Assembly: GCF_009674675.1 (NCBI RefSeq)
Contig: NZ_WKJC01000001.1
Coordinates: forward strand, 372,001 to 436,000
DNA from: Kangiella sp. HZ709
GTDB lineage: Bacteria; Pseudomonadota; Gammaproteobacteria; Enterobacterales; Kangiellaceae
DNA length: 64,000 nt
Reading direction: 5' to 3'
The notes under the pieces were generated by a model, which was not told where the DNA came from, did no database searches, and was given only the letters and a program-made list of their open reading frames with translations. A program made the translations under genes and the position numbers. Shown one piece after another: positions 1 through 64,000 of the stretch (positions within the stretch are counted from its first letter, which is position 1; each line of letters starts with the position of its first letter).

Positions 1-3000
1 GATGGTTACTCGCATGAGTTTGCAGGCGGTGATTGGGATAAGATAAGAATTAGAGCATTCACTCATGGTGGCCCTAATATATCCGGTGCCCCAATATCAT
101 TAGATAATATTCATGAATACAGGCTTGCTGCTGAATTACCGTCGTCCGTAGAAACAGAATATGTGTACGATAATGCTGGTAGGTTAGCCTTCTCTAAAGA
201 TGGTGAAGGTAATCTGACCCAATATCAGTACGATGCCAATGGTAATTTAGTCACTAAAATACAACATGGCTCTTTTGATATTAATAATGCAAGCATTAAT
301 AGTGACTTATCTAAAAACTACAATACACCCGATAAATTATCTGCTTGGCAGGTTTATGATGCCGATCCTGTAGGCGCAACATTTAAAACAGTGTTCGATG
401 AAGAAAAGGATCAGTATGTAACGGAATTAACAGGCGCCGCTACAGCAAACGGTTACCGCTTATGGAATGAAACGATAAACGCTAAATTTAGTCAAGGAAA
501 AATAAGCGACATCAGTTGGGACATGAAATATGGAGAAAACTTCACTATATATATCAGTGTTCAAACAACAGAAGGGCACCGTTATATCTATTACACGCCT
601 ACTGAAGGTAACTCGAGCATATCCAACGGTTATATTCTACATCGCATTGGTACTGATATTAAAGATGGGACATGGAGAACTATAACCAGAGATTTAGAGG
701 CGGACTTAAAGGCACTAGAACCTGATAATGAGCTACTAAACGTCAATGCGTTCTTGATCCGTGGTAGTGGACGAATAGGCGAAGTTAAATTACATGATAG
801 TGCAGAATCAACTTTAGAGCGCTATCAGAAGTTAGTTGATACAAATTCTATTAATCCAGATTTGGATACAAAGAATACCATTCGCTATGTATACAACAAC
901 CTTAATCAAGTTGAATATACTGTCGATGCTCGCGGCTATGTTACGCAGAACATCTACGACTTCTCAAACCAGATGATTGGTACTCGCCAATATGAAAGGG
1001 CAATTAATCCTGATGCTGTATCAACGATAGATGATGTACAAACTGCTTTAAGAACATTAAATCATAATACTTTCGAACAAGGTGTAAGTGGTTTTAACAG
1101 TAGTATTAATACGCATCCAAACTCTTTAAAAGAAGAAAATGGAAGGATAGAGTTTGCTCGTGCATTAAGAGCAACGGGCGATACAACAGCTAATGCAACA
1201 GTTTCTTTATACGAAAGTTATGAAACCTATGAAAATGGAACAGGCTATAGAGCAGAAGTAAGCACCACAACGTTTGATAATCAATATTTTTGGATAACGA
1301 TAAACAACTCGGGTTCTAGCGCCGATCATAAACGCTTAGGTTTGTATTTACGAAATGGGGTAGTCAAAGGCTATCAAAGAGAAAACAATGTTTCTCCATA
1401 TACCACTCTTGGTAATTTAAAAGAACATACAACTTATGTAGTTGAGTTTGAAATGCATGGCGACAAAACCGTTGCGTACATGTATGAAAAAGGTACTTCT
1501 AGAGAAGATGGGTTTGTTCATGAAATGGAGTCTGAGCCTTGGGGAAATGTACGCTTTTGGGCATACACTTATACGGGGCCAACTCACGAAGGCACAGGAT
1601 CAATATATTTAGATAATTTCAGTGAGTATGCGCTTAATGATAATTTATCAAAGTATAAGGAAAATCGTTATGTATATGATGATGCTGGTCGCTTAAGATT
1701 TAGCATTGATTTTGAAGGTTACGTGACTGAAAACGTATTAGATTCAAACGGAAATATACTTCAAGTAAAAAAATATAGTAAAGCTGTAAATAAGGAACAA
1801 ATAGCGAACGAAGCTGATGTTTATAGAGCTTTGCGTAGTACATGGAGTCAAAACTTTAATGATAATCTGAGTGGCGTGTCGTTATCATTAGGTGGTACCG
1901 ATGGTGTCAGACATGAAAGCGGAGAGCTTGTATTTGATCGAGGTGAGGACACCTCTCTTTCTGCTAATAAATCACCGCTAGCTTATCGTCCTTACGCAAA
2001 TTACAGTGCAGGAAAAGGATTTGCAGGGGAGATCCGTTTAGATGAAGTAGGGGATAATGAATACACTTTATTTACAATTGAAGGGAATCAAACTTGGGCG
2101 CAACGACCAAGACTTGCCTTGTATGTAATAGATGGAAATTTAAGAACTTACCAACACCGATCAAATAACACGACAGCATATACCACTTTAGGTCCTGCCA
2201 AAGCAGATACAACATATAAAGTTGAGTATGAAACCCAAGCAGACAAAGTAATCATGTATGTATACGAAAAAGGCACTAACAGAGCTGACGGTTTTGTTCA
2301 TACCTTTTTAGAGTCTGGTTGGGATAAAATACGAATGATGACCTATACCAGTGTCAGAAACACAGAAGTGGGTTTAGATGGTGTTCCTGTTTATTCAGAT
2401 AATTGGTATGAATATAATGTATCAGGCTCGTATCAATCAACTCAAATAACTACTTATACTTACGATGATCTAAACCGTGTCACTTCATCAAAAGATACGC
2501 AGAACAAGATCGAAACTTATACTTATGATGCCAATGGCAATCGCTTAAGTTTGAAAAATAAACGTGGTCATACCTGGAATTATGAGTACGACAAAAATAA
2601 CCAGTTGGTAAAAGAACTAAGTCCCCAGGTAACTAACTATCATCGTAATAGCACTACGCAAAATGTACCGACAGCTTCAACAGCACGTATAGAAAAAACT
2701 TTTACTTATGACTATATGGGTAGCGTGACTTCGATAACGGATGCAGCAAATACAGATTTTGCTCGAACCACTCGCTATGAATATGACAAAGCGGGTCGTC
2801 AAATAGGTGTTGTTCATCCAAAAGTAGCCTATACGACTAGTCAAAGTAACACTTGGTATGATGCCCATGGCAATGCTGTGGTTAATAAAGATGTTGGCGG
2901 CCACTACAGTTACAAAACTTACAATGGCAATCAACAGGTTGAATATGAAGTTGATGCTTTAGGTTTTGTTACGCGGCATGAGTATGATGCCTTTGGTAAC

Positions 3001-6000
3001 GAAGTTAAAGTTACTCGTTATGCTAATGCCATTAACATTGCAGGTCGTGATGAAGAAGCTTATACCTCTTCGCAGGTGGCTGGATTAATCACTACGAATA
3101 GCACCAAAGATCGTGTGATATTGATGAGCTATAACGCTAATAATCAACAGATATCGATAAAGCAATCTTCAGTAACTTATTATAAGGGTTCGACAACTGA
3201 TGGTACAAGTTACACCTCAACGCCAACAGTACAATATACGTATGATGCTTATGGTAATGTGACAAAGCAGTCGGTGAAAGTGGATAGCAGTCGCTGGGCA
3301 CATACGTATCATTATTATGATGATAACAATCGTAAAGTGGGCACCTTAAGTAGCGAACGTTATTTAGCAACAAATGACTATGATGCTTATGGAAACTTAA
3401 CTCAAACGCGTGAGTATGCTCGTCAATTATCGAGTGCGATTAACCCAAATTCTTTACCAGCAGCTCCTAGTCAAGGCAATGCGACTATAGGCTATGACCG
3501 TATTACTACTTACGCTTATGATTCGTTGAATCGTCAGGTGAGTGTTAGTAAGTCGACGGGTAATGGCACATCAGCTGTATTTAGTCAGAATACTTATGAT
3601 GCTTTGGGTAATGTTGTGACAACTACAGATGAGTTAGGGAACACTTCTACCAACACCTTAGATGCATTAGGAAGAACGACTAAAGTTACAGCCTCTCCTA
3701 GAACTGTAGCCAGTAGCTATACTAATTTTAGCGCCACACAAAATGTTAGCCCGACCATCAATTATTATTTAGATGTACACGGAAATGTTTTGCGAGAATT
3801 CCATGATTCAAAACAAAGTTCTACTTTAGCCATGGATAGAAACCTTTATAATTATTACGATGAGCAAGGTAAACTTACCAAGGCTGTGGATGCTAATGGT
3901 GGGGCAACAGAATATAAGTATGACGTTTTTGGTCGAGTAACCGAGAATAAACAGAGAATTAGTTACAGCTTCAGCGGCTGGTATAGCGGTAACTATAGTT
4001 ATGATAAAAAAGTACGTTATGAATATGACGCAGTAGGTCAACAAATCGCCACTTTAACCGACGGGAAAGTTAATGGTGCTAACCGTACAATTACTCAGAA
4101 GTCTTATTTCAATGCCTTTGGAGAGCAAACCAAAGCCTCGGTAAAGGACAATACCAGCTCAGAATACATCTTAGCGACTTATGCCTATGATAAGAATGGC
4201 AATATGGTTAGCTCAAATGAGCGCGGTGTCGCGAAGTCTTATAGTTATAACATGCAAGGTAAAATGACGCGCCAAACAATTGGTTCAGGTTCTTTAGCAC
4301 AAAACACCATCAATCAATACGATTTGTTAGGTCGATTAGTACGGCAGCAGACCCCTAAATTTACAGGGGTTCAAGAAGATCAAGGTGGCCCTGGCCCTGA
4401 CAAAAGACCAGTTATTGAACAGGTTTTTGATGCTTGGGGGAACGCACTTCAAGTTAAGGAGCAAAAAGAAAATAGTAGCGGCCAATATACTGCGACTACA
4501 ACATTGCAATACAATTTCGATAATAAGATCACCTATAAACAGCAACCTTCGGTTAATCATTATGCACTAGGCGGCACCTCAGGAACGACAAGCCCTGTTA
4601 CTCGTTACGAATATAACAATTCGGGTTCATTGACGAAAATTACTGATGCAAAAGGTTATGTACAACGTAAATACTATGATTCTGTGGGTAATTTGATTCG
4701 CGAACAGGATTCGTTAAATCACTCAACATATCATGCTTACAACTCTTATGGTGAGAAGATATCTACTAAAAATGCTATCGGAACTATCACTACCGAACAC
4801 TATGATCGGTTGGGCAGAGTCACCAGTTCAGGAATAGTCCGTTCGGGTAACGAAATTACACTTAGAGCTTTTGCTTATGATCAAGCTGGTAACCGTGTTA
4901 GGACTATTCGATACTTTGGTGGTGTTCCCGCCGGAATGGATTATACGAGCTACGATCAAAATGGCCAGGTATTGAAAGCGCGTAATGCGGCGAATTTAGA
5001 GACCCATTACAAATACGACATGATTGGCAATAAAACGTTCGAGTCTGATGGTAATACACGGGTATCGTCAACTGGTTTTAAGCATAAGACTTGGAGCTAT
5101 TCAATTGCAACTGGACGCTTGACCGGCCATAGCGATTTAAAAGATCGTGACTATACATACACCTACAATGGTATAGGCCAGTTAACACAAGAAAAAATCA
5201 AGTTTAATGGTGGAGAATTACAAACCAAAGCGTATCAATATTACGGCAATGGCTTGTTGAAAAAAATCACTCAAACAGCTCCTGATGGAGTGGTTGCTGC
5301 TGATTACTACAATAGTCCTTATGTTATTGATTACAGTATTAATTATACTGAGATCAGTAGTTTTGAATATGATATTGCAGGCAATCGCACCAATGAGTTC
5401 CACTCAACCAGTCGACAGGCAACATTAAGCGTAGAAGATTTGTATTACGATGATTATGGCGAGGCGCAAGGTGGTACTGTGCAAACTGAAAATCATAATT
5501 TCAACATCAGTCGTAATGTTAATTTTGAATACGATGCACTGAATCGTTTGGTGGAAATTAGTAGCCCTCAAGGTATTCAAAATAAAAATGGTAATACGAA
5601 AAACACTACCGCTATTGATTATTTACGCTACTCATATGATTTAAATGGTAACCGTACTCGGGTTCAGGTTAGGCACAAAGATCGAGCGACTAGTTATTAT
5701 AAAACTCAAACAATGTACTACGACTATGACAATATGAATCGGATGATTCTAAGTCAAGGTACAGGCTCATCGAATCAAATCAGTCCGGGAAAAGGGACTA
5801 TATTAACCTATAACGCTTTAGGGCAACGGGCAACAGCCACAACGCTCGAGGGCTACGATAAATATTATGGGATGGAATACATCAATCATAATGGTCAGTC
5901 TGCCCATCGAGAGGTTCGAGGTGATAAATATATTCAGGAATCCTATTCTTATAATGACCTAGGGCAAATGAGTCAAATCCGCAAACGTACTAACTGGAAA

Positions 6001-9000
6001 CAAATGGAGTACAAAGTAGTATCTGGCGGTAACGGTGGAGGTGACGATCCTATAGACCCAATTTTTCAAAGGATAGCAGCTCCGGATGAAAGTTTTAATC
6101 GTAATCTACAACCGATAGATGTGATTGATGATACAACAGGCGGTAATAGTAACAGTAGTACCTATACAACTTGGTACTACCGAACGCCGAGAGATAAAAC
6201 TGGCACTTATAAAACCATTAATCTAAAAACTTATGATAATCAAGGTCGTTTACTGACGAATATCGATAATTACGATAATGGTAATCGTAAGTCTCATACC
6301 ACGACTCAATATTATGCTGATGATAGAATAAAGAAGCAGTATCAATATAAACGTTTTGGCTCAACCGATAAGTTACAGGTAACCACGTCTTATGATATAG
6401 CTGGCGCTTATGATTATGCGGGTAACTTGACCAAGTATGAGGTACGAGTCAATCACGATAACAGTACAAACTATCATTACACCAATACTTATACTAAAGA
6501 GTACGAAGGTTTTGGTGGTTATAAAGAAGCTCGCGCGACAATTTCTTCAACTCTGGCAAATCACCATAACGGAGTAGTTTCATCGAAATATGATGCTCAA
6601 GGTAATCTAATGAGGGTATCAGGAAGAAATGAGGATGGTAACTTTAATCGTGAATTTGTATACTCACGCGAAGGCGCTATTTTGTTCCGCTTGGAAGGAT
6701 ACAAGGGGCAAGATTATTTCCATAAACAAGGGAATCAAGTGGCTTCTGCAGGTGAGATTTTGGATGCTGATTTTGATTATAACTATCAGGCAGTTTCTCA
6801 ATCATACCCAGCAGCAACACCTAATAGTTATACAGTAGGTAAAGTCTCCGCAAGTAGTGGCACAGCAACATTACGCAGTATCGCACATTCCGTGTATGGT
6901 GATGCGAGCATGTGGTTCCACATTGCCGATGCGAATAGTATTCAAGACGATGGTGATCTTGATGAAGGAATGCGTTTAACCATTCCTAATATTATTGGCA
7001 ATGTTCACAACAATGATTCGACTTTTAAACCCTTTAACTTTGAAGAGACGATTGGAGATACTACTCCGTCCCTGAACTATATTCCGCCACCGCCGCCAAA
7101 GAAAGGTTGTGGCATTTTAGCGATTATTCTTATTGTCGTGGTAGCAGTGGTAGCGACAGTTGTCACCGCTGGTGCTGCTGCTGCTGCAATGGGAGCTACC
7201 GCAACAGCAGCTGGTGGTACAGGTGTTTTCTCACTAGGTGCAGCAGCTCTATCTGGAGGCGCTTTAGTGGGTGCCGGTGGTGCAGCTGTTGGAGCTGGCG
7301 TAGGCATTGCTGCTGCTGCTATTGGGGGTGCCGTCGGGAACGCCGCAAGCCAATTAACTGGGATGGCACTTGGTGTCCAAGAAAAGTTTAGTTGGAGTAG
7401 TGTAGCTGTAGGAGGACTAACTTCAGCATTTGGTTCTGGCCTGGGCGCTGCCACTAGAGGAGTTACAGCCGCAGGAGGTTGGGCTAATAAAGGTTCCAAA
7501 GCTGCTATTTGGTGGAAAAATGCTGCTGTCACTTCTTCAAAAGCCGTGGTAACCCAAGTGGCAAACTACGGAGCCAATCAATTAGTAGGCAATAAGTCCA
7601 AATTCAACTGGGGCAGCCTTGCAGCGACAGCTATTACAGCGCCATTATCTGCAGAAATTAATAAAATCGGTAACAACTCTGCTTCTAAATGGGGAGAGGG
7701 TTTTGGGGCAAAATTTGTCAAAAATTTTGCTACTGGCACTTTTGAACAGGCGGCACAAATTGCTCTTTCTGGGAATGGAAAATATGAATGGACACAAGTA
7801 GCAGCTAATGCATTTGGAACAACTATAGGCAACTCTATTGTTGAGCACTTTAGTAAACCAAAGGCTATCCGAGATCTAAATGTCAAAAATCGTCGTGAAG
7901 AAGAAGACCTTAATCAACTTTACAACTCCGCAAAAGAAAATGGATTTAGCGAAGAGGAAGCAACAAGTTTAATTGAAAAACAATTTGGTGATAATCATGA
8001 CCCATTGTATGGAGAAGACGCTTTCTTACATTGGATCGATGTTCAGTCGGCAAAAGGTAATAATGTATCTGAGTTGTTATCCAATCAAGAAGCATACAAT
8101 GAAGTAAAAAATATTATTATAGATAGCCGCAGCAGAAGTCATGCTATCGCATTTAATACAGCGAGCGGGAATACTGAAAGAGTTAAGGAGTTAGTTGCTG
8201 AAGAAAATGCAGAGCTGAAAAAGAAGTATGGCGACACAATTTTAGATGAAGTCATCGTTACTGCTAAAAGAGGCCAGCCTGTAAAATTGTCTAAAACGGG
8301 GCAGTTAATAAAAGACTACTCAAAGCCATTAGAGTATGTCGGTGAAGGTGCTATGAAATTGGGCGCATTCATCCAAAAGCATAAGTGGGCAGGTTGGGCA
8401 TTAGAGGCTGTTGACTTTATTGGAGGTCCAGTTAAATACGTAGTCGGCAAGGCTATCATGGAATCACCCATTGGTAAGAAAATTACTAATGGCATTGCGA
8501 AGGTTTTCGACTCTGCAGCGACTTATATCCATGAAGAAACCAATGGATATGTTTCAAAACAAGATGCTGGTGAAATAACGGTTGGTGCTATCGCTGCTGG
8601 CGCTTTACTTTTAAATGTAAAAACATTTAAAACATTTATTAAAAATGCTAAAGGCTATTTACAAAAATTCAAAGCTAAAGTTAGCAAGTTTGATGCAGCC
8701 CCAGCTAATGTTAATGCTGCCGCTGCGCCAAAAGTTAATAACAAGAAGAATTTACTAAAGGTTCTAAACCGTACAGAGCTCGAATTCAACCCTAGAAATT
8801 ACAAAGGTTTTGATAAGATGTCTCCAAAACAGCAAAAGAAATTCTTGAATGAATATTACGATCAGCTCAAAGGTCAACAAGATGCTTTGAATAAAATGAC
8901 AGTCAATGAATTTAAAGCTGCTAGAGATGCGTTTAAAGAAGTTGGCCGTAATCCTTTAGGTAAGAATGCCCAAGCTGCAATGAATAATGATCTTCTTAAA

Positions 9001-9318
9001 AAGATAGAAGCAAGTGTTGCGAAAACGTTAAAGAAAAAGCATCCAGATTTATCTAATAAGGAAATCAAAAAGTTAGCTGCCGCTGAAGCAAAAGTAATTA
9101 AGAAAAAAGTCAACGTAGCCGCATTACACGAGCCGGATATGGTTTTTGGTGGCTGGAATCACTATAAACCGACTAGAATGGGGAGTAGTAGTGTAAACTC
9201 TTCTATAGGCTCGACGTGGAAAAATCACTTATCACATGTAGATAATATGATAGACTCCGCCTTAGACGCTGGAAATGGTAATGCGTTACTTAATTTTGAC
9301 TTGAACTTTAGAAGGTAA
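1..9318 (+). CDS. RHS/YD-repeat polymorphic toxin with C-terminal Ntox15/Tde-type nuclease domain (5' partial)
   Basis: The frame is open from base 1, and the residues before the first possible start (GTG at 163) continue the same repeat architecture, so the gene begins upstream of the window. About 3,105 residues are visible. Dozens of YD repeats (Y-D-x2-G-N/R-x4 pattern) are interrupted by at least three non-YD insert domains. Towards the end come a LysM-like stretch (about bases 6890-6990), a five-proline run (7084-7098), a Gly/Ala-rich hydrophobic segment (about 7110-7400), a DEVIVTAKR motif (8245-8274) and a Lys-rich helical tail. The tail carries HEPD (bases 9127-9138), then a GGW and a VNSSIGSTW motif. 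HxxD followed by VNSSIGS-W is what I recall of Ntox15/toxin_43, the class of the Agrobacterium T6SS DNases Tde1/2. By inference it is a contact-delivered nuclease; no VgrG, PAAR or secretion gene is in the window. The downstream gene matches the cognate immunity family. Confidence 0.9.
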   Translation, partial: DGYSHEFAGGDWDKIRIRAFTHGGPNISGAPISLDNIHEYRLAAELPSSVETEYVYDNAGRLAFSKDGEGNLTQYQYDANGNLVTKIQHGSFDINNASINSDLSKNYNTPDKLSAWQVYDADPVGATFKTVFDEEKDQYVTELTGAATANGYRLWNETINAKFSQGKISDISWDMKYGENFTIYISVQTTEGHRYIYYTPTEGNSSISNGYILHRIGTDIKDGTWRTITRDLEADLKALEPDNELLNVNAFLIRGSGRIGEVKLHDSAESTLERYQKLVDTNSINPDLDTKNTIRYVYNNLNQVEYTVDARGYVTQNIYDFSNQMIGTRQYERAINPDAVSTIDDVQTALRTLNHNTFEQGVSGFNSSINTHPNSLKEENGRIEFARALRATGDTTANATVSLYESYETYENGTGYRAEVSTTTFDNQYFWITINNSGSSADHKRLGLYLRNGVVKGYQRENNVSPYTTLGNLKEHTTYVVEFEMHGDKTVAYMYEKGTSREDGFVHEMESEPWGNVRFWAYTYTGPTHEGTGSIYLDNFSEYALNDNLSKYKENRYVYDDAGRLRFSIDFEGYVTENVLDSNGNILQVKKYSKAVNKEQIANEADVYRALRSTWSQNFNDNLSGVSLSLGGTDGVRHESGELVFDRGEDTSLSANKSPLAYRPYANYSAGKGFAGEIRLDEVGDNEYTLFTIEGNQTWAQRPRLALYVIDGNLRTYQHRSNNTTAYTTLGPAKADTTYKVEYETQADKVIMYVYEKGTNRADGFVHTFLESGWDKIRMMTYTSVRNTEVGLDGVPVYSDNWYEYNVSGSYQSTQITTYTYDDLNRVTSSKDTQNKIETYTYDANGNRLSLKNKRGHTWNYEYDKNNQLVKELSPQVTNYHRNSTTQNVPTASTARIEKTFTYDYMGSVTSITDAANTDFARTTRYEYDKAGRQIGVVHPKVAYTTSQSNTWYDAHGNAVVNKDVGGHYSYKTYNGNQQVEYEVDALGFVTRHEYDAFGNEVKVTRYANAINIAGRDEEAYTSSQVAGLITTNSTKDRVILMSYNANNQQISIKQSSVTYYKGSTTDGTSYTSTPTVQYTYDAYGNVTKQSVKVDSSRWAHTYHYYDDNNRKVGTLSSERYLATNDYDAYGNLTQTREYARQLSSAINPNSLPAAPSQGNATIGYDRITTYAYDSLNRQVSVSKSTGNGTSAVFSQNTYDALGNVVTTTDELGNTSTNTLDALGRTTKVTASPRTVASSYTNFSATQNVSPTINYYLDVHGNVLREFHDSKQSSTLAMDRNLYNYYDEQGKLTKAVDANGGATEYKYDVFGRVTENKQRISYSFSGWYSGNYSYDKKVRYEYDAVGQQIATLTDGKVNGANRTITQKSYFNAFGEQTKASVKDNTSSEYILATYAYDKNGNMVSSNERGVAKSYSYNMQGKMTRQTIGSGSLAQNTINQYDLLGRLVRQQTPKFTGVQEDQGGPGPDKRPVIEQVFDAWGNALQVKEQKENSSGQYTATTTLQYNFDNKITYKQQPSVNHYALGGTSGTTSPVTRYEYNNSGSLTKITDAKGYVQRKYYDSVGNLIREQDSLNHSTYHAYNSYGEKISTKNAIGTITTEHYDRLGRVTSSGIVRSGNEITLRAFAYDQAGNRVRTIRYFGGVPAGMDYTSYDQNGQVLKARNAANLETHYKYDMIGNKTFESDGNTRVSSTGFKHKTWSYSIATGRLTGHSDLKDRDYTYTYNGIGQLTQEKIKFNGGELQTKAYQYYGNGLLKKITQTAPDGVVAADYYNSPYVIDYSINYTEISSFEYDIAGNRTNEFHSTSRQATLSVEDLYYDDYGEAQGGTVQTENHNFNISRNVNFEYDALNRLVEISSPQGIQNKNGNTKNTTAIDYLRYSYDLNGNRTRVQVRHKDRATSYYKTQTMYYDYDNMNRMILSQGTGSSNQISPGKGTILTYNALGQRATATTLEGYDKYYGMEYINHNGQSAHREVRGDKYIQESYSYNDLGQMSQIRKRTNWKQMEYKVVSGGNGGGDDPIDPIFQRIAAPDESFNRNLQPIDVIDDTTGGNSNSSTYTTWYYRTPRDKTGTYKTINLKTYDNQGRLLTNIDNYDNGNRKSHTTTQYYADDRIKKQYQYKRFGSTDKLQVTTSYDIAGAYDYAGNLTKYEVRVNHDNSTNYHYTNTYTKEYEGFGGYKEARATISSTLANHHNGVVSSKYDAQGNLMRVSGRNEDGNFNREFVYSREGAILFRLEGYKGQDYFHKQGNQVASAGEILDADFDYNYQAVSQSYPAATPNSYTVGKVSASSGTATLRSIAHSVYGDASMWFHIADANSIQDDGDLDEGMRLTIPNIIGNVHNNDSTFKPFNFEETIGDTTPSLNYIPPPPPKKGCGILAIILIVVVAVVATVVTAGAAAAAMGATATAAGGTGVFSLGAAALSGGALVGAGGAAVGAGVGIAAAAIGGAVGNAASQLTGMALGVQEKFSWSSVAVGGLTSAFGSGLGAATRGVTAAGGWANKGSKAAIWWKNAAVTSSKAVVTQVANYGANQLVGNKSKFNWGSLAATAITAPLSAEINKIGNNSASKWGEGFGAKFVKNFATGTFEQAAQIALSGNGKYEWTQVAANAFGTTIGNSIVEHFSKPKAIRDLNVKNRREEEDLNQLYNSAKENGFSEEEATSLIEKQFGDNHDPLYGEDAFLHWIDVQSAKGNNVSELLSNQEAYNEVKNIIIDSRSRSHAIAFNTASGNTERVKELVAEENAELKKKYGDTILDEVIVTAKRGQPVKLSKTGQLIKDYSKPLEYVGEGAMKLGAFIQKHKWAGWALEAVDFIGGPVKYVVGKAIMESPIGKKITNGIAKVFDSAATYIHEETNGYVSKQDAGEITVGAIAAGALLLNVKTFKTFIKNAKGYLQKFKAKVSKFDAAPANVNAAAAPKVNNKKNLLKVLNRTELEFNPRNYKGFDKMSPKQQKKFLNEYYDQLKGQQDALNKMTVNEFKAARDAFKEVGRNPLGKNAQAAMNNDLLKKIEASVAKTLKKKHPDLSNKEIKKLAAAEAKVIKKKVNVAALHEPDMVFGGWNHYKPTRMGSSSVNSSIGSTWKNHLSHVDNMIDSALDAGNGNALLNFDLNFRR
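1042..1629 (+). repeat. Intragenic insert-domain repeat, copy B
   Basis: An insert of roughly 195 residues inside the RHS protein that is not YD-repeat. It starts at a TALR motif and ends at LDNFSEY. It shares with copy C the blocks RLGLYL/RLALYV, YTTLG, TTY-VE(F/Y)E, YMYEKGT/YVYEKGT and DGFVH, in the same order. The pattern suggests a beta-rich, jelly-roll (lectin-like) module. The fold and any ligand are inference. Confidence 0.75.
1825..2415 (+). repeat. Intragenic insert-domain repeat, copy C
   Basis: Second complete copy of the insert domain, starting at RALRS and ending at YSDNWYEY. It is clearly homologous to copy B at protein level but divergent in DNA. A third copy (A) is visible only as its last 40 residues at bases 1-120 (DGYSHEF through LDNIHEY). 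The three copies lie about 0.8-1.5 kb apart, each followed by fresh YD repeats. Confidence 0.75.
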
Positions 9319-9323
9319 AAAAA

Positions 9324-9956
9324 TTGGATAAAGATGATCCTTTTTCAATATTTAAAGAAGATATCGGCGCTCCTTATTTAAGCAAGGAAGTGCCGGCTTC
9401 TTCTATAGAAAAATATAAAGGTATCTTACCTGCAAAGCTGCTTGAGTATTGGCATACAGAAGGATGGTCTGGTTACTCAAATGGGTTGATTTGGACTGTA
9501 AACCCAGATGATTACTCTTCTATTTTAGAGCACTGGATAGAAGGTACTGCTCTTTCTGATAAAGATGGTTTGTATGTGTTCGCTAGAACTGCATTTGGTA
9601 AGTTATACGTTTGGTCAAAGTCTGTAGGTGACTATATTGTAATAACGCCATATTATAACAATATATTTGCACCTCAATTACAATATATAGGCCAAACAGA
9701 TGAGTCTGATTTAAATATTGAAATGTTTTTTTTGAATGCTAACAAAGAAGATTTTGATATTGAAAATGATGATGGTGAATATCTTTTTGATTCTTTATTA
9801 GAAAAGCTTGGACCTTTGAAAGAAGAGGAACTCTATGGTTTTGAGCCAGCTTTGATTTTGGGCGGGACTGAGACAGCAGATAACTTAAAGAAGCTAGACT
9901 TAATAGTTCACTTATCAATTTTGAGAAATTTTTCTGAACCAGAAGTTTACGGCTAA
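9324..9956 (+). CDS. Tdi1-like immunity protein (GAD-like + DUF1851-type)
   Basis: 210 residues starting at TTG. No ATG is suitably placed. A GAAGG at 9311-9315, inside the last codons of the toxin gene, sits 8 bases upstream as ribosome binding site, so toxin and immunity are probably translationally coupled. The N-terminal half (DPFSIFKEDIGAP, LPAKLLEYWHTEGW, NPDDYSSIL) fits a GAD-like domain. The C-terminal part (FEPALILGGTETADN, HLSILRNF) fits the former DUF1851, known as the C-terminal domain of the Tdi1 immunity protein. Tdi1 neutralises the Tde1 DNase in Agrobacterium, so this is the expected partner of the HxxD toxin. It is cytoplasmic with no signal peptide. Its stop overlaps the convergent next gene by 4 bp. 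Confidence 0.85.
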   Translation: MDKDDPFSIFKEDIGAPYLSKEVPASSIEKYKGILPAKLLEYWHTEGWSGYSNGLIWTVNPDDYSSILEHWIEGTALSDKDGLYVFARTAFGKLYVWSKSVGDYIVITPYYNNIFAPQLQYIGQTDESDLNIEMFFLNANKEDFDIENDDGEYLFDSLLEKLGPLKEEELYGFEPALILGGTETADNLKKLDLIVHLSILRNFSEPEVYG

Positions 9957-10444
9957 GGCTTGTTAGTTTTCACTAAAAAATCTAAATCCTTTTGATGAAC
10001 CGCCAAGCGATTCCGGGTGTTTTCGACAGCGTTCTCTTTATGAACTACAAGATCTTGTTTACTTAATATCCTAACAAAAGGATCCGTAGGACTAAATATA
10101 TGAGCCCTTTGAAGCAATTCATCAAAAGGCTCGAACTCCCTAGGAGTTATAATATCCATATTGACGTTGTGAGTTTTTATCGCAAGCCTTGCGTATGGCT
10201 TTAGCATTTTTTCAGGATCAGATACTAATTTCATATCAAAAAACTGGAATACATGAGTTAACTTTTTAATGTTTTCCAAACTAGGGCGGATGTATATATC
10301 TATATCATCGACACCACCCAGATGACGTCCGCCATGATAATATATAGCAGCTCCACCTATGATAATATAATCGACTTCTAATTGCGCAGCTCTTCTAATA
10401 AATTTAATATTGTGTCGATTGCTACAAAGTTCTGATATATGCAT
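9953..10444 (-). CDS. Nucleotidyltransferase-fold protein (Pol-beta/MNT-like)
   Basis: 163 residues. Near residue 30 there is GGAAIYYHGG, followed by GGVDDIDIYI, giving the GG-x-Asp-x-Asp signature of DNA polymerase beta-type nucleotidyltransferases. VNMDII near residue 95 could supply the third carboxylate. Family members range from toxin-antitoxin nucleotidyltransferases to housekeeping enzymes, and I cannot name the substrate. The gene is convergent with the immunity gene (4-bp overlap) and divergent from the metallopeptidase gene, with a very AT-rich 69-bp spacer between those two starts. This position directly after a toxin-immunity pair hints at a defence or toxin role, which is inference only. 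Confidence 0.7.
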   Translation of the reverse strand: MHISELCSNRHNIKFIRRAAQLEVDYIIIGGAAIYYHGGRHLGGVDDIDIYIRPSLENIKKLTHVFQFFDMKLVSDPEKMLKPYARLAIKTHNVNMDIITPREFEPFDELLQRAHIFSPTDPFVRILSKQDLVVHKENAVENTRNRLAVHQKDLDFLVKTNKP

Positions 10445-10513
10445 TGATAATATTTTTAATAATTTTTAATATATTAAAATTATAACTAAAATTTTACGCA
10501 CTTAGTAATTTAA

Positions 10514-10993
10514 ATGCCGATAGCTGTTAAAAATTTTAATAAACAAACTTTGATTAGTCCCGAAGAGGTGGCTGAGTTGATTAAAAAAGCTCCAGCTTCC
10601 CATCTAAAAGGTTTACGATATGTTGTTTATGATCCTAATCGATTCTATCAAAGAAGCTATGTACAACCTGTAATTCCAGACCGAAGAGTTAAAGGGCAAT
10701 ATTACCCTGATATGCTTGATGCCATTATCATTTATGAAATAAAAGATAAAAAACTTTTCAGTCATATTCTTTATCACGAGTTAGGCCATTATGTTTTTCA
10801 AAGACTTCTTTCTGCAGATCAAAGAAAAACCTGGGTCACTAAACTCTATAACTCAGGCCAATTCGTTAGTGATTATGCCAAAACAAATGCACAAGAGGAC
10901 TTTGCAGAGACTTATGCCTTTTTTATACAAAACAAACCCTTTGGGTTTAACTTGCAAGCTAAGTATCGTTTTCTACAAAGATACTTCCTCTAA
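10514..10993 (+). CDS. Putative zinc metallopeptidase (HELGH motif), ATLF-like
   Basis: 159 residues. LYHELGHYVF (residues about 91-100) is a HExxH zinc site, and EDFAETYAFF about 35 residues later supplies a plausible third ligand, as in gluzincin or anthrax lethal-factor-like domains. The N-terminal SPEEVAELIKKAP and GLRYVVYDP also recall that class. There is no signal peptide or membrane helix. It could be an orphan toxin tip domain or a domesticated protease. The start lacks a strong Shine-Dalgarno, and the promoter region shared with the divergent nucleotidyltransferase gene is almost pure A/T. Confidence 0.65.
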   Translation: MPIAVKNFNKQTLISPEEVAELIKKAPASHLKGLRYVVYDPNRFYQRSYVQPVIPDRRVKGQYYPDMLDAIIIYEIKDKKLFSHILYHELGHYVFQRLLSADQRKTWVTKLYNSGQFVSDYAKTNAQEDFAETYAFFIQNKPFGFNLQAKYRFLQRYFL

Positions 10994-11399
10994 AATAAAA
11001 TCTTTAATTATTTTTTCAAAGTCTTGGTAAGCAAGTTCGAACAGCAGTTGGAAGGGGCCACTGCCACTAGCCGCTATTAAAAATAAGTTGTAGTTGAATT
11101 TTATGATTATAGAAAATGAGAAAGGTCAGCTAGTGTAGGCTCAGCTTAATCATGATTGAATGTCCATGAACGAATTCATAGGCGCTTACCAATACTCAGA
11201 AATAACTGGTGCAATAGATAGAAACTACGCTCGAAAAACTTGAACCAGCTTTAACAAAACTGTTTAATGATGAATTCCCGAAACCCTAGAGCTTGCTAAT
11301 GCAAGCGAAAGCCCTTTGGGTTCCGAATAGGCAAGTTAAGCGGCCTAAAGATGAGCCTTTAAAGATCGATTAAAAGCTATAACACAGAGATTTAGTTTT
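10994..11399. other. 406-bp stretch without an intact gene, possible decayed ORF
   Basis: No intact gene is seen. From the ATG at 11166 a frame reads MNEFIGAYQYSEITGAIDRN and a little further before a stop. An adjacent frame continues with KLEPALTKLFNDEFPKP, then a stop, then SLLMQAKALWVPNRQVKRP, up to a stop near 11372. This looks like a short gene broken by a frameshift and a nonsense codon, but I do not recognise the family. Confidence 0.3.
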
Positions 11400-11927
11400 A
11401 TGAAAATGCCTGTTTTGTTGAGAAAACTGCACTACTGGGGTTCGATAGTCATCGCCTTACCCTTAGCTATTATGATAGGGGCAGGGCTTATGTTGATGCT
11501 AAAAAAAGATGTAGAGTGGATTCAGCCTTCCTCCCAAAAAGGCATTGTGACTAATGTATTTCCCAAGGCTTCATTAACCGAGCTTTACGCTTCAGCCAAA
11601 TCTGTAGAGCAGGCTGGTTTTACTTCTTGGGCTGAGTTAAATAGGGTAGATTTTAAGCCCAATAAAGGCATTGTTAAATTTGTCTCTAAGAGCAACTGGG
11701 AAGTTCAAATTGATACTCAAACCAGCCAAGTCCTACAGGTAGCCAAAAGACGTAGCGATGTGATAGAAGCCATCCATGACGGCAGTTTTTTCGCAGACGG
11801 AGTTAAATTAGGTGTGTTTTTACCAGCAGGAATCATACTATTTCTTCTATGGCTTACCGGAGTTTATTTGTTAATCACCACTGAAATAGCTAAAGCAAAA
11901 AGGCGCCGTCGAAATACTATCACTTAG
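11400..11927 (+). CDS. PepSY-associated transmembrane protein
   Basis: 175 residues. RKLHYWGSIVIALPLAIMIG near the start is the typical first helix of PepSY-TM proteins (RKxHxWxG). A soluble periplasmic-type section of about 95 residues containing a PepSY-like stretch (NWEVQIDTQTSQVL, IEAIHDGSFF) follows, then a second helix (FLPAGIILFLLWLTGVYLLI) and a basic tail. Such small proteins often accompany TonB-dependent receptors or ferric reductases, but no such gene is adjacent here. It is an orphan between a decayed region and a truncated recombinase. Confidence 0.8.
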   Translation: MKMPVLLRKLHYWGSIVIALPLAIMIGAGLMLMLKKDVEWIQPSSQKGIVTNVFPKASLTELYASAKSVEQAGFTSWAELNRVDFKPNKGIVKFVSKSNWEVQIDTQTSQVLQVAKRRSDVIEAIHDGSFFADGVKLGVFLPAGIILFLLWLTGVYLLITTEIAKAKRRRRNTIT

Positions 11928-11940
11928 AATTTTCTAGATG

Positions 11941-11961
11941 TTGAAGCTGATAGGTTACTTG
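11941..11961 (+). repeat. 21-nt sequence shared with 38961-38981
   Basis: The segment at 11941-11961 matches 38961-38981 in 18 of 21 positions, including the exact 12-mer ATAGGTTACTTG. All three mismatches are purine-purine or pyrimidine-pyrimidine. It lies just upstream of the truncated ResD-like recombinase. The other copy is at the right end of the cassette that holds the intact one. Confidence 0.5.
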
Positions 11962-12018
11962 TGATTTTACTAAGTTACATTACCTCCTAGTTGTACGCCC
12001 AACTTATTACGACCAGAA

Positions 12019-12582
12019 GTGAACCGGATCATCAAGGAAGAGCGCTCGGCAGAGTATGTCGTTATAATGACGCTGTTGTGGGTAACTGGAGCCCGGATCT
12101 CCGAAGTTCTGGCATTAACGCCGAACCACTTTAGAACGCTTAGCACAGACGATTTTGGAGTGACACTGCAAACGCTTAAGAAAAGAGGCCGCCCACGAAC
12201 GCGTCTTAGAGGCGAATCATTGCAACGTTTTGTTCCGATTTTGGATCTCAATGCTCAGCAGCGGATCATCAATTATCTAGAAATGAGTCGAGGCCGAGCT
12301 TCTGAGCGTCTTTTTACCATGAGTCGACAATCGGTTGATAATCACATTAAAGCGGCTTGCCGTCTGGCAGGCTTTGATTGGATAAAAGCCAGTGCTCACA
12401 CGTTTAGACACAGCTTTGCGATCCACCTATTGATCCATGCCCGGCCCTTAAAATTTATCTCAAAGATGTTAGGGCACAGCTCGATCCAATACACAGAAAT
12501 TTATACCAACGTGCTCACCTCGGACATGGATCATTTTTTCGAAGGCATTGAGTTTTGCAGTTTGGAATATTCACTGAGATAA
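12019..12582 (+). CDS. ResD/D-protein-like tyrosine recombinase, 5'-truncated
   Basis: 187 residues from the GTG at 12019, but homology to the intact relative at 35935 extends upstream in frame (TPNLLRPEV corresponding to MPEYLLKPEV), and the frame closes at a stop at 11971-11973 without a good start. About 60 N-terminal residues present in the relative are missing, so this is probably a remnant. The catalytic set looks intact: Arg in GARISEVLAL, His-x-x-Arg in HTFRHS, His in LGHSS and Tyr in IYTNV. The family resembles the F-plasmid D protein (resolvase ResD), including the LLxPEV segment. Two sampled lines of 60 bases are 47-50% G+C, higher than neighbouring genes and the other copy, which suggests a separate acquisition. 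Confidence 0.7.
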   Translation: MNRIIKEERSAEYVVIMTLLWVTGARISEVLALTPNHFRTLSTDDFGVTLQTLKKRGRPRTRLRGESLQRFVPILDLNAQQRIINYLEMSRGRASERLFTMSRQSVDNHIKAACRLAGFDWIKASAHTFRHSFAIHLLIHARPLKFISKMLGHSSIQYTEIYTNVLTSDMDHFFEGIEFCSLEYSLR

Positions 12583-12652
12583 GCTCTTTTGCAAAGATAG
12601 CCTTCAGATATGAAGGCTTCTAGTGATCCTGTGCCTAGTTCTTCAACTACAA

Positions 12653-13630
12653 CTATAACTTCCACGCAACGGTGATTGAGCCATAACGGTTGTATTGTTC
12701 GAAGTCACCATCAACTTCTTCATTAAGTATGTCCTGATCGGTAAAACTAAAGGTCAGGGAGATGTTCTGCCATGAATAGGCTATGCCACCTATAAAACCG
12801 AGGTTGAATCGCTCATAATCAACAGAGGGGCTATCATCTTCAAAAGTATTACCATCGAGGAATATTGTATTGAAAGTGTAACGACCCATTAATCCAAAAT
12901 AAAAATACCAGTCACCATTGGTGGCCGTGGGATTGCTTAGGCGAGAGCTATTAAATCCGGCAGTAGGGTAGGACGTTTGAAGGTTATGACCATATCGATA
13001 CAACAGCGATGTTTGAATACTTGACTCTAGGTTGCCTAATCCGGCTTCGTATCTAAACAAAACGTCTGAAGTTTCATCTTGATATTTCCATGCCCTGTAG
13101 GTTCTTCCATAGTTTAACTTAAAAACAGGTTCATTTTTTAACTGAAAGCTCCATCCCATGGGTTCATCGGCGCCAAATAAACTATGAACTAAGCGCTGCG
13201 TTCGTTTTGCACCTGATGCCGGTCCGACGATACCAACCGTTGTCGTAAAGTCTTCACTATAATTTTCGTACACTTTGATGTAATTATTAGCCACATACAA
13301 TAATCCGGCATAGGGAACATCGCCTTGTGGAGGAACTGGAAGAGTGATATCACCCGGCGTTTGCATGATTTGACCTACGGTATAAATATCTAAAGTAGCC
13401 AATGATGCTTTATCTGACATTATCCCAAGAAATGGAGATGTCATCCAAGAGGCTTCTAATGCTTCCTCTTCAGAAATATCGTATAGCGATATTGTTAATC
13501 CGTTGGTATATCCATTATCACTACCTGTAAACAAATCGTTGTCAAAGGTGACTGAAGTCCATTCAAAGTCCTCAGCAAGAGCCATAGATTGAAGGGCGAC
13601 TAAAAGTAATAAAGTATATATTTTTCGCAT
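12653..13630 (-). CDS. LpxR family lipid A deacylase-like outer-membrane protein
   Basis: 325 residues with a signal peptide ending at SMALA. FDNDLFTGSDNGYTNG at the mature N-terminus carries the Asn-Asp pair and TNG of LpxR/DUF2219. RLVHSLFG supplies the conserved His, and GWSFQLKNEPVFKLNYGR is the family's central motif. LpxR removes the 3'-acyloxyacyl chain of lipid A at the outer membrane. Alternating hydrophobic strands and a terminal aromatic-containing strand (ITVAWKL) fit a beta-barrel. The start has AAAGGA upstream. It sits 14 bp downstream of the TetR gene on the same strand, so it may be cotranscribed with it and share the AcrR-type operator. Confidence 0.85.
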   Translation of the reverse strand: MRKIYTLLLLVALQSMALAEDFEWTSVTFDNDLFTGSDNGYTNGLTISLYDISEEEALEASWMTSPFLGIMSDKASLATLDIYTVGQIMQTPGDITLPVPPQGDVPYAGLLYVANNYIKVYENYSEDFTTTVGIVGPASGAKRTQRLVHSLFGADEPMGWSFQLKNEPVFKLNYGRTYRAWKYQDETSDVLFRYEAGLGNLESSIQTSLLYRYGHNLQTSYPTAGFNSSRLSNPTATNGDWYFYFGLMGRYTFNTIFLDGNTFEDDSPSVDYERFNLGFIGGIAYSWQNISLTFSFTDQDILNEEVDGDFEQYNRYGSITVAWKL

Positions 13631-13644
13631 AGCGATTATCCTTT

Positions 13645-14262
13645 TTATATCTTCAAAGGGTTAAGTAATAGTTCAATTAATGATTTCGCGTAAGTAGAAA
13701 TATCTAAATTTATATCCTTGGGAGAGGCATACCATGAATCGAGAACCCCGGTAAGATAAGCATTGTATGCAAAGGCCAGCACTTTAGGATTGTTGGCTTT
13801 ACTGATGAGTTTGTCTTGCCTTGCTTGTTCAAATTGCTCTTCATAAAACTTCAGCGAGTTGTAATATACCTGTTCGCTATGAGCATGAAATATTGGCATA
13901 TTTTTCTCAGTTCCGATAGTTTGCATAAATATTGCAAATGATTTTTTTTGCTTTTCATCTTGATAAATAGTGGTGAAAAGGTTCACGGCATGCGTTTCAA
14001 GAATGTCTAACGAATTCATCTCTTTATGTATTAGTCCTTCGAAGTACTCTTGATATGTAGCTATGGTTTGATCCAACAAGGCATTCAACACTTCTTCTTT
14101 ATTCTTAAAGTGCCAATAAAAAGCGCCCCGAGTTACCCCGGCTTTTTCAACAATTTGTTTGATACTGGTATTGGCAATACCATTTTGATAAAACTCATCT
14201 TTAGCTGCCTCTAATAACGACAGACGTGTTTGCGCGGCTTCATCTTTGGTTTTCTTTGGCAT
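13645..14262 (-). CDS. TetR/AcrR family transcriptional repressor
   Basis: About 205 residues from the ATG at 14262 (MPKKTKDEAAQTR). I preferred this to the ATG at 14280, which lies inside the operator palindrome and would add six odd residues; an AAAG precedes the chosen start. The N-terminal helix-turn-helix (TSIKQIVEKAGVTRGAFYWH) is classic AcrR. The C-terminal part resembles the ligand domain of efflux-pump TetR repressors. It is divergent from the RND efflux operon, with an AcrR-type inverted repeat in the 72-bp gap, so it very likely represses both directions and is relieved by pump substrates. Confidence 0.92.
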   Translation of the reverse strand: MPKKTKDEAAQTRLSLLEAAKDEFYQNGIANTSIKQIVEKAGVTRGAFYWHFKNKEEVLNALLDQTIATYQEYFEGLIHKEMNSLDILETHAVNLFTTIYQDEKQKKSFAIFMQTIGTEKNMPIFHAHSEQVYYNSLKFYEEQFEQARQDKLISKANNPKVLAFAYNAYLTGVLDSWYASPKDINLDISTYAKSLIELLLNPLKI

Positions 14263-14270
14263 AAACAACT

Positions 14271-14299
14271 TTACATACATTCGTGTATGTATGTATACT
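14271..14299 (+). promoter_or_regulatory. Predicted promoter of the RND operon
   Basis: TTACAT at 14271-14276, a 17-bp spacer, and TATACT at 14294-14299 make a plausible sigma-70 promoter reading towards the adaptor gene. The -35 to -10 interval coincides almost exactly with the AcrR-type palindrome, so bound repressor would cover the polymerase site. The start point is not determined. Confidence 0.6.
14272..14295. promoter_or_regulatory. AcrR-type operator, 24-bp inverted repeat
   Basis: Half-sites TACATACAT (14272-14280) and ATGTATGTA (14287-14295) are perfect inverted repeats separated by TCGTGT. This is nearly the same as the E. coli acrAB/acrR operator as I remember it, which has the same half-sites and a TTTGTGA-like centre. 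It lies between the divergent TetR and RND genes. Confidence 0.85.
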
Positions 14300-14334
14300 A
14301 ATCACAACTAGCCATAATTGCAAGGTAATTGATC

Positions 14335-15402
14335 GTGAAGAAAATACTCTTACTAACTTTAGCCATCACTTCAATGATGATCACTGGATGTACAGAAGAC
14401 GGTAGTGATAATCTTCTTAATGAAGAAATGATAAGGCCAATAAAGTTTCATACCGTGGTTAAGTCAGACTCTAGTGTTGAAAGAGAGTACCCAGCGACGA
14501 TCAAAGCTGCTGAATCATCGGATCTAGCATTCGAAGTCGGAGGTAAACTCATAGCGTTAAGTGTCAAGGAATCAGAAGAAGTCAGTAAGGGAGATGTTTT
14601 AGCAAGGCTGGATACCAGAAATGCTAAAAACCAAATGAATGCTCTAAAGTCACAATACAACAATGCCCAGACAGAATACGAAAGAGCACTTAAGTTATTA
14701 AAAGAAGATGCCATTGCCAAGACCGTTGTTGACCAAAGAAAAACACAATTGGATGTACTGAAGAATCAACTGGATACTGCGAATAAATCCTTGAGCGACT
14801 CTGTGTTGAAAGCACCTTTTGATGGCGTGATCGCCACCACGTTTGTTGAAAATTTAGAAAACATCCAACCTCAGCAAAAAATATTAACGCTTATTGGCAA
14901 AAATAGGCTTGAGGCAGAGATCAATGTCCCAGCCAGTGTGGTCACCCAAATACCAAAAAGAGAGGCCGAAAGTAGCTATATAATATTTGATAGCGAGCCA
15001 AATCGCAGGATTGATACTGAATTTGTAAAAGCGAATTTAGTGGCAGATAGTGCTACTCAGACTTATCAAGTAACGTTCGGATTTAAAAACCCAACTGATA
15101 TTTTAATCTTACCGGGTATGAACGCGACCTTAGTTATTGATACCACCCTGAAAAGTCAGGTTACGAGCGGTAGTTTTGTTTCAGTGCCATTAACCGCTAT
15201 ACAATCTATCGAAGGGATAAATTATGTATGGGTAATAGATCCACTTCAACTGACCGTTGAGAAGAAAGAGGTCACCGTTGAGCAAAGTGTTGGCAGCTCA
15301 GTAAAAGTTTCTAAAGGGCTGCAAGAAGGACAGATCATTGCCGCGACGGGACTCTCGCATTTAAGTAAAGGTATGAAAGTGAAAGAATGGAAAAGCAATT
15401 AA
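14335..15402 (+). CDS. RND efflux periplasmic adaptor (membrane fusion protein), lipoprotein
   Basis: About 355 residues from the GTG at 14335, which has AAGG 9 bases upstream; the in-frame TTG at 14329 is too close to it. The lipobox ITGC gives an inner-membrane-anchored lipoprotein. A lipoyl/barrel-sandwich half (LAFEVGGKLIAL, KGDVLARLD), a coiled-coil hairpin of about 80 residues, the return lipoyl half (LKAPFDGVIATTF), then beta-barrel and membrane-proximal domains follow in the HlyD/AcrA order. It links the pump encoded next to the outer-membrane factor. First gene of a three-gene operon under the AcrR-type operator. Confidence 0.93.
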   Translation: MKKILLLTLAITSMMITGCTEDGSDNLLNEEMIRPIKFHTVVKSDSSVEREYPATIKAAESSDLAFEVGGKLIALSVKESEEVSKGDVLARLDTRNAKNQMNALKSQYNNAQTEYERALKLLKEDAIAKTVVDQRKTQLDVLKNQLDTANKSLSDSVLKAPFDGVIATTFVENLENIQPQQKILTLIGKNRLEAEINVPASVVTQIPKREAESSYIIFDSEPNRRIDTEFVKANLVADSATQTYQVTFGFKNPTDILILPGMNATLVIDTTLKSQVTSGSFVSVPLTAIQSIEGINYVWVIDPLQLTVEKKEVTVEQSVGSSVKVSKGLQEGQIIAATGLSHLSKGMKVKEWKSN

Positions 15403-15427
15403 CAAATAAGAACAAGAGGAACTACTA

Positions 15428-18400
15428 ATGAATATTGCAGAGTTTTCTATCAGGAATAAAATCCTAAGCACTCTTGTCATTGTTTTTGCTTTAACCGCAG
15501 GGTGGGGTGCCTACAAAGATATGCCCCGTTACGAAGATCCTGAATTTGTGATTCGAATCGCTCAAATCATTACTCAATATCCAGGAGCAAGTCCTGAAGA
15601 AGTTGCAAATGAGATCACCGATCCTTTAGAAAAATCCATTCAACAATTACAAGAAGTGAAACTCATTAATTCGACGTCTTCTGCGGGATTATCTGAAATA
15701 CAAGTAGAAATAAAATATGAATTTTCTAAGAGTAAATCAGACTTACAGCTGATCTGGTCGAAACTGAGAAATAAAGTTAGAGATGCAGAGCGTTACTTGC
15801 CAAGTGAAGCTACATCCCCAGCGGTTTATGACGATTTCGGCGATGTCTTTGGAATGTACTACTTCATCACAGGCGAAGGCTATTCAATGAGTGAGCTTAG
15901 AGATTTCGCAAAGACATTTCAAAGTGAAATTTTACAAGTAAAGGGAGTAGCTAAAGTAAGCTTTGCTGGAGAACAGCAAGAAGCCATTTATGTTGAAATT
16001 TCTAGACAAAATGCATTATCTGTAGGGGCAGATATTTCCAACATATATAACATTTTATCGCAGCAAAACTCCATCGTCTCAGCAGGAAACCTTGCTATCG
16101 AAGATCAACGCTTGGTGATAGATCCATCAGGAGCCATAGATTCAGTCGATTCAATTAAAAATCTGCTGATTTCTTCAAACGAAGGGAAAGTGACTTACCT
16201 CAAAGACATTGCGCATGTGTGGAGAGGTTATCAAACACCCTCATCGAAAATAATCCGATATAACGGAAAGCCCGCAATTGCCATTGGTGTGTCAAACGTC
16301 AGCGGTGAAAACGTAGTTAAGCTCGGACAGCGAGTGGATACAAAAATAAAAACATTGAAAGAGCTTCAACCACTAGGAATGGAAATCCATGAGTATTACC
16401 ATCAAGGAAAAGTGGTCGATACATCAGTTCAGAACTTTGTAACAAACGTAATTGCAGCATTAGCCATTGTGATTATTACGTTACTTATCTTTATGGGCTT
16501 AAAGTCTGCATTGGTAATAGGGGCAATCTTACTGCTAACTATCGCCGCAACTTTAGCCACTATGAATTTAGTTTCAATTCCAATGCATCGAATATCACTT
16601 GGGGCACTTATTATTGCCTTGGGAATGATGGTTGATAATGCCATCGTGGTGACAGAAGGGATTTTAGTTGGCGTAAAAAATGGACAGAAAAGAATGGCGA
16701 TCGCTAAATCCATTGTCAGTCAAACTAAGTGGCCATTATTGGGCGGAACTCTTGTAGGGATAGTTGCTTTTGCCCCCATTGGGTTTGCCCCTGGTAGTAC
16801 CGCAGAATACACCCAACATCTTTTTTGGGTGATTCTAATTTCTTTGATGTTTAGCTGGCTATTTGCGATCACTTTAACCCCTTTATTTTGTTATCACTTA
16901 TTTAAAGGTGAAGCTTCAAATAGTAAAACTTCAGAGGGTAGGTTTCTTCTAGGTTACAAAAAGTTTTTATCGCATCTCATCGATAAACGAATCTTTGTAG
17001 TTGCTACCGTTTTAGTTATTTTTGCAGTATCAGCATGGGGCTTTAAATTCGTTAAATCGGGTTTTTTCCCTGCCTCAACAACACCGCAACTGGTTGTTGA
17101 TTATTGGCTACCTGAAGGAACTGATATCACTCAAGCAGAAAAAGATGCAATTGCGATAGAAACTTACATCCGTGGACTCGACAGTGTTAACTCCGTTCAA
17201 ACTTTAATAGGTGCCGGTGGCTTAAGGTATATGCTCATCTACTCACCAGAGTCCCCAAACTCTTCCTATGCTCAGTTATTAGTTAAAGTTGATGACTATA
17301 AGAAATTGGATAATTTACTCATTGAAGTTCAGCAGTATATCGATAATAACTATAATAATGCCCAAGCCAAAGTCTGGCGTTTTGTACTTGGACCAGGAGG
17401 AGGCTCAAAGATTGAAGCGACATTCAAAGGGCCTGATCCCAAGATATTGAGAAATTTAGCAAACCAAGCTAAAGCCATAATGATTAAAGATGGACAAGCC
17501 TTATCCATAAAAGATAATTGGCGAGAACCTGTGCCCTTTATCGAGCCAATATATTCAGAGAGATTAGGAAGAGCATCAGGTATCTCACGAGAAGATTTAG
17601 CCAATGCCTTAGCTCTAAATTTCTCAGGTAGAACGGTTGGGGCATATCGCGAAGGCAATGATATTTTACCCATTATTTCTCGGGCGCCAAGTAATGAAAG
17701 GGCGGACGTCAATAGCATTAATGACATTTTAGTGCAAAGCTCTACAACTGGTAATTTGATACCTATAGCTCAAGTAGTCGAAGGCTTTAATACACAGTGG
17801 CGCGATAGTAGGTTACGTCGTGAAGACCGTGTTTGGACTATTAAAGCTCAGTCCGATCCATTACCTGGCAATTTATCATCAGAGTTGTTTGAAAGGATCA
17901 GGCCTCAAATTGAATCGATTGCATTACCACCCGGTTATCAACTCGAATGGGATGGAGAGTACGGAGACTCCAAAGAATCAAATGAAAATTTGGCCTCTAC
18001 TATTCCATTAGGCTTCTTGACTATGGTTATCATTGTGCTTCTTTTGTTCAATGCCATTAAGCAAACCGTGGTTATTTGGTTGGTCGTGCCGCTGGCTATC
18101 ATTGGAGTCGTTTGGGGTTTGGTTGTTACACAAATACCTATGGAATTCATGGGTATATTAGGGGTCTTATCCTTATCAGGATTATTGATCAAGAATGCCA
18201 TTGTATTAGTCGATCAAATGGACTTCGAAATTGAAGAAGGGAAGCCTAGGTTTAATGCTGTCTTAGACTCAGCTGCTAGCCGACTAAGACCTGTTATGAT
18301 GGGAACCTTAACCACAGTCTTGGGCGTAATTCCGTTATTTTTTGATGCCTTTTTCCAATCTATGGCTGTCGTTTTAGTTTTTGGACTATCCTTTGCAACA

Positions 18401-18478
18401 ATATTAACTTTAGTAATAGTCCCAGTTTTATACTCTATGTTTTTTAAAATTACTTCCCAGGAGTCGCATAATGCTTAA
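15428..18478 (+). CDS. RND efflux transporter permease
   Basis: 1,016 residues, the usual AcrB-family length. One N-terminal helix (TLVIVFALTAGWGAY), a large periplasmic porter domain, helices 2-6, a second porter domain and helices 8-12 can be followed. In TM4 the proton-relay signature reads ALGMMVDNAIVV, so the second Asp of the usual VDD is Asn while the first is kept. GAGG precedes the ATG. It overlaps the next gene by 8 bp. It probably exports drugs or other hydrophobic compounds from the periplasm or inner membrane; the substrate is unknown. Confidence 0.95.
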   Translation: MNIAEFSIRNKILSTLVIVFALTAGWGAYKDMPRYEDPEFVIRIAQIITQYPGASPEEVANEITDPLEKSIQQLQEVKLINSTSSAGLSEIQVEIKYEFSKSKSDLQLIWSKLRNKVRDAERYLPSEATSPAVYDDFGDVFGMYYFITGEGYSMSELRDFAKTFQSEILQVKGVAKVSFAGEQQEAIYVEISRQNALSVGADISNIYNILSQQNSIVSAGNLAIEDQRLVIDPSGAIDSVDSIKNLLISSNEGKVTYLKDIAHVWRGYQTPSSKIIRYNGKPAIAIGVSNVSGENVVKLGQRVDTKIKTLKELQPLGMEIHEYYHQGKVVDTSVQNFVTNVIAALAIVIITLLIFMGLKSALVIGAILLLTIAATLATMNLVSIPMHRISLGALIIALGMMVDNAIVVTEGILVGVKNGQKRMAIAKSIVSQTKWPLLGGTLVGIVAFAPIGFAPGSTAEYTQHLFWVILISLMFSWLFAITLTPLFCYHLFKGEASNSKTSEGRFLLGYKKFLSHLIDKRIFVVATVLVIFAVSAWGFKFVKSGFFPASTTPQLVVDYWLPEGTDITQAEKDAIAIETYIRGLDSVNSVQTLIGAGGLRYMLIYSPESPNSSYAQLLVKVDDYKKLDNLLIEVQQYIDNNYNNAQAKVWRFVLGPGGGSKIEATFKGPDPKILRNLANQAKAIMIKDGQALSIKDNWREPVPFIEPIYSERLGRASGISREDLANALALNFSGRTVGAYREGNDILPIISRAPSNERADVNSINDILVQSSTTGNLIPIAQVVEGFNTQWRDSRLRREDRVWTIKAQSDPLPGNLSSELFERIRPQIESIALPPGYQLEWDGEYGDSKESNENLASTIPLGFLTMVIIVLLLFNAIKQTVVIWLVVPLAIIGVVWGLVVTQIPMEFMGILGVLSLSGLLIKNAIVLVDQMDFEIEEGKPRFNAVLDSAASRLRPVMMGTLTTVLGVIPLFFDAFFQSMAVVLVFGLSFATILTLVIVPVLYSMFFKITSQESHNA

Positions 18479-19853
18479 GAACTCTAAAACGGGTTTGGTA
18501 TTGTTAATCAGCTTTTCAATCTTAAGCTGCGCAAATTTATCAACCAAAGATGATGTTAAGTCGACCATTAATTCGAGCTTGCCTGACATCCCTGACAATT
18601 GGCACTCTTTGAAAATTGATGGTGAGTTTGAAAATGATTTTATTGATCAATTTAACGATCCAATTTTAGAAAATTTAGTTAATGAAGCATTAAGCAGTAA
18701 CAACGATTTATTATCTGCTGCTGCCAATGTCGAACGCTCAAAAGCACTAGCTGAACAAGCGGGCGCATCGCTGAAGCCAATGGTTAATTTAGCTTTTGGC
18801 GGAACTCGCTCAGGAGGTGTTGAATCAAACACCCCTAAGCAAACCTCCTTAAATGCTAATCTACAAGTTCAATGGGAATTAGATTTATGGGGCAGAGTAC
18901 GCTCAGGAGCGAAAACAGCCTATGCCAGTTATCAAGCAGTAGAAGCCGATTATCAATATGCTAAGCACTCCATTGCAGCGAACGTTGCAAAAGCCTACTT
19001 TTCGACTTTAGAAGCTGCTAAGCAAGAAACTTTGCTACTCAGTACATTAGCAAACCTGAATAAAACCTCTCAGATTGTTAACCTTCAATATAAAAATGGC
19101 TTAGCGTCTTCACAAGATGTATCTTTAGTAAAGACAGACTTAGCGAATATTCAAGAGCAATTAGAAACTCTAAAAGCTTCAAAAAGACAAGGCCTAAGAG
19201 CTTTGGAAATTTTAGTGGGCCGGTATCCATCAGCAGAAATCGATATCGCCAATAAGTTGCCGGTTATTCCACCTTTTCCAAACTCAGGAATACCTTCCGA
19301 ACTCTTAGAAAGGCGCCCTGATATTGTTGCTGTTGAGCGAAGAGTGGCTGCAGCTTTTTACGCACTTGATCAAGCAAAGGCAGCTCAATTGCCGACGATA
19401 TCCCTAACAAGCGGAGTAGGGGGAACTTCCAGTGAGTTATCCAATGTTTTAAAGCCGGAAAATTTGGCTTGGCAGTTAGCCAGTAATCTATTAGCTCCCT
19501 TGTTTGATGGTGGATTACGTGAATCACAAGTCAATGCTGCAAATGCTGATCAAAAAGCTGCGATAGCGGCTTATACACAAACAGTACTGACAGCATTTTC
19601 AGAAGTAGAAAACAGCTTAGATTCAGGAATCAGTTTACAAAATCGTTTAATGCTATTGGAAGAAGCAAAAAAAGAATCTAACAACGCCTTGAGAGTTGCT
19701 GAATTAAATTATAATGAAGGTGAAATTGCACTATTAGATGTTCTTACAATACAGCAAAGAGTCACTGCCGCTGAAAGTTCTTTGGTTTCTGTTTACCGCA
19801 GCCTACTTGAACAAAGAATTAATATCTTTCTTGCTTTGGGAGGCGAGTGGTAA
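18471..19853 (+). CDS. RND outer-membrane factor, NodT/OprM-type lipoprotein
   Basis: 460 residues with a lipobox ending in ILSC. Two repeated outer-membrane efflux protein domains follow: NEALSSNNDLLSAAANVERS, WELDLWGRVRSG, then LERRPDIVAVERRVAAA and LLAPLFDGG in the second half. These motifs are standard for the NodT/OprM subgroup of TolC-like channels. The start codon overlaps the end of the pump gene (8 bp), implying translational coupling. It completes the tripartite pump. Confidence 0.95.
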   Translation: MLKNSKTGLVLLISFSILSCANLSTKDDVKSTINSSLPDIPDNWHSLKIDGEFENDFIDQFNDPILENLVNEALSSNNDLLSAAANVERSKALAEQAGASLKPMVNLAFGGTRSGGVESNTPKQTSLNANLQVQWELDLWGRVRSGAKTAYASYQAVEADYQYAKHSIAANVAKAYFSTLEAAKQETLLLSTLANLNKTSQIVNLQYKNGLASSQDVSLVKTDLANIQEQLETLKASKRQGLRALEILVGRYPSAEIDIANKLPVIPPFPNSGIPSELLERRPDIVAVERRVAAAFYALDQAKAAQLPTISLTSGVGGTSSELSNVLKPENLAWQLASNLLAPLFDGGLRESQVNAANADQKAAIAAYTQTVLTAFSEVENSLDSGISLQNRLMLLEEAKKESNNALRVAELNYNEGEIALLDVLTIQQRVTAAESSLVSVYRSLLEQRINIFLALGGEW

Positions 19854-19868
19854 AAAAGTGAGAATTAA

Positions 19869-20312
19869 ATGTTTACACAAATAATGCTAGGGACCACTGT
19901 TATCCTAGTAACTCTTATTATACAAGTCGTATTTATTGCAATTGCAATCGAGTTACTAACTAAAAAGGGTGCTTGGTTTGTAAAACCACCCTTGTTCACA
20001 AAGAACATTATTGGGTTAGTTATTGTGGTGCTTTGGCTGATTGTTGGGATCAGCTTAAGTGCTTGGTCATGGGCTGGCATCTTTCTTTATACAGAAGCTT
20101 TTGATTCGCTTGAGCTAGCACTATATTTTTCAGTAGTGACATTCACGACACTCGGTTATGGCGAAATAACTCTTGGTCCTGAGTTTCGACTATTAGGTAG
20201 TTTCTCCGCTGTGAATGGCTTAATTATTTTCGGATTGAATACTGCGTTTTTGGTTGAGTTTTCAAGTCGGCTTCGTATAAGCCAAGAAAAAGCATCAAGC
20301 AGAACTGGTTAA
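19869..20312 (+). CDS. Two-TM potassium-channel-like protein
   Basis: 147 residues. Hydrophobic segments at about 5-25 and 40-65, a pore helix with the selectivity signature TFTTLGYGE (about residues 93-101), and a final helix through FGLNTAFLVEF fit a small ion channel (Ion_trans_2). TLGYGE matches the K+ filter T-x-GYG. No cytoplasmic RCK or cyclic-nucleotide domain is attached. It lies only 15 bp after the efflux operon and 14 bp before gltS, so it may be cotranscribed with them. Confidence 0.85.
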   Translation: MFTQIMLGTTVILVTLIIQVVFIAIAIELLTKKGAWFVKPPLFTKNIIGLVIVVLWLIVGISLSAWSWAGIFLYTEAFDSLELALYFSVVTFTTLGYGEITLGPEFRLLGSFSAVNGLIIFGLNTAFLVEFSSRLRISQEKASSRTG

Positions 20313-20326
20313 TGAGGACCTGATAA

Positions 20327-21526
20327 GTGACTACTTTTTTAGCAGATAACTTCATAACTTTCACTCTAAGTATAATAGTGTTTTTCATTGGGTTATACAT
20401 CAATAAAAAAATACCTTTATTACGAAAATTTAATATTCCCGAACCTGTAACTGGCGGTTTGATTGCATCATTAATTTCACTTTTTTTGTATCTATCAATA
20501 GATTTTGAAATCAGCTTTCAATTAGGTGTACGCGATATCTTGTTGGTGTATTTTTTTACTGGGATCGGTCTTAACGCAAAACTGTCGGATTTAATAAAAG
20601 GTGGCAAACCATTATTGATAATGCTGGGCTTAACTATTTCGTATATTATTATCCAAAACGTTGTAGGTATTAGTGGTGCTATGATTAGCGGGGTACCTTC
20701 GCAAGTCGGCGTACTCGCTGGCTCTGCTTCGTTAATTGGCGGCCATGGCACTACAATCGCTTGGGCTCCTGAGGTTGCCTCTATGGGCGTAGATAATGCT
20801 CTTGAAATAGGAGTGGCTAGTGCAACACTTGGTTTGATACTTGCCAGCCTTATAGGCGGACCTGTAGCTCATATTCTGATTAAGCGATATAGGCTTTCTG
20901 GCACTAGTGGAGATTCTTTAATCATCGGAATTTCTTTTAAAGAAGAAAAAACAGAAACTATTGACCACGTAAATTTAATGTCCGTTTTCTTAGCTCTGCA
21001 CATAACTATAATAATAGGCTGGTTTGGAAATCTTATTGCTACAGAGTTAGGACTAAAATTACCTTTATTTGTTACCTGCTTACTCACGGGCATTATACTG
21101 TCAAATTTAATTCCATCCGTGCTACCTAAGTTAAAGTGGCCAGCAAGAACAAAAGGACTTGCTATCATCTCTGACTTTTCATTGAATCTATTTTTAACCA
21201 TGTCACTGATGAGCATGCAGCTGTGGACAATCACTAATTTAGCAGGATCATTATTGTTAATTCTGCTAATGCAAACACTAGCTGCCATACTTTTCATACT
21301 ATTTATTTTGTTTCCATTGATGGGGCGTAACTATCAAGCAGCCGTTCTTAGTGCTGGCTTTGGAGGTTTTGCCCTAGGCGCAACACCAACTGCTATTGCT
21401 AATATGACGGCTGTAACCAAATCTTATGGGGCTGCTCCTTTAGCTTTTATAATTCTACCTCTAGTAGCGGCTTTTTTTGTTGATATTATTAACTCGTTTG
21501 TAATCGGCTATGCGCTCACTTTTTAA
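20327..21526 (+). CDS. gltS: Sodium/glutamate symporter
   Basis: 399 residues from a GTG start. About ten hydrophobic helices with GltS features are visible: NIPEPVTGGLIASL near residue 36, GLNAKLSDLIKGGKP near 80, GHGTTIAWAP near 140, and the second inverted half with AGFGGFALGATPTAIANM near 345. GltS imports glutamate with Na+ across the inner membrane. The 3' end overlaps the next reading frame by 17 bp, so the downstream lipoprotein genes probably belong to the same transcript. Confidence 0.92.
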   Translation: MTTFLADNFITFTLSIIVFFIGLYINKKIPLLRKFNIPEPVTGGLIASLISLFLYLSIDFEISFQLGVRDILLVYFFTGIGLNAKLSDLIKGGKPLLIMLGLTISYIIIQNVVGISGAMISGVPSQVGVLAGSASLIGGHGTTIAWAPEVASMGVDNALEIGVASATLGLILASLIGGPVAHILIKRYRLSGTSGDSLIIGISFKEEKTETIDHVNLMSVFLALHITIIIGWFGNLIATELGLKLPLFVTCLLTGIILSNLIPSVLPKLKWPARTKGLAIISDFSLNLFLTMSLMSMQLWTITNLAGSLLLILLMQTLAAILFILFILFPLMGRNYQAAVLSAGFGGFALGATPTAIANMTAVTKSYGAAPLAFIILPLVAAFFVDIINSFVIGYALTF

Positions 21527-21917
21527 AACGAAGACTATGCTAATGATGACTACTCTTATAGTCATTATTGGATGTCAAAATGCAACTTTAACTCACAAAC
21601 ACAATGACAGATTTATAAATGAATTAGTGATTTTTAATAACACAAATTACTATCTAGAAAATATTGTTCTCATAAATATAGATACAGGCACGAATGTTTC
21701 TTGTAGTTCAATTCTTCCACGTTCTCAATGTTCAGTCGGATTCTCTAAATTACCCATAACCACTCACAGAGCGGTAATACAATGGCTCGACCCTACTGGA
21801 ACCTACCAAAAGGATGTAATAGCAAGTAATTTAGACTCTATACCAAATATGACTGTGTCTAAAATAGTGATTGAAATTGAAGATTTGGGAATCATAAAGG
21901 CCTATTACGAACAATGA
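21510..21917 (+). CDS. Small lipoprotein of unknown function
   Basis: 135 residues. The N-terminus MRSLFKTKTMLMMTTLIV leads to a lipobox ending IIGC. The mature part has no motif I recognise; a Cys pair (VSCSSILPRSQCSVG) and beta-rich text suggest a small extracytoplasmic domain. It starts inside the last codons of gltS (17-bp overlap) and overlaps the following PLD gene by 4 bp (ATGA). It therefore looks like part of a tight lipoprotein-PLD-patatin unit and may be an accessory of those enzymes; that is inference. Confidence 0.65.
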   Translation: MRSLFKTKTMLMMTTLIVIIGCQNATLTHKHNDRFINELVIFNNTNYYLENIVLINIDTGTNVSCSSILPRSQCSVGFSKLPITTHRAVIQWLDPTGTYQKDVIASNLDSIPNMTVSKIVIEIEDLGIIKAYYEQ

Positions 21918-23443
21918 GGAGCCAAAAGCTTTTCCTTTTAGCTTTTCTGTTAATTAGCGGATGCGTTGCATTGCCGCCGCATACTAACGAGCTTGTATTG
22001 TATGCCTACCCAGAGACCTCTACTACATTACTTGGAAGATCTGCTAGTGATTTCTATAGTAGAAATAAGATCGATCGTTCTCAAAGCGGATTATCCTTAA
22101 TACAAAATGCTGCAGACGCCTATATTGCAAGAATCACCTTAGTCCGACTCGCTGAGAAATCACTTGATCTCCAATATTACTTATATCATGACGATCAAAC
22201 CGGTAGTTTTTTATTTAATGAATTATGGAAAGCTGCAGAAAGAGGAGTCAGAATTAGATTGCTGCTTGATGATATGGATGTACATAGAAATGATTCAAAC
22301 TTAGCCTTATTAGCGCAACATCCCAATATTAACATCAAAACCTTCAATCCCTTTGACCGCAAATACTTTAAGGGGATTCAATATGTGACCAAGTTCGGCA
22401 AAGTAACTCGCAGGATGCATAATAAATTATTTATCGCTGATAACCAGTTTGCCATACTAGGTGGAAGAAATATTGGGGATGAATATTTTGGTGCTGACAG
22501 TGATAAGGCCTTCGTAGATTTAGATGTAGCCATAATTGGTAATAAAGTAAAAGAGGCCTCTTATGCTTATGATTTATATTGGAATCATCAGCTTTCATAC
22601 ACTCCAGAAGAATTAAATATTCGGACTCCCCAGTTAAATATCATTGAAACCGGCGAACAATTAAATTCATATGCAAAAAGCATTAAATCAAGTAACTTTG
22701 AAGAAGCCTTAAGCAAAAGCACACTTCCAATTAAAATCGCCTCCAACAATATTTCTTTTGTCATAGCTGAAACTGAAGTTCTTTATGATCATCCAGATAA
22801 AATTATAAAAGAAAATAGTCAAAATAAGCTTCTAACAAAACTAATTCCTTACCTCAGTAATATACAAAAAGAACTGATTTTGATAACCCCATACTTTATA
22901 CCAGGCGAAGAGGGCGTTGATTTTTTAAAAACTTTAGCTTTAAGAGGGATAACGGTCAAAATACTAACCAATTCTTATGCTTCAACTGATGTTCCGCTAG
23001 TTCACGCGGCCTATACTAATTACAGGAAAACTCTTGTTGAATCTGGAGTTGAAATTTATGAGCTGGCTATTGCTAATGACATTAGCAAAAAACAACATTT
23101 AAAATCAGGCCGCTCTAATAGCAGCTTACATGCGAAGTACTTTTCGGTTGATGAAAAAAATATCTTCATTGGCTCATTTAACTTCGATCCTCGTTCGGCA
23201 AATCAAAACACCGAGATAGGCATTATGATCAAATCTGAAGTAGTCACGAAAAAAATGCTAAGAAGTTTTAATCAACTAATAGAAAAAAATTCATTCAAAC
23301 TTAAAATTATTAATGGTGATTTGAATTGGTCTAAGCTTATAAAAGGTAAGGAAGTTTTATTTGATACAGAACCAAACACCACAGTAATTGATAGACTCTA
23401 TATAAAGCTCATGTCCAAACTACCTATTGAATCTCAACTATAG
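21914..23443 (+). CDS. Phospholipase D family lipoprotein (cardiolipin synthase-like)
   Basis: 509 residues with signal and lipobox (LLISGC). Two HKD motifs are present: MHNKLFIADNQFAILGGRN near residue 170 and LHAKYFSVDEKNIFIGSFN near residue 400. LDLQYYLYHDDQTG and LLLDDMD in the first half are typical of cardiolipin synthase-like PLDs. The enzyme would act on phospholipids by transphosphatidylation or hydrolysis. As a lipoprotein it should work in the periplasm or at the outer membrane rather than in the inner membrane like ClsA. Start overlaps the previous gene by 4 bp; 12 bp separate it from the patatin gene. Confidence 0.88.
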   Translation: MRSQKLFLLAFLLISGCVALPPHTNELVLYAYPETSTTLLGRSASDFYSRNKIDRSQSGLSLIQNAADAYIARITLVRLAEKSLDLQYYLYHDDQTGSFLFNELWKAAERGVRIRLLLDDMDVHRNDSNLALLAQHPNINIKTFNPFDRKYFKGIQYVTKFGKVTRRMHNKLFIADNQFAILGGRNIGDEYFGADSDKAFVDLDVAIIGNKVKEASYAYDLYWNHQLSYTPEELNIRTPQLNIIETGEQLNSYAKSIKSSNFEEALSKSTLPIKIASNNISFVIAETEVLYDHPDKIIKENSQNKLLTKLIPYLSNIQKELILITPYFIPGEEGVDFLKTLALRGITVKILTNSYASTDVPLVHAAYTNYRKTLVESGVEIYELAIANDISKKQHLKSGRSNSSLHAKYFSVDEKNIFIGSFNFDPRSANQNTEIGIMIKSEVVTKKMLRSFNQLIEKNSFKLKIINGDLNWSKLIKGKEVLFDTEPNTTVIDRLYIKLMSKLPIESQL

Positions 23444-23455
23444 CGCAAGGAAACT

Positions 23456-24793
23456 TTGATGAAGAAGAAAGCTATAAGCCTTATGTTTCTCTATTGTATT
23501 TTTTATTTACTGCAGAGTTGTGCTTCTTATGGGGTTATTAGCAATAAGCCCATAACTGTAGAACCCAAGAAAAGTTATTCTATGCACAAAAATATTAACC
23601 TCCAAAAAGACAGAGATTTAGGTGTTTTTTTAGCATTCTCAGGCGGGGGTTCAAGAGCATCAGCATTGGCTTATGGTGTTCTTAAAGCCTTGAAAGATAC
23701 AGAAATAGGTGGGAACAACCTTTTGGAGCAGGTTGATAGCATTAGTAGCGTTTCTGGAGGGAGCTTTACAGCAGCTTATTACGGATTATATGGAGATAAA
23801 ATATTTTCAGATTACAAAGATCAATTTTTGAGTAGGGATATAGCAGGGGAGCTATTTACAGGTTTATTTAATCCGCTTTTATGGTTTTCGTCACAGGGAA
23901 GAACTGAAATGGCAGTAAGGCACTATGAGAAAGATATATTTAGAGGAGCTACTTTTAACGACTTGCACAATAATAAAAATCGACCAATGATTTTTATTAA
24001 CGCCACTGATTTGGTTTCAGGCTCAAGATTTACGTTTACTCAAGAATACTTTGATCTTTTATGCTCCGATTTAAATAGCTTCCCGATAGCAAAAGCAGTG
24101 ACTGCTTCATCAGCAGTCCCAGTAGTATTCAATCCGGTTGTATTAAAAAACTATGATGGCTGTGAAAATAGTACTTCAGACTGGCTGCAATCAAGAGTTA
24201 TTAATGAGTCTGACGATCTTCTCATAAAGCGAAGTATAAAAGGGCTTAAGTCGTACAGTAATAAAAAAGAGAAACCGTATGTTCATCTTGTTGATGGTGG
24301 CATTACCGATAATTTAGGATTACAAATAATTTACGAATCAATCGGAATTGTTGGCGGCATCAGCAACTATTACAAATACTATCAAACTAAGCCACTGGAT
24401 CGCTTCCTTATCATTTCGGTAAATGCTTCTGCAGAAAGTAATAGTGATATCAGTAAATCAAATAAGATTCCATCACTAAACTCTACTGTCAACGCTGTCA
24501 CAGACACTCAAATTCACCGTACAAACGAGTACACTTTAGAATTATTGAAAAACAGTTTTAGAAAGTGGGGAGGGGAATTATCACCAAATAAGGATACTCA
24601 ACCTCAAGTTTTCTTCGTGGAAATCAGCTTTGAATCTATCAAAGAAAATAAACTTAGACTTTTCTTTAATGAAATACCCACAACATTTTATCTTAGTGAT
24701 GAGCAGATCGAGCTATTAACGAATGCGGGTTACGATTTGTTAATAAATAACCCAGTCTTTCAAAGTTTTTTAGCTTCTTATCTAGATCAGTAA
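23456..24793 (+). CDS. Patatin-like phospholipase, lipoprotein
   Basis: 445 residues with a lipobox (LLQSC). Features of the patatin fold are in order: oxyanion Gly-rich loop SGGGSRASALAYG (about 60-72), nucleophile elbow SVSGGS (about 101-106, G-x-S-x-G), and catalytic Asp in VDGGITDNLGLQ (about 280-291). It should be a serine lipase or phospholipase of periplasmic or outer-membrane location. An AAGG ribosome site lies just before the ATG. It is the last gene of a chain beginning at the K+ channel or RND operon and is followed by a 402-bp non-coding gap. Confidence 0.9.
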   Translation: MMKKKAISLMFLYCIFYLLQSCASYGVISNKPITVEPKKSYSMHKNINLQKDRDLGVFLAFSGGGSRASALAYGVLKALKDTEIGGNNLLEQVDSISSVSGGSFTAAYYGLYGDKIFSDYKDQFLSRDIAGELFTGLFNPLLWFSSQGRTEMAVRHYEKDIFRGATFNDLHNNKNRPMIFINATDLVSGSRFTFTQEYFDLLCSDLNSFPIAKAVTASSAVPVVFNPVVLKNYDGCENSTSDWLQSRVINESDDLLIKRSIKGLKSYSNKKEKPYVHLVDGGITDNLGLQIIYESIGIVGGISNYYKYYQTKPLDRFLIISVNASAESNSDISKSNKIPSLNSTVNAVTDTQIHRTNEYTLELLKNSFRKWGGELSPNKDTQPQVFFVEISFESIKENKLRLFFNEIPTTFYLSDEQIELLTNAGYDLLINNPVFQSFLASYLDQ

Positions 24794-25195
24794 ATAAATC
24801 ACTTAGAACTCTACTAGGCCATAGCTGGTCATGAGACTCCCTTTATTTCTATAGAAACTTCAGCATGACTAACTTTCGGTTGCCGACTTTAATACTTTAG
24901 TTGGAGTTTTAATACTTTAGTTGTGAGAATTACAATACTTAGGTTGTACATCCAAGTTGGACGCCAAACTTAAGGTTAATGGACTTGTATGAGCTAAGCC
25001 ATTGACTCTATGATTTTTTATAGATAAAAACCAAGTAATAAATTAAAATTTTACGTAAAACTCGTATTTCAAGTAACTCTTTAAATTTTGTGTCCGAATT
25101 TGGTAAATACTGATTAAACTTCTATTAAATTGAGGCTTCCTTGCTTGAAAACACTAAATAGCACTAACCATCCGATTATTTATTTCTAAAATATA
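24794..25195. other. 402-bp gap with short direct repeats
   Basis: No gene is visible. The stretch separates the patatin gene from the convergent LysR gene. TTTAATACTTTAGTTG occurs at 24888-24903 and 24908-24923, and a degenerate third copy (ACAATACTTAGGTTG) lies at 24932-24946. A TTGGACGCCAAACTT motif at about 24957-24971 resembles sequences beside the two recombinase loci. No obvious terminator hairpin was found. Confidence 0.5.
24888..24946 (+). repeat. Tandem short direct repeats (16 nt, about 20-23 nt spacing)
   Basis: Two exact copies of TTTAATACTTTAGTTG start 20 nt apart, and an imperfect third copy starts about 23 nt further on. The near two-turn phasing could suit a DNA-binding protein on one face of the helix. 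There are too few units and no palindromy, so it is not a CRISPR. Confidence 0.6.
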
Positions 25196-26098
25196 TCAAT
25201 AAACATCCCAATAATGAGGGGTTCCAAAGCATTGAGTTAAAAAGTCGATGAGAGCTCTAACTTTAGAAGGCAAGTACCTGTTTGCTGGGTAAATCGCGTA
25301 GCCATGCATTGTTGGGATTTTATACTCAGAAAATAAAGGAACTAATGACTTGTTCTTTATTTCTTTCCACAATATGAATGTTGGAAGGATTACAAATCCA
25401 TGGCCAGCTTTAGCAAGTGAGGTTAAAAACTCACCACTATTTGAACTTGTATAACTATTTAATAGGACTGTCCTAACACCGGACTTATGGTTAAAAGTTA
25501 TTTGTTCGGAGGGCCTATTGTCATATTTAAGATATTTTAATTTAGATAATTGCTTAATATCATTTAATGGACCTACTTCATTTATATAATCTGGACTAGC
25601 ACAAATGCAATGTTCGATGTTGACCAGCTTACGTGCTTGCAATGTAGAGTCGCTCAAATTACCAATTCTGAAAGCTAAATCGTAGCCTTGCTCAACCATA
25701 TCAACTTGATATTCGCAGAAATTTGTTTCTAACTGAATTCTAGGGTGGGCTTTTAAGAAAGCATTAAAAAAAGGTAAAAGGTGATTAATTCCAAATGATA
25801 AGGGAAGAGCCACTTTTAGCTTTCCCTCTAAAGTTTTGTTGGAGGAGGTTATGTCTTGATTTAGCTCCTCAATCTCTAATATCAGATCCTTTGCTCTATT
25901 ATAATAATTATTTCCAGCTTCCGTGAGACTAGAGCTTCTGGTAGTTCGGTTTAAAAGCTTAGTGCCAAGGTTCGACTCTAGCTCTGATAAGCGTTTACTC
26001 ACAGCAGACTTTGTCATACTTAATTGTTCAGCTGCCAAGGTGATTGTTCCAGCCTCAACGACTCGAACAAAGATTTTCATAAACTCTAATTGACCCAT
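25196..26098 (-). CDS. LysR family transcriptional regulator
   Basis: 300 residues. The N-terminal winged helix (EFMKIFVRVVEAGTITLAAE, MTKSAVSKRLSELE) and a co-inducer domain with AFRIGNLSDSTLQAR are typical of the CrgA-like LysR group. It is divergent from the GST gene across a 110-bp intergenic region, the usual arrangement for a LysR regulator and its target. The target would be the redox and detoxification cluster downstream on the plus strand. The effector cannot be read from the sequence. Confidence 0.93.
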   Translation of the reverse strand: MGQLEFMKIFVRVVEAGTITLAAEQLSMTKSAVSKRLSELESNLGTKLLNRTTRSSSLTEAGNNYYNRAKDLILEIEELNQDITSSNKTLEGKLKVALPLSFGINHLLPFFNAFLKAHPRIQLETNFCEYQVDMVEQGYDLAFRIGNLSDSTLQARKLVNIEHCICASPDYINEVGPLNDIKQLSKLKYLKYDNRPSEQITFNHKSGVRTVLLNSYTSSNSGEFLTSLAKAGHGFVILPTFILWKEIKNKSLVPLFSEYKIPTMHGYAIYPANRYLPSKVRALIDFLTQCFGTPHYWDVY

Positions 26099-26208
26099 GA
26101 TTGTTTACGATATAGAAACAGAATGTTCAAATAATCAATCTTTTTTTCCATTTAGTCAACAATTATAGTGGTTGGCAAGTTAAATGACGTTGTTTCTAAA
26201 AGGTTTTT

Positions 26209-27174
26209 ATGACTATAACAAGTTGGAAGTCGAGTATTAAAGATGGTGAATATAAAAGAAAGAACTCTCAGTTTAGAAATTGGATTACACCGGATGGCAG
26301 TAAGGACCTAACTGGCGTCGGTGGTTTTAAAGCTGAAAAAGATAGATATCACTTATATGTTTCATTAGCTTGTCCATGGGCCCATAGAACTTTAGTTTTC
26401 AGAAAGTTAAAAAACTTAGAGGACTACATAACAGTAAATGTTGTCCACCCTGTAATGCTTGATAAAGGCTGGACATTTCAACATGACCAAGATTCCTCTG
26501 AGTTATTTGGGACAACCGGCGATGAGCTCTATCAATCAAACTATCTCTCTGAAAGATATTTTGAGGCAAATCCTGACTATATGGGCAATATAACAGTACC
26601 TGTACTTTGGGATAAAGAAACTAAGACAATAGTAAATAATGAGTCGTCAGAAATTATTAGAATGTTCAATTCATCTTTTGATGGACTAACAAACAATAGT
26701 GATGATTACTATCCAGAGCCAAAAAGAGAAGCCATAAATGAGATTAATGATTTTGTCTATAACAATATAAACAATGGAGTATATAAAACCGGGTTTGCAA
26801 CGACACAAAATGCTTATACACGAAATGTTACGACATTATTTGCAGCATTAGATAAAGTTGAAGAATTATTATCTAGTTCGAAATATTTAGTTGGTGATCA
26901 AATCACAGAAGCGGATTGGCGTTTATGGACCACGCTAATTAGATTTGATTATGTTTATCATACTCACTTCAAATGTAATATCAGATTGTTGCAAAGTTAT
27001 AAGAATATTTATGAGTACATGGTTAGTTTGTACCAAATCCCAGGAATAGCTGAAACCATAAATATTCCCCATATCAAAACTCATTATTACGCAAGTCATT
27101 TATCAATAAATCCATTTGGGATTGTTCCTTTGGGCCATGACCAAGATTGGTCTATCAAAAATAATCGTAAATAA
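26209..27174 (+). CDS. Glutathionyl-hydroquinone reductase-like GST (YqjG/ECM4 family)
   Basis: 321 residues. The catalytic cysteine sits in LACPWAHRTLVFRKL (about residue 52), the CPWAHR signature of Xi-class GSTs. Pro of the cis-Pro loop (NITVPVLWD), the ESSEIIRMFN motif and a C-terminal helical domain with DWRLWTTLIRFD follow. Family enzymes reduce glutathionyl-hydroquinones using glutathione in the cytoplasm. First gene of a plus-strand cluster opposite a LysR regulator, supporting a role in quinone or electrophile detoxification. Confidence 0.9.
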   Translation: MTITSWKSSIKDGEYKRKNSQFRNWITPDGSKDLTGVGGFKAEKDRYHLYVSLACPWAHRTLVFRKLKNLEDYITVNVVHPVMLDKGWTFQHDQDSSELFGTTGDELYQSNYLSERYFEANPDYMGNITVPVLWDKETKTIVNNESSEIIRMFNSSFDGLTNNSDDYYPEPKREAINEINDFVYNNINNGVYKTGFATTQNAYTRNVTTLFAALDKVEELLSSSKYLVGDQITEADWRLWTTLIRFDYVYHTHFKCNIRLLQSYKNIYEYMVSLYQIPGIAETINIPHIKTHYYASHLSINPFGIVPLGHDQDWSIKNNRK

Positions 27175-27198
27175 CATATAACACGTTAGGAGAGTTCA

Positions 27199-28170
27199 AT
27201 GAAAAAGCTAAGCTTATTACTTGTATCAAGTATGTTAATGTCATGTGCTGCTGCAGAAGAAGAGCAGCAGCCGGTGTGGGATGGAAACAAAGTCGTTTTA
27301 AAATCTGAAAAATTGGCTGATGGGGTGTTTGCTTTTTATCCTTCTATGGCTAAAGAAAAAGAGCAAAAGGGCATACCTGTAGCAACCAGTGGGGGCTTCA
27401 TTGTAGGCACTGACGGCGTTTTAGTAATCGATACGATGTTGAATAAGAGATTAAATATGCAGGTTCAACAAATGATCAAAGAAGAAGCTAATATGCCCAT
27501 AGATTATGCTGTAAATACTAGCTTTCACGGAGATCACTCATATGGAAATATGTATTTGCCTGAAACTACAAAAATTATTCAACACGAAACCGCAAAAAAC
27601 TATATAGACCATCATTTCAAAGCAGACACAGAGTTTATGATTCAAAACTTTGGTAAAGGTCGTGGTATTGAGGAAATAAAGCCTGTAACAGGTGACCTGC
27701 TCATTTCTAAAGGTGGAAAGCTTACTTTAGACCTCGGGAACAAGAAAGTTCAAATTATAGATTTTGGATTTGCTCAAACAGGCGGTGATTTATTCATATG
27801 GGAGCCTGAATCGAAAGTCATTTGGACCGGTAATCCTATTATTACTGTAAAACCATCTTTACCTTGGTTGCTTGATGGTCATTTAGTAGAAACGCTGAAT
27901 ACATTGGAGAAGCTTTATGAATTTCTTCCATCTGATGCACGTATTGTACCTGGCCATGGAACAGTCATGGGCAAAGAGGATTTGGTTTGGCATATTGATT
28001 ATTTAAAGGCTGTTAAAAACCAAGTACAAAAAGCTATTGATGAAGGATTAACTCTAGAAGAAACAGTAGCAAAAGTTACACTGCCTGAGTTTAAAGGCTA
28101 TGCACTATATGGCTGGGTTCATCCGGGCCTTAATGTTCCTGCGGCTTATAAAGATTTAAGTAAAAAATAA
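27199..28170 (+). CDS. MBL-fold metallo-hydrolase lipoprotein
   Basis: 323 residues. A signal with lipobox-like LMSC precedes the metallo-beta-lactamase fold. The metal motif reads NTSFHGDHSYGN, where the first His of HxHxDH is Ser; the later ligands are plausible in VIWTGNP (in place of Asp) and VPGHGTVMGKED. It resembles quinoprotein relay or SoxH-like periplasmic MBL proteins. A strong TAGGAGAG ribosome site precedes the ATG. It probably acts in the periplasm or at a membrane surface, but the substrate is unknown and the altered first ligand makes dinuclear zinc binding uncertain. Confidence 0.82.
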   Translation: MKKLSLLLVSSMLMSCAAAEEEQQPVWDGNKVVLKSEKLADGVFAFYPSMAKEKEQKGIPVATSGGFIVGTDGVLVIDTMLNKRLNMQVQQMIKEEANMPIDYAVNTSFHGDHSYGNMYLPETTKIIQHETAKNYIDHHFKADTEFMIQNFGKGRGIEEIKPVTGDLLISKGGKLTLDLGNKKVQIIDFGFAQTGGDLFIWEPESKVIWTGNPIITVKPSLPWLLDGHLVETLNTLEKLYEFLPSDARIVPGHGTVMGKEDLVWHIDYLKAVKNQVQKAIDEGLTLEETVAKVTLPEFKGYALYGWVHPGLNVPAAYKDLSKK

Positions 28171-28214
28171 GCATAATTACTCCTTGCCAAGGAAGGCGCT
28201 TAAATATCAATATT

Positions 28215-29072
28215 ATGAATATCACAATAAATAGTAAACATTACCCAATCTCTATTACTGACGGTGCTGGAGTAAAGATAAATCGCTTATTCCCTGTGCC
28301 AGAATTAGACTATATAGATCCTTTTTTGTTATTTGATCACTTTGGTTCAGAAAATCCTAAAGATTATATTTCAGGGTTTCCTATGCATCCTCATAGAGGC
28401 ATTGAAACGGTAACTTATATGCTTGAAGGTGTTGTTAAACATCACGACTCAAACGGTCATCAAGGCGTTATCAAAAAGGGCGGTGTTCAATGGATGAGTG
28501 CTGGTCAAGGTATCATGCATGAAGAAATGCCACAAATATCCGATGGTAAATTAAGTGGTTTACAGCTTTGGATTAACTTGCCTGCAAAACTTAAAATGAA
28601 GTCTCCTGAATATCAAGAGTTTTCCGCAGAAGAAGTCACAAGCTATAAAATTAAAAACCACCATGTAAATTTAATTTCAGGGAATTTAAATGGTAAGCAA
28701 GGGCGAGTTACTAGTATTAGTATGAGTCCAGTATATGCAGATATTCAAATGGAATCAGGTGAACTATCCTTAGATATGAATGAGGAATACAACTCTTTTA
28801 TTTACCTTTTAGAAGGTAGCTTAGAAGTTTTAAGCGATAATGCCAATAGCATTGATAACATTGGACCTATGCTTCTCACATTAACTAAAGGTAGAAAGTT
28901 AGTTTTACGAAGTAAAAAAGGTGCTCGATTCATCTTGGCTTCTGCACAACCAATCAGCGAACCTGTAGCTAGATGGGGGCCTTTTGTAATGAATACTCAA
29001 GAAGAAATTCAGCAAACTTTACAGGAAATAATAGAAGGAAATTTCCCACCTGTAATACAAGCACAGGAATAA
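28215..29072 (+). CDS. Pirin family protein
   Basis: 285 residues, the usual length. The N-terminal cupin carries the metal ligands in MHPHRGIETVTYMLEG and GQGIMHEEMP. The C-terminal cupin follows, with the usual VARWGPFVMNT near the end. Bacterial pirins such as YhhW have quercetin 2,3-dioxygenase activity; others act as redox sensors. Position between the MBL and CDGSH genes supports a role in aromatic or quinone metabolism or redox stress. The following gene starts 3 bp after its stop. Confidence 0.93.
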   Translation: MNITINSKHYPISITDGAGVKINRLFPVPELDYIDPFLLFDHFGSENPKDYISGFPMHPHRGIETVTYMLEGVVKHHDSNGHQGVIKKGGVQWMSAGQGIMHEEMPQISDGKLSGLQLWINLPAKLKMKSPEYQEFSAEEVTSYKIKNHHVNLISGNLNGKQGRVTSISMSPVYADIQMESGELSLDMNEEYNSFIYLLEGSLEVLSDNANSIDNIGPMLLTLTKGRKLVLRSKKGARFILASAQPISEPVARWGPFVMNTQEEIQQTLQEIIEGNFPPVIQAQE

Positions 29073-29074
29073 TT

Positions 29075-29704
29075 ATGAGCAAAGAAAAGCATGAAACTGC
29101 GGAAGGAATACTTTATTTTGATTCTAAAAAGTGTATCCATTCAAGAAATTGTGTTTTGAAAAGGCCTGACGTATTTGTGCCGAATATTGAAGGTGAGTGG
29201 ATACACCCTGAGAATGCCAATCGATCAGAATTAATCACTTTATCAGAAAACTGTCCTTCAGGTGCTATTGAATTCCACCCATATGATTCTAAACCATCGT
29301 ATCCTCTTGTTAACACACTCCATATCCGAGAGAACGGTTCATACGCTATTAAGGCAAACATCAATATAGACGGAGAAAGCGAGCAGAGGCTTACATTATG
29401 TCGCTGCGGAGCTTCCAAAAGCAAACCTTTATGTGATGGCTCCCACAGTAAAGTTGGCTTCTTGGCTACAGGTGAGCCGAAGAAAAAAGGGTCTGAGCCA
29501 TTAAATAATAGAAATGGCGAAGTACACGTAGAACCTCAAAAAAATGGCCCACTAAAATTAGATGGTAATTTAGAGATTTGTAGTGGCACTGGCAGAACTG
29601 TTAATCGAGTTGATCAAATTTTTCTATGTCGATGTGGCGCCTCTAAGAACAAGCCTTATTGTGATGGTAGCCACGTGGCTATTAACTTCCTTTCAGATGA
29701 ATAA
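29075..29704 (+). CDS. Divergent ferredoxin (Fer4_19) fused to two CDGSH iron-sulfur domains
   Basis: 209 residues from the ATG at 29075; the open frame upstream overlaps pirin and is a shadow. The first 65 residues (KKCIHSRNCVLKRPDVF, then NCPSGAIEFH) match the divergent mono-cluster 4Fe-4S family. Two CDGSH zinc-finger-like motifs follow: CRCGASKSKPLCDGSH (about residue 110) and CRCGASKNKPYCDGSH (about residue 190). CDGSH motifs bind a 2Fe-2S cluster with three Cys and one His. It is likely a cytoplasmic electron carrier or cluster-transfer protein. Two similar proteins lie downstream in the same cluster. Confidence 0.9.
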   Translation: MSKEKHETAEGILYFDSKKCIHSRNCVLKRPDVFVPNIEGEWIHPENANRSELITLSENCPSGAIEFHPYDSKPSYPLVNTLHIRENGSYAIKANINIDGESEQRLTLCRCGASKSKPLCDGSHSKVGFLATGEPKKKGSEPLNNRNGEVHVEPQKNGPLKLDGNLEICSGTGRTVNRVDQIFLCRCGASKNKPYCDGSHVAINFLSDE

Positions 29705-31121
29705 AATTGCAGATATGAGCAGGAACATTATTTTCATTCTGACTTCTATGTTTTTTTTCTTATCTTCAACAATGTCTTTAGGAGAAGAAAAAGAAAGTAA
29801 GCAGGAATCAAGTTTCAAGTTATTACGAAGTGATGAAAGCTATTCTTATTTGGCAAATCAAAATGAGCTTTCGGATTGGGAAACATTCAAGTACATACCA
29901 CTAAACAAAGCAAATGATATAGTTCTTACTTTAGGAGGCGAGTTTCGCCCACGATTTGAATTGTTTAATAATCGGCTATGGGACAAAGAACGGGACCAAA
30001 ATTATTATTCTCATCGTTTAGCGTTACATTCAAACATACAATTCGGAGAGAAGGTCAGATTTTTTTCTGAGTTATATCATGGCTTTGTAGATGAGGAAGA
30101 AGAATTCGCTGAGTCGGACAAGGTAGATTTGCATCAAGGTTTTATAGAGTATCAAATACTAAATGATGGAGTAGGTTGGAAATATACATTAGGTCGTCAA
30201 GAATTAGCCTTGGGAGCGGCGCGGTTAGTTGGAATACGAGAAGGACCTAATATTAGAAGAAGCTTTGACATGATTAAAGTACAACGTGTAGGCAATCTAA
30301 ATCTCCAGTTCTTCTTAGGTAAAGAAGTTATTCCAAGTTTCGACGCTTTTGATAATGGGTCTAACTTTTTTGGGGAAAATAATAGAAATAACCCAACATT
30401 ATGGGGCATATATTCAAAGTTTAAAATCAAAGGAGATGTGGGAAGTAATGAATTATACCTTTTAGGATTTGACGTGGACTCAGCTAGTTATAATGACATA
30501 ACTGATGAGGAAAGACGCTATACCTTGGGCTTAAGAAGGTTTGGAACCATTGGGGAGGGTTTTCAATACAACACTGAATTAATGTATCAATTTGGAGATG
30601 TAGGCCCTAATGATATCGAAGCATTCAATATCGAAACTGATTGGCATTATCATTTTAGACGTTATCCAATGAAGCCTAGTTTAGGCCTAAAATTAGAATG
30701 GTCTACTGGTGACAACAAAGTTAATGATGGCGAGATAAACACCTTTAACCCCATGTTTGTTAATCCTAATTATTACGGTATTTCGGAAGTGATTACTCCA
30801 GCAAACATTATTTCTATTCACCCGTCGCTTACTTTGCACCCAACTAATAAAGTTCAGCTATATTTTGAGTGGGCAGTATTTAAGAGAGAATCGAATAATG
30901 ATGGTTTATATAGAGTCACAAGGTTTATATCAAGGGATGCAAACCTAGGTGACTCAAATTCTATAGGGGAGCAGTTTGGAACTAAAGTAAAGTATGAAAT
31001 AAATAATCACTGGTCTTTTGATATTGACATTAGTTACTTTAAAGCCGGTCGTTTTTTAAAGCAATCGGGAGATAGTGAGAATATCCTTCACGTATCTTCA
31101 CAATTTAAATTTATATTTTGA
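29697..31121 (+). CDS. Alginate-export-type outer-membrane porin
   Basis: About 474 residues from the ATG at 29697, which overlaps the previous stop by 8 bp; a second Met at 29715 is possible. A signal peptide (IIFILTSMFFFLSSTMS) precedes a beta-barrel of the AlgE/alginate_exp family, visible as LGGEFRPRFELFNN, YTLGRQELALGAARLVG, EGPNIRRSFDMIKV and a C-terminal aromatic strand SSQFKFIF. Related porins pass anionic or aromatic solutes. Its place inside an iron-sulfur/redox cluster suggests that it exports or imports the compound processed there. Confidence 0.85.
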   Translation: MNKIADMSRNIIFILTSMFFFLSSTMSLGEEKESKQESSFKLLRSDESYSYLANQNELSDWETFKYIPLNKANDIVLTLGGEFRPRFELFNNRLWDKERDQNYYSHRLALHSNIQFGEKVRFFSELYHGFVDEEEEFAESDKVDLHQGFIEYQILNDGVGWKYTLGRQELALGAARLVGIREGPNIRRSFDMIKVQRVGNLNLQFFLGKEVIPSFDAFDNGSNFFGENNRNNPTLWGIYSKFKIKGDVGSNELYLLGFDVDSASYNDITDEERRYTLGLRRFGTIGEGFQYNTELMYQFGDVGPNDIEAFNIETDWHYHFRRYPMKPSLGLKLEWSTGDNKVNDGEINTFNPMFVNPNYYGISEVITPANIISIHPSLTLHPTNKVQLYFEWAVFKRESNNDGLYRVTRFISRDANLGDSNSIGEQFGTKVKYEINNHWSFDIDISYFKAGRFLKQSGDSENILHVSSQFKFIF

Positions 31122-31127
31122 GAGTTA

Positions 31128-31406
31128 ATGGAAGAGCACATTGAACACGATATAGAGCATAGCCGCTTCATAATGAACTCTGATGGCAAAGTGTTTTATT
31201 TAAACTATATTGCAAAGAATAATGTTGTAGAAATTACAGAAGTTATTATTCCTGAAGACGTAAGTTTCGATGAGATTTGTTCTAGTTTTATAGAGACTGT
31301 TCTTACATATTTCTCTGATGCACATAAAAAGGTAATACCAACATGCCCTTATGTTGCAGCTTATATACAAAGGCATTACTACTGGAAAATGATAACAGTG
31401 AATTAA
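31128..31406 (+). CDS. Small GNAT-type acetyltransferase (YjdJ/Acetyltransf_CG)
   Basis: 92 residues. Short GNAT of the COG2388 type: RFIMNSDGKVFYLNYIAKNN, ITEVIIPEDV near the middle, and CPYVAAYIQRH near the end, where the family keeps a conserved Cys-Pro-x-Val. This subfamily binds acetyl-CoA, but its acceptor is unknown. It begins 6 bp after the porin stop, and the stop is 21 bp before the next gene, so it is part of the same operon. Confidence 0.85.
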   Translation: MEEHIEHDIEHSRFIMNSDGKVFYLNYIAKNNVVEITEVIIPEDVSFDEICSSFIETVLTYFSDAHKKVIPTCPYVAAYIQRHYYWKMITVN

Positions 31407-31426
31407 AATTTTATATTGGAGTATTT

Positions 31427-31849
31427 ATGGGTAATGAAATCGTAAAAAAGTACAGTAATGGTGATTTAGACATTATTTGGAAGCCTGCTAAGTGCATTCA
31501 TGCAGGAGAATGTGTTAAGCGATTGCCAAGTGTTTACAACCCTGATCAGAAACCATGGATAAAACCTGAGAATGGGGCAAAACAAGACTTAATTGAACAA
31601 ATAGAAGCTTGTCCATCTGGAGCTCTTAGCTATCAACTTCAAAATGCAAAACCAAGCCATTTACTTAACGATAAACTGACTAATATCAATGTCATAGAAA
31701 ATGGTCCTTTGGTAATAATGGGCAATGTAAAAATTTCGCATAATGGGAATGCCGAAGTTGTTGATAAAGTTTCGTTATGCCGTTGTGGGTATTCGAACAA
31801 CAAGCCTTATTGTGATGGTTCGCACATTCATAAAGAGTTTAAAGGGTAA
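31427..31849 (+). CDS. Divergent ferredoxin (Fer4_19) with one CDGSH domain
   Basis: 140 residues from the ATG at 31427, preceded by GGAG; the longer frame from 31343 overlaps the GNAT gene and is rejected. AKCIHAGECVKRLPSVYN and EACPSGALSY match the same divergent 4Fe-4S domain as in the protein encoded at 29075. The C-terminus holds a single CRCGYSNNKPYCDGSH. It is a shorter paralogue of the upstream gene, so the cluster encodes two versions of one electron-transfer or cluster-carrier design. Cytoplasmic. Confidence 0.9.
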   Translation: MGNEIVKKYSNGDLDIIWKPAKCIHAGECVKRLPSVYNPDQKPWIKPENGAKQDLIEQIEACPSGALSYQLQNAKPSHLLNDKLTNINVIENGPLVIMGNVKISHNGNAEVVDKVSLCRCGYSNNKPYCDGSHIHKEFKG

Positions 31850-31862
31850 ATGGAGGAGTAAA

Positions 31863-33395
31863 ATGGATAAGCCAATAGTTTTTGATAATGCTCCAGCTAA
31901 AGTTTCTTTAACAAAAGACAAAGAGTACTACTTTTGTAGTTGCGGCCGTTCAAAATCTCAGCCATTTTGTGATGGTTCTCATGTATCAACTAACATTCAA
32001 CCCAAATCATTTAAAGCAGACGATAGTGGTGAAGCCTTTTTATGTCAGTGTAAACAAACAAAGACTCCCCCATACTGTGATGGTAGCCATACGAAAATCA
32101 AAGATTCTCAGATAGGGAAAGAGTTAAAGATAATTGATGCTGCAAGTAATACTGCGCCTCAAGCAGTTGCAACTAAAGAAGAGCCAACCGTTGCACTTAT
32201 ACATCAACTAGCAAAATCAGGTCTCGATGAAGTCGGCAAGCATGGGCCTATGGGGTCAATGGGTGTACCTAGAACTGAGCTTCCTAGTTGGGATGATATA
32301 CAACTACTACCAGCACAACTGGCTAAGAAACCTCTTTTGGACGATGCGTTTGTTTCAACATCTATCGTCATCGGTCCTAATGCTAAAAAACCTTTAGAGT
32401 TAAAAATACCTCTTTTAGTCTCTGATATGAGTTATGGAGCACTTTCTGAAGAAGCTAAGGTAGCTTTATCAAAGGGAGCGCAACTTGCCGGAACTGGCAT
32501 ATGCTCAGGTGAGGGAGGAATGCTTCCTGAAGAACAAGCCGAAAACTCACGTTACTTTTACGAATTAGCTTCTGCAAAGTTTGGATGGGATATAAATCTT
32601 ATGAAAAATGTGCAAGCCTTCCATTTCAAAGGTGGGCAAGGTGCAAAGACGGGGACTGGTGGACACTTACCTGGGGCTAAGGTAAAAGACAAAATCGCTG
32701 CGGTTCGAGGGTTACAGCCAGGCCAAGCTGCAATTTCGCCATCAACTTTTCAGGATTTAATAACGCCTAGAGACTTTAAAAAGCTAGCAGATGAAGTGAG
32801 AGAAATATCTGGAGGTATTCCTATCGGATTTAAGCTTTCAGCAAACCATATTGAGGAAGATATTGATTTTGCTCTTAAAGCTAGTGCGGATTATATCATC
32901 ATAGATGGAAGGGGTGGCGGGACAGGCGCAGCACCATTACTATTCAGGAATAATATATCCGTGCCTACTATTCCGGCTTTAGCTCGAGCAAGAAAACACT
33001 TGGATCTAAGAAAAAAGAAAGATGTCACGCTTATTGCCACAGGTGGTTTAAGAGTTGCAGAAGACTTTGTTAAAGCTATGGCATTAGGTGCAGATGCAAT
33101 AGCCGTTTCTAATTCTGCGATGCAAGCTATTGGTTGTGTCGCCGCTCGAATGTGTAATTCCAATAATTGCCCAACAGGGATAGCTACGCAAAAAGAACAT
33201 TTAAGAGCTTTATTAGATGTAGAAGAAGCTTCCCAAAAGCTAGCCAGATTCTTTTTTGCGTCAGTCGAACTTATGAAGGTTTTATCAAGAGCCTGCGGTC
33301 ACAACGATTTATCACAGTTTAGTACTTATGATTTAACTACATGGAAAAAAGAAATGACTGAACTTTCAGGAGTTAAATTCGGTGGGGTTCTTTAA
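31863..33395 (+). CDS. CDGSH-(x2)-glutamate synthase-like FMN enzyme fusion
   Basis: 510 residues from the ATG at 31863, with GGAGG 8 bases upstream; the frame before it overlaps the previous gene. Residues 20-80 contain CSCGRSKSQPFCDGSH and CQCKQTKTPPYCDGSH. The rest is the FMN-binding glutamate synthase domain (VSDMSYGALSEEAKVALSKG, KGGQGAKTGTGGHLPG, DGRGGGTGAAP, IATGGLRVAEDFVKAMALGA). A Cys-rich segment CVAARMCNSNNCPTGIATQ near the end matches the 3Fe-4S binding loop of GltB-type enzymes. No glutaminase domain is present. It may catalyse a glutamate-synthase-like or other flavin redox step fed by the CDGSH clusters. Confidence 0.9.
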   Translation: MDKPIVFDNAPAKVSLTKDKEYYFCSCGRSKSQPFCDGSHVSTNIQPKSFKADDSGEAFLCQCKQTKTPPYCDGSHTKIKDSQIGKELKIIDAASNTAPQAVATKEEPTVALIHQLAKSGLDEVGKHGPMGSMGVPRTELPSWDDIQLLPAQLAKKPLLDDAFVSTSIVIGPNAKKPLELKIPLLVSDMSYGALSEEAKVALSKGAQLAGTGICSGEGGMLPEEQAENSRYFYELASAKFGWDINLMKNVQAFHFKGGQGAKTGTGGHLPGAKVKDKIAAVRGLQPGQAAISPSTFQDLITPRDFKKLADEVREISGGIPIGFKLSANHIEEDIDFALKASADYIIIDGRGGGTGAAPLLFRNNISVPTIPALARARKHLDLRKKKDVTLIATGGLRVAEDFVKAMALGADAIAVSNSAMQAIGCVAARMCNSNNCPTGIATQKEHLRALLDVEEASQKLARFFFASVELMKVLSRACGHNDLSQFSTYDLTTWKKEMTELSGVKFGGVL

Positions 33396-33418
33396 TTAGT
33401 CTATAGAAGAGGATTTAT

Positions 33419-33786
33419 ATGATTTTTGCACGATTGGGTTCGGCTTTTTATCTGCTTTGGGGCATTTTGCATATATTTGCTGCATATCAAGTATATTCAT
33501 TAGCCTCTAGCATTGAATATAACCTGACTCAGGGGCGAGTCTACCAATATGCTTTTTATTTATTTTTGCTATAACCAGCATTTATATCGCTCTTAAATAC
33601 AATTGGAAAAATAGCAAAGAAGGTTTCTATTATAATTCCATAATCGTTACCGCGGCTGATATCGGGTTTATTGCCTTCCTTCTGTTATCTGGACACATAC
33701 CATTACTTGCGGGCTTATTAGGTCCATTAACATGGTTGTTAGCGTTAACATTTTCATTTTTGGGCATAAGATCTAATAACACTTAG
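33419..33786 (+). pseudogene. Small multi-TM membrane protein, interrupted by a frameshift
   Basis: The ATG at 33419, after GAGGA, opens MIFARLGSAFYLLWGILHIF and runs to a stop at about 33572. The -1 frame continues without gap as FAITSIYIALKYNWKNSKEG, a third and fourth hydrophobic segment, and ends at TAG 33784-33786. The two halves together make a coherent protein of about 122 residues with four membrane helices, so one base appears to be missing near the T-rich stretch 33550-33572. It is either a recent pseudogene or a sequencing or assembly error. It sits between the CDGSH enzyme and the Kef-type antiporter; its function is unknown. Confidence 0.75.
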
Positions 33787-33827
33787 AGATTGCCATATAT
33801 TTAATATAACAACCAAATAGAGAGTTT

Positions 33828-35612
33828 ATGAATATTCAATTTAATCACTTAGAAATATTGTTTTTGCAAGCCCTAATGCTTGTTGTTGCTGCTTGTGCTT
33901 TCGTACCTTTATTTAAAAAGCTGGGCTTAGGATCAATCTTGGGTTTTCTTTTCTCAGGGGTGTTTGTGAATATTATTTTTTCTGGACAATTTTCCGAACA
34001 TCCAGAAGAGCTATTACACTTTTCAGAATTTGGAGTTGTACTTTTTTTGTTTGTAATTGGTTTAGAGCTTAAGCCAGCCGCACTATGGCAGATGAAGCAT
34101 GATATTTTTGGGCTAGGTCTAGCTCAAGTTATAGGATGTACATTAGCTACTGTAGGGGTATGCATCCTTTTAGGATTTAGTTTAAATGTATCAATCGTGT
34201 TAGGGCTTGGCATGGCTTTATCCTCAACAGCAATAGTCATGAGCAATTTAAATGAGCAGGGGCTCAGACATAGTAAGCACGGTAAAAAAATGTTTAGCAT
34301 ATTGCTATTCCAAGACTTAGCTATTGTCCCTGCACTATTAATCGTAACGGTATTATCTCCTAGTGAACAAGAGCTCTCCACTTCACAAAGCTTTATCAAT
34401 ATTGGCATTGCCATTCTTGCTATCGGGATTTTGATTTTTATAGGGAAGTATTTATTGAATCCTATCTTTAACATTCTCGCGAAAACAAAAACGCAAGAAA
34501 TAATGACTGCTAGTGCATTAGGAGTTGTTATCTTTGCGGCCTTGCTAATGGATATAGCTGGTATGTCCTATGCAATGGGAGCTTTTCTTGCTGGCGTGAT
34601 GTTAGCTGAATCAGAGTTTAGACATGAAGTAGAAGCCAATATCGAGCCCTTTAGGGGATTGTTTTTAGGTCTGTTTTTTGTTGCAGTAGGTTTATCCATA
34701 GATTTAGAAGTAGTTCTTGAGCAGTGGATGATTATAATAGTTTCTGCTCCGCTAGTTATGCTCTTCAAAACTGCAGTAATTTATATTATCGCAAGGCTAT
34801 TTAAAAATAACCACTCCGATGCGAATAAAATTTCATTTGGCTTATCACAATTAGGTGAGTTTGGGTTTGTTTTATTTGGAGCAGCAGCTGCTCAAAAGAT
34901 CTTTTCTTCAACTGACGCCTCTTTATTTATAGCCATTGTTTCTGTAACCATGGCAATAGCCCCTCTACTAGAAAGAGTAGCGGTGTTATTTGAAAAAAGA
35001 GAAAACTCAATTGCTTCAGAAGAGCAGAGTGCTGATGGCATAGAAGGTAATATTTTAATTATTGGGTTTGGTCGCTTTGGACAAATTGTAAGTCAACCAT
35101 TATTTTCCAATGGATACAACATAGCAATATTAGATAATGACCCTGAAAAAGTAAAAGAGGCAAGAACTTTTGGGTTTGAGGTTCATTATGGTGACGGAGC
35201 TAGAAGGGATATTTTACGAGTAGCAGAAATAAATAAATATGAAGCTGTTGTAGTGTGCACAGACAAGCCTAAGATTACCAATCAAATTATAACAACAATT
35301 CAAAATGAAAGTGCCACTGCTAAAATTTTCGTTAGATCTTTTGACCGAAATCACTCTATTGATCTATACAGCAAGCACATATCTTACTCGGTTCGAGAAA
35401 CATTTGAGTCGGCTCTAGAGTTAAGTAAACAAGCACTTCTTAAATTAGGAAACTCAAGCGAGGCAGTCAAAAAGCATATTGAGGATATCCGTAAAAGAGA
35501 TTTAGAAAGATTAAAAGAACAAGTGGAGGGCGATTCCTACTCAGGAATGCATCAACTGCATAAATCAGCGGCTCCGACGAGCAAGTTAGAACTAAACAAC
35601 CAAGATAAGTAA
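33828..35612 (+). CDS. CPA2 monovalent cation/proton antiporter, KefB/KefC-like
   Basis: 594 residues. About twelve membrane helices of the Na+/H+ exchanger fold occupy the first 390 residues (FGVVLFLFVIGLELKP, ALSSTAIVMSNL, SYAMGAFLAGVMLAESEFRH). A TrkA-N/RCK domain follows (NILIIGFGRFGQIVSQPLF, VHYGDGARRDILRVAE), then a Lys/Glu-rich tail. Kef systems in E. coli are K+/H+ antiporters opened by glutathione adducts of electrophiles, which acidifies and protects the cell. Placement after a GST, pirin and CDGSH cluster fits this role. No KefF/KefG-type subunit is present. Confidence 0.92.
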   Translation: MNIQFNHLEILFLQALMLVVAACAFVPLFKKLGLGSILGFLFSGVFVNIIFSGQFSEHPEELLHFSEFGVVLFLFVIGLELKPAALWQMKHDIFGLGLAQVIGCTLATVGVCILLGFSLNVSIVLGLGMALSSTAIVMSNLNEQGLRHSKHGKKMFSILLFQDLAIVPALLIVTVLSPSEQELSTSQSFINIGIAILAIGILIFIGKYLLNPIFNILAKTKTQEIMTASALGVVIFAALLMDIAGMSYAMGAFLAGVMLAESEFRHEVEANIEPFRGLFLGLFFVAVGLSIDLEVVLEQWMIIIVSAPLVMLFKTAVIYIIARLFKNNHSDANKISFGLSQLGEFGFVLFGAAAAQKIFSSTDASLFIAIVSVTMAIAPLLERVAVLFEKRENSIASEEQSADGIEGNILIIGFGRFGQIVSQPLFSNGYNIAILDNDPEKVKEARTFGFEVHYGDGARRDILRVAEINKYEAVVVCTDKPKITNQIITTIQNESATAKIFVRSFDRNHSIDLYSKHISYSVRETFESALELSKQALLKLGNSSEAVKKHIEDIRKRDLERLKEQVEGDSYSGMHQLHKSAAPTSKLELNNQDK

Positions 35613-35934
35613 TTATTAACAGCAAATTTATTCAAAGTCACAAAAAAATAACCGCGGGTTACTTTTTGGTTATATTTTTTCTAGAAAACTTTTTTATAAA
35701 TTTATCTGATTTTGAGAACTGGATTACAACAATGGAGCTTGATAGTCGCTCGGCTTTGCTGGGGATCCCTTACAGTTAAAAAATCTGTACTGTTTATAAT
35801 TATTATAATTTTTTACCATTTACTTATATTTTGGTGCATTTTATAACCTACTGATTTATTAGCTTATATATTGCTATTCTATTGATATAGGAGTATTTTA
35901 TTAGTTCAGAAATGCTACATTTACTAGGAGGGTA
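35613..35934. other. 322-bp AT-rich gap at left edge of the recombinase cassette
   Basis: No gene is seen. A weak hairpin (TAACC-GCG-GGTTA, about 35650-35662) followed by CTTTTTGG could terminate the antiporter transcript. ACTGATTTATTA at 35850-35861 is repeated exactly at 39081-39092, beyond the HNH gene, on the other side of the cassette. The last 40 bases hold an AGGAGGG ribosome site for the recombinase. Confidence 0.4.
35850..35861 (+). repeat. 12-bp direct repeat flanking the cassette, left copy
   Basis: ACTGATTTATTA, identical to 39081-39092. The two copies bracket recombinase, FRG and HNH genes (3.2 kb). In sequence this AT-rich a 12-bp match between two short gaps may still be chance. 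Confidence 0.4.
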
Positions 35935-36672
35935 ATGGTGCATTCTTCTCAGATCGACAGTGGTTTTTACCCTGCAAATCAAAAAAGTAGCTCGCTCTTA
36001 AAGTCACAACAAAGAGTGCCAGATAGCTTCCCTATACAAAACGTGCAAATAGACTGGGAATGGTTAATGTCAAAAAGACACGCCGTCTTAGTCTTGAATG
36101 AAGACATGCCAGAATACCTTCTAAAACCTGAAGTGAATTCAATTCTAGACTGTGAGCCTAACCCAGCTTATAGGCTGATCATTGATTTGATTTGGTCAAC
36201 TGGTGGGAGGGTATCGGAAATATTAGCGCTAACTCCTGAGCGTTTCCTTTTCGATGGGCACGATTTTATTATTAAGTTAGATACACTAAAGAGTAGAGGG
36301 CGCCCTAAAAAAAAATCTGTGGAAAGATCACCTAAACGGCTTATCCCATTATTTGATGAAAAACTTAAAAGCGCTATTCAAACTTTTCTTTATGTAAATA
36401 AATTCCGTAAAGGAGAGAAAATTTTTAAGGTTTGTAGGCAAACAGTTAATCGAAGAATTAAGAGGGCAGCTATAAAAGCTGATGACTTTCCATTTGCTAT
36501 TAGTAGCCATACGTTTAGGCATAGCTTTGCAATTCATTTAGTTCTGCATGGCAGACCGTTAAAGTATATTAGCCAATTACTAGGGCATAGCTCAATTAAA
36601 AGCACCGAAATTTACACCAATGTTTTAACTGTGGATGGAAGTCATTTCATGAAGGGAATTGACTTCCATTAA
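35935..36672 (+). CDS. ResD/D-protein-like tyrosine recombinase
   Basis: 245 residues from a GTG or ATG just after AGGAGGG. It is full length compared with the F-plasmid D protein (about 268 residues), with the segment MPEYLLKPEVNSIL corresponding to the plasmid family's TPAYLLAPEV. Catalytic residues are present: Arg in GGRVSEILALTPE, His-x-x-Arg in HTFRHSFAIH, His in LLGHSSIKS and Tyr in EIYTNV. Plasmid relatives resolve multimers at a specific site. Here it is chromosomal and followed 28 bp later by two cargo-like genes, so it probably mobilises or once mobilised this cassette. A shorter, more G+C-rich relative lies at 12019. Confidence 0.88.
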   Translation: MVHSSQIDSGFYPANQKSSSLLKSQQRVPDSFPIQNVQIDWEWLMSKRHAVLVLNEDMPEYLLKPEVNSILDCEPNPAYRLIIDLIWSTGGRVSEILALTPERFLFDGHDFIIKLDTLKSRGRPKKKSVERSPKRLIPLFDEKLKSAIQTFLYVNKFRKGEKIFKVCRQTVNRRIKRAAIKADDFPFAISSHTFRHSFAIHLVLHGRPLKYISQLLGHSSIKSTEIYTNVLTVDGSHFMKGIDFH

Positions 36673-36700
36673 ACAATAATTCAATTAAACAGGATAGATT

Positions 36701-37831
36701 ATGAGTTTAACCGGTCAATGGAGTGGCACAAAAAGTGACGGCTCTTATATAAAAGTAAATTTGATTGAATCGCAAGGAGAAATCGAAGGAACAATTTCAG
36801 AATTAACAGCACTGATAAGCCAAGATAAAAAGATTTCAATTTGGGGGTATTCAACTTTCATTGGCACAATAAATGAAACCTCATTATCTGGTGTTACACA
36901 TATTATTGGAGTTTATACTATAGACGGAAGATTATTATCAAAAAATCAAATTGTTGAGTTAGAGGAATCCTATGAAATAAAGTTTAATAAACAAATTAAT
37001 TTTAGTGGAGAGCTCTTTTCAGGAAGAACAGCTATTAACGTCAAGACTTATAGGTGGAATAACAACTCAAAAGAAATACTTGACTCATTTGCCATTAATA
37101 AAAGTATTGTTGATAAGAGCATTATTGAAAGTGAAGTAACTACTTGGAATGAATTCAAATCATTTATTCTTACTGAAAGCTCTGGAAAACTTTTTAGAGG
37201 ACAAGAGCAAGATTGGGCTTTACAGACTTCATTTCATAGGTTTAGCCACAGCGACATCCCAAGCTATTTAGATAACGAATTTAAAGAAGTAGAGCATCAT
37301 ATTAATTCATCTACTAACAATATGTACGATACTAATACTAATGCCTCATTAGCTAAGCTACTACATTTAGCACAACATCACGGCTATCCTACACCTCTTC
37401 TAGACTGGACTAAAAGTCCTTACATTGCAGCTTTTTTCGCTTTTCATAACGCTAAAGAAAATAATGATGGAAACGTGTCAATATTTATTTTCGACGATGA
37501 ATACTTTAAAAGAAATCATCAAAATAAATTATTTGAAGACATTTATTTGTATACGCCAATAAACTTAGTTCTATCGTTAGAATTGAGCAGTTTTAACAAT
37601 CCGAGAACTTTACCACAGCAATCTGTAACAATGTTTAGCAATATCAATAATATCGAGCTGTATTTACAAGGTTTCAATCGGCCTAAAATTTTAAGAAGAG
37701 TATGCATTCCTATTTTTGAACGAAAAATGGTGCTCAAAGAATTACAACTAATGGGAATAAGCTGGAACACTATGTTTCCTGGATTAGATGGTGTTTGTAA
37801 AAACTTAAAGTGGCAGCACTTTGAAGCATAG
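36701..37831 (+). CDS. FRG-domain protein of unknown function
   Basis: 376 residues. The central part holds the FRG signature: KLFRGQEQDWALQTSFHR (about residues 165-182) and LLHLAQHHGYPTPLLDWTKS (about 228-247), followed by PYIAAFFAF. The first 130 residues are beta-rich (SLTGQWSGTKSDGSYIKVNL) and look like a separate domain; the last 60 are helical with a few Cys. FRG domains are widespread in bacteria and phage-related loci, but their biochemical role is not established to my knowledge. AGGA precedes the ATG. The next gene starts within 10 bp, so the two are almost certainly cotranscribed. Confidence 0.85.
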   Translation: MSLTGQWSGTKSDGSYIKVNLIESQGEIEGTISELTALISQDKKISIWGYSTFIGTINETSLSGVTHIIGVYTIDGRLLSKNQIVELEESYEIKFNKQINFSGELFSGRTAINVKTYRWNNNSKEILDSFAINKSIVDKSIIESEVTTWNEFKSFILTESSGKLFRGQEQDWALQTSFHRFSHSDIPSYLDNEFKEVEHHINSSTNNMYDTNTNASLAKLLHLAQHHGYPTPLLDWTKSPYIAAFFAFHNAKENNDGNVSIFIFDDEYFKRNHQNKLFEDIYLYTPINLVLSLELSSFNNPRTLPQQSVTMFSNINNIELYLQGFNRPKILRRVCIPIFERKMVLKELQLMGISWNTMFPGLDGVCKNLKWQHFEA

Positions 37832-37840
37832 GTATTGCAA

Positions 37841-38935
37841 ATGGGACCTGATTTCAGTAAAAACACAAAGGAATTATTGGCAAAGAGGGCAGCCTACACT
37901 TGTTCTAATCCTGACTGCAGAAAATTAACTGTCGGCGCTAATACAGATCAACATAAAAGCACTTTAATAGGCGAAGCCGCACACATTTACGGAGCTAGAA
38001 AGGGTTCTAAAAGATATTTTGAGAAGATGAGTGATAAAGCACGCTCTGAAATCACTAATGCCATTTGGCTATGTCGAAATTGCCACAAACTAATAGATTC
38101 AGATGAAAACCAGTATTCAAGCGAAGTTTTATTTGTATGGAGAGAAGTTCATGATGAATACACATTAAATAATATTGGTAATACTACTGACAAAATTCTT
38201 CATCAGAAGAATATGAATTTAACAGAAGAGTTTTCAGACTATCCAGCAATAATTAAAAGAATCGTTATTGATAAGCCACCAGTTTGGGAATATAGGTTAA
38301 CAGCAGAGTTACTCAAATATTTTAACACCCCAATCTTCCAGCGTTTAAATGATCTACGCGATGGCTTATACATTAAGGACCAAACTCATATAAAAGATCA
38401 TGAGGTTTATGATTGGGTTCAACAGCAACTCGCTGAGAAAAAAAAGTTAGTGAGCCCTTTAATTCCATTGATAAACAAACTAAATAGTAGTTGGGGTGAG
38501 CCTGGTGTAGAAGGTGATGTTACTGAAATACATCATATAAGCAAATTAATAAGGGACTATTTAAAGTCTATAGTAGAATTTGAAGAAAAACTTTTTTTTA
38601 CACATGTTAGTAAGCGATATTCAAAAATACTTAATCTGCTCAGCAATAACTTTGGTAATCAAATATTAAAATTTAAAAGAATCCCATTAGTATTAGACGA
38701 CATTTCTGCTCAAATTGAAGATGAACTTAATAGCGGAATTACAAACCCAAATTCAGAAACTCGTGTAGTAGAAGAGGTTATATCATTTGAATTACCCAAA
38801 GGTTGGGAGAAACAAATGAATAAAGAATTAAATCGCTTACATAGTTCTAAACTATTAGATGATGATGAAGTTGAGGGTTATGGTTGTGGCACTATTTTAA
38901 TAATACTCATATTTCTTTGGATACTTTTCGCATAA
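37841..38935 (+). CDS. HNH endonuclease-like protein with C-terminal membrane helix
   Basis: About 364 residues from the ATG at 37841 (a TTG at 37835 is an alternative). Residues 15-90 form a zinc-bound HNH module: CSNPDCRKLT, GEAAHIYGARKGSKRY, and NAIWLCRNCHKLIDSDE, which provide the Cys pairs and the His-Asn-His arrangement. A middle region of about 200 residues is helical with no motif I know. The protein ends in CGTILIILIFLWILFA, a single hydrophobic helix that would anchor it to a membrane with the HNH domain on the N-terminal side. That combination is unusual for a nuclease and suggests membrane-associated DNA cutting or sensing. Confidence 0.82.
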   Translation: MGPDFSKNTKELLAKRAAYTCSNPDCRKLTVGANTDQHKSTLIGEAAHIYGARKGSKRYFEKMSDKARSEITNAIWLCRNCHKLIDSDENQYSSEVLFVWREVHDEYTLNNIGNTTDKILHQKNMNLTEEFSDYPAIIKRIVIDKPPVWEYRLTAELLKYFNTPIFQRLNDLRDGLYIKDQTHIKDHEVYDWVQQQLAEKKKLVSPLIPLINKLNSSWGEPGVEGDVTEIHHISKLIRDYLKSIVEFEEKLFFTHVSKRYSKILNLLSNNFGNQILKFKRIPLVLDDISAQIEDELNSGITNPNSETRVVEEVISFELPKGWEKQMNKELNRLHSSKLLDDDEVEGYGCGTILIILIFLWILFA

Positions 38936-38960
38936 ATTTTAACTCAATTCTTGATGGTTA

Positions 38961-38981
38961 TTAAAGTTAATAGGTTACTTG
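38961..38981 (+). repeat. 21-nt sequence shared with 11941-11961
   Basis: It shares the exact 12-mer ATAGGTTACTTG and 18/21 positions overall with the copy beside the truncated recombinase at 12019. Immediately upstream, TTCTTGATG here resembles TTCTAGATG there. It may mark a recombinase target or the scar of a related element. Confidence 0.5.
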
Positions 38982-39080
38982 GAGAATTGTTAAAGAGTTT
39001 CTTGGACGTCCAAAGTCCATTTAAATAATAATTGCTTATAATTCATTATTTAACATAATATAAATTATGCGCAAAAAGGA

Positions 39081-39092
39081 ACTGATTTATTA
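39081..39092 (+). repeat. 12-bp direct repeat flanking the cassette, right copy
   Basis: ACTGATTTATTA, identical to 35850-35861. A perfect palindrome TTGGACGTCCAA lies at about 39003-39014 in the same gap, 70 bp to the left. Confidence 0.4.
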
Positions 39093-39110
39093 TATAAACA
39101 GGATAGTATG

Positions 39111-39626
39111 CTAGTCCGTCGCTTTGTGACTTAAGCTGTTATTGTCTAGTACGAAACTTTCTTTAAGATTTGCCGGTAATTCGACATGAAATAACCAATA
39201 CTTTGGCTTCCATCGGTTCTTCATAGCGGATATATCAACTGACAAACTATTAAATGTATTACTTGATTTGTCACCTGTATATTCTTGATAAATATAGAAA
39301 TATTTATTCTCAACTTCAGAACCAATAAAACTAATATCAGTACTTTCGTTATTGCTACCAATAACCGTTTCGAGATTATTGAGGATATAATCTGCAAAAA
39401 CTTGGTATTTATCTTCCTGGCTGTTAATTGTCTTATCGGTTGCAGCTAAAGCTTGAGTAAGGTGATTCACGTCATGCAGGTAAAACCTATGAACGATCTC
39501 GACAGTTTCAGTGCGAATGTTGTATTTTATGGTACTTTCCGCTGCATTTAGCTTATGAGCTAAAACTGGCTTGCAGAATATGCAAGCCAGTAGCAAGAAA
39601 CATAATGGATAATTAAAAAACTTCAT
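39111..39626 (-). CDS. DUF6702-like secreted protein
   Basis: 171 residues with a signal peptide (CFLLLACIFCKPVLAHK). The mature N-terminus HKLNAAESTIKYNIRTETVE and HRFYLHDVNHL match what I recall of DUF6702, a small periplasmic beta-rich family of unknown role. It starts at TAATG, sharing one base with the stop of the M1 peptidase gene, so the two are translationally coupled. In related bacteria this gene also accompanies the M1 peptidase, which suggests a joint function. Confidence 0.75.
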   Translation of the reverse strand: MKFFNYPLCFLLLACIFCKPVLAHKLNAAESTIKYNIRTETVEIVHRFYLHDVNHLTQALAATDKTINSQEDKYQVFADYILNNLETVIGSNNESTDISFIGSEVENKYFYIYQEYTGDKSSNTFNSLSVDISAMKNRWKPKYWLFHVELPANLKESFVLDNNSLSHKATD

Positions 39627-42067
39627 TACTTTTTATAAGGTTTTTCTTTTGGTTCTTTTTTCTCTGTTTTAATGTCATGCATTATGTCACGGCGTACTTT
39701 ATCGGTACTAGGTTTTGATTTAAAGGCCTCTATTCTTGAAGGAATAATACGACGGGGATAATGATTATTTTCCATATCAACATCAGCCGTTTCCCATTTT
39801 GGATCAACTGTTACTTGTACCAACTCTTTATCAGTAACAATCAGTTTACTGACAGCTTTTGGCGAGCGTCTCCATATTTCAGCAGGAATATGCATCATCT
39901 CGGTATCGCCATTTTCATATTCAAGTTGCAACAATATAGGCATAACTAAGCCACCAATGTTTGAAAAATCAATCACATAGTAGTTCTTATCTTCTTTAAC
40001 TGCCCTTTCTAAGACTTTGCGCTCCCAAGGTTTTAAATTTGCCAAATTTTGCTGGTACTTGTTGCGCTCTTTATTAGTCACTGTAAAGCGATCATTTTCA
40101 TCATAAAAGTCTTTTACATCTGGATTACGGTCAATCCAAGTTTCGTTGCCGGCATCACGCTCTCTTTCGACAAATAATGAAGTTGGTTTATCTGCTTCTT
40201 CTTTGCGTAATAGATCGAATTCAATGTCTGGGTCTTGAGTATCCAGGCGCAACTTATAAACTTTATCTACCGAAATATCGACATGGTCCGTAGTATAAAA
40301 CCAACCACGCCAAAACCAGTCTAAGTCTACGCCTGAAGCTTCTTCCATCGTTCTAAAAAAGTCAGCAGGTGTCGGGCGTTTGTATTTCCAACGAGTTGCA
40401 TATTCTTTAAAAGCAAAATCAAATAATTCACGCCCTAGAATCACTTCTCGTAAAATGTTTAATGCTGCAGCGGGTTTCGTATAAGCATTAGGTCCAAGGC
40501 GTAAAACGCTGTCAGACTGAGTCATAATTGGCACTTGGACATTAGACTTCATGTAACCAGTAATGTCTCTTGGCTCTACACCCCAAGGAATATTAGGGTC
40601 CCATTCGCGCCCTGCTACGCCATCTAAAAAGCTATTCAGCCCTTCGTCCATCCAGGTCCATTGACGTTCATCAGAGTTAACAATCATTGGGAAATAAATA
40701 TGTCCAATTTCATGGATAACTACTCCAATCAAAAAACGCTTTTCTGCTTGGGTATAGGTTCTGGAGCCATCTTTATGCCAAGTGGTTCTGGGACCATTGA
40801 AAGTAATCATTGGATATTCCATACCACCAACAGGACCATTAACACTTATCGAAGTCGGATAAGGGTAGTCAAACGTGAAGCGTTCATAAACTTCCATAGT
40901 ATGAATTACAGATTCTGTTGAATACTTTTTCCATAAGTCACCGCCCTCTTTGGGGTAAAATGACATGGCCATGACATGCGGCATAGTCTCGCTTTCTTGC
41001 GCATAACCTTTTGCATCCCACATAAATTTTCTGGAAGAAGCCCAAGCAAAATCTCGTACATTTTCTGCTTTAAAGTTCCATGTCTTAACTTTATCAGTAC
41101 CTGCACGCTCGTTCTCTAACGCTTCTTCTGCAGTGACAACAAATACAGGACGTTTAGCATCTTTTGCATTCTTTAATCGCTGTCTTTGTTTAGCAGTTAA
41201 AACTTCACCATCATTCGTTAAAACACCCGTTGAGGCGACTATGTGATCCGCAGGAACTGTTATTGAAACGTCATAGTCGCCAAACTCTAAAGTAAACTCG
41301 CCGCGACCAAGAAACTCTTTGTTATGCCATGCTTCGTAGTCAGAATAAGTAGCTAGTCTTGGAAACCATTGCGCAACTAAGAAAATATCATTACCGCCCT
41401 TTCTAACATCATCAGGAAAGTGTTCGTAGCCCGCGCGAGCTGAAACTGCATTTTCTTCAAGTAGTTGATATTGGTAATCCAAGTTAAATTCAAAAGATTC
41501 GCCTGACTTTAAAGGCTTTGGTAAATCGATACGCATTTGCGCACTATTAATAACAAATCTAAGAGCTTTATTTTCTGCATCTCGAACGTTAGAGATTTTA
41601 TAACCCACGTCATGGTCGGCAAGCCATTGTTGTGCACGTAACGCCCCATAGCTTATTTTAGCTGGCTTATCCGCCGCCGGAGCTGACGTTGTAGGCCCTC
41701 TACGGCCAATACCACCAAAATCAGCCGATAAATTAGCGATAGAATCTTCTTTAAATTTATTTTGTTCTAGCTGTAGCCATAAGTATTTTAAGCTATAAGG
41801 AGAGTTATTATGATAGACAACTTTTTGCTTCGCGGTTAAAACGCGCTTTGATTCATCAAGCGTAACGTCAATTTTATAATCTACTTTTTGTTGCCAATAG
41901 TCTCTACCTGGCTCTCCAGCCGCATTACGGTAATCATTAGGAGTTGGAAGAACTTCCTCTAATTGTCTAAATTTATCTTCAAAATCACCTTTTGACTGAA
42001 CAATGGCGGCGCCTAAATTAAAACTAATAAAAATGCTAACAATGGAAGTTAAAGCGGCTGTCTTCAT
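39626..42067 (-). CDS. M1 family zinc metallopeptidase, secreted
   Basis: 813 residues with an N-terminal signal (SIVSIFISFNLGAA). The active site is intact: VIHEIGHIYFPM gives HExxH, and WMDEGLNSF supplies the third ligand Glu 18 residues later. GPVGGMEYPMITF replaces the usual GAMEN exopeptidase motif, a feature of the non-canonical periplasmic M1 group. An N-terminal beta-sandwich and a long C-terminal helical and charged tail (KKEPKEKPYKK) are present. It probably degrades peptides in the periplasm. The downstream DUF6702 gene is coupled to it. Confidence 0.92.
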   Translation of the reverse strand: MKTAALTSIVSIFISFNLGAAIVQSKGDFEDKFRQLEEVLPTPNDYRNAAGEPGRDYWQQKVDYKIDVTLDESKRVLTAKQKVVYHNNSPYSLKYLWLQLEQNKFKEDSIANLSADFGGIGRRGPTTSAPAADKPAKISYGALRAQQWLADHDVGYKISNVRDAENKALRFVINSAQMRIDLPKPLKSGESFEFNLDYQYQLLEENAVSARAGYEHFPDDVRKGGNDIFLVAQWFPRLATYSDYEAWHNKEFLGRGEFTLEFGDYDVSITVPADHIVASTGVLTNDGEVLTAKQRQRLKNAKDAKRPVFVVTAEEALENERAGTDKVKTWNFKAENVRDFAWASSRKFMWDAKGYAQESETMPHVMAMSFYPKEGGDLWKKYSTESVIHTMEVYERFTFDYPYPTSISVNGPVGGMEYPMITFNGPRTTWHKDGSRTYTQAEKRFLIGVVIHEIGHIYFPMIVNSDERQWTWMDEGLNSFLDGVAGREWDPNIPWGVEPRDITGYMKSNVQVPIMTQSDSVLRLGPNAYTKPAAALNILREVILGRELFDFAFKEYATRWKYKRPTPADFFRTMEEASGVDLDWFWRGWFYTTDHVDISVDKVYKLRLDTQDPDIEFDLLRKEEADKPTSLFVERERDAGNETWIDRNPDVKDFYDENDRFTVTNKERNKYQQNLANLKPWERKVLERAVKEDKNYYVIDFSNIGGLVMPILLQLEYENGDTEMMHIPAEIWRRSPKAVSKLIVTDKELVQVTVDPKWETADVDMENNHYPRRIIPSRIEAFKSKPSTDKVRRDIMHDIKTEKKEPKEKPYKK

Positions 42068-42152
42068 GAATTACTATCCTGTTATAACTTATAATTTTCA
42101 GTTCACACATTATCCAAAATTGTGTGAGGCTATCGTTAAGGAGCGACCACAA

Positions 42153-42192
42153 AACCAGCAAAGGCCAGCAGTGTTGCTGGCCTTTGCTGGTT
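42153..42192 (-). terminator. Intrinsic terminator of prc
   Basis: An 18-bp perfect stem (42153-42170 with 42175-42192) and a 4-nt loop. Read on the minus strand it lies 8 bp after the prc stop and runs into TTTTGTGG. The stem is unusually long and perfect. Confidence 0.85.
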
Positions 42193-42200
42193 AAGCAGTG

Positions 42201-44402
42201 TTAATTTATTTTCACTTCTTTCTTTGGTTCTAGCTTCGCTAAGCTAGGGTTACTTTGAACGGCGATAAAATCTTGTAAGATATTTGCAGTTTCATACAAT
42301 AAAAAATCACCTTCGAAGTTAATGCCCTTATAGTTACGCTCAACTTCGTCTTGATCTTTAATATATTTTTCGTAAGCATCTAAATCTTTAAATGGCTTAT
42401 TGCCTTGTGCCAATTGCTTCGCGTTGGCTCTAGTTAAAGTTTTCTCTTCATTTTTTAATCGCTCAGCCAATCGCTGCTTATAATTTAACGAAATACTTTT
42501 CTTATTCCGTTCTTTTTTTACATGAGCAACATCATCTAGCAGATTTTCAAATTGCTTGTTAGTGGTTGCTCTTTTGCTATGAGAGTCCATCAAATAGCTA
42601 AGGTAATTCTGCACATCGTTTTTAGCATCAAAGTTTGTGGTTTTGATGGTATCCCAATCTAAAGCATTATCGTACGAAGCTTCACCATATTCATCTAATG
42701 CATAAAAGCTCGGGAAGCTGATATCAGGCTTAACGCCTTCTAGCTGGGTACTTTCACCGGTAACTCTATAAAACTTCTCAATGGTGAACTTTAACGCTCC
42801 CATATCAAACTCTGGGTTACGTACCAAGCGGCTTAATTCACGAACGGTTTGCACAGTACCTTTACCGAAAGTATTTTCACCGACCACTATGCCACGACCA
42901 TAATCTTGGATAGCGCCAGCAAAAATTTCTGATGCAGAGGCACTACCGTTATTAACCATCACAGCTAGAGGACCCTTATAGAAGGTTTCTCCATCACTAT
43001 CTCGCAATACCCGAACATTACCCTCGAAATCTTTGCCTTGAACAACAGGGCCTTTATCAATAAACAACCCTGTCATATCGACCGCTTCATTCAAGGATCC
43101 GCCACCGTTATTTCTTAGATCAATGATTAGACCTTGTATATCTTTCTTTTCTAATTCAGCAATTAATCGCTTAACATCAGATGTGGTGCTGGTAGGCTCT
43201 TTAGAGTCACTTGAAGAGAAAGCCGTTTCGGCATAAAACGATGGCAATTCTATGACACCATATTTTAAAGTGTCATTGCCCTGCTTAACTTCTAATACAT
43301 CACCTTTTGCAGCTTGGTCTTCTAATTTAATTTCTTCACGAATAAGACGAACAACTTTTGCAGCTGCATCACCGCCGCTAGTATGAGGAATAACTTGTAG
43401 GCGAACGATTGAACCTGCTTCACCACGAATCAAGTCTACGACGTCACCATTTCTCCAACCAATCACGTCAACAATTTCACCCTTGTCACCTTGCCCGACA
43501 CCAATAATTTTATCGTCTTTATGTAACTGACCGGATTTATAAGCAGGCCCTTTACTCACGATACGAACAACTTTGGTAAATTCGTCTTCTTGCGTCAACA
43601 CTGCGCCAATGCCTTGTAGTTTAAGACTCATGTTAATATTAAAGTCTTCAAACTGGCGAGGAGTATAATAGGTAGTATGAGGATCGATTGATGCATTAAT
43701 TGCATTCATAAAAAAGCCGAATACATCTTCACTATTGGTTTGTGACATACGACGGATATTGCTTTTGTAACGTTTAGTCAGCTTTTCTTTAATCTGCTCA
43801 TCCGATTGATCAGCAAGCTTTAGATTTAAAGCATCATATTTAACTTTTTTTAACCAATAGTCATCTTGCTCTTTTCTTGTTTTAAACCATTCACTCTCAC
43901 GGCGATCAAATTGAAAATCTTCTTCTTGGTCAAAATCAAATTTTTGATTTAAAGCTTTTAAGGCAAAACTGTATCTGTCTCTATAACGCTCTTCATACAT
44001 CTCAAAAAAATCATAACCTAGCTCAATTCTTCCTGTTCGAATAGCGTCATCAATTTTCTTTTCAAATACTTTAAATTGCTCCACATCAGAGGCCAAAAAG
44101 AATATGCGGTTACGATCAAACATTTTAATCATTTGCTTAAATGATTCTTTAGACAATTTATTATCAAAGATTGGATGTTCGTAATGAAGCTGCATTAAGA
44201 TAGAGCTGTTGATTTGCCCAGCTCTTCTAAGCTTATCTTCCGGCATCAAATTTTTGCTAGCAGATGCTGGGATCTGATATTCACTTTGATCAAATTTTGT
44301 TGGCTTGCTTTCATCAGCAGCCACGGTGCCAATTAAGAGTCCCAGCGCAACAGACAGGGAAGTTACTAAGGATTTTGTTAGGAATTTTGCTTCAAACTTC
44401 AT
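42201..44402 (-). CDS. prc: Carboxy-terminal processing (tail-specific) protease Prc
   Basis: 733 residues, somewhat longer than E. coli Prc (about 680). Signal peptide, the N-terminal Prc domain (LHYEHPIFDNKLS, RNRIFFLASDVEQF), a PDZ domain (QGIGAVLTQEDEFTKVV, GPAYKSGQLHKDDKIIGVG) and the S41 core are in order. The catalytic Ser is in NNGSASASEIFAGAIQDYGR and Lys in ENTFGKGTVQ. The C-terminal DUF3340-like domain follows. It is a periplasmic protease acting on C-termini of envelope proteins, in E. coli with the lipoprotein NlpI on murein endopeptidases. Transcribed alone, with its own terminator. Confidence 0.96.
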   Translation of the reverse strand: MKFEAKFLTKSLVTSLSVALGLLIGTVAADESKPTKFDQSEYQIPASASKNLMPEDKLRRAGQINSSILMQLHYEHPIFDNKLSKESFKQMIKMFDRNRIFFLASDVEQFKVFEKKIDDAIRTGRIELGYDFFEMYEERYRDRYSFALKALNQKFDFDQEEDFQFDRRESEWFKTRKEQDDYWLKKVKYDALNLKLADQSDEQIKEKLTKRYKSNIRRMSQTNSEDVFGFFMNAINASIDPHTTYYTPRQFEDFNINMSLKLQGIGAVLTQEDEFTKVVRIVSKGPAYKSGQLHKDDKIIGVGQGDKGEIVDVIGWRNGDVVDLIRGEAGSIVRLQVIPHTSGGDAAAKVVRLIREEIKLEDQAAKGDVLEVKQGNDTLKYGVIELPSFYAETAFSSSDSKEPTSTTSDVKRLIAELEKKDIQGLIIDLRNNGGGSLNEAVDMTGLFIDKGPVVQGKDFEGNVRVLRDSDGETFYKGPLAVMVNNGSASASEIFAGAIQDYGRGIVVGENTFGKGTVQTVRELSRLVRNPEFDMGALKFTIEKFYRVTGESTQLEGVKPDISFPSFYALDEYGEASYDNALDWDTIKTTNFDAKNDVQNYLSYLMDSHSKRATTNKQFENLLDDVAHVKKERNKKSISLNYKQRLAERLKNEEKTLTRANAKQLAQGNKPFKDLDAYEKYIKDQDEVERNYKGINFEGDFLLYETANILQDFIAVQSNPSLAKLEPKKEVKIN

Positions 44403-44702
44403 TTATTACCTTCATTCATGAGTATGTCTTTCTGGCTGTAGAAAACATCTTTTTTCATATTATCTTAAAAGACGCATTACTATGCCTAAGGTTGCGTAAA
44501 TTTAAGTAAATTACAAGAAAAAGAATGTGAAAAAATGTGTAAACCCACAAAAATCCATCAAATCGATAGAAAATTGGCATTATAGGTTGAAATTTAGAGC
44601 CGCAAACCAGCATTTAAACTAGCTCTCTGCGATAGAAAGCAGATATAAAAAAGGAGCTATGAAAGCTCCTTTTGTGACATCGAAGATTTAAATTTATTTA
44701 AC
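44403..44702. other. 300-bp intergenic region (prc promoter side, gcdH terminator)
   Basis: No gene is seen. The part next to prc should hold its promoter, but I cannot fix the boxes. The part next to the acyl-CoA dehydrogenase gene carries the hairpin at 44649-44673. Confidence 0.5.
44649..44673 (-). terminator. Intrinsic terminator of the glutaryl-CoA dehydrogenase gene
   Basis: AAAAGGAGCT (44649-44658) and AGCTCCTTTT (44664-44673) form a 10-bp stem with a 5-nt loop. On the minus strand it lies about 30 bp after the gene's stop and ends in a run of Ts followed by ATATCT. Confidence 0.85.
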
Positions 44703-45881
44703 TTACATAAAAGCTTGCAAACCCGTCTGTGAACGACCAAGGATTAGGGCATGTATGTCATGCGTGCCTTCATAGGTATTCACAGCTTCTAAATTCATCG
44801 CATGACGAATTACATGATATTCATCAGCAATACCATTTCCACCATGCATATCACGCGCTAAGCGAGCAATATCAAGCGCTTTACCACAAGAATTACGCTT
44901 CACTAAAGAAATCATTTCAGGTTTGAACGCTTTCTCATCAATCAGGCGCCCTACTCTTAAAGCACCTTGCATACCTAAACTAATCTCTGTTTGCATATCC
45001 GCTAACTTTTTCTGGAATAACTGCATTGAGGCTAATGGCTTATCGAATTGCTTACGATCCATACCGTATTGACGCGCTGCGTGCCAGCAGAACTCTGCTG
45101 CGCCTAATGCGCCCCATGAAATACCGTATCGAGCGACATTTAAACAACCAAAAGGTCCTTTGAGGCCTTTAATTTCAGGGAATTTATTCTCTTCAGGAAC
45201 AAATACCTCATCCATTACAATTTCACCGGTAATCGAGGCTCTTAAAGCGAATTTGCCTTCGATTTTTGGTGCAGACAAGCCTTGCATGCCTTTTTCAAGG
45301 ATAAAGCCACGAATATCACCAGCATCATCTTTCGCCCACACCACGAAAACATCGGCTATCGGCGAGTTGGTGATCCACATTTTATTGCCGGTTAATTGAT
45401 AACCGCCATCAACTTTCTTAGCGCGCGTGGTCATGCTAGCAGGATCTGAACCAGAATCTGGCTCAGTTAAACCAAAACAGCCAACCCATTCACCCGTTGC
45501 TAATTTAGGTAAGAACTTTTCTTTTTGCGCTTCAGTGCCATAGGCATTAATTGGATGCATAACTAAACTGGATTGAACCGATAGTGCTGAACGATAACCG
45601 GAGTCAACACGTTCTACTTCGCGAGCTACTAAACCATAAGCCACATAAGAAGCCCCAGCACAACCATAACCATCGATTGTTGAGCCTAATAAACCCAACT
45701 CTCCTAACTCGTTCATAATTTCGCGATCGAAATTTTCATGACGGTTGGCCTCTAGGATCCGTGGCATTAACTTTTCTTGGCAATAATCACGCGCAGCATC
45801 GCGGATCATGCGCTCTTCTTCGGTTAATTGCTCATCCAATAAAAGGATATCATCCCAGTGCTCTAATAATGCTTTTGACAT
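44703..45881 (-). CDS. gcdH: Glutaryl-CoA dehydrogenase-type acyl-CoA dehydrogenase
   Basis: 392 residues, the usual length. The N-terminal helical domain ([20 protein letters not shown]), the FAD-contact motif [22 protein letters not shown] and the C-terminal catalytic Glu in [16 protein letters not shown] are all present; this last motif is characteristic of glutaryl-CoA dehydrogenase. The enzyme oxidatively decarboxylates glutaryl-CoA to crotonyl-CoA in lysine and tryptophan breakdown, passing electrons to ETF. It is a single-gene unit ending at the hairpin 44649-44673. The LysR and CoA-transferase genes that accompany gcdH elsewhere are not here. Confidence 0.93.
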
Positions 45882-46028
45882 AGTCTTTTCTTAAGGTTTG
45901 TTGACATAAAAATCTGTGATGGAAATATACGCAATATCATCGAGTTTCACCAGAGCTTATCTTCTGGTCTGACCTTGAGATTTAAACTGTAACTTATGAC
46001 TCGATAGTCTTGATGTAAAAATATCAGC

Positions 46029-46814
46029 TTATTTGATATTACTATTAAATAGGCTATTAAAATTGCTGGAAGTTATTTCACAAATTTCTTCAAAACTAAC
46101 ATGATGTAAATCAGCTACAAACTGCCCTACTTCTTTAACATAAGCGGGCTGATTTGATTTGCCACGGTACGGAACAGGCGCCAGGTACGGCGAATCAGTT
46201 TCTATTAGTAAACGGTCAAGCGGGACCTTGCGGCAAACCTCTCTTAACTCTTCTGCATTTTTAAAAGTTACAATGCCTGAAAATGAAATGTAAAAACCTA
46301 AGTCCAAAGCCGCCTTTGCCATTTCCCAGCTTTCAGTGAAACAATGTAAAACGCCGCCGCACTCCTCTGCTTTTTCTTCACGCAAAATATCGAGAGTATC
46401 TTGACGTGCATCACGGGTATGAACAATAACTGGTTTGTTAGCAATTCTTGCAGCTTCTATATGCTTGCGAAAACTCATTTGTTGTAGAACATGGTTCTCA
46501 GCAGTTTTATTGTAAAAATAATCTAATCCGGTTTCACCAATTGCCACGACTTTTGGGTGCTGAGATTTCTCCACTAATAAATCCACATCAGTTTCAGCAA
46601 CTGCGTCGTAAAGAGGATGAATTCCCACTGAGCATGAAATGTCATCATGCGCTTCAGCAATGGATAAAACATCTTGGAATTTATCCATAGTGATGCCGAC
46701 ACAAAGCATATGGCCTACGCCTTTAGCTCGGGCAAAATCTAACGCCTTATTTAAGTCATCATCGTATTGACTTAAATCTAAGCGATCTAAGTGGCAATGG
46801 GAGTCAATTAACAT
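46029..46814 (-). CDS. TatD family metal-dependent hydrolase (YcfH-like)
   Basis: 261 residues. Metal ligands of the TIM-barrel amidohydrolase fold are visible: DSHCHLDRLDL at the N-terminus, GETGLDYFYN near residue 95, VIVHTRDARQDT near 130, GVLHCFTES near 155, and ETDSPYLAPVPYRGKSNQP near 205. TatD-type enzymes are DNases or D-aminoacyl-tRNA deacylase-like phosphoesterases. Position after pilZ and holB is the standard gammaproteobacterial order for the ycfH gene. Cytoplasmic. Confidence 0.95.
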   Translation of the reverse strand: MLIDSHCHLDRLDLSQYDDDLNKALDFARAKGVGHMLCVGITMDKFQDVLSIAEAHDDISCSVGIHPLYDAVAETDVDLLVEKSQHPKVVAIGETGLDYFYNKTAENHVLQQMSFRKHIEAARIANKPVIVHTRDARQDTLDILREEKAEECGGVLHCFTESWEMAKAALDLGFYISFSGIVTFKNAEELREVCRKVPLDRLLIETDSPYLAPVPYRGKSNQPAYVKEVGQFVADLHHVSFEEICEITSSNFNSLFNSNIK

Positions 46815-46906
46815 CTAGCGGCCTGAAATTAAATATTAAATCTGTCTTGATAGATTGTATTAAAAAGAAGTGGTTGGATAAAGTTTAAGAAGAATAACTC
46901 TGAAGG

Positions 46907-47257
46907 CTACATGGTATGAGTAGCCTTCTCCGAATCTAAACGTCCTACTAGGAAATTCTCAATTTTGCTTTTAACTTTGCCTTGGTCTTGATCGCTAAAT
47001 TGGATGCCGATACCCGCTCTACGATTAGCTTGAGCATTTTTTGGAGTAATCCAAGCAACTTTACCGGCGATAGGTAACTTTTCAGGATCGTCAATCAAGG
47101 CTAGCAACATAAAGACTTCATCACCTAAGTTATAATCTTTGCCGGTTTCAATAAAAACGCCACCGTTTTCAACAAATGGCATATAAGAGGCATAGAGATC
47201 GTCCTTATCCACAAAGGTAATGGTTAATATGCCTGGGCCGGTACGTTCAATTTTCAT
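46907..47257 (-). CDS. pilZ: PilZ domain protein, type IV pilus biogenesis PilZ-type
   Basis: 116 residues. A compact single PilZ domain: FVENGGVFIETGKDYNLGDEV, LPIAGKVAWITP and RAGIGIQF. The RxxxR di-GMP-binding motif is not evident at the N-terminus, as in the Pseudomonas PilZ needed for type IV pili, which does not bind c-di-GMP. The order holB-pilZ-tatD matches that of Pseudomonas. No pilus genes are in this window. Confidence 0.88.
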   Translation of the reverse strand: MKIERTGPGILTITFVDKDDLYASYMPFVENGGVFIETGKDYNLGDEVFMLLALIDDPEKLPIAGKVAWITPKNAQANRRAGIGIQFSDQDQGKVKSKIENFLVGRLDSEKATHTM

Positions 47258-47302
47258 GAGTGTTCCTTAGTTATTGCTCTGCTATTATCTTGTTGTTGAT
47301 TT

Positions 47303-48352
47303 CTAAGCAATTCTTCTAAATTTTTGTGCTAATTGTGTGCAGTAAATAAGTAAAGACTGCCACGATGAGCTTAGGTTAACTGGACTTTTCTTCATTATCA
47401 AGCTTCTCAGTTCGATGATTTTGTCATTAAGCTGCAGCAAACCTTGGTTTGAAAGGATGCCACATATGATTTCTATCGCCTCTTGCTGCCCTTTCAGAGC
47501 AATTAAGTCTTTATTATTGGTTTGCGCAAACAGCAACAAATCACGCATCATCAACTGCATCCACAGGCAACAATCTTCTACATCAGGTAACCATTTTTCT
47601 GCTAAAGCTAACGCAGGCTCTTTAGCTTCCAGTAAAAAAGCGATATCGAAAATAAATTCACCGCACTTAAAAGCATCGCCATTATTCGCAAAATCTTCAG
47701 CTTTATAAGGCGCTTGTGGAAATAGATTCAAGGCTAAAGTTAAATCATCAGTCGAATGTCCTTTTCGATCTTCTAACCAGGCTTGAATAGCTTCTTGGTC
47801 ACTAATACTCAAGGATAATAACTGACTACGACTTCTAATAGTTGCTGGCACTTGCTGCAACTGTTCTGTTTGTAAAATCAGCAAAGTTTTAGGTTGAGGT
47901 TCTTCTAATGTTTTCAAAAGCGCATTGTATGAATTTTGATTTAGTGCCGAAACCTGATGGATATTAGCCACTTTCCAACCACTTTGGTGAGCAGATTCCT
48001 GCAGAGAACTTATCAGTTGTCTAACTTGATCCACGGCAATTTGAGTTTTCCCGTCTTCAATTGCTAAAGGATAATAATCGGGGTGGCTTTGAGATTCATA
48101 TAAGTGGCAAGACTTGCAGTCACCGCAAGCTGACTCCACTTCTGAATGATTTTGGCACAGTACCCAGCGAGCAAATTCATCGGCAAAGGCATCACGACCA
48201 ATACCATCGGCACCTAGCAACAAAACTCCATGGTGCATAGAGCCTGAACGAAATTGCTGTGCTAACTGCTCAAATGATGTTTGATTCCAAAAATCGAGTT
48301 CAGACTCTCGAGTTGCAACTATCGGTAAATCTTCATCGCCAAATAAGCTCAT
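47303..48352 (-). CDS. holB: DNA polymerase III delta-prime subunit
   Basis: 349 residues. The clamp-loader AAA+ fold begins at HHGVLLLGADGIGRDAFADE, with a zinc-binding cluster CQNHSEVESACGDCKSCHLY, then QVRQLISSLQESAHQSGWKV and SYNALLKTLEEPQPKTLLIL, which are standard for HolB. IRSRSQLLSL gives the SRC-like region. The C-terminal collar domain follows. It loads the beta clamp in the replisome. Its start overlaps the tmk stop by 4 bp (ATGA). Confidence 0.95.
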   Translation of the reverse strand: MSLFGDEDLPIVATRESELDFWNQTSFEQLAQQFRSGSMHHGVLLLGADGIGRDAFADEFARWVLCQNHSEVESACGDCKSCHLYESQSHPDYYPLAIEDGKTQIAVDQVRQLISSLQESAHQSGWKVANIHQVSALNQNSYNALLKTLEEPQPKTLLILQTEQLQQVPATIRSRSQLLSLSISDQEAIQAWLEDRKGHSTDDLTLALNLFPQAPYKAEDFANNGDAFKCGEFIFDIAFLLEAKEPALALAEKWLPDVEDCCLWMQLMMRDLLLFAQTNNKDLIALKGQQEAIEIICGILSNQGLLQLNDKIIELRSLIMKKSPVNLSSSWQSLLIYCTQLAQKFRRIA

Positions 48353-49008
48353 AGCTCTGCCTTGTTTATCGCAGGAGAGTTAACTTGATAAAACTCACTT
48401 AAGACTTTCTCAATTTGCTGTTGAACTTGTTTAATCGAACCAGTCGCATCAATAACTTTCATGCGCTCAGGTTCCGCTTTAGCAATGGCCAAATAACCAT
48501 CGCGAACACGTTTAAAGAACTCTATTTGCTCAGACTCAAAACGATCTTTTTCGCCACGCTGTTCTGCTCGTTCTAAACCAATCTCTATTGGTAGATCGAG
48601 CATAATGGTTAAATCAGGCTTAAACCCCTGTAATGACCAATCATCAAGTTCTTCAAGTCGCTCAAACCCTAACTCGCGACCTGCGCCTTGGTAGGCATAA
48701 CTGGCGTCAGTGAAACGGTCGGATAATACCCAATGGCCGGCATCTAAAGCAGGTCGTATTTTTTGCGAAACATGCTGGCAACGAGCAGCAAACATCAATA
48801 AAAGCTCAGTACGACTATCCACTTGTTCATCGCGCTTATTCAATAATAATTCACGAATCTCCTCAGCCAAAGGCGTGCCGCCAGGTTCGCGGCTGTGCAT
48901 TATTTCGATACCTTTATCGGATAACCATTGGGTTATAAAGGCGATATTGGTAGATTTGCCAACGCCTTCCGTACCTTCAATCGTGATAAATTTGCCTGCT
49001 TTGCTCAT
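48349..49008 (-). CDS. tmk: Thymidylate kinase
   Basis: 219 residues. The P-loop GTEGVGKST at residues 10-18, the DR motif in VLSDRFTDASYAYQGAGR, and the lid region ERAEQRGEKDRFE are present. It phosphorylates dTMP to dTDP with ATP. Flanked by mltG upstream and holB downstream (4-bp overlap), in the conserved pabC-mltG-tmk-holB order. Confidence 0.97.
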   Translation of the reverse strand: MSKAGKFITIEGTEGVGKSTNIAFITQWLSDKGIEIMHSREPGGTPLAEEIRELLLNKRDEQVDSRTELLLMFAARCQHVSQKIRPALDAGHWVLSDRFTDASYAYQGAGRELGFERLEELDDWSLQGFKPDLTIMLDLPIEIGLERAEQRGEKDRFESEQIEFFKRVRDGYLAIAKAEPERMKVIDATGSIKQVQQQIEKVLSEFYQVNSPAINKAEL

Positions 49009-49037
49009 AAAACTATCTGCTGCCTTTATTCTTCAGA

Positions 49038-50033
49038 TTAGCGCTTAAGCTGATACTTGCGCACTGCATTGTTATGCTCTTTTAAGGTTTCGCTAAATTG
49101 ATGGGTTCCATCGCCTTTGGCAACAAAATACAAGGCTTTGCCATCTTGCGGATTCAAAGCAGCGTTAATAGCTTCGCGACCCACCATAGCGATTGGACTT
49201 GGCGGTAACCCTTTGTGAACATAGGTGTTCCATGGATGAGGATTTTTGATATCTTTACGACGAATATCCCCATCAAAACCAGGCAGTAACCCATAAATAA
49301 TGGTTGGATCGGTTTGCAGTAACATGCCTTTTTGTAAACGTCTAACAAAGACACCTGCAATAATAGGTCTTTCTGCTGCCACCGCAGTTTCTTTTTCGAT
49401 AATGGAAGCCATTATCAAAGCTTCATAAGGATCTTCATAAGGTAAATCAGGAGCGCGATTGTTCCACTCTTCTTCAAGCACTTTTGCTAGTTGCTGGTTA
49501 GCTCTTTGATAAATATCTAAATCGCTATCACCTTTATTAAACTGATACGTTTCTGCAAAAAATATGCCTTCTAAATACTCATCATTAGCTAAACCAAATT
49601 CAACTTTTAGCTGTTCTAAGTCATTAATCTTTTTGTCGAGTCTTGAGTCGGTACTGATGCTATTAAAGAGCTCATAGATATTAGAACCTTCAATAACCGA
49701 AACTTGATAACTTTTAACTTTGCCTTCGACCAAAGTTGCTAAAACTTCTGTCGGGGTCATGGTTGGCGAAACTTGATATTCACCTGCTTTTATCGAGCGC
49801 AATTCAGGCTGCATCTTGAGTAGCAATTGATAATAGTAAAAATTATCAATATGCCCTGCCGCCTGCCATTTTTTGCCCAACTTATAAGCTGAGTCGCCTT
49901 TCTTTACAGTTAAATCAGAGTTTAAGCCTAATGGTGTCACTAAAAACTTTTGATAATTGGTCCATTGAAACCAAGTAACTGCTGCTAACACAATGACGAG
50001 GATCAAGAATAATAATGGGATTTTTTTCTTCAT
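49038..50033 (-). CDS. mltG: Endolytic transglycosylase MltG
   Basis: 331 residues. One N-terminal membrane helix (IPLLFLILVIVLAAVTWF) is followed by a LysM-like subdomain (VKKGDSAYKLGKKWQAAG) and the YceG fold. The catalytic Glu is in LIMASIIEKETA, and LPGFDGDIRRKDIKNPHPWN plus KGLPPSPIAMVGREAI are conserved. It cleaves nascent glycan strands at the inner membrane and acts as a terminase of peptidoglycan polymerisation. It lies 20 bp downstream of pabC and 30 bp before tmk. Confidence 0.96.
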   Translation of the reverse strand: MKKKIPLLFLILVIVLAAVTWFQWTNYQKFLVTPLGLNSDLTVKKGDSAYKLGKKWQAAGHIDNFYYYQLLLKMQPELRSIKAGEYQVSPTMTPTEVLATLVEGKVKSYQVSVIEGSNIYELFNSISTDSRLDKKINDLEQLKVEFGLANDEYLEGIFFAETYQFNKGDSDLDIYQRANQQLAKVLEEEWNNRAPDLPYEDPYEALIMASIIEKETAVAAERPIIAGVFVRRLQKGMLLQTDPTIIYGLLPGFDGDIRRKDIKNPHPWNTYVHKGLPPSPIAMVGREAINAALNPQDGKALYFVAKGDGTHQFSETLKEHNNAVRKYQLKR

Positions 50034-50052
50034 TTAAATTGGTTGTTCAACT

Positions 50053-50853
50053 TTAGTAGTTTACAGTCACTTTATTATAGTCAGCTTGTAGCTGTTGTAA
50101 GTCAGGAGAAGCTTTAAAGGTAACAACCTTGTCCGCTAATTGGATCTGAGTTACCGGAATAATACCGACAATTGCATTAGAAACCAAACAATATTCAGCT
50201 CGCCCAAGGATTTCCAAACCAAACTTGGACTGATACACATTATTTTGGGTATGCAGTAGCCAGCGCCTTGCTGTTCCATTGACTCCAGCTTTATTGACCT
50301 TTGGAGTTAACCAACGGTTTTTCACATAAAAATATATATTACTTTTACTACCACAGATCATGAATTTTCCGTTCAGCATAATACTATCAAAGCAGTCTTC
50401 AGAAATTTCACTGGTCGCTAATACTTGATCTAAACGATTTAAATGCTTGATACCTGCTAAAGCTTTATTCTGACTGATGGGTGTTTCGCAAATGGCTAAT
50501 GTAACGCCTTTTCCTAAAGCTGCTATTGAAGATAGATTTAATGGCGACCACTGCATATAAAACTGATAAGTCGGATCTTTAGGAATCCCATAGCCTCGTT
50601 CGTTTTTACCGCTGGCACCGCGACTAATAGTGAGTCTTAAAGCACCATCTTTTTCAGGCTGTTTGGCAATAAAGTTGATTAAATCATGATAGATTTTATC
50701 TGCGTCCAGTTGATGAAATTTTAGCCTTTCGGCAGAAAAGCTAATTCGCTCAAGATGCAGTGGCCAGCGGTGAATTTGGTTATCGACTACTTTCATGGTG
50801 GTGAAAAAACCATCACCGTATAACAAGCCTCTGTCTAAATTATGTGCGTTCAT
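50053..50853 (-). CDS. pabC: Aminodeoxychorismate lyase
   Basis: 266 residues of the PLP fold type IV family. RGLLYGDGFFTTMKV at the N-terminus, the PLP Lys in LAGIKHLNRLDQVLA (about residue 140) and CGSKSNIYFYV are typical. It converts 4-amino-4-deoxychorismate to p-aminobenzoate and pyruvate for folate. Its ATG shares one base with the stop of the upstream L,D-transpeptidase gene (TAATG), so translation is probably coupled to that gene rather than to fabF. Confidence 0.94.
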   Translation of the reverse strand: MNAHNLDRGLLYGDGFFTTMKVVDNQIHRWPLHLERISFSAERLKFHQLDADKIYHDLINFIAKQPEKDGALRLTISRGASGKNERGYGIPKDPTYQFYMQWSPLNLSSIAALGKGVTLAICETPISQNKALAGIKHLNRLDQVLATSEISEDCFDSIMLNGKFMICGSKSNIYFYVKNRWLTPKVNKAGVNGTARRWLLHTQNNVYQSKFGLEILGRAEYCLVSNAIVGIIPVTQIQLADKVVTFKASPDLQQLQADYNKVTVNY

Positions 50854-51569
50854 TAATTAAAAATATAGCTTCCTTGGTTGTTCTCAGTATTAGGAGGAAA
50901 TTTGTTTTTTTCAAAATAATCATACCCTTCTTTTAAGTTTTCCCAAAAACTAAACCATTGATTATTTTTATAACGCTTCATGTTTTCTTGGCTCATTCTA
51001 AATGGAAATGCGTGCACTCTAAAAAATGGCTGGCCTTTGTTTAAAGCCGCATCGGCGAGTATATAAATTTCTTCAATCAATGGATCGGTCATGGTATAAC
51101 AGCCTATTGATACGCAATTGCCGTGAATCATCAAGGCACTGCCAGTGCGTTGATGATATCGATCATATGCATTGGGAAAACCTAAATTAAATGATAAGTG
51201 AAAGCGACTATTAGGGTTCATTTGATTTGGCTTAACAAAGTAAAACCCCTCAGGGCTTTGCAGATCACCCTCTTTTAACTTCGGTCCTAGTTTTCCAGAA
51301 AAAGTACAAATGGGGTATGTTTTAAATAGTTTAAACTTATCTGTGTTAGTTTCTTGCACCCAGGCTTCTAAAGTTGACTCCTGTTTAAAAACCCTGAAAT
51401 AAACAGGCGAACCCAGCTCAAGCCCTTGTAGTTTGAGTGCTTGTGCTAGCGGGCTACTGACTCTACTAATAACCTTTTTAGAGCGAGCACTTTCTGGAAC
51501 TTTACTAGATATAGACGTAGAGACTAAATTCATAATGACTATCAGTAGCAATAAGCTCTTTTTATGCAT
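50853..51569 (-). CDS. YafK-like L,D-transpeptidase (YkuD fold)
   Basis: 238 residues with an N-terminal signal (SLLLLIVIMNLVSTSIS). KTYPICTFSGKLGPKLKEGD, SPEGFYFV, and the catalytic motif MIHGNCVSIGCYTM (H-G-x3-S-x-G-C) identify a YafK/ErfK-type domain. Family members form or cleave meso-DAP crosslinks or lipoprotein attachments to peptidoglycan in the periplasm. It is inserted between fabF and pabC, which are normally adjacent, and is coupled to pabC. The terminator after fabF lies just upstream, so this gene needs its own promoter. Confidence 0.9.
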   Translation of the reverse strand: MHKKSLLLLIVIMNLVSTSISSKVPESARSKKVISRVSSPLAQALKLQGLELGSPVYFRVFKQESTLEAWVQETNTDKFKLFKTYPICTFSGKLGPKLKEGDLQSPEGFYFVKPNQMNPNSRFHLSFNLGFPNAYDRYHQRTGSALMIHGNCVSIGCYTMTDPLIEEIYILADAALNKGQPFFRVHAFPFRMSQENMKRYKNNQWFSFWENLKEGYDYFEKNKFPPNTENNQGSYIFN

Positions 51570-51616
51570 CTGCTGGCTTTTATTTGATAAGTACTACTAA
51601 TGATAATAACAATAAA

Positions 51617-51640
51617 AAAGGCAAGTAGAAACTTGCCTTT
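51617..51640 (-). terminator. Intrinsic terminator of fabF
   Basis: AAAGGCAAGT (51617-51626) and ACTTGCCTTT (51631-51640) form a 10-bp stem with a 4-nt loop. Read on the minus strand it lies just after the fabF stop and continues into a T-run. Confidence 0.88.
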
Positions 51641-51663
51641 AAAACTTAAGCTGTAGCTAATGT

Positions 51664-52902
51664 TTAGATTTTGCTGAAAATTAACGATCCGTTAGTACCA
51701 CCGAAACCAAAAGAATTACACACTGTATTGGTTATAGCTGTTTGGCGAGCGGTATGCGGGACATAATCTAAATCACAACCTTCATCAGGGTTGTCTAAAT
51801 TAACGGTTGGCGGAGCTACTTGATCGCGAATAGCTAAAACACTGTAAATAGCTTCTACAGAGCCTGCGGCGCCCAATAAATGGCCAGTCATGGATTTTGT
51901 TGAACTGACCATAACTTTTTTAGCATGCTCACCAAAAACAGTCTTAACTGCAGCGGTTTCAGCTTTATCACCCGCTGGGGTTGAAGTACCGTGAGCGTTA
52001 ATGTATTGAATATCTTCTGGGTTCATTGCCGCATCATTCAAAGCATTTTGCATAGCACTGGCGGCACCTTCGCCGTCGGCTGGCGGTGAAGTAATATGGA
52101 AAGCATCACCAGACATGCCAAAGCCTGTTAATTCAGCATAAATCTTAGCGCCGCGAGCTTTAGCGTGTTCATACTCTTCAACTACCATAACACCAGCACC
52201 ATCACCCATGACAAAACCATCGCGATCTTTATCCCAAGGACGCGAAGCTGCATGCGGCTCATCATTACGAGTTGAAAGTGCTTTCGCTGCCGCAAAGCCG
52301 CCCAAAGAGACTGGTGTAGAGCCTTTTTCTGCGCCACCAGCAATCATTGCGTCAGCATCACCATAAGCAATCATACGTGCCGCATGGCCGATTGAATGAA
52401 CGCCCGTTGTACAAGCAGTAACAATAGATATATTGGGTCCTTTTAATCCATATTTAATGGATAAATGGCCAGAAATCATATTAATAATAGAGCCAGGGAT
52501 AAAAAATGGAGAAATTCTACGAGGCCCACGCTCATGGTTTAAAATTGAGGTGTCTTCGATGGTAGTCATGCCCCCAATACCAGCGCCAACACAAGCACCT
52601 ATGCGACTAGCATTTTCTTCAGTAACGACTAAACCTGAGTCTTCCCAAGCCTCAGCGCCAGCGACTATGCCGTATTGGATAAAGATATCCATCTTACGGG
52701 CGTCTTTTTTAGCTAATACCGGCTCTGCATTAAAGTTTTTAACCGAACATACAAAACGAGTACTGAGATTGCTAGCATCAAAGTCTTCAATCATATTGGC
52801 ACCGCTTTTAGCCGCTAAGATACCATCCCAAGAATCTTTAATATTGTTACCTAAAGGACTTAACATGCCTAAGCCAGTAACTACCACTCTACGCTTTCCC
52901 AA
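51664..52902 (-). CDS. fabF: Beta-ketoacyl-ACP synthase II
   Basis: 412 residues. The catalytic triad of condensing enzymes is visible: Cys in [16 protein letters not shown] (about 165), His in [15 protein letters not shown] (about 303) and His in [14 protein letters not shown] (about 340). [15 protein letters not shown] opens the protein. It elongates acyl-ACP with malonyl-ACP, including the temperature-dependent 16:1 to 18:1 step. It follows acpP, from which it is separated by a strong hairpin, so readthrough or its own promoter is needed. Confidence 0.97.
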
Positions 52903-52957
52903 GGAACTACCCTCTTATATTTATCAGTTAAACGAGCGTTTTATAGCCCTAAAAAAC

Positions 52958-52991
52958 AAATGGGTAAAACACTTTCGCATTTTACCCATTT
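52958..52991 (-). terminator. Intrinsic terminator or attenuator after acpP
   Basis: AAATGGGTAAAA (52958-52969) pairs with TTTTACCCATTT (52980-52991) around a 10-nt loop. On the minus strand it is followed by TGTTTTTT. It lies about 30 bp after the acpP stop and could uncouple the very high acpP expression from fabF. Confidence 0.85.
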
Positions 52992-53020
52992 TAGCACTTA
53001 TATATTTCAGACGAGTGAAA

Positions 53021-53260
53021 TTAAGCGTCTACGTTCGCCTTGATGTAATCAATAGCAGCTTGAACAGTATTGATTTTCTCAGCTTCCTCATCAGGAATCT
53101 CAGTATCAAACTCTTCTTCTAAAGCCATTACCAACTCAACTGTATCAAGTGAATCAGCACCTAAATCGTCAACAAAAGAAGCTTCTGTAGTTACTTCGTC
53201 TTCTTTAACACCTAGTTGTTCAACTACGATGTTTTTAACGCGTTCTTCGATATTACTCAT
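53021..53260 (-). CDS. acpP: Acyl carrier protein
   Basis: 79 residues, very acidic. The phosphopantetheine Ser is in [20 protein letters not shown], the invariant AcpP motif. It begins [18 protein letters not shown] and ends YIKANVDA. It carries acyl chains for fatty acid, lipid A and lipoate synthesis. A 159-bp gap to fabG probably contains its own promoter, and a terminator-like hairpin follows it. Confidence 0.98.
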
Positions 53261-53419
53261 CTGTATAAAATCCTCGTATATAACGCAAATTAGTTATTGC
53301 GTGCGTATTTTAATTAAACCACGCAAAGTAGCAAGTCTCATTTCACATTTTAAGCAAAGGTCAGACCTGGTGTACATTACTATATTGTGACAAAAAGTTA
53401 TTTTTAAAGCTCTTTAACT

Positions 53420-54166
53420 TTAAATCATGTGCAAGCCGCCATTAACGTTAATAGTCTCACCCGTAATATACCCCGCATCATCACTGGCTAAAAAACCAAC
53501 TGCATTAGCAATATCTTCTGGCGAACCTAAACGTACCATTGGTACCTGATCAAGCATCACTTTTCTTTGATCATCATTTAAAGCTTTGGTCATATCCGTA
53601 TCGATAAAACCGGGCGCCACAACATTGACGGTAATCCCGCGTGAGCCAATTTCTCGAGCTAAGGATTTAGAAAAACCAATCAAGCCAGCTTTAGCGGCTG
53701 AGTAGTTTGCCTGCCCAGGATTACCCATAGTGCCAACCACTGAACCGATGGTGACGATTCTGCCCCACTTGGCTTTCATCATGCCGCGTAAGCAGGCTTT
53801 TGATAGACGAAAGACCGAAGTTAGATTGGTGTTCATAATGGTTTCCCACTCGTCGTCTTTCATGCGCATCAATAAATTATCACGCGTTACGCCTGCGTTA
53901 TTAACTAAGATTTGTGGTGTAGAGCCAAACTCACCTTTGATGGTGTCTAGCACGCTCTCAATAGATTCAGGATCGGTGACGTTTAAGCACATGCCTACTC
54001 CGTCCAAACCTGCGGCTTTGAAATTCTCGGAAATTTTTTCTGCACCAGTATCTGAAGTAGCAGTACCAATTACTTTCGCGCCTGATTTTGCTAGTTTATG
54101 GGCAATGGCTTGACCGATACCACGACTTGCACCTGTTACTAAAGCAATCTTTTGTGTCTCACTCAT
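53420..54166 (-). CDS. fabG: 3-oxoacyl-ACP reductase
   Basis: 248 residues, short-chain dehydrogenase. The NADPH-binding TGASRGIGQAIAHKL, the catalytic Ser in IVTIGSVVGTMGNPGQ, and Tyr/Lys in NYSAAKAGLIGFSKSLARE are present. It reduces beta-ketoacyl-ACP in fatty acid elongation. A terminator hairpin separates it from the upstream fabD, so it may start from a promoter in the 134-bp gap. Confidence 0.97.
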   Translation of the reverse strand: MSETQKIALVTGASRGIGQAIAHKLAKSGAKVIGTATSDTGAEKISENFKAAGLDGVGMCLNVTDPESIESVLDTIKGEFGSTPQILVNNAGVTRDNLLMRMKDDEWETIMNTNLTSVFRLSKACLRGMMKAKWGRIVTIGSVVGTMGNPGQANYSAAKAGLIGFSKSLAREIGSRGITVNVVAPGFIDTDMTKALNDDQRKVMLDQVPMVRLGSPEDIANAVGFLASDDAGYITGETINVNGGLHMI

Positions 54167-54271
54167 AAGTTTCTCGTATTTATTATGAATTTAATTGTTG
54201 GCAAGATTAGCAAAGTTTTTACAGGACTACCATTAACTATTGGTCTGATTAGTTACTTTATAAGACATAAA

Positions 54272-54295
54272 AAAAGCAGCTCGAAGGCTGCTTTT
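54272..54295 (-). terminator. Intrinsic terminator of fabD
   Basis: AAAAGCAGC (54272-54280) and GCTGCTTTT (54287-54295) form a 9-bp stem with a 6-nt loop. On the minus strand it lies directly after the fabD stop and is followed by a T-run. Confidence 0.85.
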
Positions 54296-54300
54296 ATAAA

Positions 54301-55224
54301 CTAGGAAAGTTCCTCAAAAGAATCCAATTTCGATAATTGCTTAGAATTTAAACTGCGATCTATTCGCTTAGCTAACCCTGATAAGACATTACCTGGACCG
54401 CATTCGTAAAGATTCTCGATATTACTTTCAGCTAGCTTTTGCACTGTTTCAGTCCAACGAACTGGTGAATAAAGCTGGCGTACCAGTGCTGATTTAATAC
54501 CGTTAGATTCAGACTCTACCGCCACATCAACATTATTAATTACAGCAAATTTAGGCGCATTAAATTCAATCGATTCCAGCATCTCAGACAATTTGTCTGC
54601 TGCCGGTTTCATTAACGCACAATGTGAAGGTACGCTTACTGGAAGCGGCAGCGCTCGCTTAGCACCAGCTTCTTTACAAGCTTCCATTGCACGCTCTACC
54701 GCTGTAGCGGAACCAGCGATGACAACTTGCCCTGGCGAATTATAGTTAACTGCTTCTACCACTTCACCTTGCGCAGAACTAATGCAAGCCTGTCGAGTTT
54801 CTTCATCTCCTAAGCCGATAATCGCAGCCATTTTACCAGTACCTGAAGGAACTGCTTGCTGCATAAATTGACCACGAGCTTCTACCAGTTTTACAGCATC
54901 TTGCAACGATATAACTTCTGCCGCGACTAAGGCACTATATTCACCCAAACTATGACCTGCTAAATACTCAGGCTGTGGTTTATCTTGCTGCTTCCATAAA
55001 CGCCACAAAGCAATTGATGCGGTTAACAGAGCTGGCTGGGTGAATTCAGTCTGACTCAACTTACCCTCTTCATCTTTTTGTACTAACTCCCAAAGATCAT
55101 AAGCCAAAGCTTCACTTGCTTCAGCAAAAGTTTCTTCAATAACCGAAAATTCCTCAGCAATATCTGCCAACATACCTACGGTTTGAGATCCCTGACCAGG
55201 AAATATAAATGCACTTTTATTCAT
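54301..55224 (-). CDS. fabD: Malonyl-CoA-ACP transacylase
   Basis: 307 residues. The nucleophile Ser is in LAGHSLGEYSALVAA (about 92), the partner His in SVPSHCALMKPAA (about 200), and the N-terminal FPGQGSQTVGM and Gln in the oxyanion position are standard. It transfers malonyl from CoA to ACP. Second gene of the fabH-fabD pair; ends at its own terminator before fabG. Confidence 0.97.
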   Translation of the reverse strand: MNKSAFIFPGQGSQTVGMLADIAEEFSVIEETFAEASEALAYDLWELVQKDEEGKLSQTEFTQPALLTASIALWRLWKQQDKPQPEYLAGHSLGEYSALVAAEVISLQDAVKLVEARGQFMQQAVPSGTGKMAAIIGLGDEETRQACISSAQGEVVEAVNYNSPGQVVIAGSATAVERAMEACKEAGAKRALPLPVSVPSHCALMKPAADKLSEMLESIEFNAPKFAVINNVDVAVESESNGIKSALVRQLYSPVRWTETVQKLAESNIENLYECGPGNVLSGLAKRIDRSLNSKQLSKLDSFEELS

Positions 55225-55302
55225 AATTTAATTTTAAATTTATTTTTAAATATTTATGCCATGCGTAAATAGCAAAGCACTCATGACAATTTAACTCTTA
55301 AT

Positions 55303-56265
55303 TTAATATCGAATTAGAGCGGAGCCCCAAGTAAAGCCACCGCCAAAACTCTCCAACAAACATAAATCGCCACGTTTAACGCGGCCATCCTTAATCGCTT
55401 GATCCATAGCAAGTGGAATCGATGCGCTGGAAGTATTGCCATGCTGATCGACTGCAACAATAACTTTATCCATTCCGGCGCCTAATTTTTTTGCGGTAGC
55501 TTGAATAATTCTTATATTGGCTTGATGCGGAATTAACCAATCAATATCTTCTTTCTCAAGATTATTAGCGGCTAGTGTTTCATCCACGATCGCACTTAAT
55601 GTTTTAACTGCTACTTTAAATACTTCATTACCACGCATAACAATTTGTGGTTCAGGATAGTCCCCTAATTGACCACGAATGCCATTGTTACCAAATAGTA
55701 AGTCGCCATAAGAACCATCAGAATGAATATGAGTTGATAAGATCCCTGGCTCATCGCTAGCGGTTAATACCGCAGCGCCAGCACCATCACCAAAAATCAC
55801 ACAGGTACTTCTGTCTTCCCAATTCATTAGACGTGATAAAACTTCTGTACCCACGACTAAAATATTTTTAGCAAAGCCTGTTTTAATATATTGATCAGCA
55901 ATACTTAGACCAAATATAAAACCAGGACAAGCTGCCGTCACATCAAATGCAGGGGCGCCATTAGCGCCAATAGCATCACCAATATAACAAGCAGTTCCTG
56001 GGAACATTTTATCTGGAGTAGCCGTTCCAACAATAATCATATCAATGTCTGAACCAATAACACCTGCATCAGCCATTGCCCTTTTAGCAGCTTCAATGCC
56101 TAAATCAGAAGCATTTTGGTCATCGGCTACGATATGGCGCTTTTTAATACCAGTCCTTTCTGTGATCCATTGATCCGTCGTATCAACAATTTTTTCTAAG
56201 TCTTCATTCGTTAAGACTTTTTCCGGAAGGTAGCTTCCTAAACCTAATATTTTTGAATTCTTCAC
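55303..56265 (-). CDS. fabH: Beta-ketoacyl-ACP synthase III
   Basis: About 320 residues from the GTG at 56265 ([15 protein letters not shown]), which has AGG upstream and gives the family's usual length. A GTG at 56301 overlapping plsX by 8 bp would add 12 residues and is an alternative. The catalytic Cys is in [12 protein letters not shown], His in [12 protein letters not shown] and Asn in [13 protein letters not shown]. It starts fatty acid synthesis by condensing acetyl-CoA with malonyl-ACP. It lies directly downstream of plsX. Confidence 0.95.
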
Positions 56266-56293
56266 TTTGATACCTAAATTATTAGCACTTGCT

Positions 56294-57373
56294 TTATTCA
56301 CTTGTTTCTTGTGCGTTTAACAGATCCGAAATTTTATTTTGAATCTTTTGTGGAACCTGTCGTTCAATCTCAATAATGGCTTTATTGATAGCCGCCAAAG
56401 TGGCTTTCTCATCAGCCGAACCATGACTTTTAATCACAATTTCGCGTAATCCTAACAGACTTGCACCATTATACTGGTCGGGGTTGATACGCTTTTTAAA
56501 AGCATTTAATACCGGTTTAACCATTAGAGCCGCCAGTTTATTTTTCCAGCTTGAATCAAACTCTGCTTTTAATCGATCATACAGGAATCGTGTAATCCCT
56601 TCACTGGCTTTCAAAACGTTATTGCCCGTAAAACCATCGCATACAATGACATCCACATCGCCGTTAAATATCTGATTAGCTTCGATATAACCGCAATAAT
56701 TGAGATCTGCCTGTTGCTGTAATAAACCAGCTGCCAACTTGATGCTATCACGTCCTTTTATTGCCTCTTCACCAATATTCAGCAAAGCCACTTTCGGCTT
56801 AGTCACTTGTTCGCTAATAGCTTCAGCTAGTACTGAGCCCATAACGCCAAATGTAGCTAACTGCTCACTTGTGGCTTCAATATTAGCGCCTAGATCAAGC
56901 ATATGGGTTTCTGTTCCCTGACGATTAGGCAGCTCAGCGACTATCGCAGGCCGCTCAACTCCTGACAAGGTGCCAAGCAAAAGAGTGGCCAAAGCCATTA
57001 AAGCGCCAGTATTGCCAGCGCTAACACAGGCTTGCGCTTGGCCATCTTTAACCAGTTCAATCGCTTTACGCAATGAAGAGTCGGCTTTGGAGCGGATGGC
57101 ACGGCTTGGTTTTTCGTCCATAGCAATAACTTCACGAGTATCTTGCAAGTGAATACGCTCATGAAAACCAGGATGTTTTTTGATTAGAGGGCTAATTTCT
57201 TCTTCTTTACCCACTAAAAAGAGGTGTAAATCAGAATGGTTAGCTAAGGCTTTTAAAGCCGCAGGAATAATAACTGAGGGGCCGAAATCGCCCCCCATAC
57301 AATCTATTGCCAACGTTTTATTATTAGCAATAGACTTATTTTCTTTTTGAGTCTGACTGAATGATTGATTCAT
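56294..57373 (-). CDS. plsX: Phosphate acyltransferase PlsX
   Basis: 359 residues. [20 protein letters not shown] near the N-terminus and FVGNTGAL-type text ([16 protein letters not shown]), [18 protein letters not shown] and [16 protein letters not shown] are signature segments. It makes acyl-phosphate from acyl-ACP for phospholipid synthesis. The first 17 residues are a low-complexity extension before the usual start of the domain. It lies between rpmF and fabH, the conserved order. Confidence 0.96.
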
Positions 57374-57462
57374 GCAGTCTAGTATAGTAAATCAGTAGCT
57401 TATATACCAATCTTATTAAACTGGTTTAAGCTTTTCTCGCTCAAAAACTGACGAGAACTGAA

Positions 57463-57627
57463 TTAAACTACTTTACGACCTTTATAGAAACCATCTTTAG
57501 TCACGTGGTGACGACGATGTACTTCACCAGTTTCGCTTTCTACTGATAAAGTTTCCGCAGTCAATGAATCGTGTGAACGACGTTGACCACGACGTGAACG
57601 AGTTACTTTACTCTTTTGAACAGCCAT
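57463..57627 (-). CDS. rpmF: 50S ribosomal protein L32
   Basis: 54 residues, found by direct reading of the minus strand. It begins [20 protein letters not shown] and ends GFYKGRKVV, the L32 pattern with a very basic N-terminus. The zinc-binding Cys residues of some L32 proteins are absent, and [10 protein letters not shown] takes that place, as in E. coli L32. AGGAGACTGAA precedes the start. It is cotranscribed with yceD (21-bp gap) and followed by plsX. Confidence 0.95.
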
Positions 57628-57648
57628 TTCAGTCTCCTGATATATAAT

Positions 57649-58170
57649 CTAAATCTTTAAATTTTTTAACGCTGCGAAAGGATTTTCTTTCTCAGCCTCT
57701 TCATCTGTTAATTCTGGAAGCTCACCTACTTCGTATACTTCCAACGCTTCGCACTCACCAAATAATGGTATCAGTGGAAGCGATAAAATCAGCTCATCTT
57801 CAACCGCTGACTTTATATCTAATCCATCTTCCTCAGTTAATACAGCCTCACCATCTTCTGGCACTGACTTCATTTGCTCCTCATTATAACAAGGATACAA
57901 AATTCGAACATGCTCCATCTTATGGATAAATGGCTCTGTACAACCTTGGCAAACCAACTCTACTTCTCCTGAAACCTCAAGCTTCAGCATTCTTCTGCCT
58001 GTATCATAGTCTTTTAGACCATTGATTTTACAAGCAATTTCTCCCTTGTCAGAGTGTAACTCCAAACAAAGTCTATCGAAATATGCTGTCGCGAAGATCC
58101 CATCAATAAGCTTGCCAACTTCGGCAAATTTAAAAGGATCGATCCGCTCAGGAAAGCTACGAGTCGCCAT
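57649..58170 (-). CDS. yceD: YceD family protein (DUF177), 23S rRNA accumulation protein
   Basis: 173 residues from the ATG at 58170 (MATRSFPERIDPFKFAE), the family's normal beginning; the frame stays open 28 codons further but that part is not conserved in my memory of the family. LVCQGCTEPFIHKME near the middle holds the conserved Cys pair, and the acidic C-terminus ends in ENPFAALKNLKI. In E. coli the protein affects 23S rRNA. Always beside rpmF, as here. Confidence 0.92.
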   Translation of the reverse strand: MATRSFPERIDPFKFAEVGKLIDGIFATAYFDRLCLELHSDKGEIACKINGLKDYDTGRRMLKLEVSGEVELVCQGCTEPFIHKMEHVRILYPCYNEEQMKSVPEDGEAVLTEEDGLDIKSAVEDELILSLPLIPLFGECEALEVYEVGELPELTDEEAEKENPFAALKNLKI

Positions 58171-58330
58171 AGGCGCGCAATGATACCCATATCTTGTGTC
58201 TGAGTCAAAAGAAATGCCACTAAAAACCACTATTTTTCTAGGGTTTAGCATCATTTTCTTGCTTTCTAAAGATTTTCACTCAAAAATGAGTCAATTTTAT
58301 AAAAAACTCATCTTTGAAAGTCATTTATCA

Positions 58331-58918
58331 ATGAAAAAATATAATAAAATCATCCTGGCCTCCTCCTCTGTCTATCGAAAAGAATTGCTCAGTAGAATTC
58401 TTGATAATTTCGACTGTCTATCTCCTGATATAGATGAAACCCCTTTCCCTGATGAAGAACCTATTGAGCATGTAGCTCGTCTGGCGCAACAAAAAGCATT
58501 AGCCATTGCAGTCAAATATCCACAATCTATCATCATTGGTTCAGATCAGATTTGTGTATTGGATGGAAAAATCATGGGCAAACCAGGCAATCAAACCAAT
58601 GCAATCGAACAACTCACTAGCTGTTCTGGTAAAAGCGTCTATTTTTATACCTCGGTTTGCGTCACTAATGGAATCAGCGAGCCCAATGATATTAGTGTAG
58701 TCACAACTAAGGTCACATTTAAAGAATTAACCCAGCAACAAATCAAAAACTATATCGAACGTGAGAATCCAATTGATTGTGCGGGATCTTTTAAATGCGA
58801 AGGTCTAGGAATCCTGTTGTTTGAAGCTATTGAATCTAAAGATCCAACTGCTTTGATTGGCCTGCCGTTAATTGAAACAGCTAAATCTCTAGCTAAATAT
58901 AGAGTTGTTCCTCTTTAA
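58331..58918 (+). CDS. Maf-like nucleoside triphosphate pyrophosphatase (YceF type)
   Basis: 195 residues from the ATG at 58331; the longer open frame from 58196 overlaps yceD and is not conserved. IILASSSVYRKELLSRI at the N-terminus, SDQICVLDGKIMGKP, and DCAGSFKCEGLGILLFEAIE match the YceF branch (7-methyl-GTP pyrophosphatase). Divergent from yceD, the common gammaproteobacterial layout. Cytoplasmic. Confidence 0.92.
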   Translation: MKKYNKIILASSSVYRKELLSRILDNFDCLSPDIDETPFPDEEPIEHVARLAQQKALAIAVKYPQSIIIGSDQICVLDGKIMGKPGNQTNAIEQLTSCSGKSVYFYTSVCVTNGISEPNDISVVTTKVTFKELTQQQIKNYIERENPIDCAGSFKCEGLGILLFEAIESKDPTALIGLPLIETAKSLAKYRVVPL

Positions 58919-58945
58919 CTGCATTATCGCAGCCTTATAAAAGTA

Positions 58946-60001
58946 TTATTTAAGGTTAACAATTTGCGTTAGCGGATAGCTTAGGTATCGCTGATAGAGT
59001 TGCTCAATGGTTTCCTTGTTGGGGTCAATCCCTTTTTCAGCCAAGAACTGAGGGTTGTAAAGCTTCGAGTAAGAACGCTCGCCACCATCACAGGCAAAGG
59101 TCACGATAGTACTATTGGATTGACCATTTCTTTCGGTTTGAGCAGCCACAAATAATGCTCCAGCCAAATTCAAAGCTGAACTACTACCAAGCACAATCCC
59201 ATCCTTATCCCGTACAGAACGAGAAATAGTCACTAAATCCTGGTCAGGCAAAGTTATAGCCTTATTAATTTTGGCAAGTCTAAAATTTTCTACCGTACGC
59301 ATAATACCAATGCCTTCAGTAAAAGAACTGCCGCTAGCTTTATAATCTCCATCTTTTAAATAACTATAAATACCCGAACCGTCAGGATCGACCAGCCAAG
59401 TTTTAACGTCTGAGTTTTGCTCTTGCAAATAGCTTGAGCAACCGGCGATAGTACCGCCCGTTCCGCAGACCGAAACTAAAGCATCTATCTTACCATCCGT
59501 TTGCTGCCAAATTTCTGGCCCTGTGGTTTCATAATGCGCTTTATAATTACTAGTATTTTCAAATTGGTTGGCCCACCAATAATCATCATTTTCTTCAGCA
59601 AGCCGTCTCGCGGTATGATAAAAATGATTCGGATCGGCGAAAGGACAAGGTTCGACTAAGTGTAGCTTAGAACCATGTAAAGCAATCATTCGCTCTTTCT
59701 CGATGGTTTGCCCTTTTGGCATGACCGTTAACATTTCAAAACCAAGAGCCTTTGCTACCAGCGCCAAACCGATACCTGTGTTGCCAGCGGTTCCTTCAAC
59801 AATAGTCATTCCCGGTTTTAATTGACCTGAATCAATAGCATCTAAAACCATTTGCAAAGCAGCTCTATCTTTTATTGAGCCGCCAGGATTTTGGTATTCA
59901 CATTTCAAAAGAATAGTTGAACCACTTAATCGACTAAGTGATGGTACCTTGACGAGACTGGTATTCCCTATTGTCTCTGCAATGCTATTTTTTATACTCA
60001 T
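58946..60001 (-). CDS. Cysteine synthase family PLP enzyme
   Basis: 351 residues. The PLP Lys lies in NPGGSIKDRAALQM (about 44), with the substrate loop EGTAGNTGIGLA and phosphate-binding GTGGTIAG. The C-terminal part (FACDGGERSYSKLYN, LYQRYLSYPL) is longer than CysK/CysM and fits the eukaryote-like cysteine synthase subgroup. It should convert O-acetylserine and sulfide to cysteine or a beta-substituted alanine. No CBS domain. It ends opposite the maf gene (convergent) with a 27-bp gap. Confidence 0.88.
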   Translation of the reverse strand: MSIKNSIAETIGNTSLVKVPSLSRLSGSTILLKCEYQNPGGSIKDRAALQMVLDAIDSGQLKPGMTIVEGTAGNTGIGLALVAKALGFEMLTVMPKGQTIEKERMIALHGSKLHLVEPCPFADPNHFYHTARRLAEENDDYWWANQFENTSNYKAHYETTGPEIWQQTDGKIDALVSVCGTGGTIAGCSSYLQEQNSDVKTWLVDPDGSGIYSYLKDGDYKASGSSFTEGIGIMRTVENFRLAKINKAITLPDQDLVTISRSVRDKDGIVLGSSSALNLAGALFVAAQTERNGQSNSTIVTFACDGGERSYSKLYNPQFLAEKGIDPNKETIEQLYQRYLSYPLTQIVNLK

Positions 60002-60004
60002 AAT

Positions 60005-60718
60005 TTAACCTGCTGCAACCGAATAATATCCCACATAAATACCCATCAAGAAAACTGTAATTAGTAAGTAAATCAAATTAAATATGATGAATGCTGAGAA
60101 GTACAAAATCTTAAATGCAGGGCCCCTGCTTTCAAAACACTTTAAAGTAGCCCAAAAGAAATAAATGATATTGATTATGAAAATCAAAAACTGAAGATTC
60201 GTATAAAAGTCTATTGAGAATAAAACGCCTATATAAGAAAGAAGATTCAACATAATCATTTGACCAGAAATATAAGCATTAAGAATAAGGTGTTTCAAGT
60301 AAGTTTGCTTATCCGATTTAAACATTAAGAAAGTAAATGCAGCGGTTAGCGGCAAAAATACAATGGTTATATAGGCCAAATAACGATTAAATGATGTCAC
60401 CATGGCCGTTACAGCCTCTTGACTGATAGATACCTTTTGTTGAGCGCTGCTGTTTAGGCCTAGAGCAAACTCTTCTGCAAAACTATTAACAAAATCTTTT
60501 GGGATGACAAACTCCCATAAAAGCGCATACAAAATGCCTGCAATAATGATGTAGCGCACAGGTGGGAAGAAAGCATCTTGTTTATTCCAGTAACTATCAA
60601 CAACAAGCTTTGGGTTTAAAAACATTTGTTTAAAGGTTCCGGGAAAGCCCTTATCTAAATCAAAAATATTGCGTATTGCTTCACCTAAGAAGCTAAATAG
60701 GGATTGTTGTTCTCGCAT
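60005..60718 (-). CDS. DUF3667 family membrane protein
   Basis: 237 residues. FSFLGEAIRNIFDLDKGFPG and PKLVVDSYWNKQDAFFPPVR, then four to five hydrophobic helices, match the DUF3667 C-terminal type without the zinc-finger-like N-terminus. The role is unknown. It lies 3 bp after the cysteine synthase start and 6 bp from the kinase-like gene, so it forms a minus-strand operon with both. Confidence 0.85.
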   Translation of the reverse strand: MREQQSLFSFLGEAIRNIFDLDKGFPGTFKQMFLNPKLVVDSYWNKQDAFFPPVRYIIIAGILYALLWEFVIPKDFVNSFAEEFALGLNSSAQQKVSISQEAVTAMVTSFNRYLAYITIVFLPLTAAFTFLMFKSDKQTYLKHLILNAYISGQMIMLNLLSYIGVLFSIDFYTNLQFLIFIINIIYFFWATLKCFESRGPAFKILYFSAFIIFNLIYLLITVFLMGIYVGYYSVAAG

Positions 60719-60723
60719 AATGT

Positions 60724-61470
60724 TTATATTGCCCTTATTATATTTTTACAGCTGTTAAAGTAGCTTTCACCAAACAGATTATAATGATTTAAATAATGAT
60801 ATAAATTATAAATTGGTTTCTTTTGTCGATATTCATCAGTTCTGGAATATATAGCGTCATAACCATCATAAAAGCTTTGGCTAAAGCCACCAAACATTTC
60901 AGACATTGCAATATCTACTTCTCTATCCGCATAATAAACCGCAGGGTCAATTAGCCAAGCATTCTGCTCATCAAACAAAACATTTCCTGACCATAAATCT
61001 CCATGCACTAAACTTGGATGTATCTTTTTATGGTTCAATAAATTGATTATGGACCGTTTTTTTGAATCAAGAGTATTCCAAAAACTTTCTTGAGTTGGCT
61101 TATCTTGAATTAAACTCACTTGATATAACAATCGATACTCAAAAAAGAAAGTACCCCAATCTTGCGACAGCAGGTTTTTCTGAAAATTTCGCCCAATATA
61201 GTTGTCAGTTTTGAAACCATAATTCAGCTGTTTTTCGTAATGAAGTTGAGCTAAGCTTTCACCAAAACGAAACCATTGAGCGTTTGTTGGAGTTTGCTGG
61301 TTGATTGTTTCTAAAACTAACTTTTGATTATTTACCTCAATAACTTCGGGTAATTTAATAAAATCATTATCTAAGAGGGCTAATTGCTGATGCAAAACCT
61401 TCAAGCCCTCAGCTTCCCGAATTAACCAATCCTTATGCTCACTATCGTTTGTTTTGATAAATGCTAACAT
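60724..61470 (-). CDS. Fructosamine kinase family protein, N-terminally short
   Basis: 248 residues versus about 285-290 for the family. HPSLVHGDLWSGNVLFDEQ holds the catalytic Asp and ENAWLIDPAVYYADREVDIAM the Mg-binding DP motif; FGESLAQLH and FGFKTDNYIGRN-like text are typical. The protein begins at the strand that carries the ATP-binding Lys (LAFIKTN), so the glycine-rich GGDIN loop and first strand are missing. GAGGG 9 bases upstream makes the ATG believable, and a stop lies in frame just before it. Either a truncated gene or a divergent variant. Confidence 0.8.
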   Translation of the reverse strand: MLAFIKTNDSEHKDWLIREAEGLKVLHQQLALLDNDFIKLPEVIEVNNQKLVLETINQQTPTNAQWFRFGESLAQLHYEKQLNYGFKTDNYIGRNFQKNLLSQDWGTFFFEYRLLYQVSLIQDKPTQESFWNTLDSKKRSIINLLNHKKIHPSLVHGDLWSGNVLFDEQNAWLIDPAVYYADREVDIAMSEMFGGFSQSFYDGYDAIYSRTDEYRQKKPIYNLYHYLNHYNLFGESYFNSCKNIIRAI

Positions 61471-61606
61471 GCCAGGAACCCTCTATCTTTCAATAAGTTA
61501 TAAAGCATAATTAAAAAGATTGCTAGAAATGAAATTTGTGATAAATTTGCAGCTTGAACCTAAGATTTTGTGCGTTTTTTGCACACTCGATTTCCTGGAA
61601 ATTTGC

Positions 61607-62521
61607 ATGAAAATAGGCATTTTATCACGTAACAAAAACCTCTATTCTACACGCCGATTAGTTGAAGCTGCAGAAGCCCGCGGTCATGAAACACATGTAG
61701 TTGATGTTTTAAAGTGTTACATGAACGTTACCTCTAACCGCCCGACCGTTCACACTAAGGTAGATGACGAGGATCTTGTTTTAAGGTTTGATGCTGTAAT
61801 TCCAAGAATTGGCGCTTCTATTACCGCATACGGTACCGCGGTTTTAAGACAGTTTGAGGTAGCTGGCGTATACTCTGTCAATGAATCCATAGCAATTACG
61901 CGCTCTAGAGATAAGTTACGTGCACATCAGCTATTGGCAAGAAAAGGCGTCGGTATGCCAATTACCTCATATGCACATTCGGCAGATGCTACCAATGAGC
62001 TCATTAAATCGGTTGGTGGTGCTCCCTTAGTCGTCAAAATCATTGAGTCAACTCACGGGAATGGCGTCGTATTGGCTGAAACCAACAAAGCTGCTGAAGC
62101 TTTAATCAATGCATTTCGCAGTTTAAGTGCGGATTTCTTAGTGCAAGAATTTATCAAAGAAGCCAGTGGTTCAGATATTCGTTGTTTTGTGGTTGGCGAT
62201 AGAGTTATAGCCGCAATGCAGCGAACCGCAGAAGAAGGCGAATTTCGTTCTAACTTACATCGCGGTGGTGAGGCGACTCTGATCAAATTAAAGCCTGAAG
62301 AGAGAGCTTTAGCGGTACGCGCAGCTAAAGTGATGGGCTTAGATGTAGCTGGCGTTGATCTGATACGCTCAGCTCATGGTCCATTGGTGATCGAAGTAAA
62401 CTCTTCGCCAGGTATTGAAGGCATTGAAAAATCAACCGGCAAAGATGTAGCGGATGCCATTATTAAATATATAGAAAAGGATGCTTTAAAAGGCCCAAAC
62501 AAACCTAAGGGTAAAGGTTAA
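61607..62521 (+). CDS. rimK: Ribosomal protein S6 glutamate ligase RimK
   Basis: 304 residues from the ATG at 61607 ([20 protein letters not shown]); the open frame before it is not conserved. ATP-grasp motifs follow: [37 protein letters not shown], and [19 protein letters not shown]. It adds glutamate residues to the C-terminus of S6. The next gene starts at the stop (TAATG), the usual coupling with the retropepsin-like partner. Confidence 0.96.
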
Positions 62522-62943
62522 TGTTAACTGTTGGTTGGTGTGAACTTGCAACTTTAAGCGAATTGGGTATTTTCAATTTACCTGTGAAGATCGATACCGG
62601 CGCAAAAACCTCAAGTATTCATGCGGTTAATATCGAAACTTTTCAAAAAGAAGAAGAGCTTTGGGTTCGCTTTAATACGACTGACACTTCTGAAGCCATT
62701 AAAGTTATTGAAGCACCTGTTTTTGACCAAAGAGACATCACTAGCTCTAATGGCATTACTGAGACTCGTTTTGTTATAAAAACCTCACTTCAAATGGCCA
62801 ACCAGTCTTGGTCTATAGAGTTGACTCTTGCTGATCGTTCTAAAATGAGATTTAAAATGTTGTTAGGGCGAAAAGCTATGGACAACATCCAAGTAATACC
62901 GTCTAAAAAGTGCTTACTAAAAAACGTAAATATAAATAGATAA
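62521..62943 (+). CDS. Retropepsin-like ATP-dependent zinc protease (DUF785/RimB type)
   Basis: 140 residues. GWCELATLSELGIFNLPVKIDTGAKTSSIHA carries the aspartyl-protease DTGAKTSS motif, and the end LLGRKAMDNI matches the DUF785 family called ATP-dependent zinc protease; in Pseudomonas the rimK locus has a similar partner. It is coupled to rimK by one shared base. The last 27 bp overlap the convergent hemolysin III gene. Confidence 0.9.
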   Translation: MLTVGWCELATLSELGIFNLPVKIDTGAKTSSIHAVNIETFQKEEELWVRFNTTDTSEAIKVIEAPVFDQRDITSSNGITETRFVIKTSLQMANQSWSIELTLADRSKMRFKMLLGRKAMDNIQVIPSKKCLLKNVNINR

Positions 62944-63597
62944 AAAGTGGCAAACCGCCCCGCCTAATACGAATAGGTGCCATATGGCATGATTATAAGG
63001 AATTTTTCCATCAGCAGCATAAAAGATTGTGCCGAAGGTATAACTTAAACCACCTGCTAATAATAACCAAAGACCACCGGCAGGTACCTTCTCTAGCATC
63101 TCAAAGATTGCAATAACGACAATCCAGCCCATCAAAATATAAGCAATTAATGATGCTTTAGGAAACCGATGTTTAAACTTTAACTTAAAGATAATACCGG
63201 CAACGGCCAACAGCCAAATCACTCCAAACAACCACCAGCCCCAAGCGCCATTTAAACTAATTAATAAATATGGCGTATAAGTTCCAGCAATAAGAGTATA
63301 AATCGCGCAATGATCTAAAGTTTTAAATATTTTCTTAACTTTGGCAGAACGAAACGAATGGTATAAGGTTGATGAGGTAAAAAGGATAATTAAACTGATA
63401 CCGTAAACAATACCTGATGCCAGCTTCCAACCATCATCTGCGATCATAATCATCATGGTCAAAGCCGCAACGCCCAAAAAAGCACCAAGCGCGTGACTAA
63501 TAGAGTTAGCTACTTCTTCGCCATGACTATATTGGTAATCATCGTCGTAAATATCAAACGACGGCTCTTCAATATTTTCCGTTATTGTTTCAGTCAT
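62917..63597 (-). CDS. Hemolysin III / PAQR family membrane protein (YqfA-like)
   Basis: 226 residues with seven hydrophobic helices. EEVANSISHALGAFLG, FTSSTLYHSFRS and HCAIYTLIAGTYTPYLL, plus PYNHAIWHLFVLGGAVCHFL near the C-terminus, hold the conserved His and Ser residues of the PAQR fold. The true substrate is unknown despite the name. Convergent with the zinc-protease gene, overlapping 27 bp. Confidence 0.93.
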   Translation of the reverse strand: MTETITENIEEPSFDIYDDDYQYSHGEEVANSISHALGAFLGVAALTMMIMIADDGWKLASGIVYGISLIILFTSSTLYHSFRSAKVKKIFKTLDHCAIYTLIAGTYTPYLLISLNGAWGWWLFGVIWLLAVAGIIFKLKFKHRFPKASLIAYILMGWIVVIAIFEMLEKVPAGGLWLLLAGGLSYTFGTIFYAADGKIPYNHAIWHLFVLGGAVCHFLSIYIYVF

Positions 63598-63725
63598 TGG
63601 TATCAGTGGTGTTTAACAGGAATGGATAGATTCTAGCAACTTATAATAGAAATTACTCTGGTTGTTTTCTATTTTATTAAAATAAATAAGGAAGTGAGAT
63701 AGGTGTATAGCTTTGAATAGAAAGC

Positions 63726-64000
63726 TTATTCATCTTCATAAAAACAATAAGTGTTTTTTCCATTATTTTTTGCTGAATACATGGCCCTATCTGCAAGCTT
63801 AATCAGCTTTCTAGGGCTTTGAGCGCTTCTTGGATAAAAGGAAATTCCGATAGATAAAGAAGCTATCATTTGTTCGTTAGCAATATTAAATCCATTAGAC
63901 AAGTCTTGGTATATTCTTTCTATAACGTTTAGTACTAATTCCTTTTTGTCGACATTATCCAAAATGACTACAAACTCATCGCCACTTAGCCTTACTAAGG
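63726..64000 (-). CDS. GGDEF domain protein, partial (C-terminal part)
   Basis: The gene enters from beyond base 64000 on the minus strand. The last 91 residues are visible. Reading continues upstream of the first internal TTG as VRLSGDEFVVIL, so the active-site loop is SGDEF instead of GGDEF, and the remainder (ASLSIGISFYPRS, LIKLADRAMYSAKNNGKNTY) is the normal C-terminal half of a diguanylate cyclase. SGDEF loops can be active, but this cannot be judged here. Any sensor domain is outside the window. Confidence 0.9.
   Translation of the reverse strand, partial: LVRLSGDEFVVILDNVDKKELVLNVIERIYQDLSNGFNIANEQMIASLSIGISFYPRSAQSPRKLIKLADRAMYSAKNNGKNTYCFYEDE

Follow-up and report, generated by a model that had tools for sequence, protein, structure and literature searches.

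A tyrosine recombinase, FRG and HNH gene cassette in Kangiella sp. HZ709 as the possible right part of a transposase-less Tn7-like element

Tn7-like transposons that combine a tyrosine resolvase (tnsR) with defence cargo have been described; such resolvases are widespread in clades 2 and 3, where tnsA-less branches also occur (Benler 2021, PMC8649781). TnsF/Tsy is a second case in which this protein fold is associated with Tn7-like elements; TnsF has no catalytic chamber, bears zinc fingers and is directed at comM (Faure 2023, PMC10293859). As for the cargo considered here, the FRG domain is placed in the ADP-ribosyltransferase (ART) superfamily, as a possible NADase, in PMC9503650.

The window analysed here is a stretch of 64,000 nt from the marine bacterium Kangiella sp. 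HZ709 (GCF_009674675.1, NZ_WKJC01000001.1, positions 372,001-436,000 of the forward strand). We suggest, with a probability of about 0.58, that three consecutive genes in it, for a tyrosine recombinase, an FRG protein and an HNH protein, make up the right part of a Tn7-like element of 14.1 kb that is without a transposase, being either a relic or a dependent element; in its cargo operon FRG, a candidate defence gene, is accompanied by a separate HNH gene (Table 1).

Table 1. Positions of the genes, segments and repeats discussed in the text (window numbering)
Feature	Position	Strand	Remarks
Second recombinase copy	12004..12582	+	Same subfamily, 48% identity, N-terminally truncated
Neighbouring block, 12.6 kb	12329..24954		Identity to G011 97%; begins within the second recombinase copy and runs up to the repeat array
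Repeat array, end of neighbouring block	24888..24946	+	Two strong repeats (24888, 24908), a weaker one at 24931; common to G011
14.1-kb segment	24955..39046		Taken as a whole transposase-less element; missing at the same place in G011
Left end of 14.1-kb segment	24955..25085	-	Two weak sites in inverted orientation (25032, 25070)
Tyrosine recombinase gene	35935..36672	+	245 aa; ORF call and Pfam
12-bp direct repeat TAAACAGGATAG, copy 1	36686..36697	+	In the gap between recombinase and FRG
FRG gene	36701..37831	+	376 aa; ORF call and Pfam
HNH gene	37835..38935	+	366 aa from TTG; alternative ATG start at 37841
Right end	38966..39005	+	One strong repeat (38966-38981), one weak at 38990; putative TnsB-type sites
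12-bp direct repeat TAAACAGGATAG, copy 2	39095..39106	+	Behind HNH, past the 39046 border

The three plus-strand genes of the preliminary description are borne out by the ORF calls, with a gap of 28 bp between recombinase and FRG; the second gap measures the 9 bp given there only from the ATG start of the HNH gene, and 3 bp from TTG. The cassette is indeed AT-rich, at 32.7% G+C in 35613-39110 vs 38.1% in the whole window and 15% in its lowest 60-nt stretch, though the contrast with the neighbours is mild (36.8% on the left, 34.7% on the right). A location between core genes is not borne out. The left neighbour, a KefC-type gene (named by eye and by Pfam) directly preceding the cassette, belongs to the 14.1-kb segment that is absent from genome G011, and of 19 further genus genomes searched a single one has a long match to 25196-35612. 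The remaining genes of the segment, in 24955-33395, we take by eye to be of LysR, GST, MBL, pirin, CDGSH, porin and glutamate-synthase-like types.

Sequence from G011 matches the window up to 24954 and picks up again at 39047. As identity to the right of this border is only 77%, G011 may have lost the segment or may never have shared the place; we infer that the segment was inserted in the window rather than lost from G011. The neighbouring block, compared with G011 over all but 19468-19966, is 97% identical, adjoins DNA that is 77% identical and terminates in the repeat array, as would be expected of a unit that had moved, and we take it to be an older element of this type. A TnsB-type transposase would once have put the 14.1-kb element beside this older one, adjoining the DUF6702 gene.

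The recombinase (Pfam Phage_integrase, 8.5e-22) has the catalytic pattern R..H-x-x-R..H..Y, and R92, H192, R195, H218 and Y227 are invariant in its subfamily in both seven-row alignments. It is apparently catalytically active, Y227 being the likely nucleophile. Like TnsF it has the tyrosine-recombinase fold and is associated with Tn7-like elements, in which or next to which such proteins lie; unlike TnsF it keeps the full R-H-R-H-Y set, and 245 aa leave no room for an N-terminal part such as TnsF has (PMC10293859). The preliminary description had assigned it to the F-plasmid D/ResD type, which it resembles in its Phage_integrase catalytic domain and in size. The assignment is not confirmed: identity is 31-39% to the plasmid proteins in the 40 rows listed, out of at least 5000 records, vs 44-61% to the nearest relatives in other loci, transposon-linked ones included, and the gene context differs. 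The ResD likeness of the plasmid rows is presumptive. Distant relatives of the recombinase lie on plasmid-like DNA, L040 being 34% identical.

Ten other loci encode a recombinase at least 44% identical over most of the protein. In six of these (L120, L121, L122, L124, L201 and G017) Tns-like genes stand head-to-head with the recombinase gene; no Tns gene was found in the other four within the DNA examined. TnsA and TnsB occur in all six, TnsC in five and a TniQ-like gene in four, the contig ending earlier in the rest. These relatives have a TnsA-TnsB-TnsC module, named by weak, concordant profile matches: NCBIfam models match two of three TnsA-like proteins (5e-4 and 3e-5), PF08722 matches three of four below cut-off (0.001-0.012), the best PDB match of the TnsB profile is TnsB of Tn6677 (E 0.012), and AAA_22 was matched in both TnsC proteins. 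The TniQ-like gene, which is at the expected place in its four loci, we named by eye; TniQ models matched neither of two such proteins. The Tns-like genes of the relatives are strongly diverged. In some relatives a small HTH-like gene lies between the Tns arm and the recombinase, which is then followed by the cargo.

The likeness to the tnsR-bearing transposons comprises TnsABC-type machinery in the relatives, a tyrosine recombinase and anti-phage cargo; in contrast to clades 2 and 3 with their tnsA-less branches (PMC8649781), the relatives retain a TnsA-like gene, in head-to-head orientation to the recombinase gene. Their Tns proteins, moreover, do not reach curated transposase thresholds, and the copy in the window is without Tns genes. 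In 24955-39046 no tns ORF was recognised, and the TnsB profile (A8), found in 4 of 20 genomes of the genus, has no match anywhere in the window's own genome. Neither has PF08722, a weak test in which the relatives themselves stay under the cut-off and control genomes also give no match. One genome, G013, has the TnsB family and no recombinase of the window's subfamily.

Intact elements would by our reading consist of a TnsA-TnsB-TnsC and TniQ-like arm, head-to-head with the recombinase, and then cargo that is often anti-phage; the element in the window would have lost the Tns arm and kept the recombinase, the cargo operon of FRG and HNH, and the end-like repeats. The recombinase may serve as a resolvase or as a cargo-exchange enzyme. 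If the reading as a whole is right, a gene of this recombinase subfamily marks anti-phage systems even where the transposase is gone, and the Tn7-like family of its relatives could escape surveys that depend on curated cut-offs for TnsA/TnsB.

The end-like repeats bear on a rival explanation, in which the segment is a genomic island of the ordinary kind, mixed in origin, its repeats are chance or local regulatory sequences and the recombinase is a leftover plasmid-type resolvase. The left end is weak (site scores of 9.4 and 8.4 with the site matrix), the end-to-end inverted match of the segment was equalled in 28 of 500 shuffles, and no 5-bp target-site duplication was recognised by eye at 24955/39046, where the terminal bases are uncertain. 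All this, together with the plasmid-like surroundings of distant recombinase relatives, would suit such an island. Against it, a matrix built from window and G011 sites only scored 40.2 on three spaced sites at the iscR-gajB end, which is the cargo end, of the intact element in G017, vs 14.0 for the best of 88 G017 bins elsewhere. Further to that, a strong repeat at 11946 lies just upstream of the second recombinase copy, and the likeness between this repeat with its surroundings and the right-end repeat with its own beats 500 of 500 shuffles; the 97% block, too, has a repeat array at its end. When clusters of three sites were sought, the 24888 array alone was recovered, without 38966 or 11946, and one cluster also arose in 2 of 10 shuffles. 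On balance we regard the ordinary island as decidedly improbable. The names iscR and hisD, like MerR- or HTH-like and P2-like portal/terminase, are presumptive and do not come from profile matches.

A different unit than the 14.1-kb segment is suggested by the direct repeat TAAACAGGATAG, whose two copies are the only ones in 2.41 Mb and bracket FRG-HNH alone. The recombinase could capture and swap defence cassettes behind its own gene at this repeat, the moving unit then being FRG-HNH (~36698-39106). Such swapping would fit the position of the genome-unique pair behind recombinase and cargo, the rarity of a shared 12-mer in shuffles of the two gaps (26 of 20000) and the fact that the cargo behind the recombinase differs between hosts. 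However, the second copy lies beyond the 39046 border and the end repeats, and no comparable repeat is prominent in L035, L036 or L038, which makes this an unlikely account. It may also be that the diverged Tn7-like family uses an active tyrosine recombinase at the junction of Tns arm and cargo as a gateway for loading and swapping anti-phage systems behind it, and that Tns-less derivatives (recombinase, cargo, ends) stack at one site and are mobilised in trans; we offer this broader scheme as a speculation with rather low odds.

Context supports the earlier proposal that the recombinase adjoins defence cargo. With PADLOC, the FRG protein gives a match to PDC-S15 (3e-43) and residues 3-120 of the HNH protein one to PDC-M68A (4.7e-25), and recombinase relatives precede named defence systems: their cargo gave PADLOC matches to type I RM, CBASS, Gabija, Dsr1, PDC-S37 and E1/JAB (a raw, uncontrolled count). 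In that scan, which covered loci other than L123 and L200, the proteins behind the recombinase in L121 and L201 had no PADLOC match. The cassette may likewise serve in defence.

Whether FRG and HNH then act together is another matter. The preliminary description had proposed a two-gene system, in which FRG would sense or signal and a membrane-anchored HNH would cut nucleic acid, and the tight operon with its 3- or 9-bp gap, the PADLOC models matched by both proteins and the likeness of the HNH domain to CBASS effectors are what such a system would lead one to expect. Conserved adjacency, however, was not found: FRG homologues occur in 34 and HNH homologues in 20 of 394 genomes of the order, the two are adjacent only in the window's own, and no HNH homologue was near any of 53 other FRG loci (fetched flanks of ~1.5 kb or up to 4 kb). 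Nor does FRG have a constant partner elsewhere, including among relatives that share its N-terminal region. A joint system is therefore improbable, and FRG and HNH are probably separate passengers; the FRG-HNH 'system', an appealing idea but probably a wrong one, in this way falls into two components open to individual tests.

The FRG protein is probably a self-contained defence protein. It consists of an N-terminal beta-barrel (~1-135) followed by the FRG domain (Pfam FRG, 2.5e-21; PF08867, 76.8 bits against a gathering cut-off of 25; residues 164-255), and the predicted full-length model (pLDDT 78) has its listed structure matches almost only over the barrel. Homologues are also present in 24 viral contigs. 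With PDC-S15, a single-gene candidate, it has the FRG domain in common, and its near relatives have the N-terminal region without a constant partner; it differs from PDC-S15 and the Frg clade of ART enzymes (PMC9503650) in the HNH gene that follows it. The domain had been described as having no established biochemical role, although one has been proposed (PMC9503650). The barrel may sense something, and the FRG domain may consume NAD+ or make an ADP-ribose signal.

The HNH gene, which would be read from the same operon as FRG, probably encodes a second nuclease tethered to the membrane. HNH_2 (PF13391, 2.5e-4) matches at 21.3 bits, barely above the 21-bit cut-off; the domain (~1-115) contains the H-N-H and zinc-ligand residues of an HNH endonuclease (H50, N75, H84; Cys 23, 28, 80 and 83), as read from the sequence. 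The C-terminal membrane segment claimed earlier is plausible, a hydrophobic stretch of ~15 residues being present at 351-365. The domain matches PDB 9om4 (9e-11) and resembles CBASS HNH effectors (PADLOC Effector, 6e-18; SAVED_HNH, 5e-17), so that, under the two-gene reading, a nucleotide-type trigger is thinkable. The likeness to these effectors and to PDC-M68A, however, covers the N-terminal HNH domain only, the C-terminal half being a separate module. One HNH homologue, L055, is without the last His, and the module (~142-332) is also encoded as a stand-alone protein in two genomes (L060 and L061).

All three cassette genes lie where the preliminary description had placed them, as their ORF coordinates bear out, and profile matches agree with the families it named, the HNH match being barely above cut-off. 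The recombinase and FRG genes are separated by 28 bp, and FRG and HNH by 3 bp, or 9 bp from the ATG at 37841. The AT-richness also ascribed to the cassette is present as a bias, but a mild one compared with its neighbours. We suggest that the three genes most likely belong to a transposase-less Tn7-like element, which would retain a resolvase-type recombinase together with a cargo operon.

Features of the window and, where a locus (L) is named, of that locus
Feature	Position	Strand	Basis
Tyrosine recombinase gene	35935-36672	+	ORF, family by profile
FRG gene	36701-37831	+	ORF, family by profile
HNH gene	37835-38935	+	ORF, family by profile
12-bp direct repeat flanking FRG-HNH	36686-36697; 39095-39106		
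Second recombinase copy, truncated	12004-12582		
End-like repeat directly upstream of second copy	11941-11961		
G011 counterpart of second copy, shorter still	L039 6886-7194		
Efflux-pump, phospholipase-like and patatin-like genes; block looks recently moved	12329-24954		by eye
3051-aa YD/Rhs-repeat-like protein	163-9318		by eye
Nucleotidyltransferase-like gene, after YD/Rhs-like gene	9953-10444	opposite	by eye
Palindrome of GTCCGCTT..AAGCGGAC type close to each end of the G017 element	L081 6260-6295; L082 17255-17280		
2052-aa protein behind recombinase	L201 9165-15323		one small HTH match in Pfam
Dsr1-like protein behind recombinase, split across two overlapping frames	L036 4642-8395		
Recombinase broken in two frames, Gabija directly behind	L127 1031-1824		
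Two related small membrane-like proteins flanking cargo genes (K. aquimarina)	L035 647-1210; 6853-7383		

Relatives of the recombinase were sought in 198 relatives, 369 genomes of the class and GTDB species contigs (best 80 of at least 563 relatives, 8 of the 80 at ≥40% over a long match). Among the matches listed, ten other loci carry it at 44–61% identity with most of the protein covered: K. aquimarina (G006, L120), genomes G023 (L036), G076 (L121), G017 (L038), G687 (L200) and G552 (L201), and loci L122, L123, L124 and L125. Outside this count are the window's second copy (48%) and its fragment in genome G011; G624, with half of the protein, though TnsA adjoins; L126 (40%), L127 and L147 (38 aa, contig edge); G399 and G529 (36%); and loci at ≤37% such as L010–L012. 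Residues R92, H192, R195, H218 and Y227 are invariant among the aligned relatives.

Tns-like genes stand head-to-head with the recombinase in six of the ten loci, all with TnsA and TnsB, five with TnsC and four with a TniQ-like gene; a contig end cuts off the Tns arm in L121 and L122. No Tns genes were seen in the DNA searched at L036, L123, L125 and L200, nor at L127. TnsA-like profile matches (2/3 proteins in one scan, 3/4 in another) were all below cut-offs, the TnsB profile hit Tn6677 TnsB (E 0.012) and PseTnsAB (E 0.031) in PDB, two of four proteins matched Mu-transpos_C (0.011 and 0.21), both TnsC proteins matched AAA ATPase, and TniQ models matched neither of two TniQ-like proteins. The Tns names are used because these matches, though weak, are concordant. 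None of the TnsA or TnsB proteins passed a Pfam or NCBIfam transposase cut-off, and the family is thus, by sequence, a diverged branch. A profile search did not find its TnsB in the window's own genome; the TnsB family occurs in 4 of 20 genus genomes, and G013, which has no close relative of the window recombinase, encodes a member at G013:C1:1352880-1354712. Benler 2021 (PMC8649781) reports that tyrosine resolvases (tnsR) are common in clades 2 and 3, which include branches lacking tnsA, and that Tn7-like elements carry broad defence cargo; Faure 2023 (PMC10293859) describes TnsF, which is inactive, along with the Tsy element. The family found here has parts in common with the tnsR elements and with TnsF/Tsy, but fits neither exactly.

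In 4/10 loci the first same-strand gene 3′ of the recombinase has a PADLOC match, namely a type I methyltransferase (L122), a CBASS cyclase (L124), Dsr1 (L036) and PDC-S37 (L125); Gabija in G017 and an E1/JAB protein in G006 lie deeper. Defence matches anywhere in the cargo thus number 6/10, a raw, uncontrolled count from scans of every locus except L123 and L200; the scanned proteins of L121 and L201 gave no PADLOC match.

Genome G011 follows the window at 97% identity from 12329 to 19467 and from 19967 to 24954, the two stretches compared on either side of a 500-bp interval. The next match is an exact one of 25 bp at 39047-39071, followed by 77% identity across 39275-41024; 24955-39046 is therefore missing from G011 here. 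The 97% block, which starts within the second recombinase copy and stops at a repeat array, appears to be a unit transferred between two genomes that are less alike in the rest of their local DNA. Most genus genomes lack, as DNA, the 10.4 kb on the left side of the cassette: any match was found in 9 of 20, own included, the sole long one in G017 (2966 bp at 91%) and none in G011.

Direct repeats of the form TTTAATAxTTTAGTTG occur at 24888, 24908 and, weaker, 24931 (three in G011); a strong and a weak one lie near 38966, and another is found at 11946, next to the second recombinase copy. The 21-base pattern from 11941 and 38961 has only one other match in 2.41 Mb, with three mismatches, and the surroundings of these positions align better than all of 500 shuffles. 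With a matrix built from window and G011 sites alone, three spaced sites in the iscR-gajB end of the G017 element score 40.2, and the best score among the 88 G017 bins, that end aside, is 14.0. Two results count against this: a window bin at 51563, away from any element, scores 14.6 (406-bp bins), and a three-site cluster test found the 24888 array alone in the window, with one cluster in 2/10 shuffles. Inverted sites at the other segment border (25032 and 25070) are weak. Given the G011 gap, the repeats and the border sites, we take the 14.1 kb as a unit; its borders look like Tn7-like ends, and its neighbour would be a similar unit that is older. The 12-bp repeat has its sole genomic copies at the two tabulated places, one of them beyond the 39046 border. 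The G017 palindromes are in direct orientation and are a possible recombinase site.

FRG and HNH had been read as a two-gene defence or conflict system, a pairing that a search for conserved adjacency does not support. FRG homologues occur in 34/394 and HNH homologues in 20/394 genomes of the order (1e-6, own genome included), both in two only, the window's own and G040, where they lie about 3.4 Mb apart; HNH is near FRG in 1/54 FRG loci compared, the window's own (L054), and at one other of these loci, L114, a match resembling a recombinase lies close to FRG. The neighbours of 17 FRG loci revealed no constant partner. From sequence facts we infer activity, sensing and defence for the cassette proteins: FRG would be a stand-alone abortive defence enzyme using NAD+, with its beta-barrel as sensor, and the HNH protein would act independently of it as a tethered nuclease. 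FRG matches PDC-S15 in PADLOC, and R166, G167, R180, H226, G228, D235, S239, R302 and Q306, among others, are invariant in 22 FRG sequences. PMC9503650 assigns Frg to the ART superfamily and proposes that it may work as a NADase. The predicted FRG model (pLDDT 78, pTM 0.81) has an N-terminal beta-barrel resembling GID4 and avidin-type barrels; the N-terminal region is common to L092–L094 and absent from L095 and L096. FRG is also carried on 24 viral contigs, in three of which (L211, L212, L221) it adjoins apparent P2-type portal and terminase genes (by eye). The HNH domain matches PDC-M68A and CBASS-type HNH effectors in PADLOC, and a hydrophobic stretch of 15 residues forms the C-terminus of the protein; its C-terminal half, with a hydrophobic C-terminus, is found alone in genomes G110 and G180.
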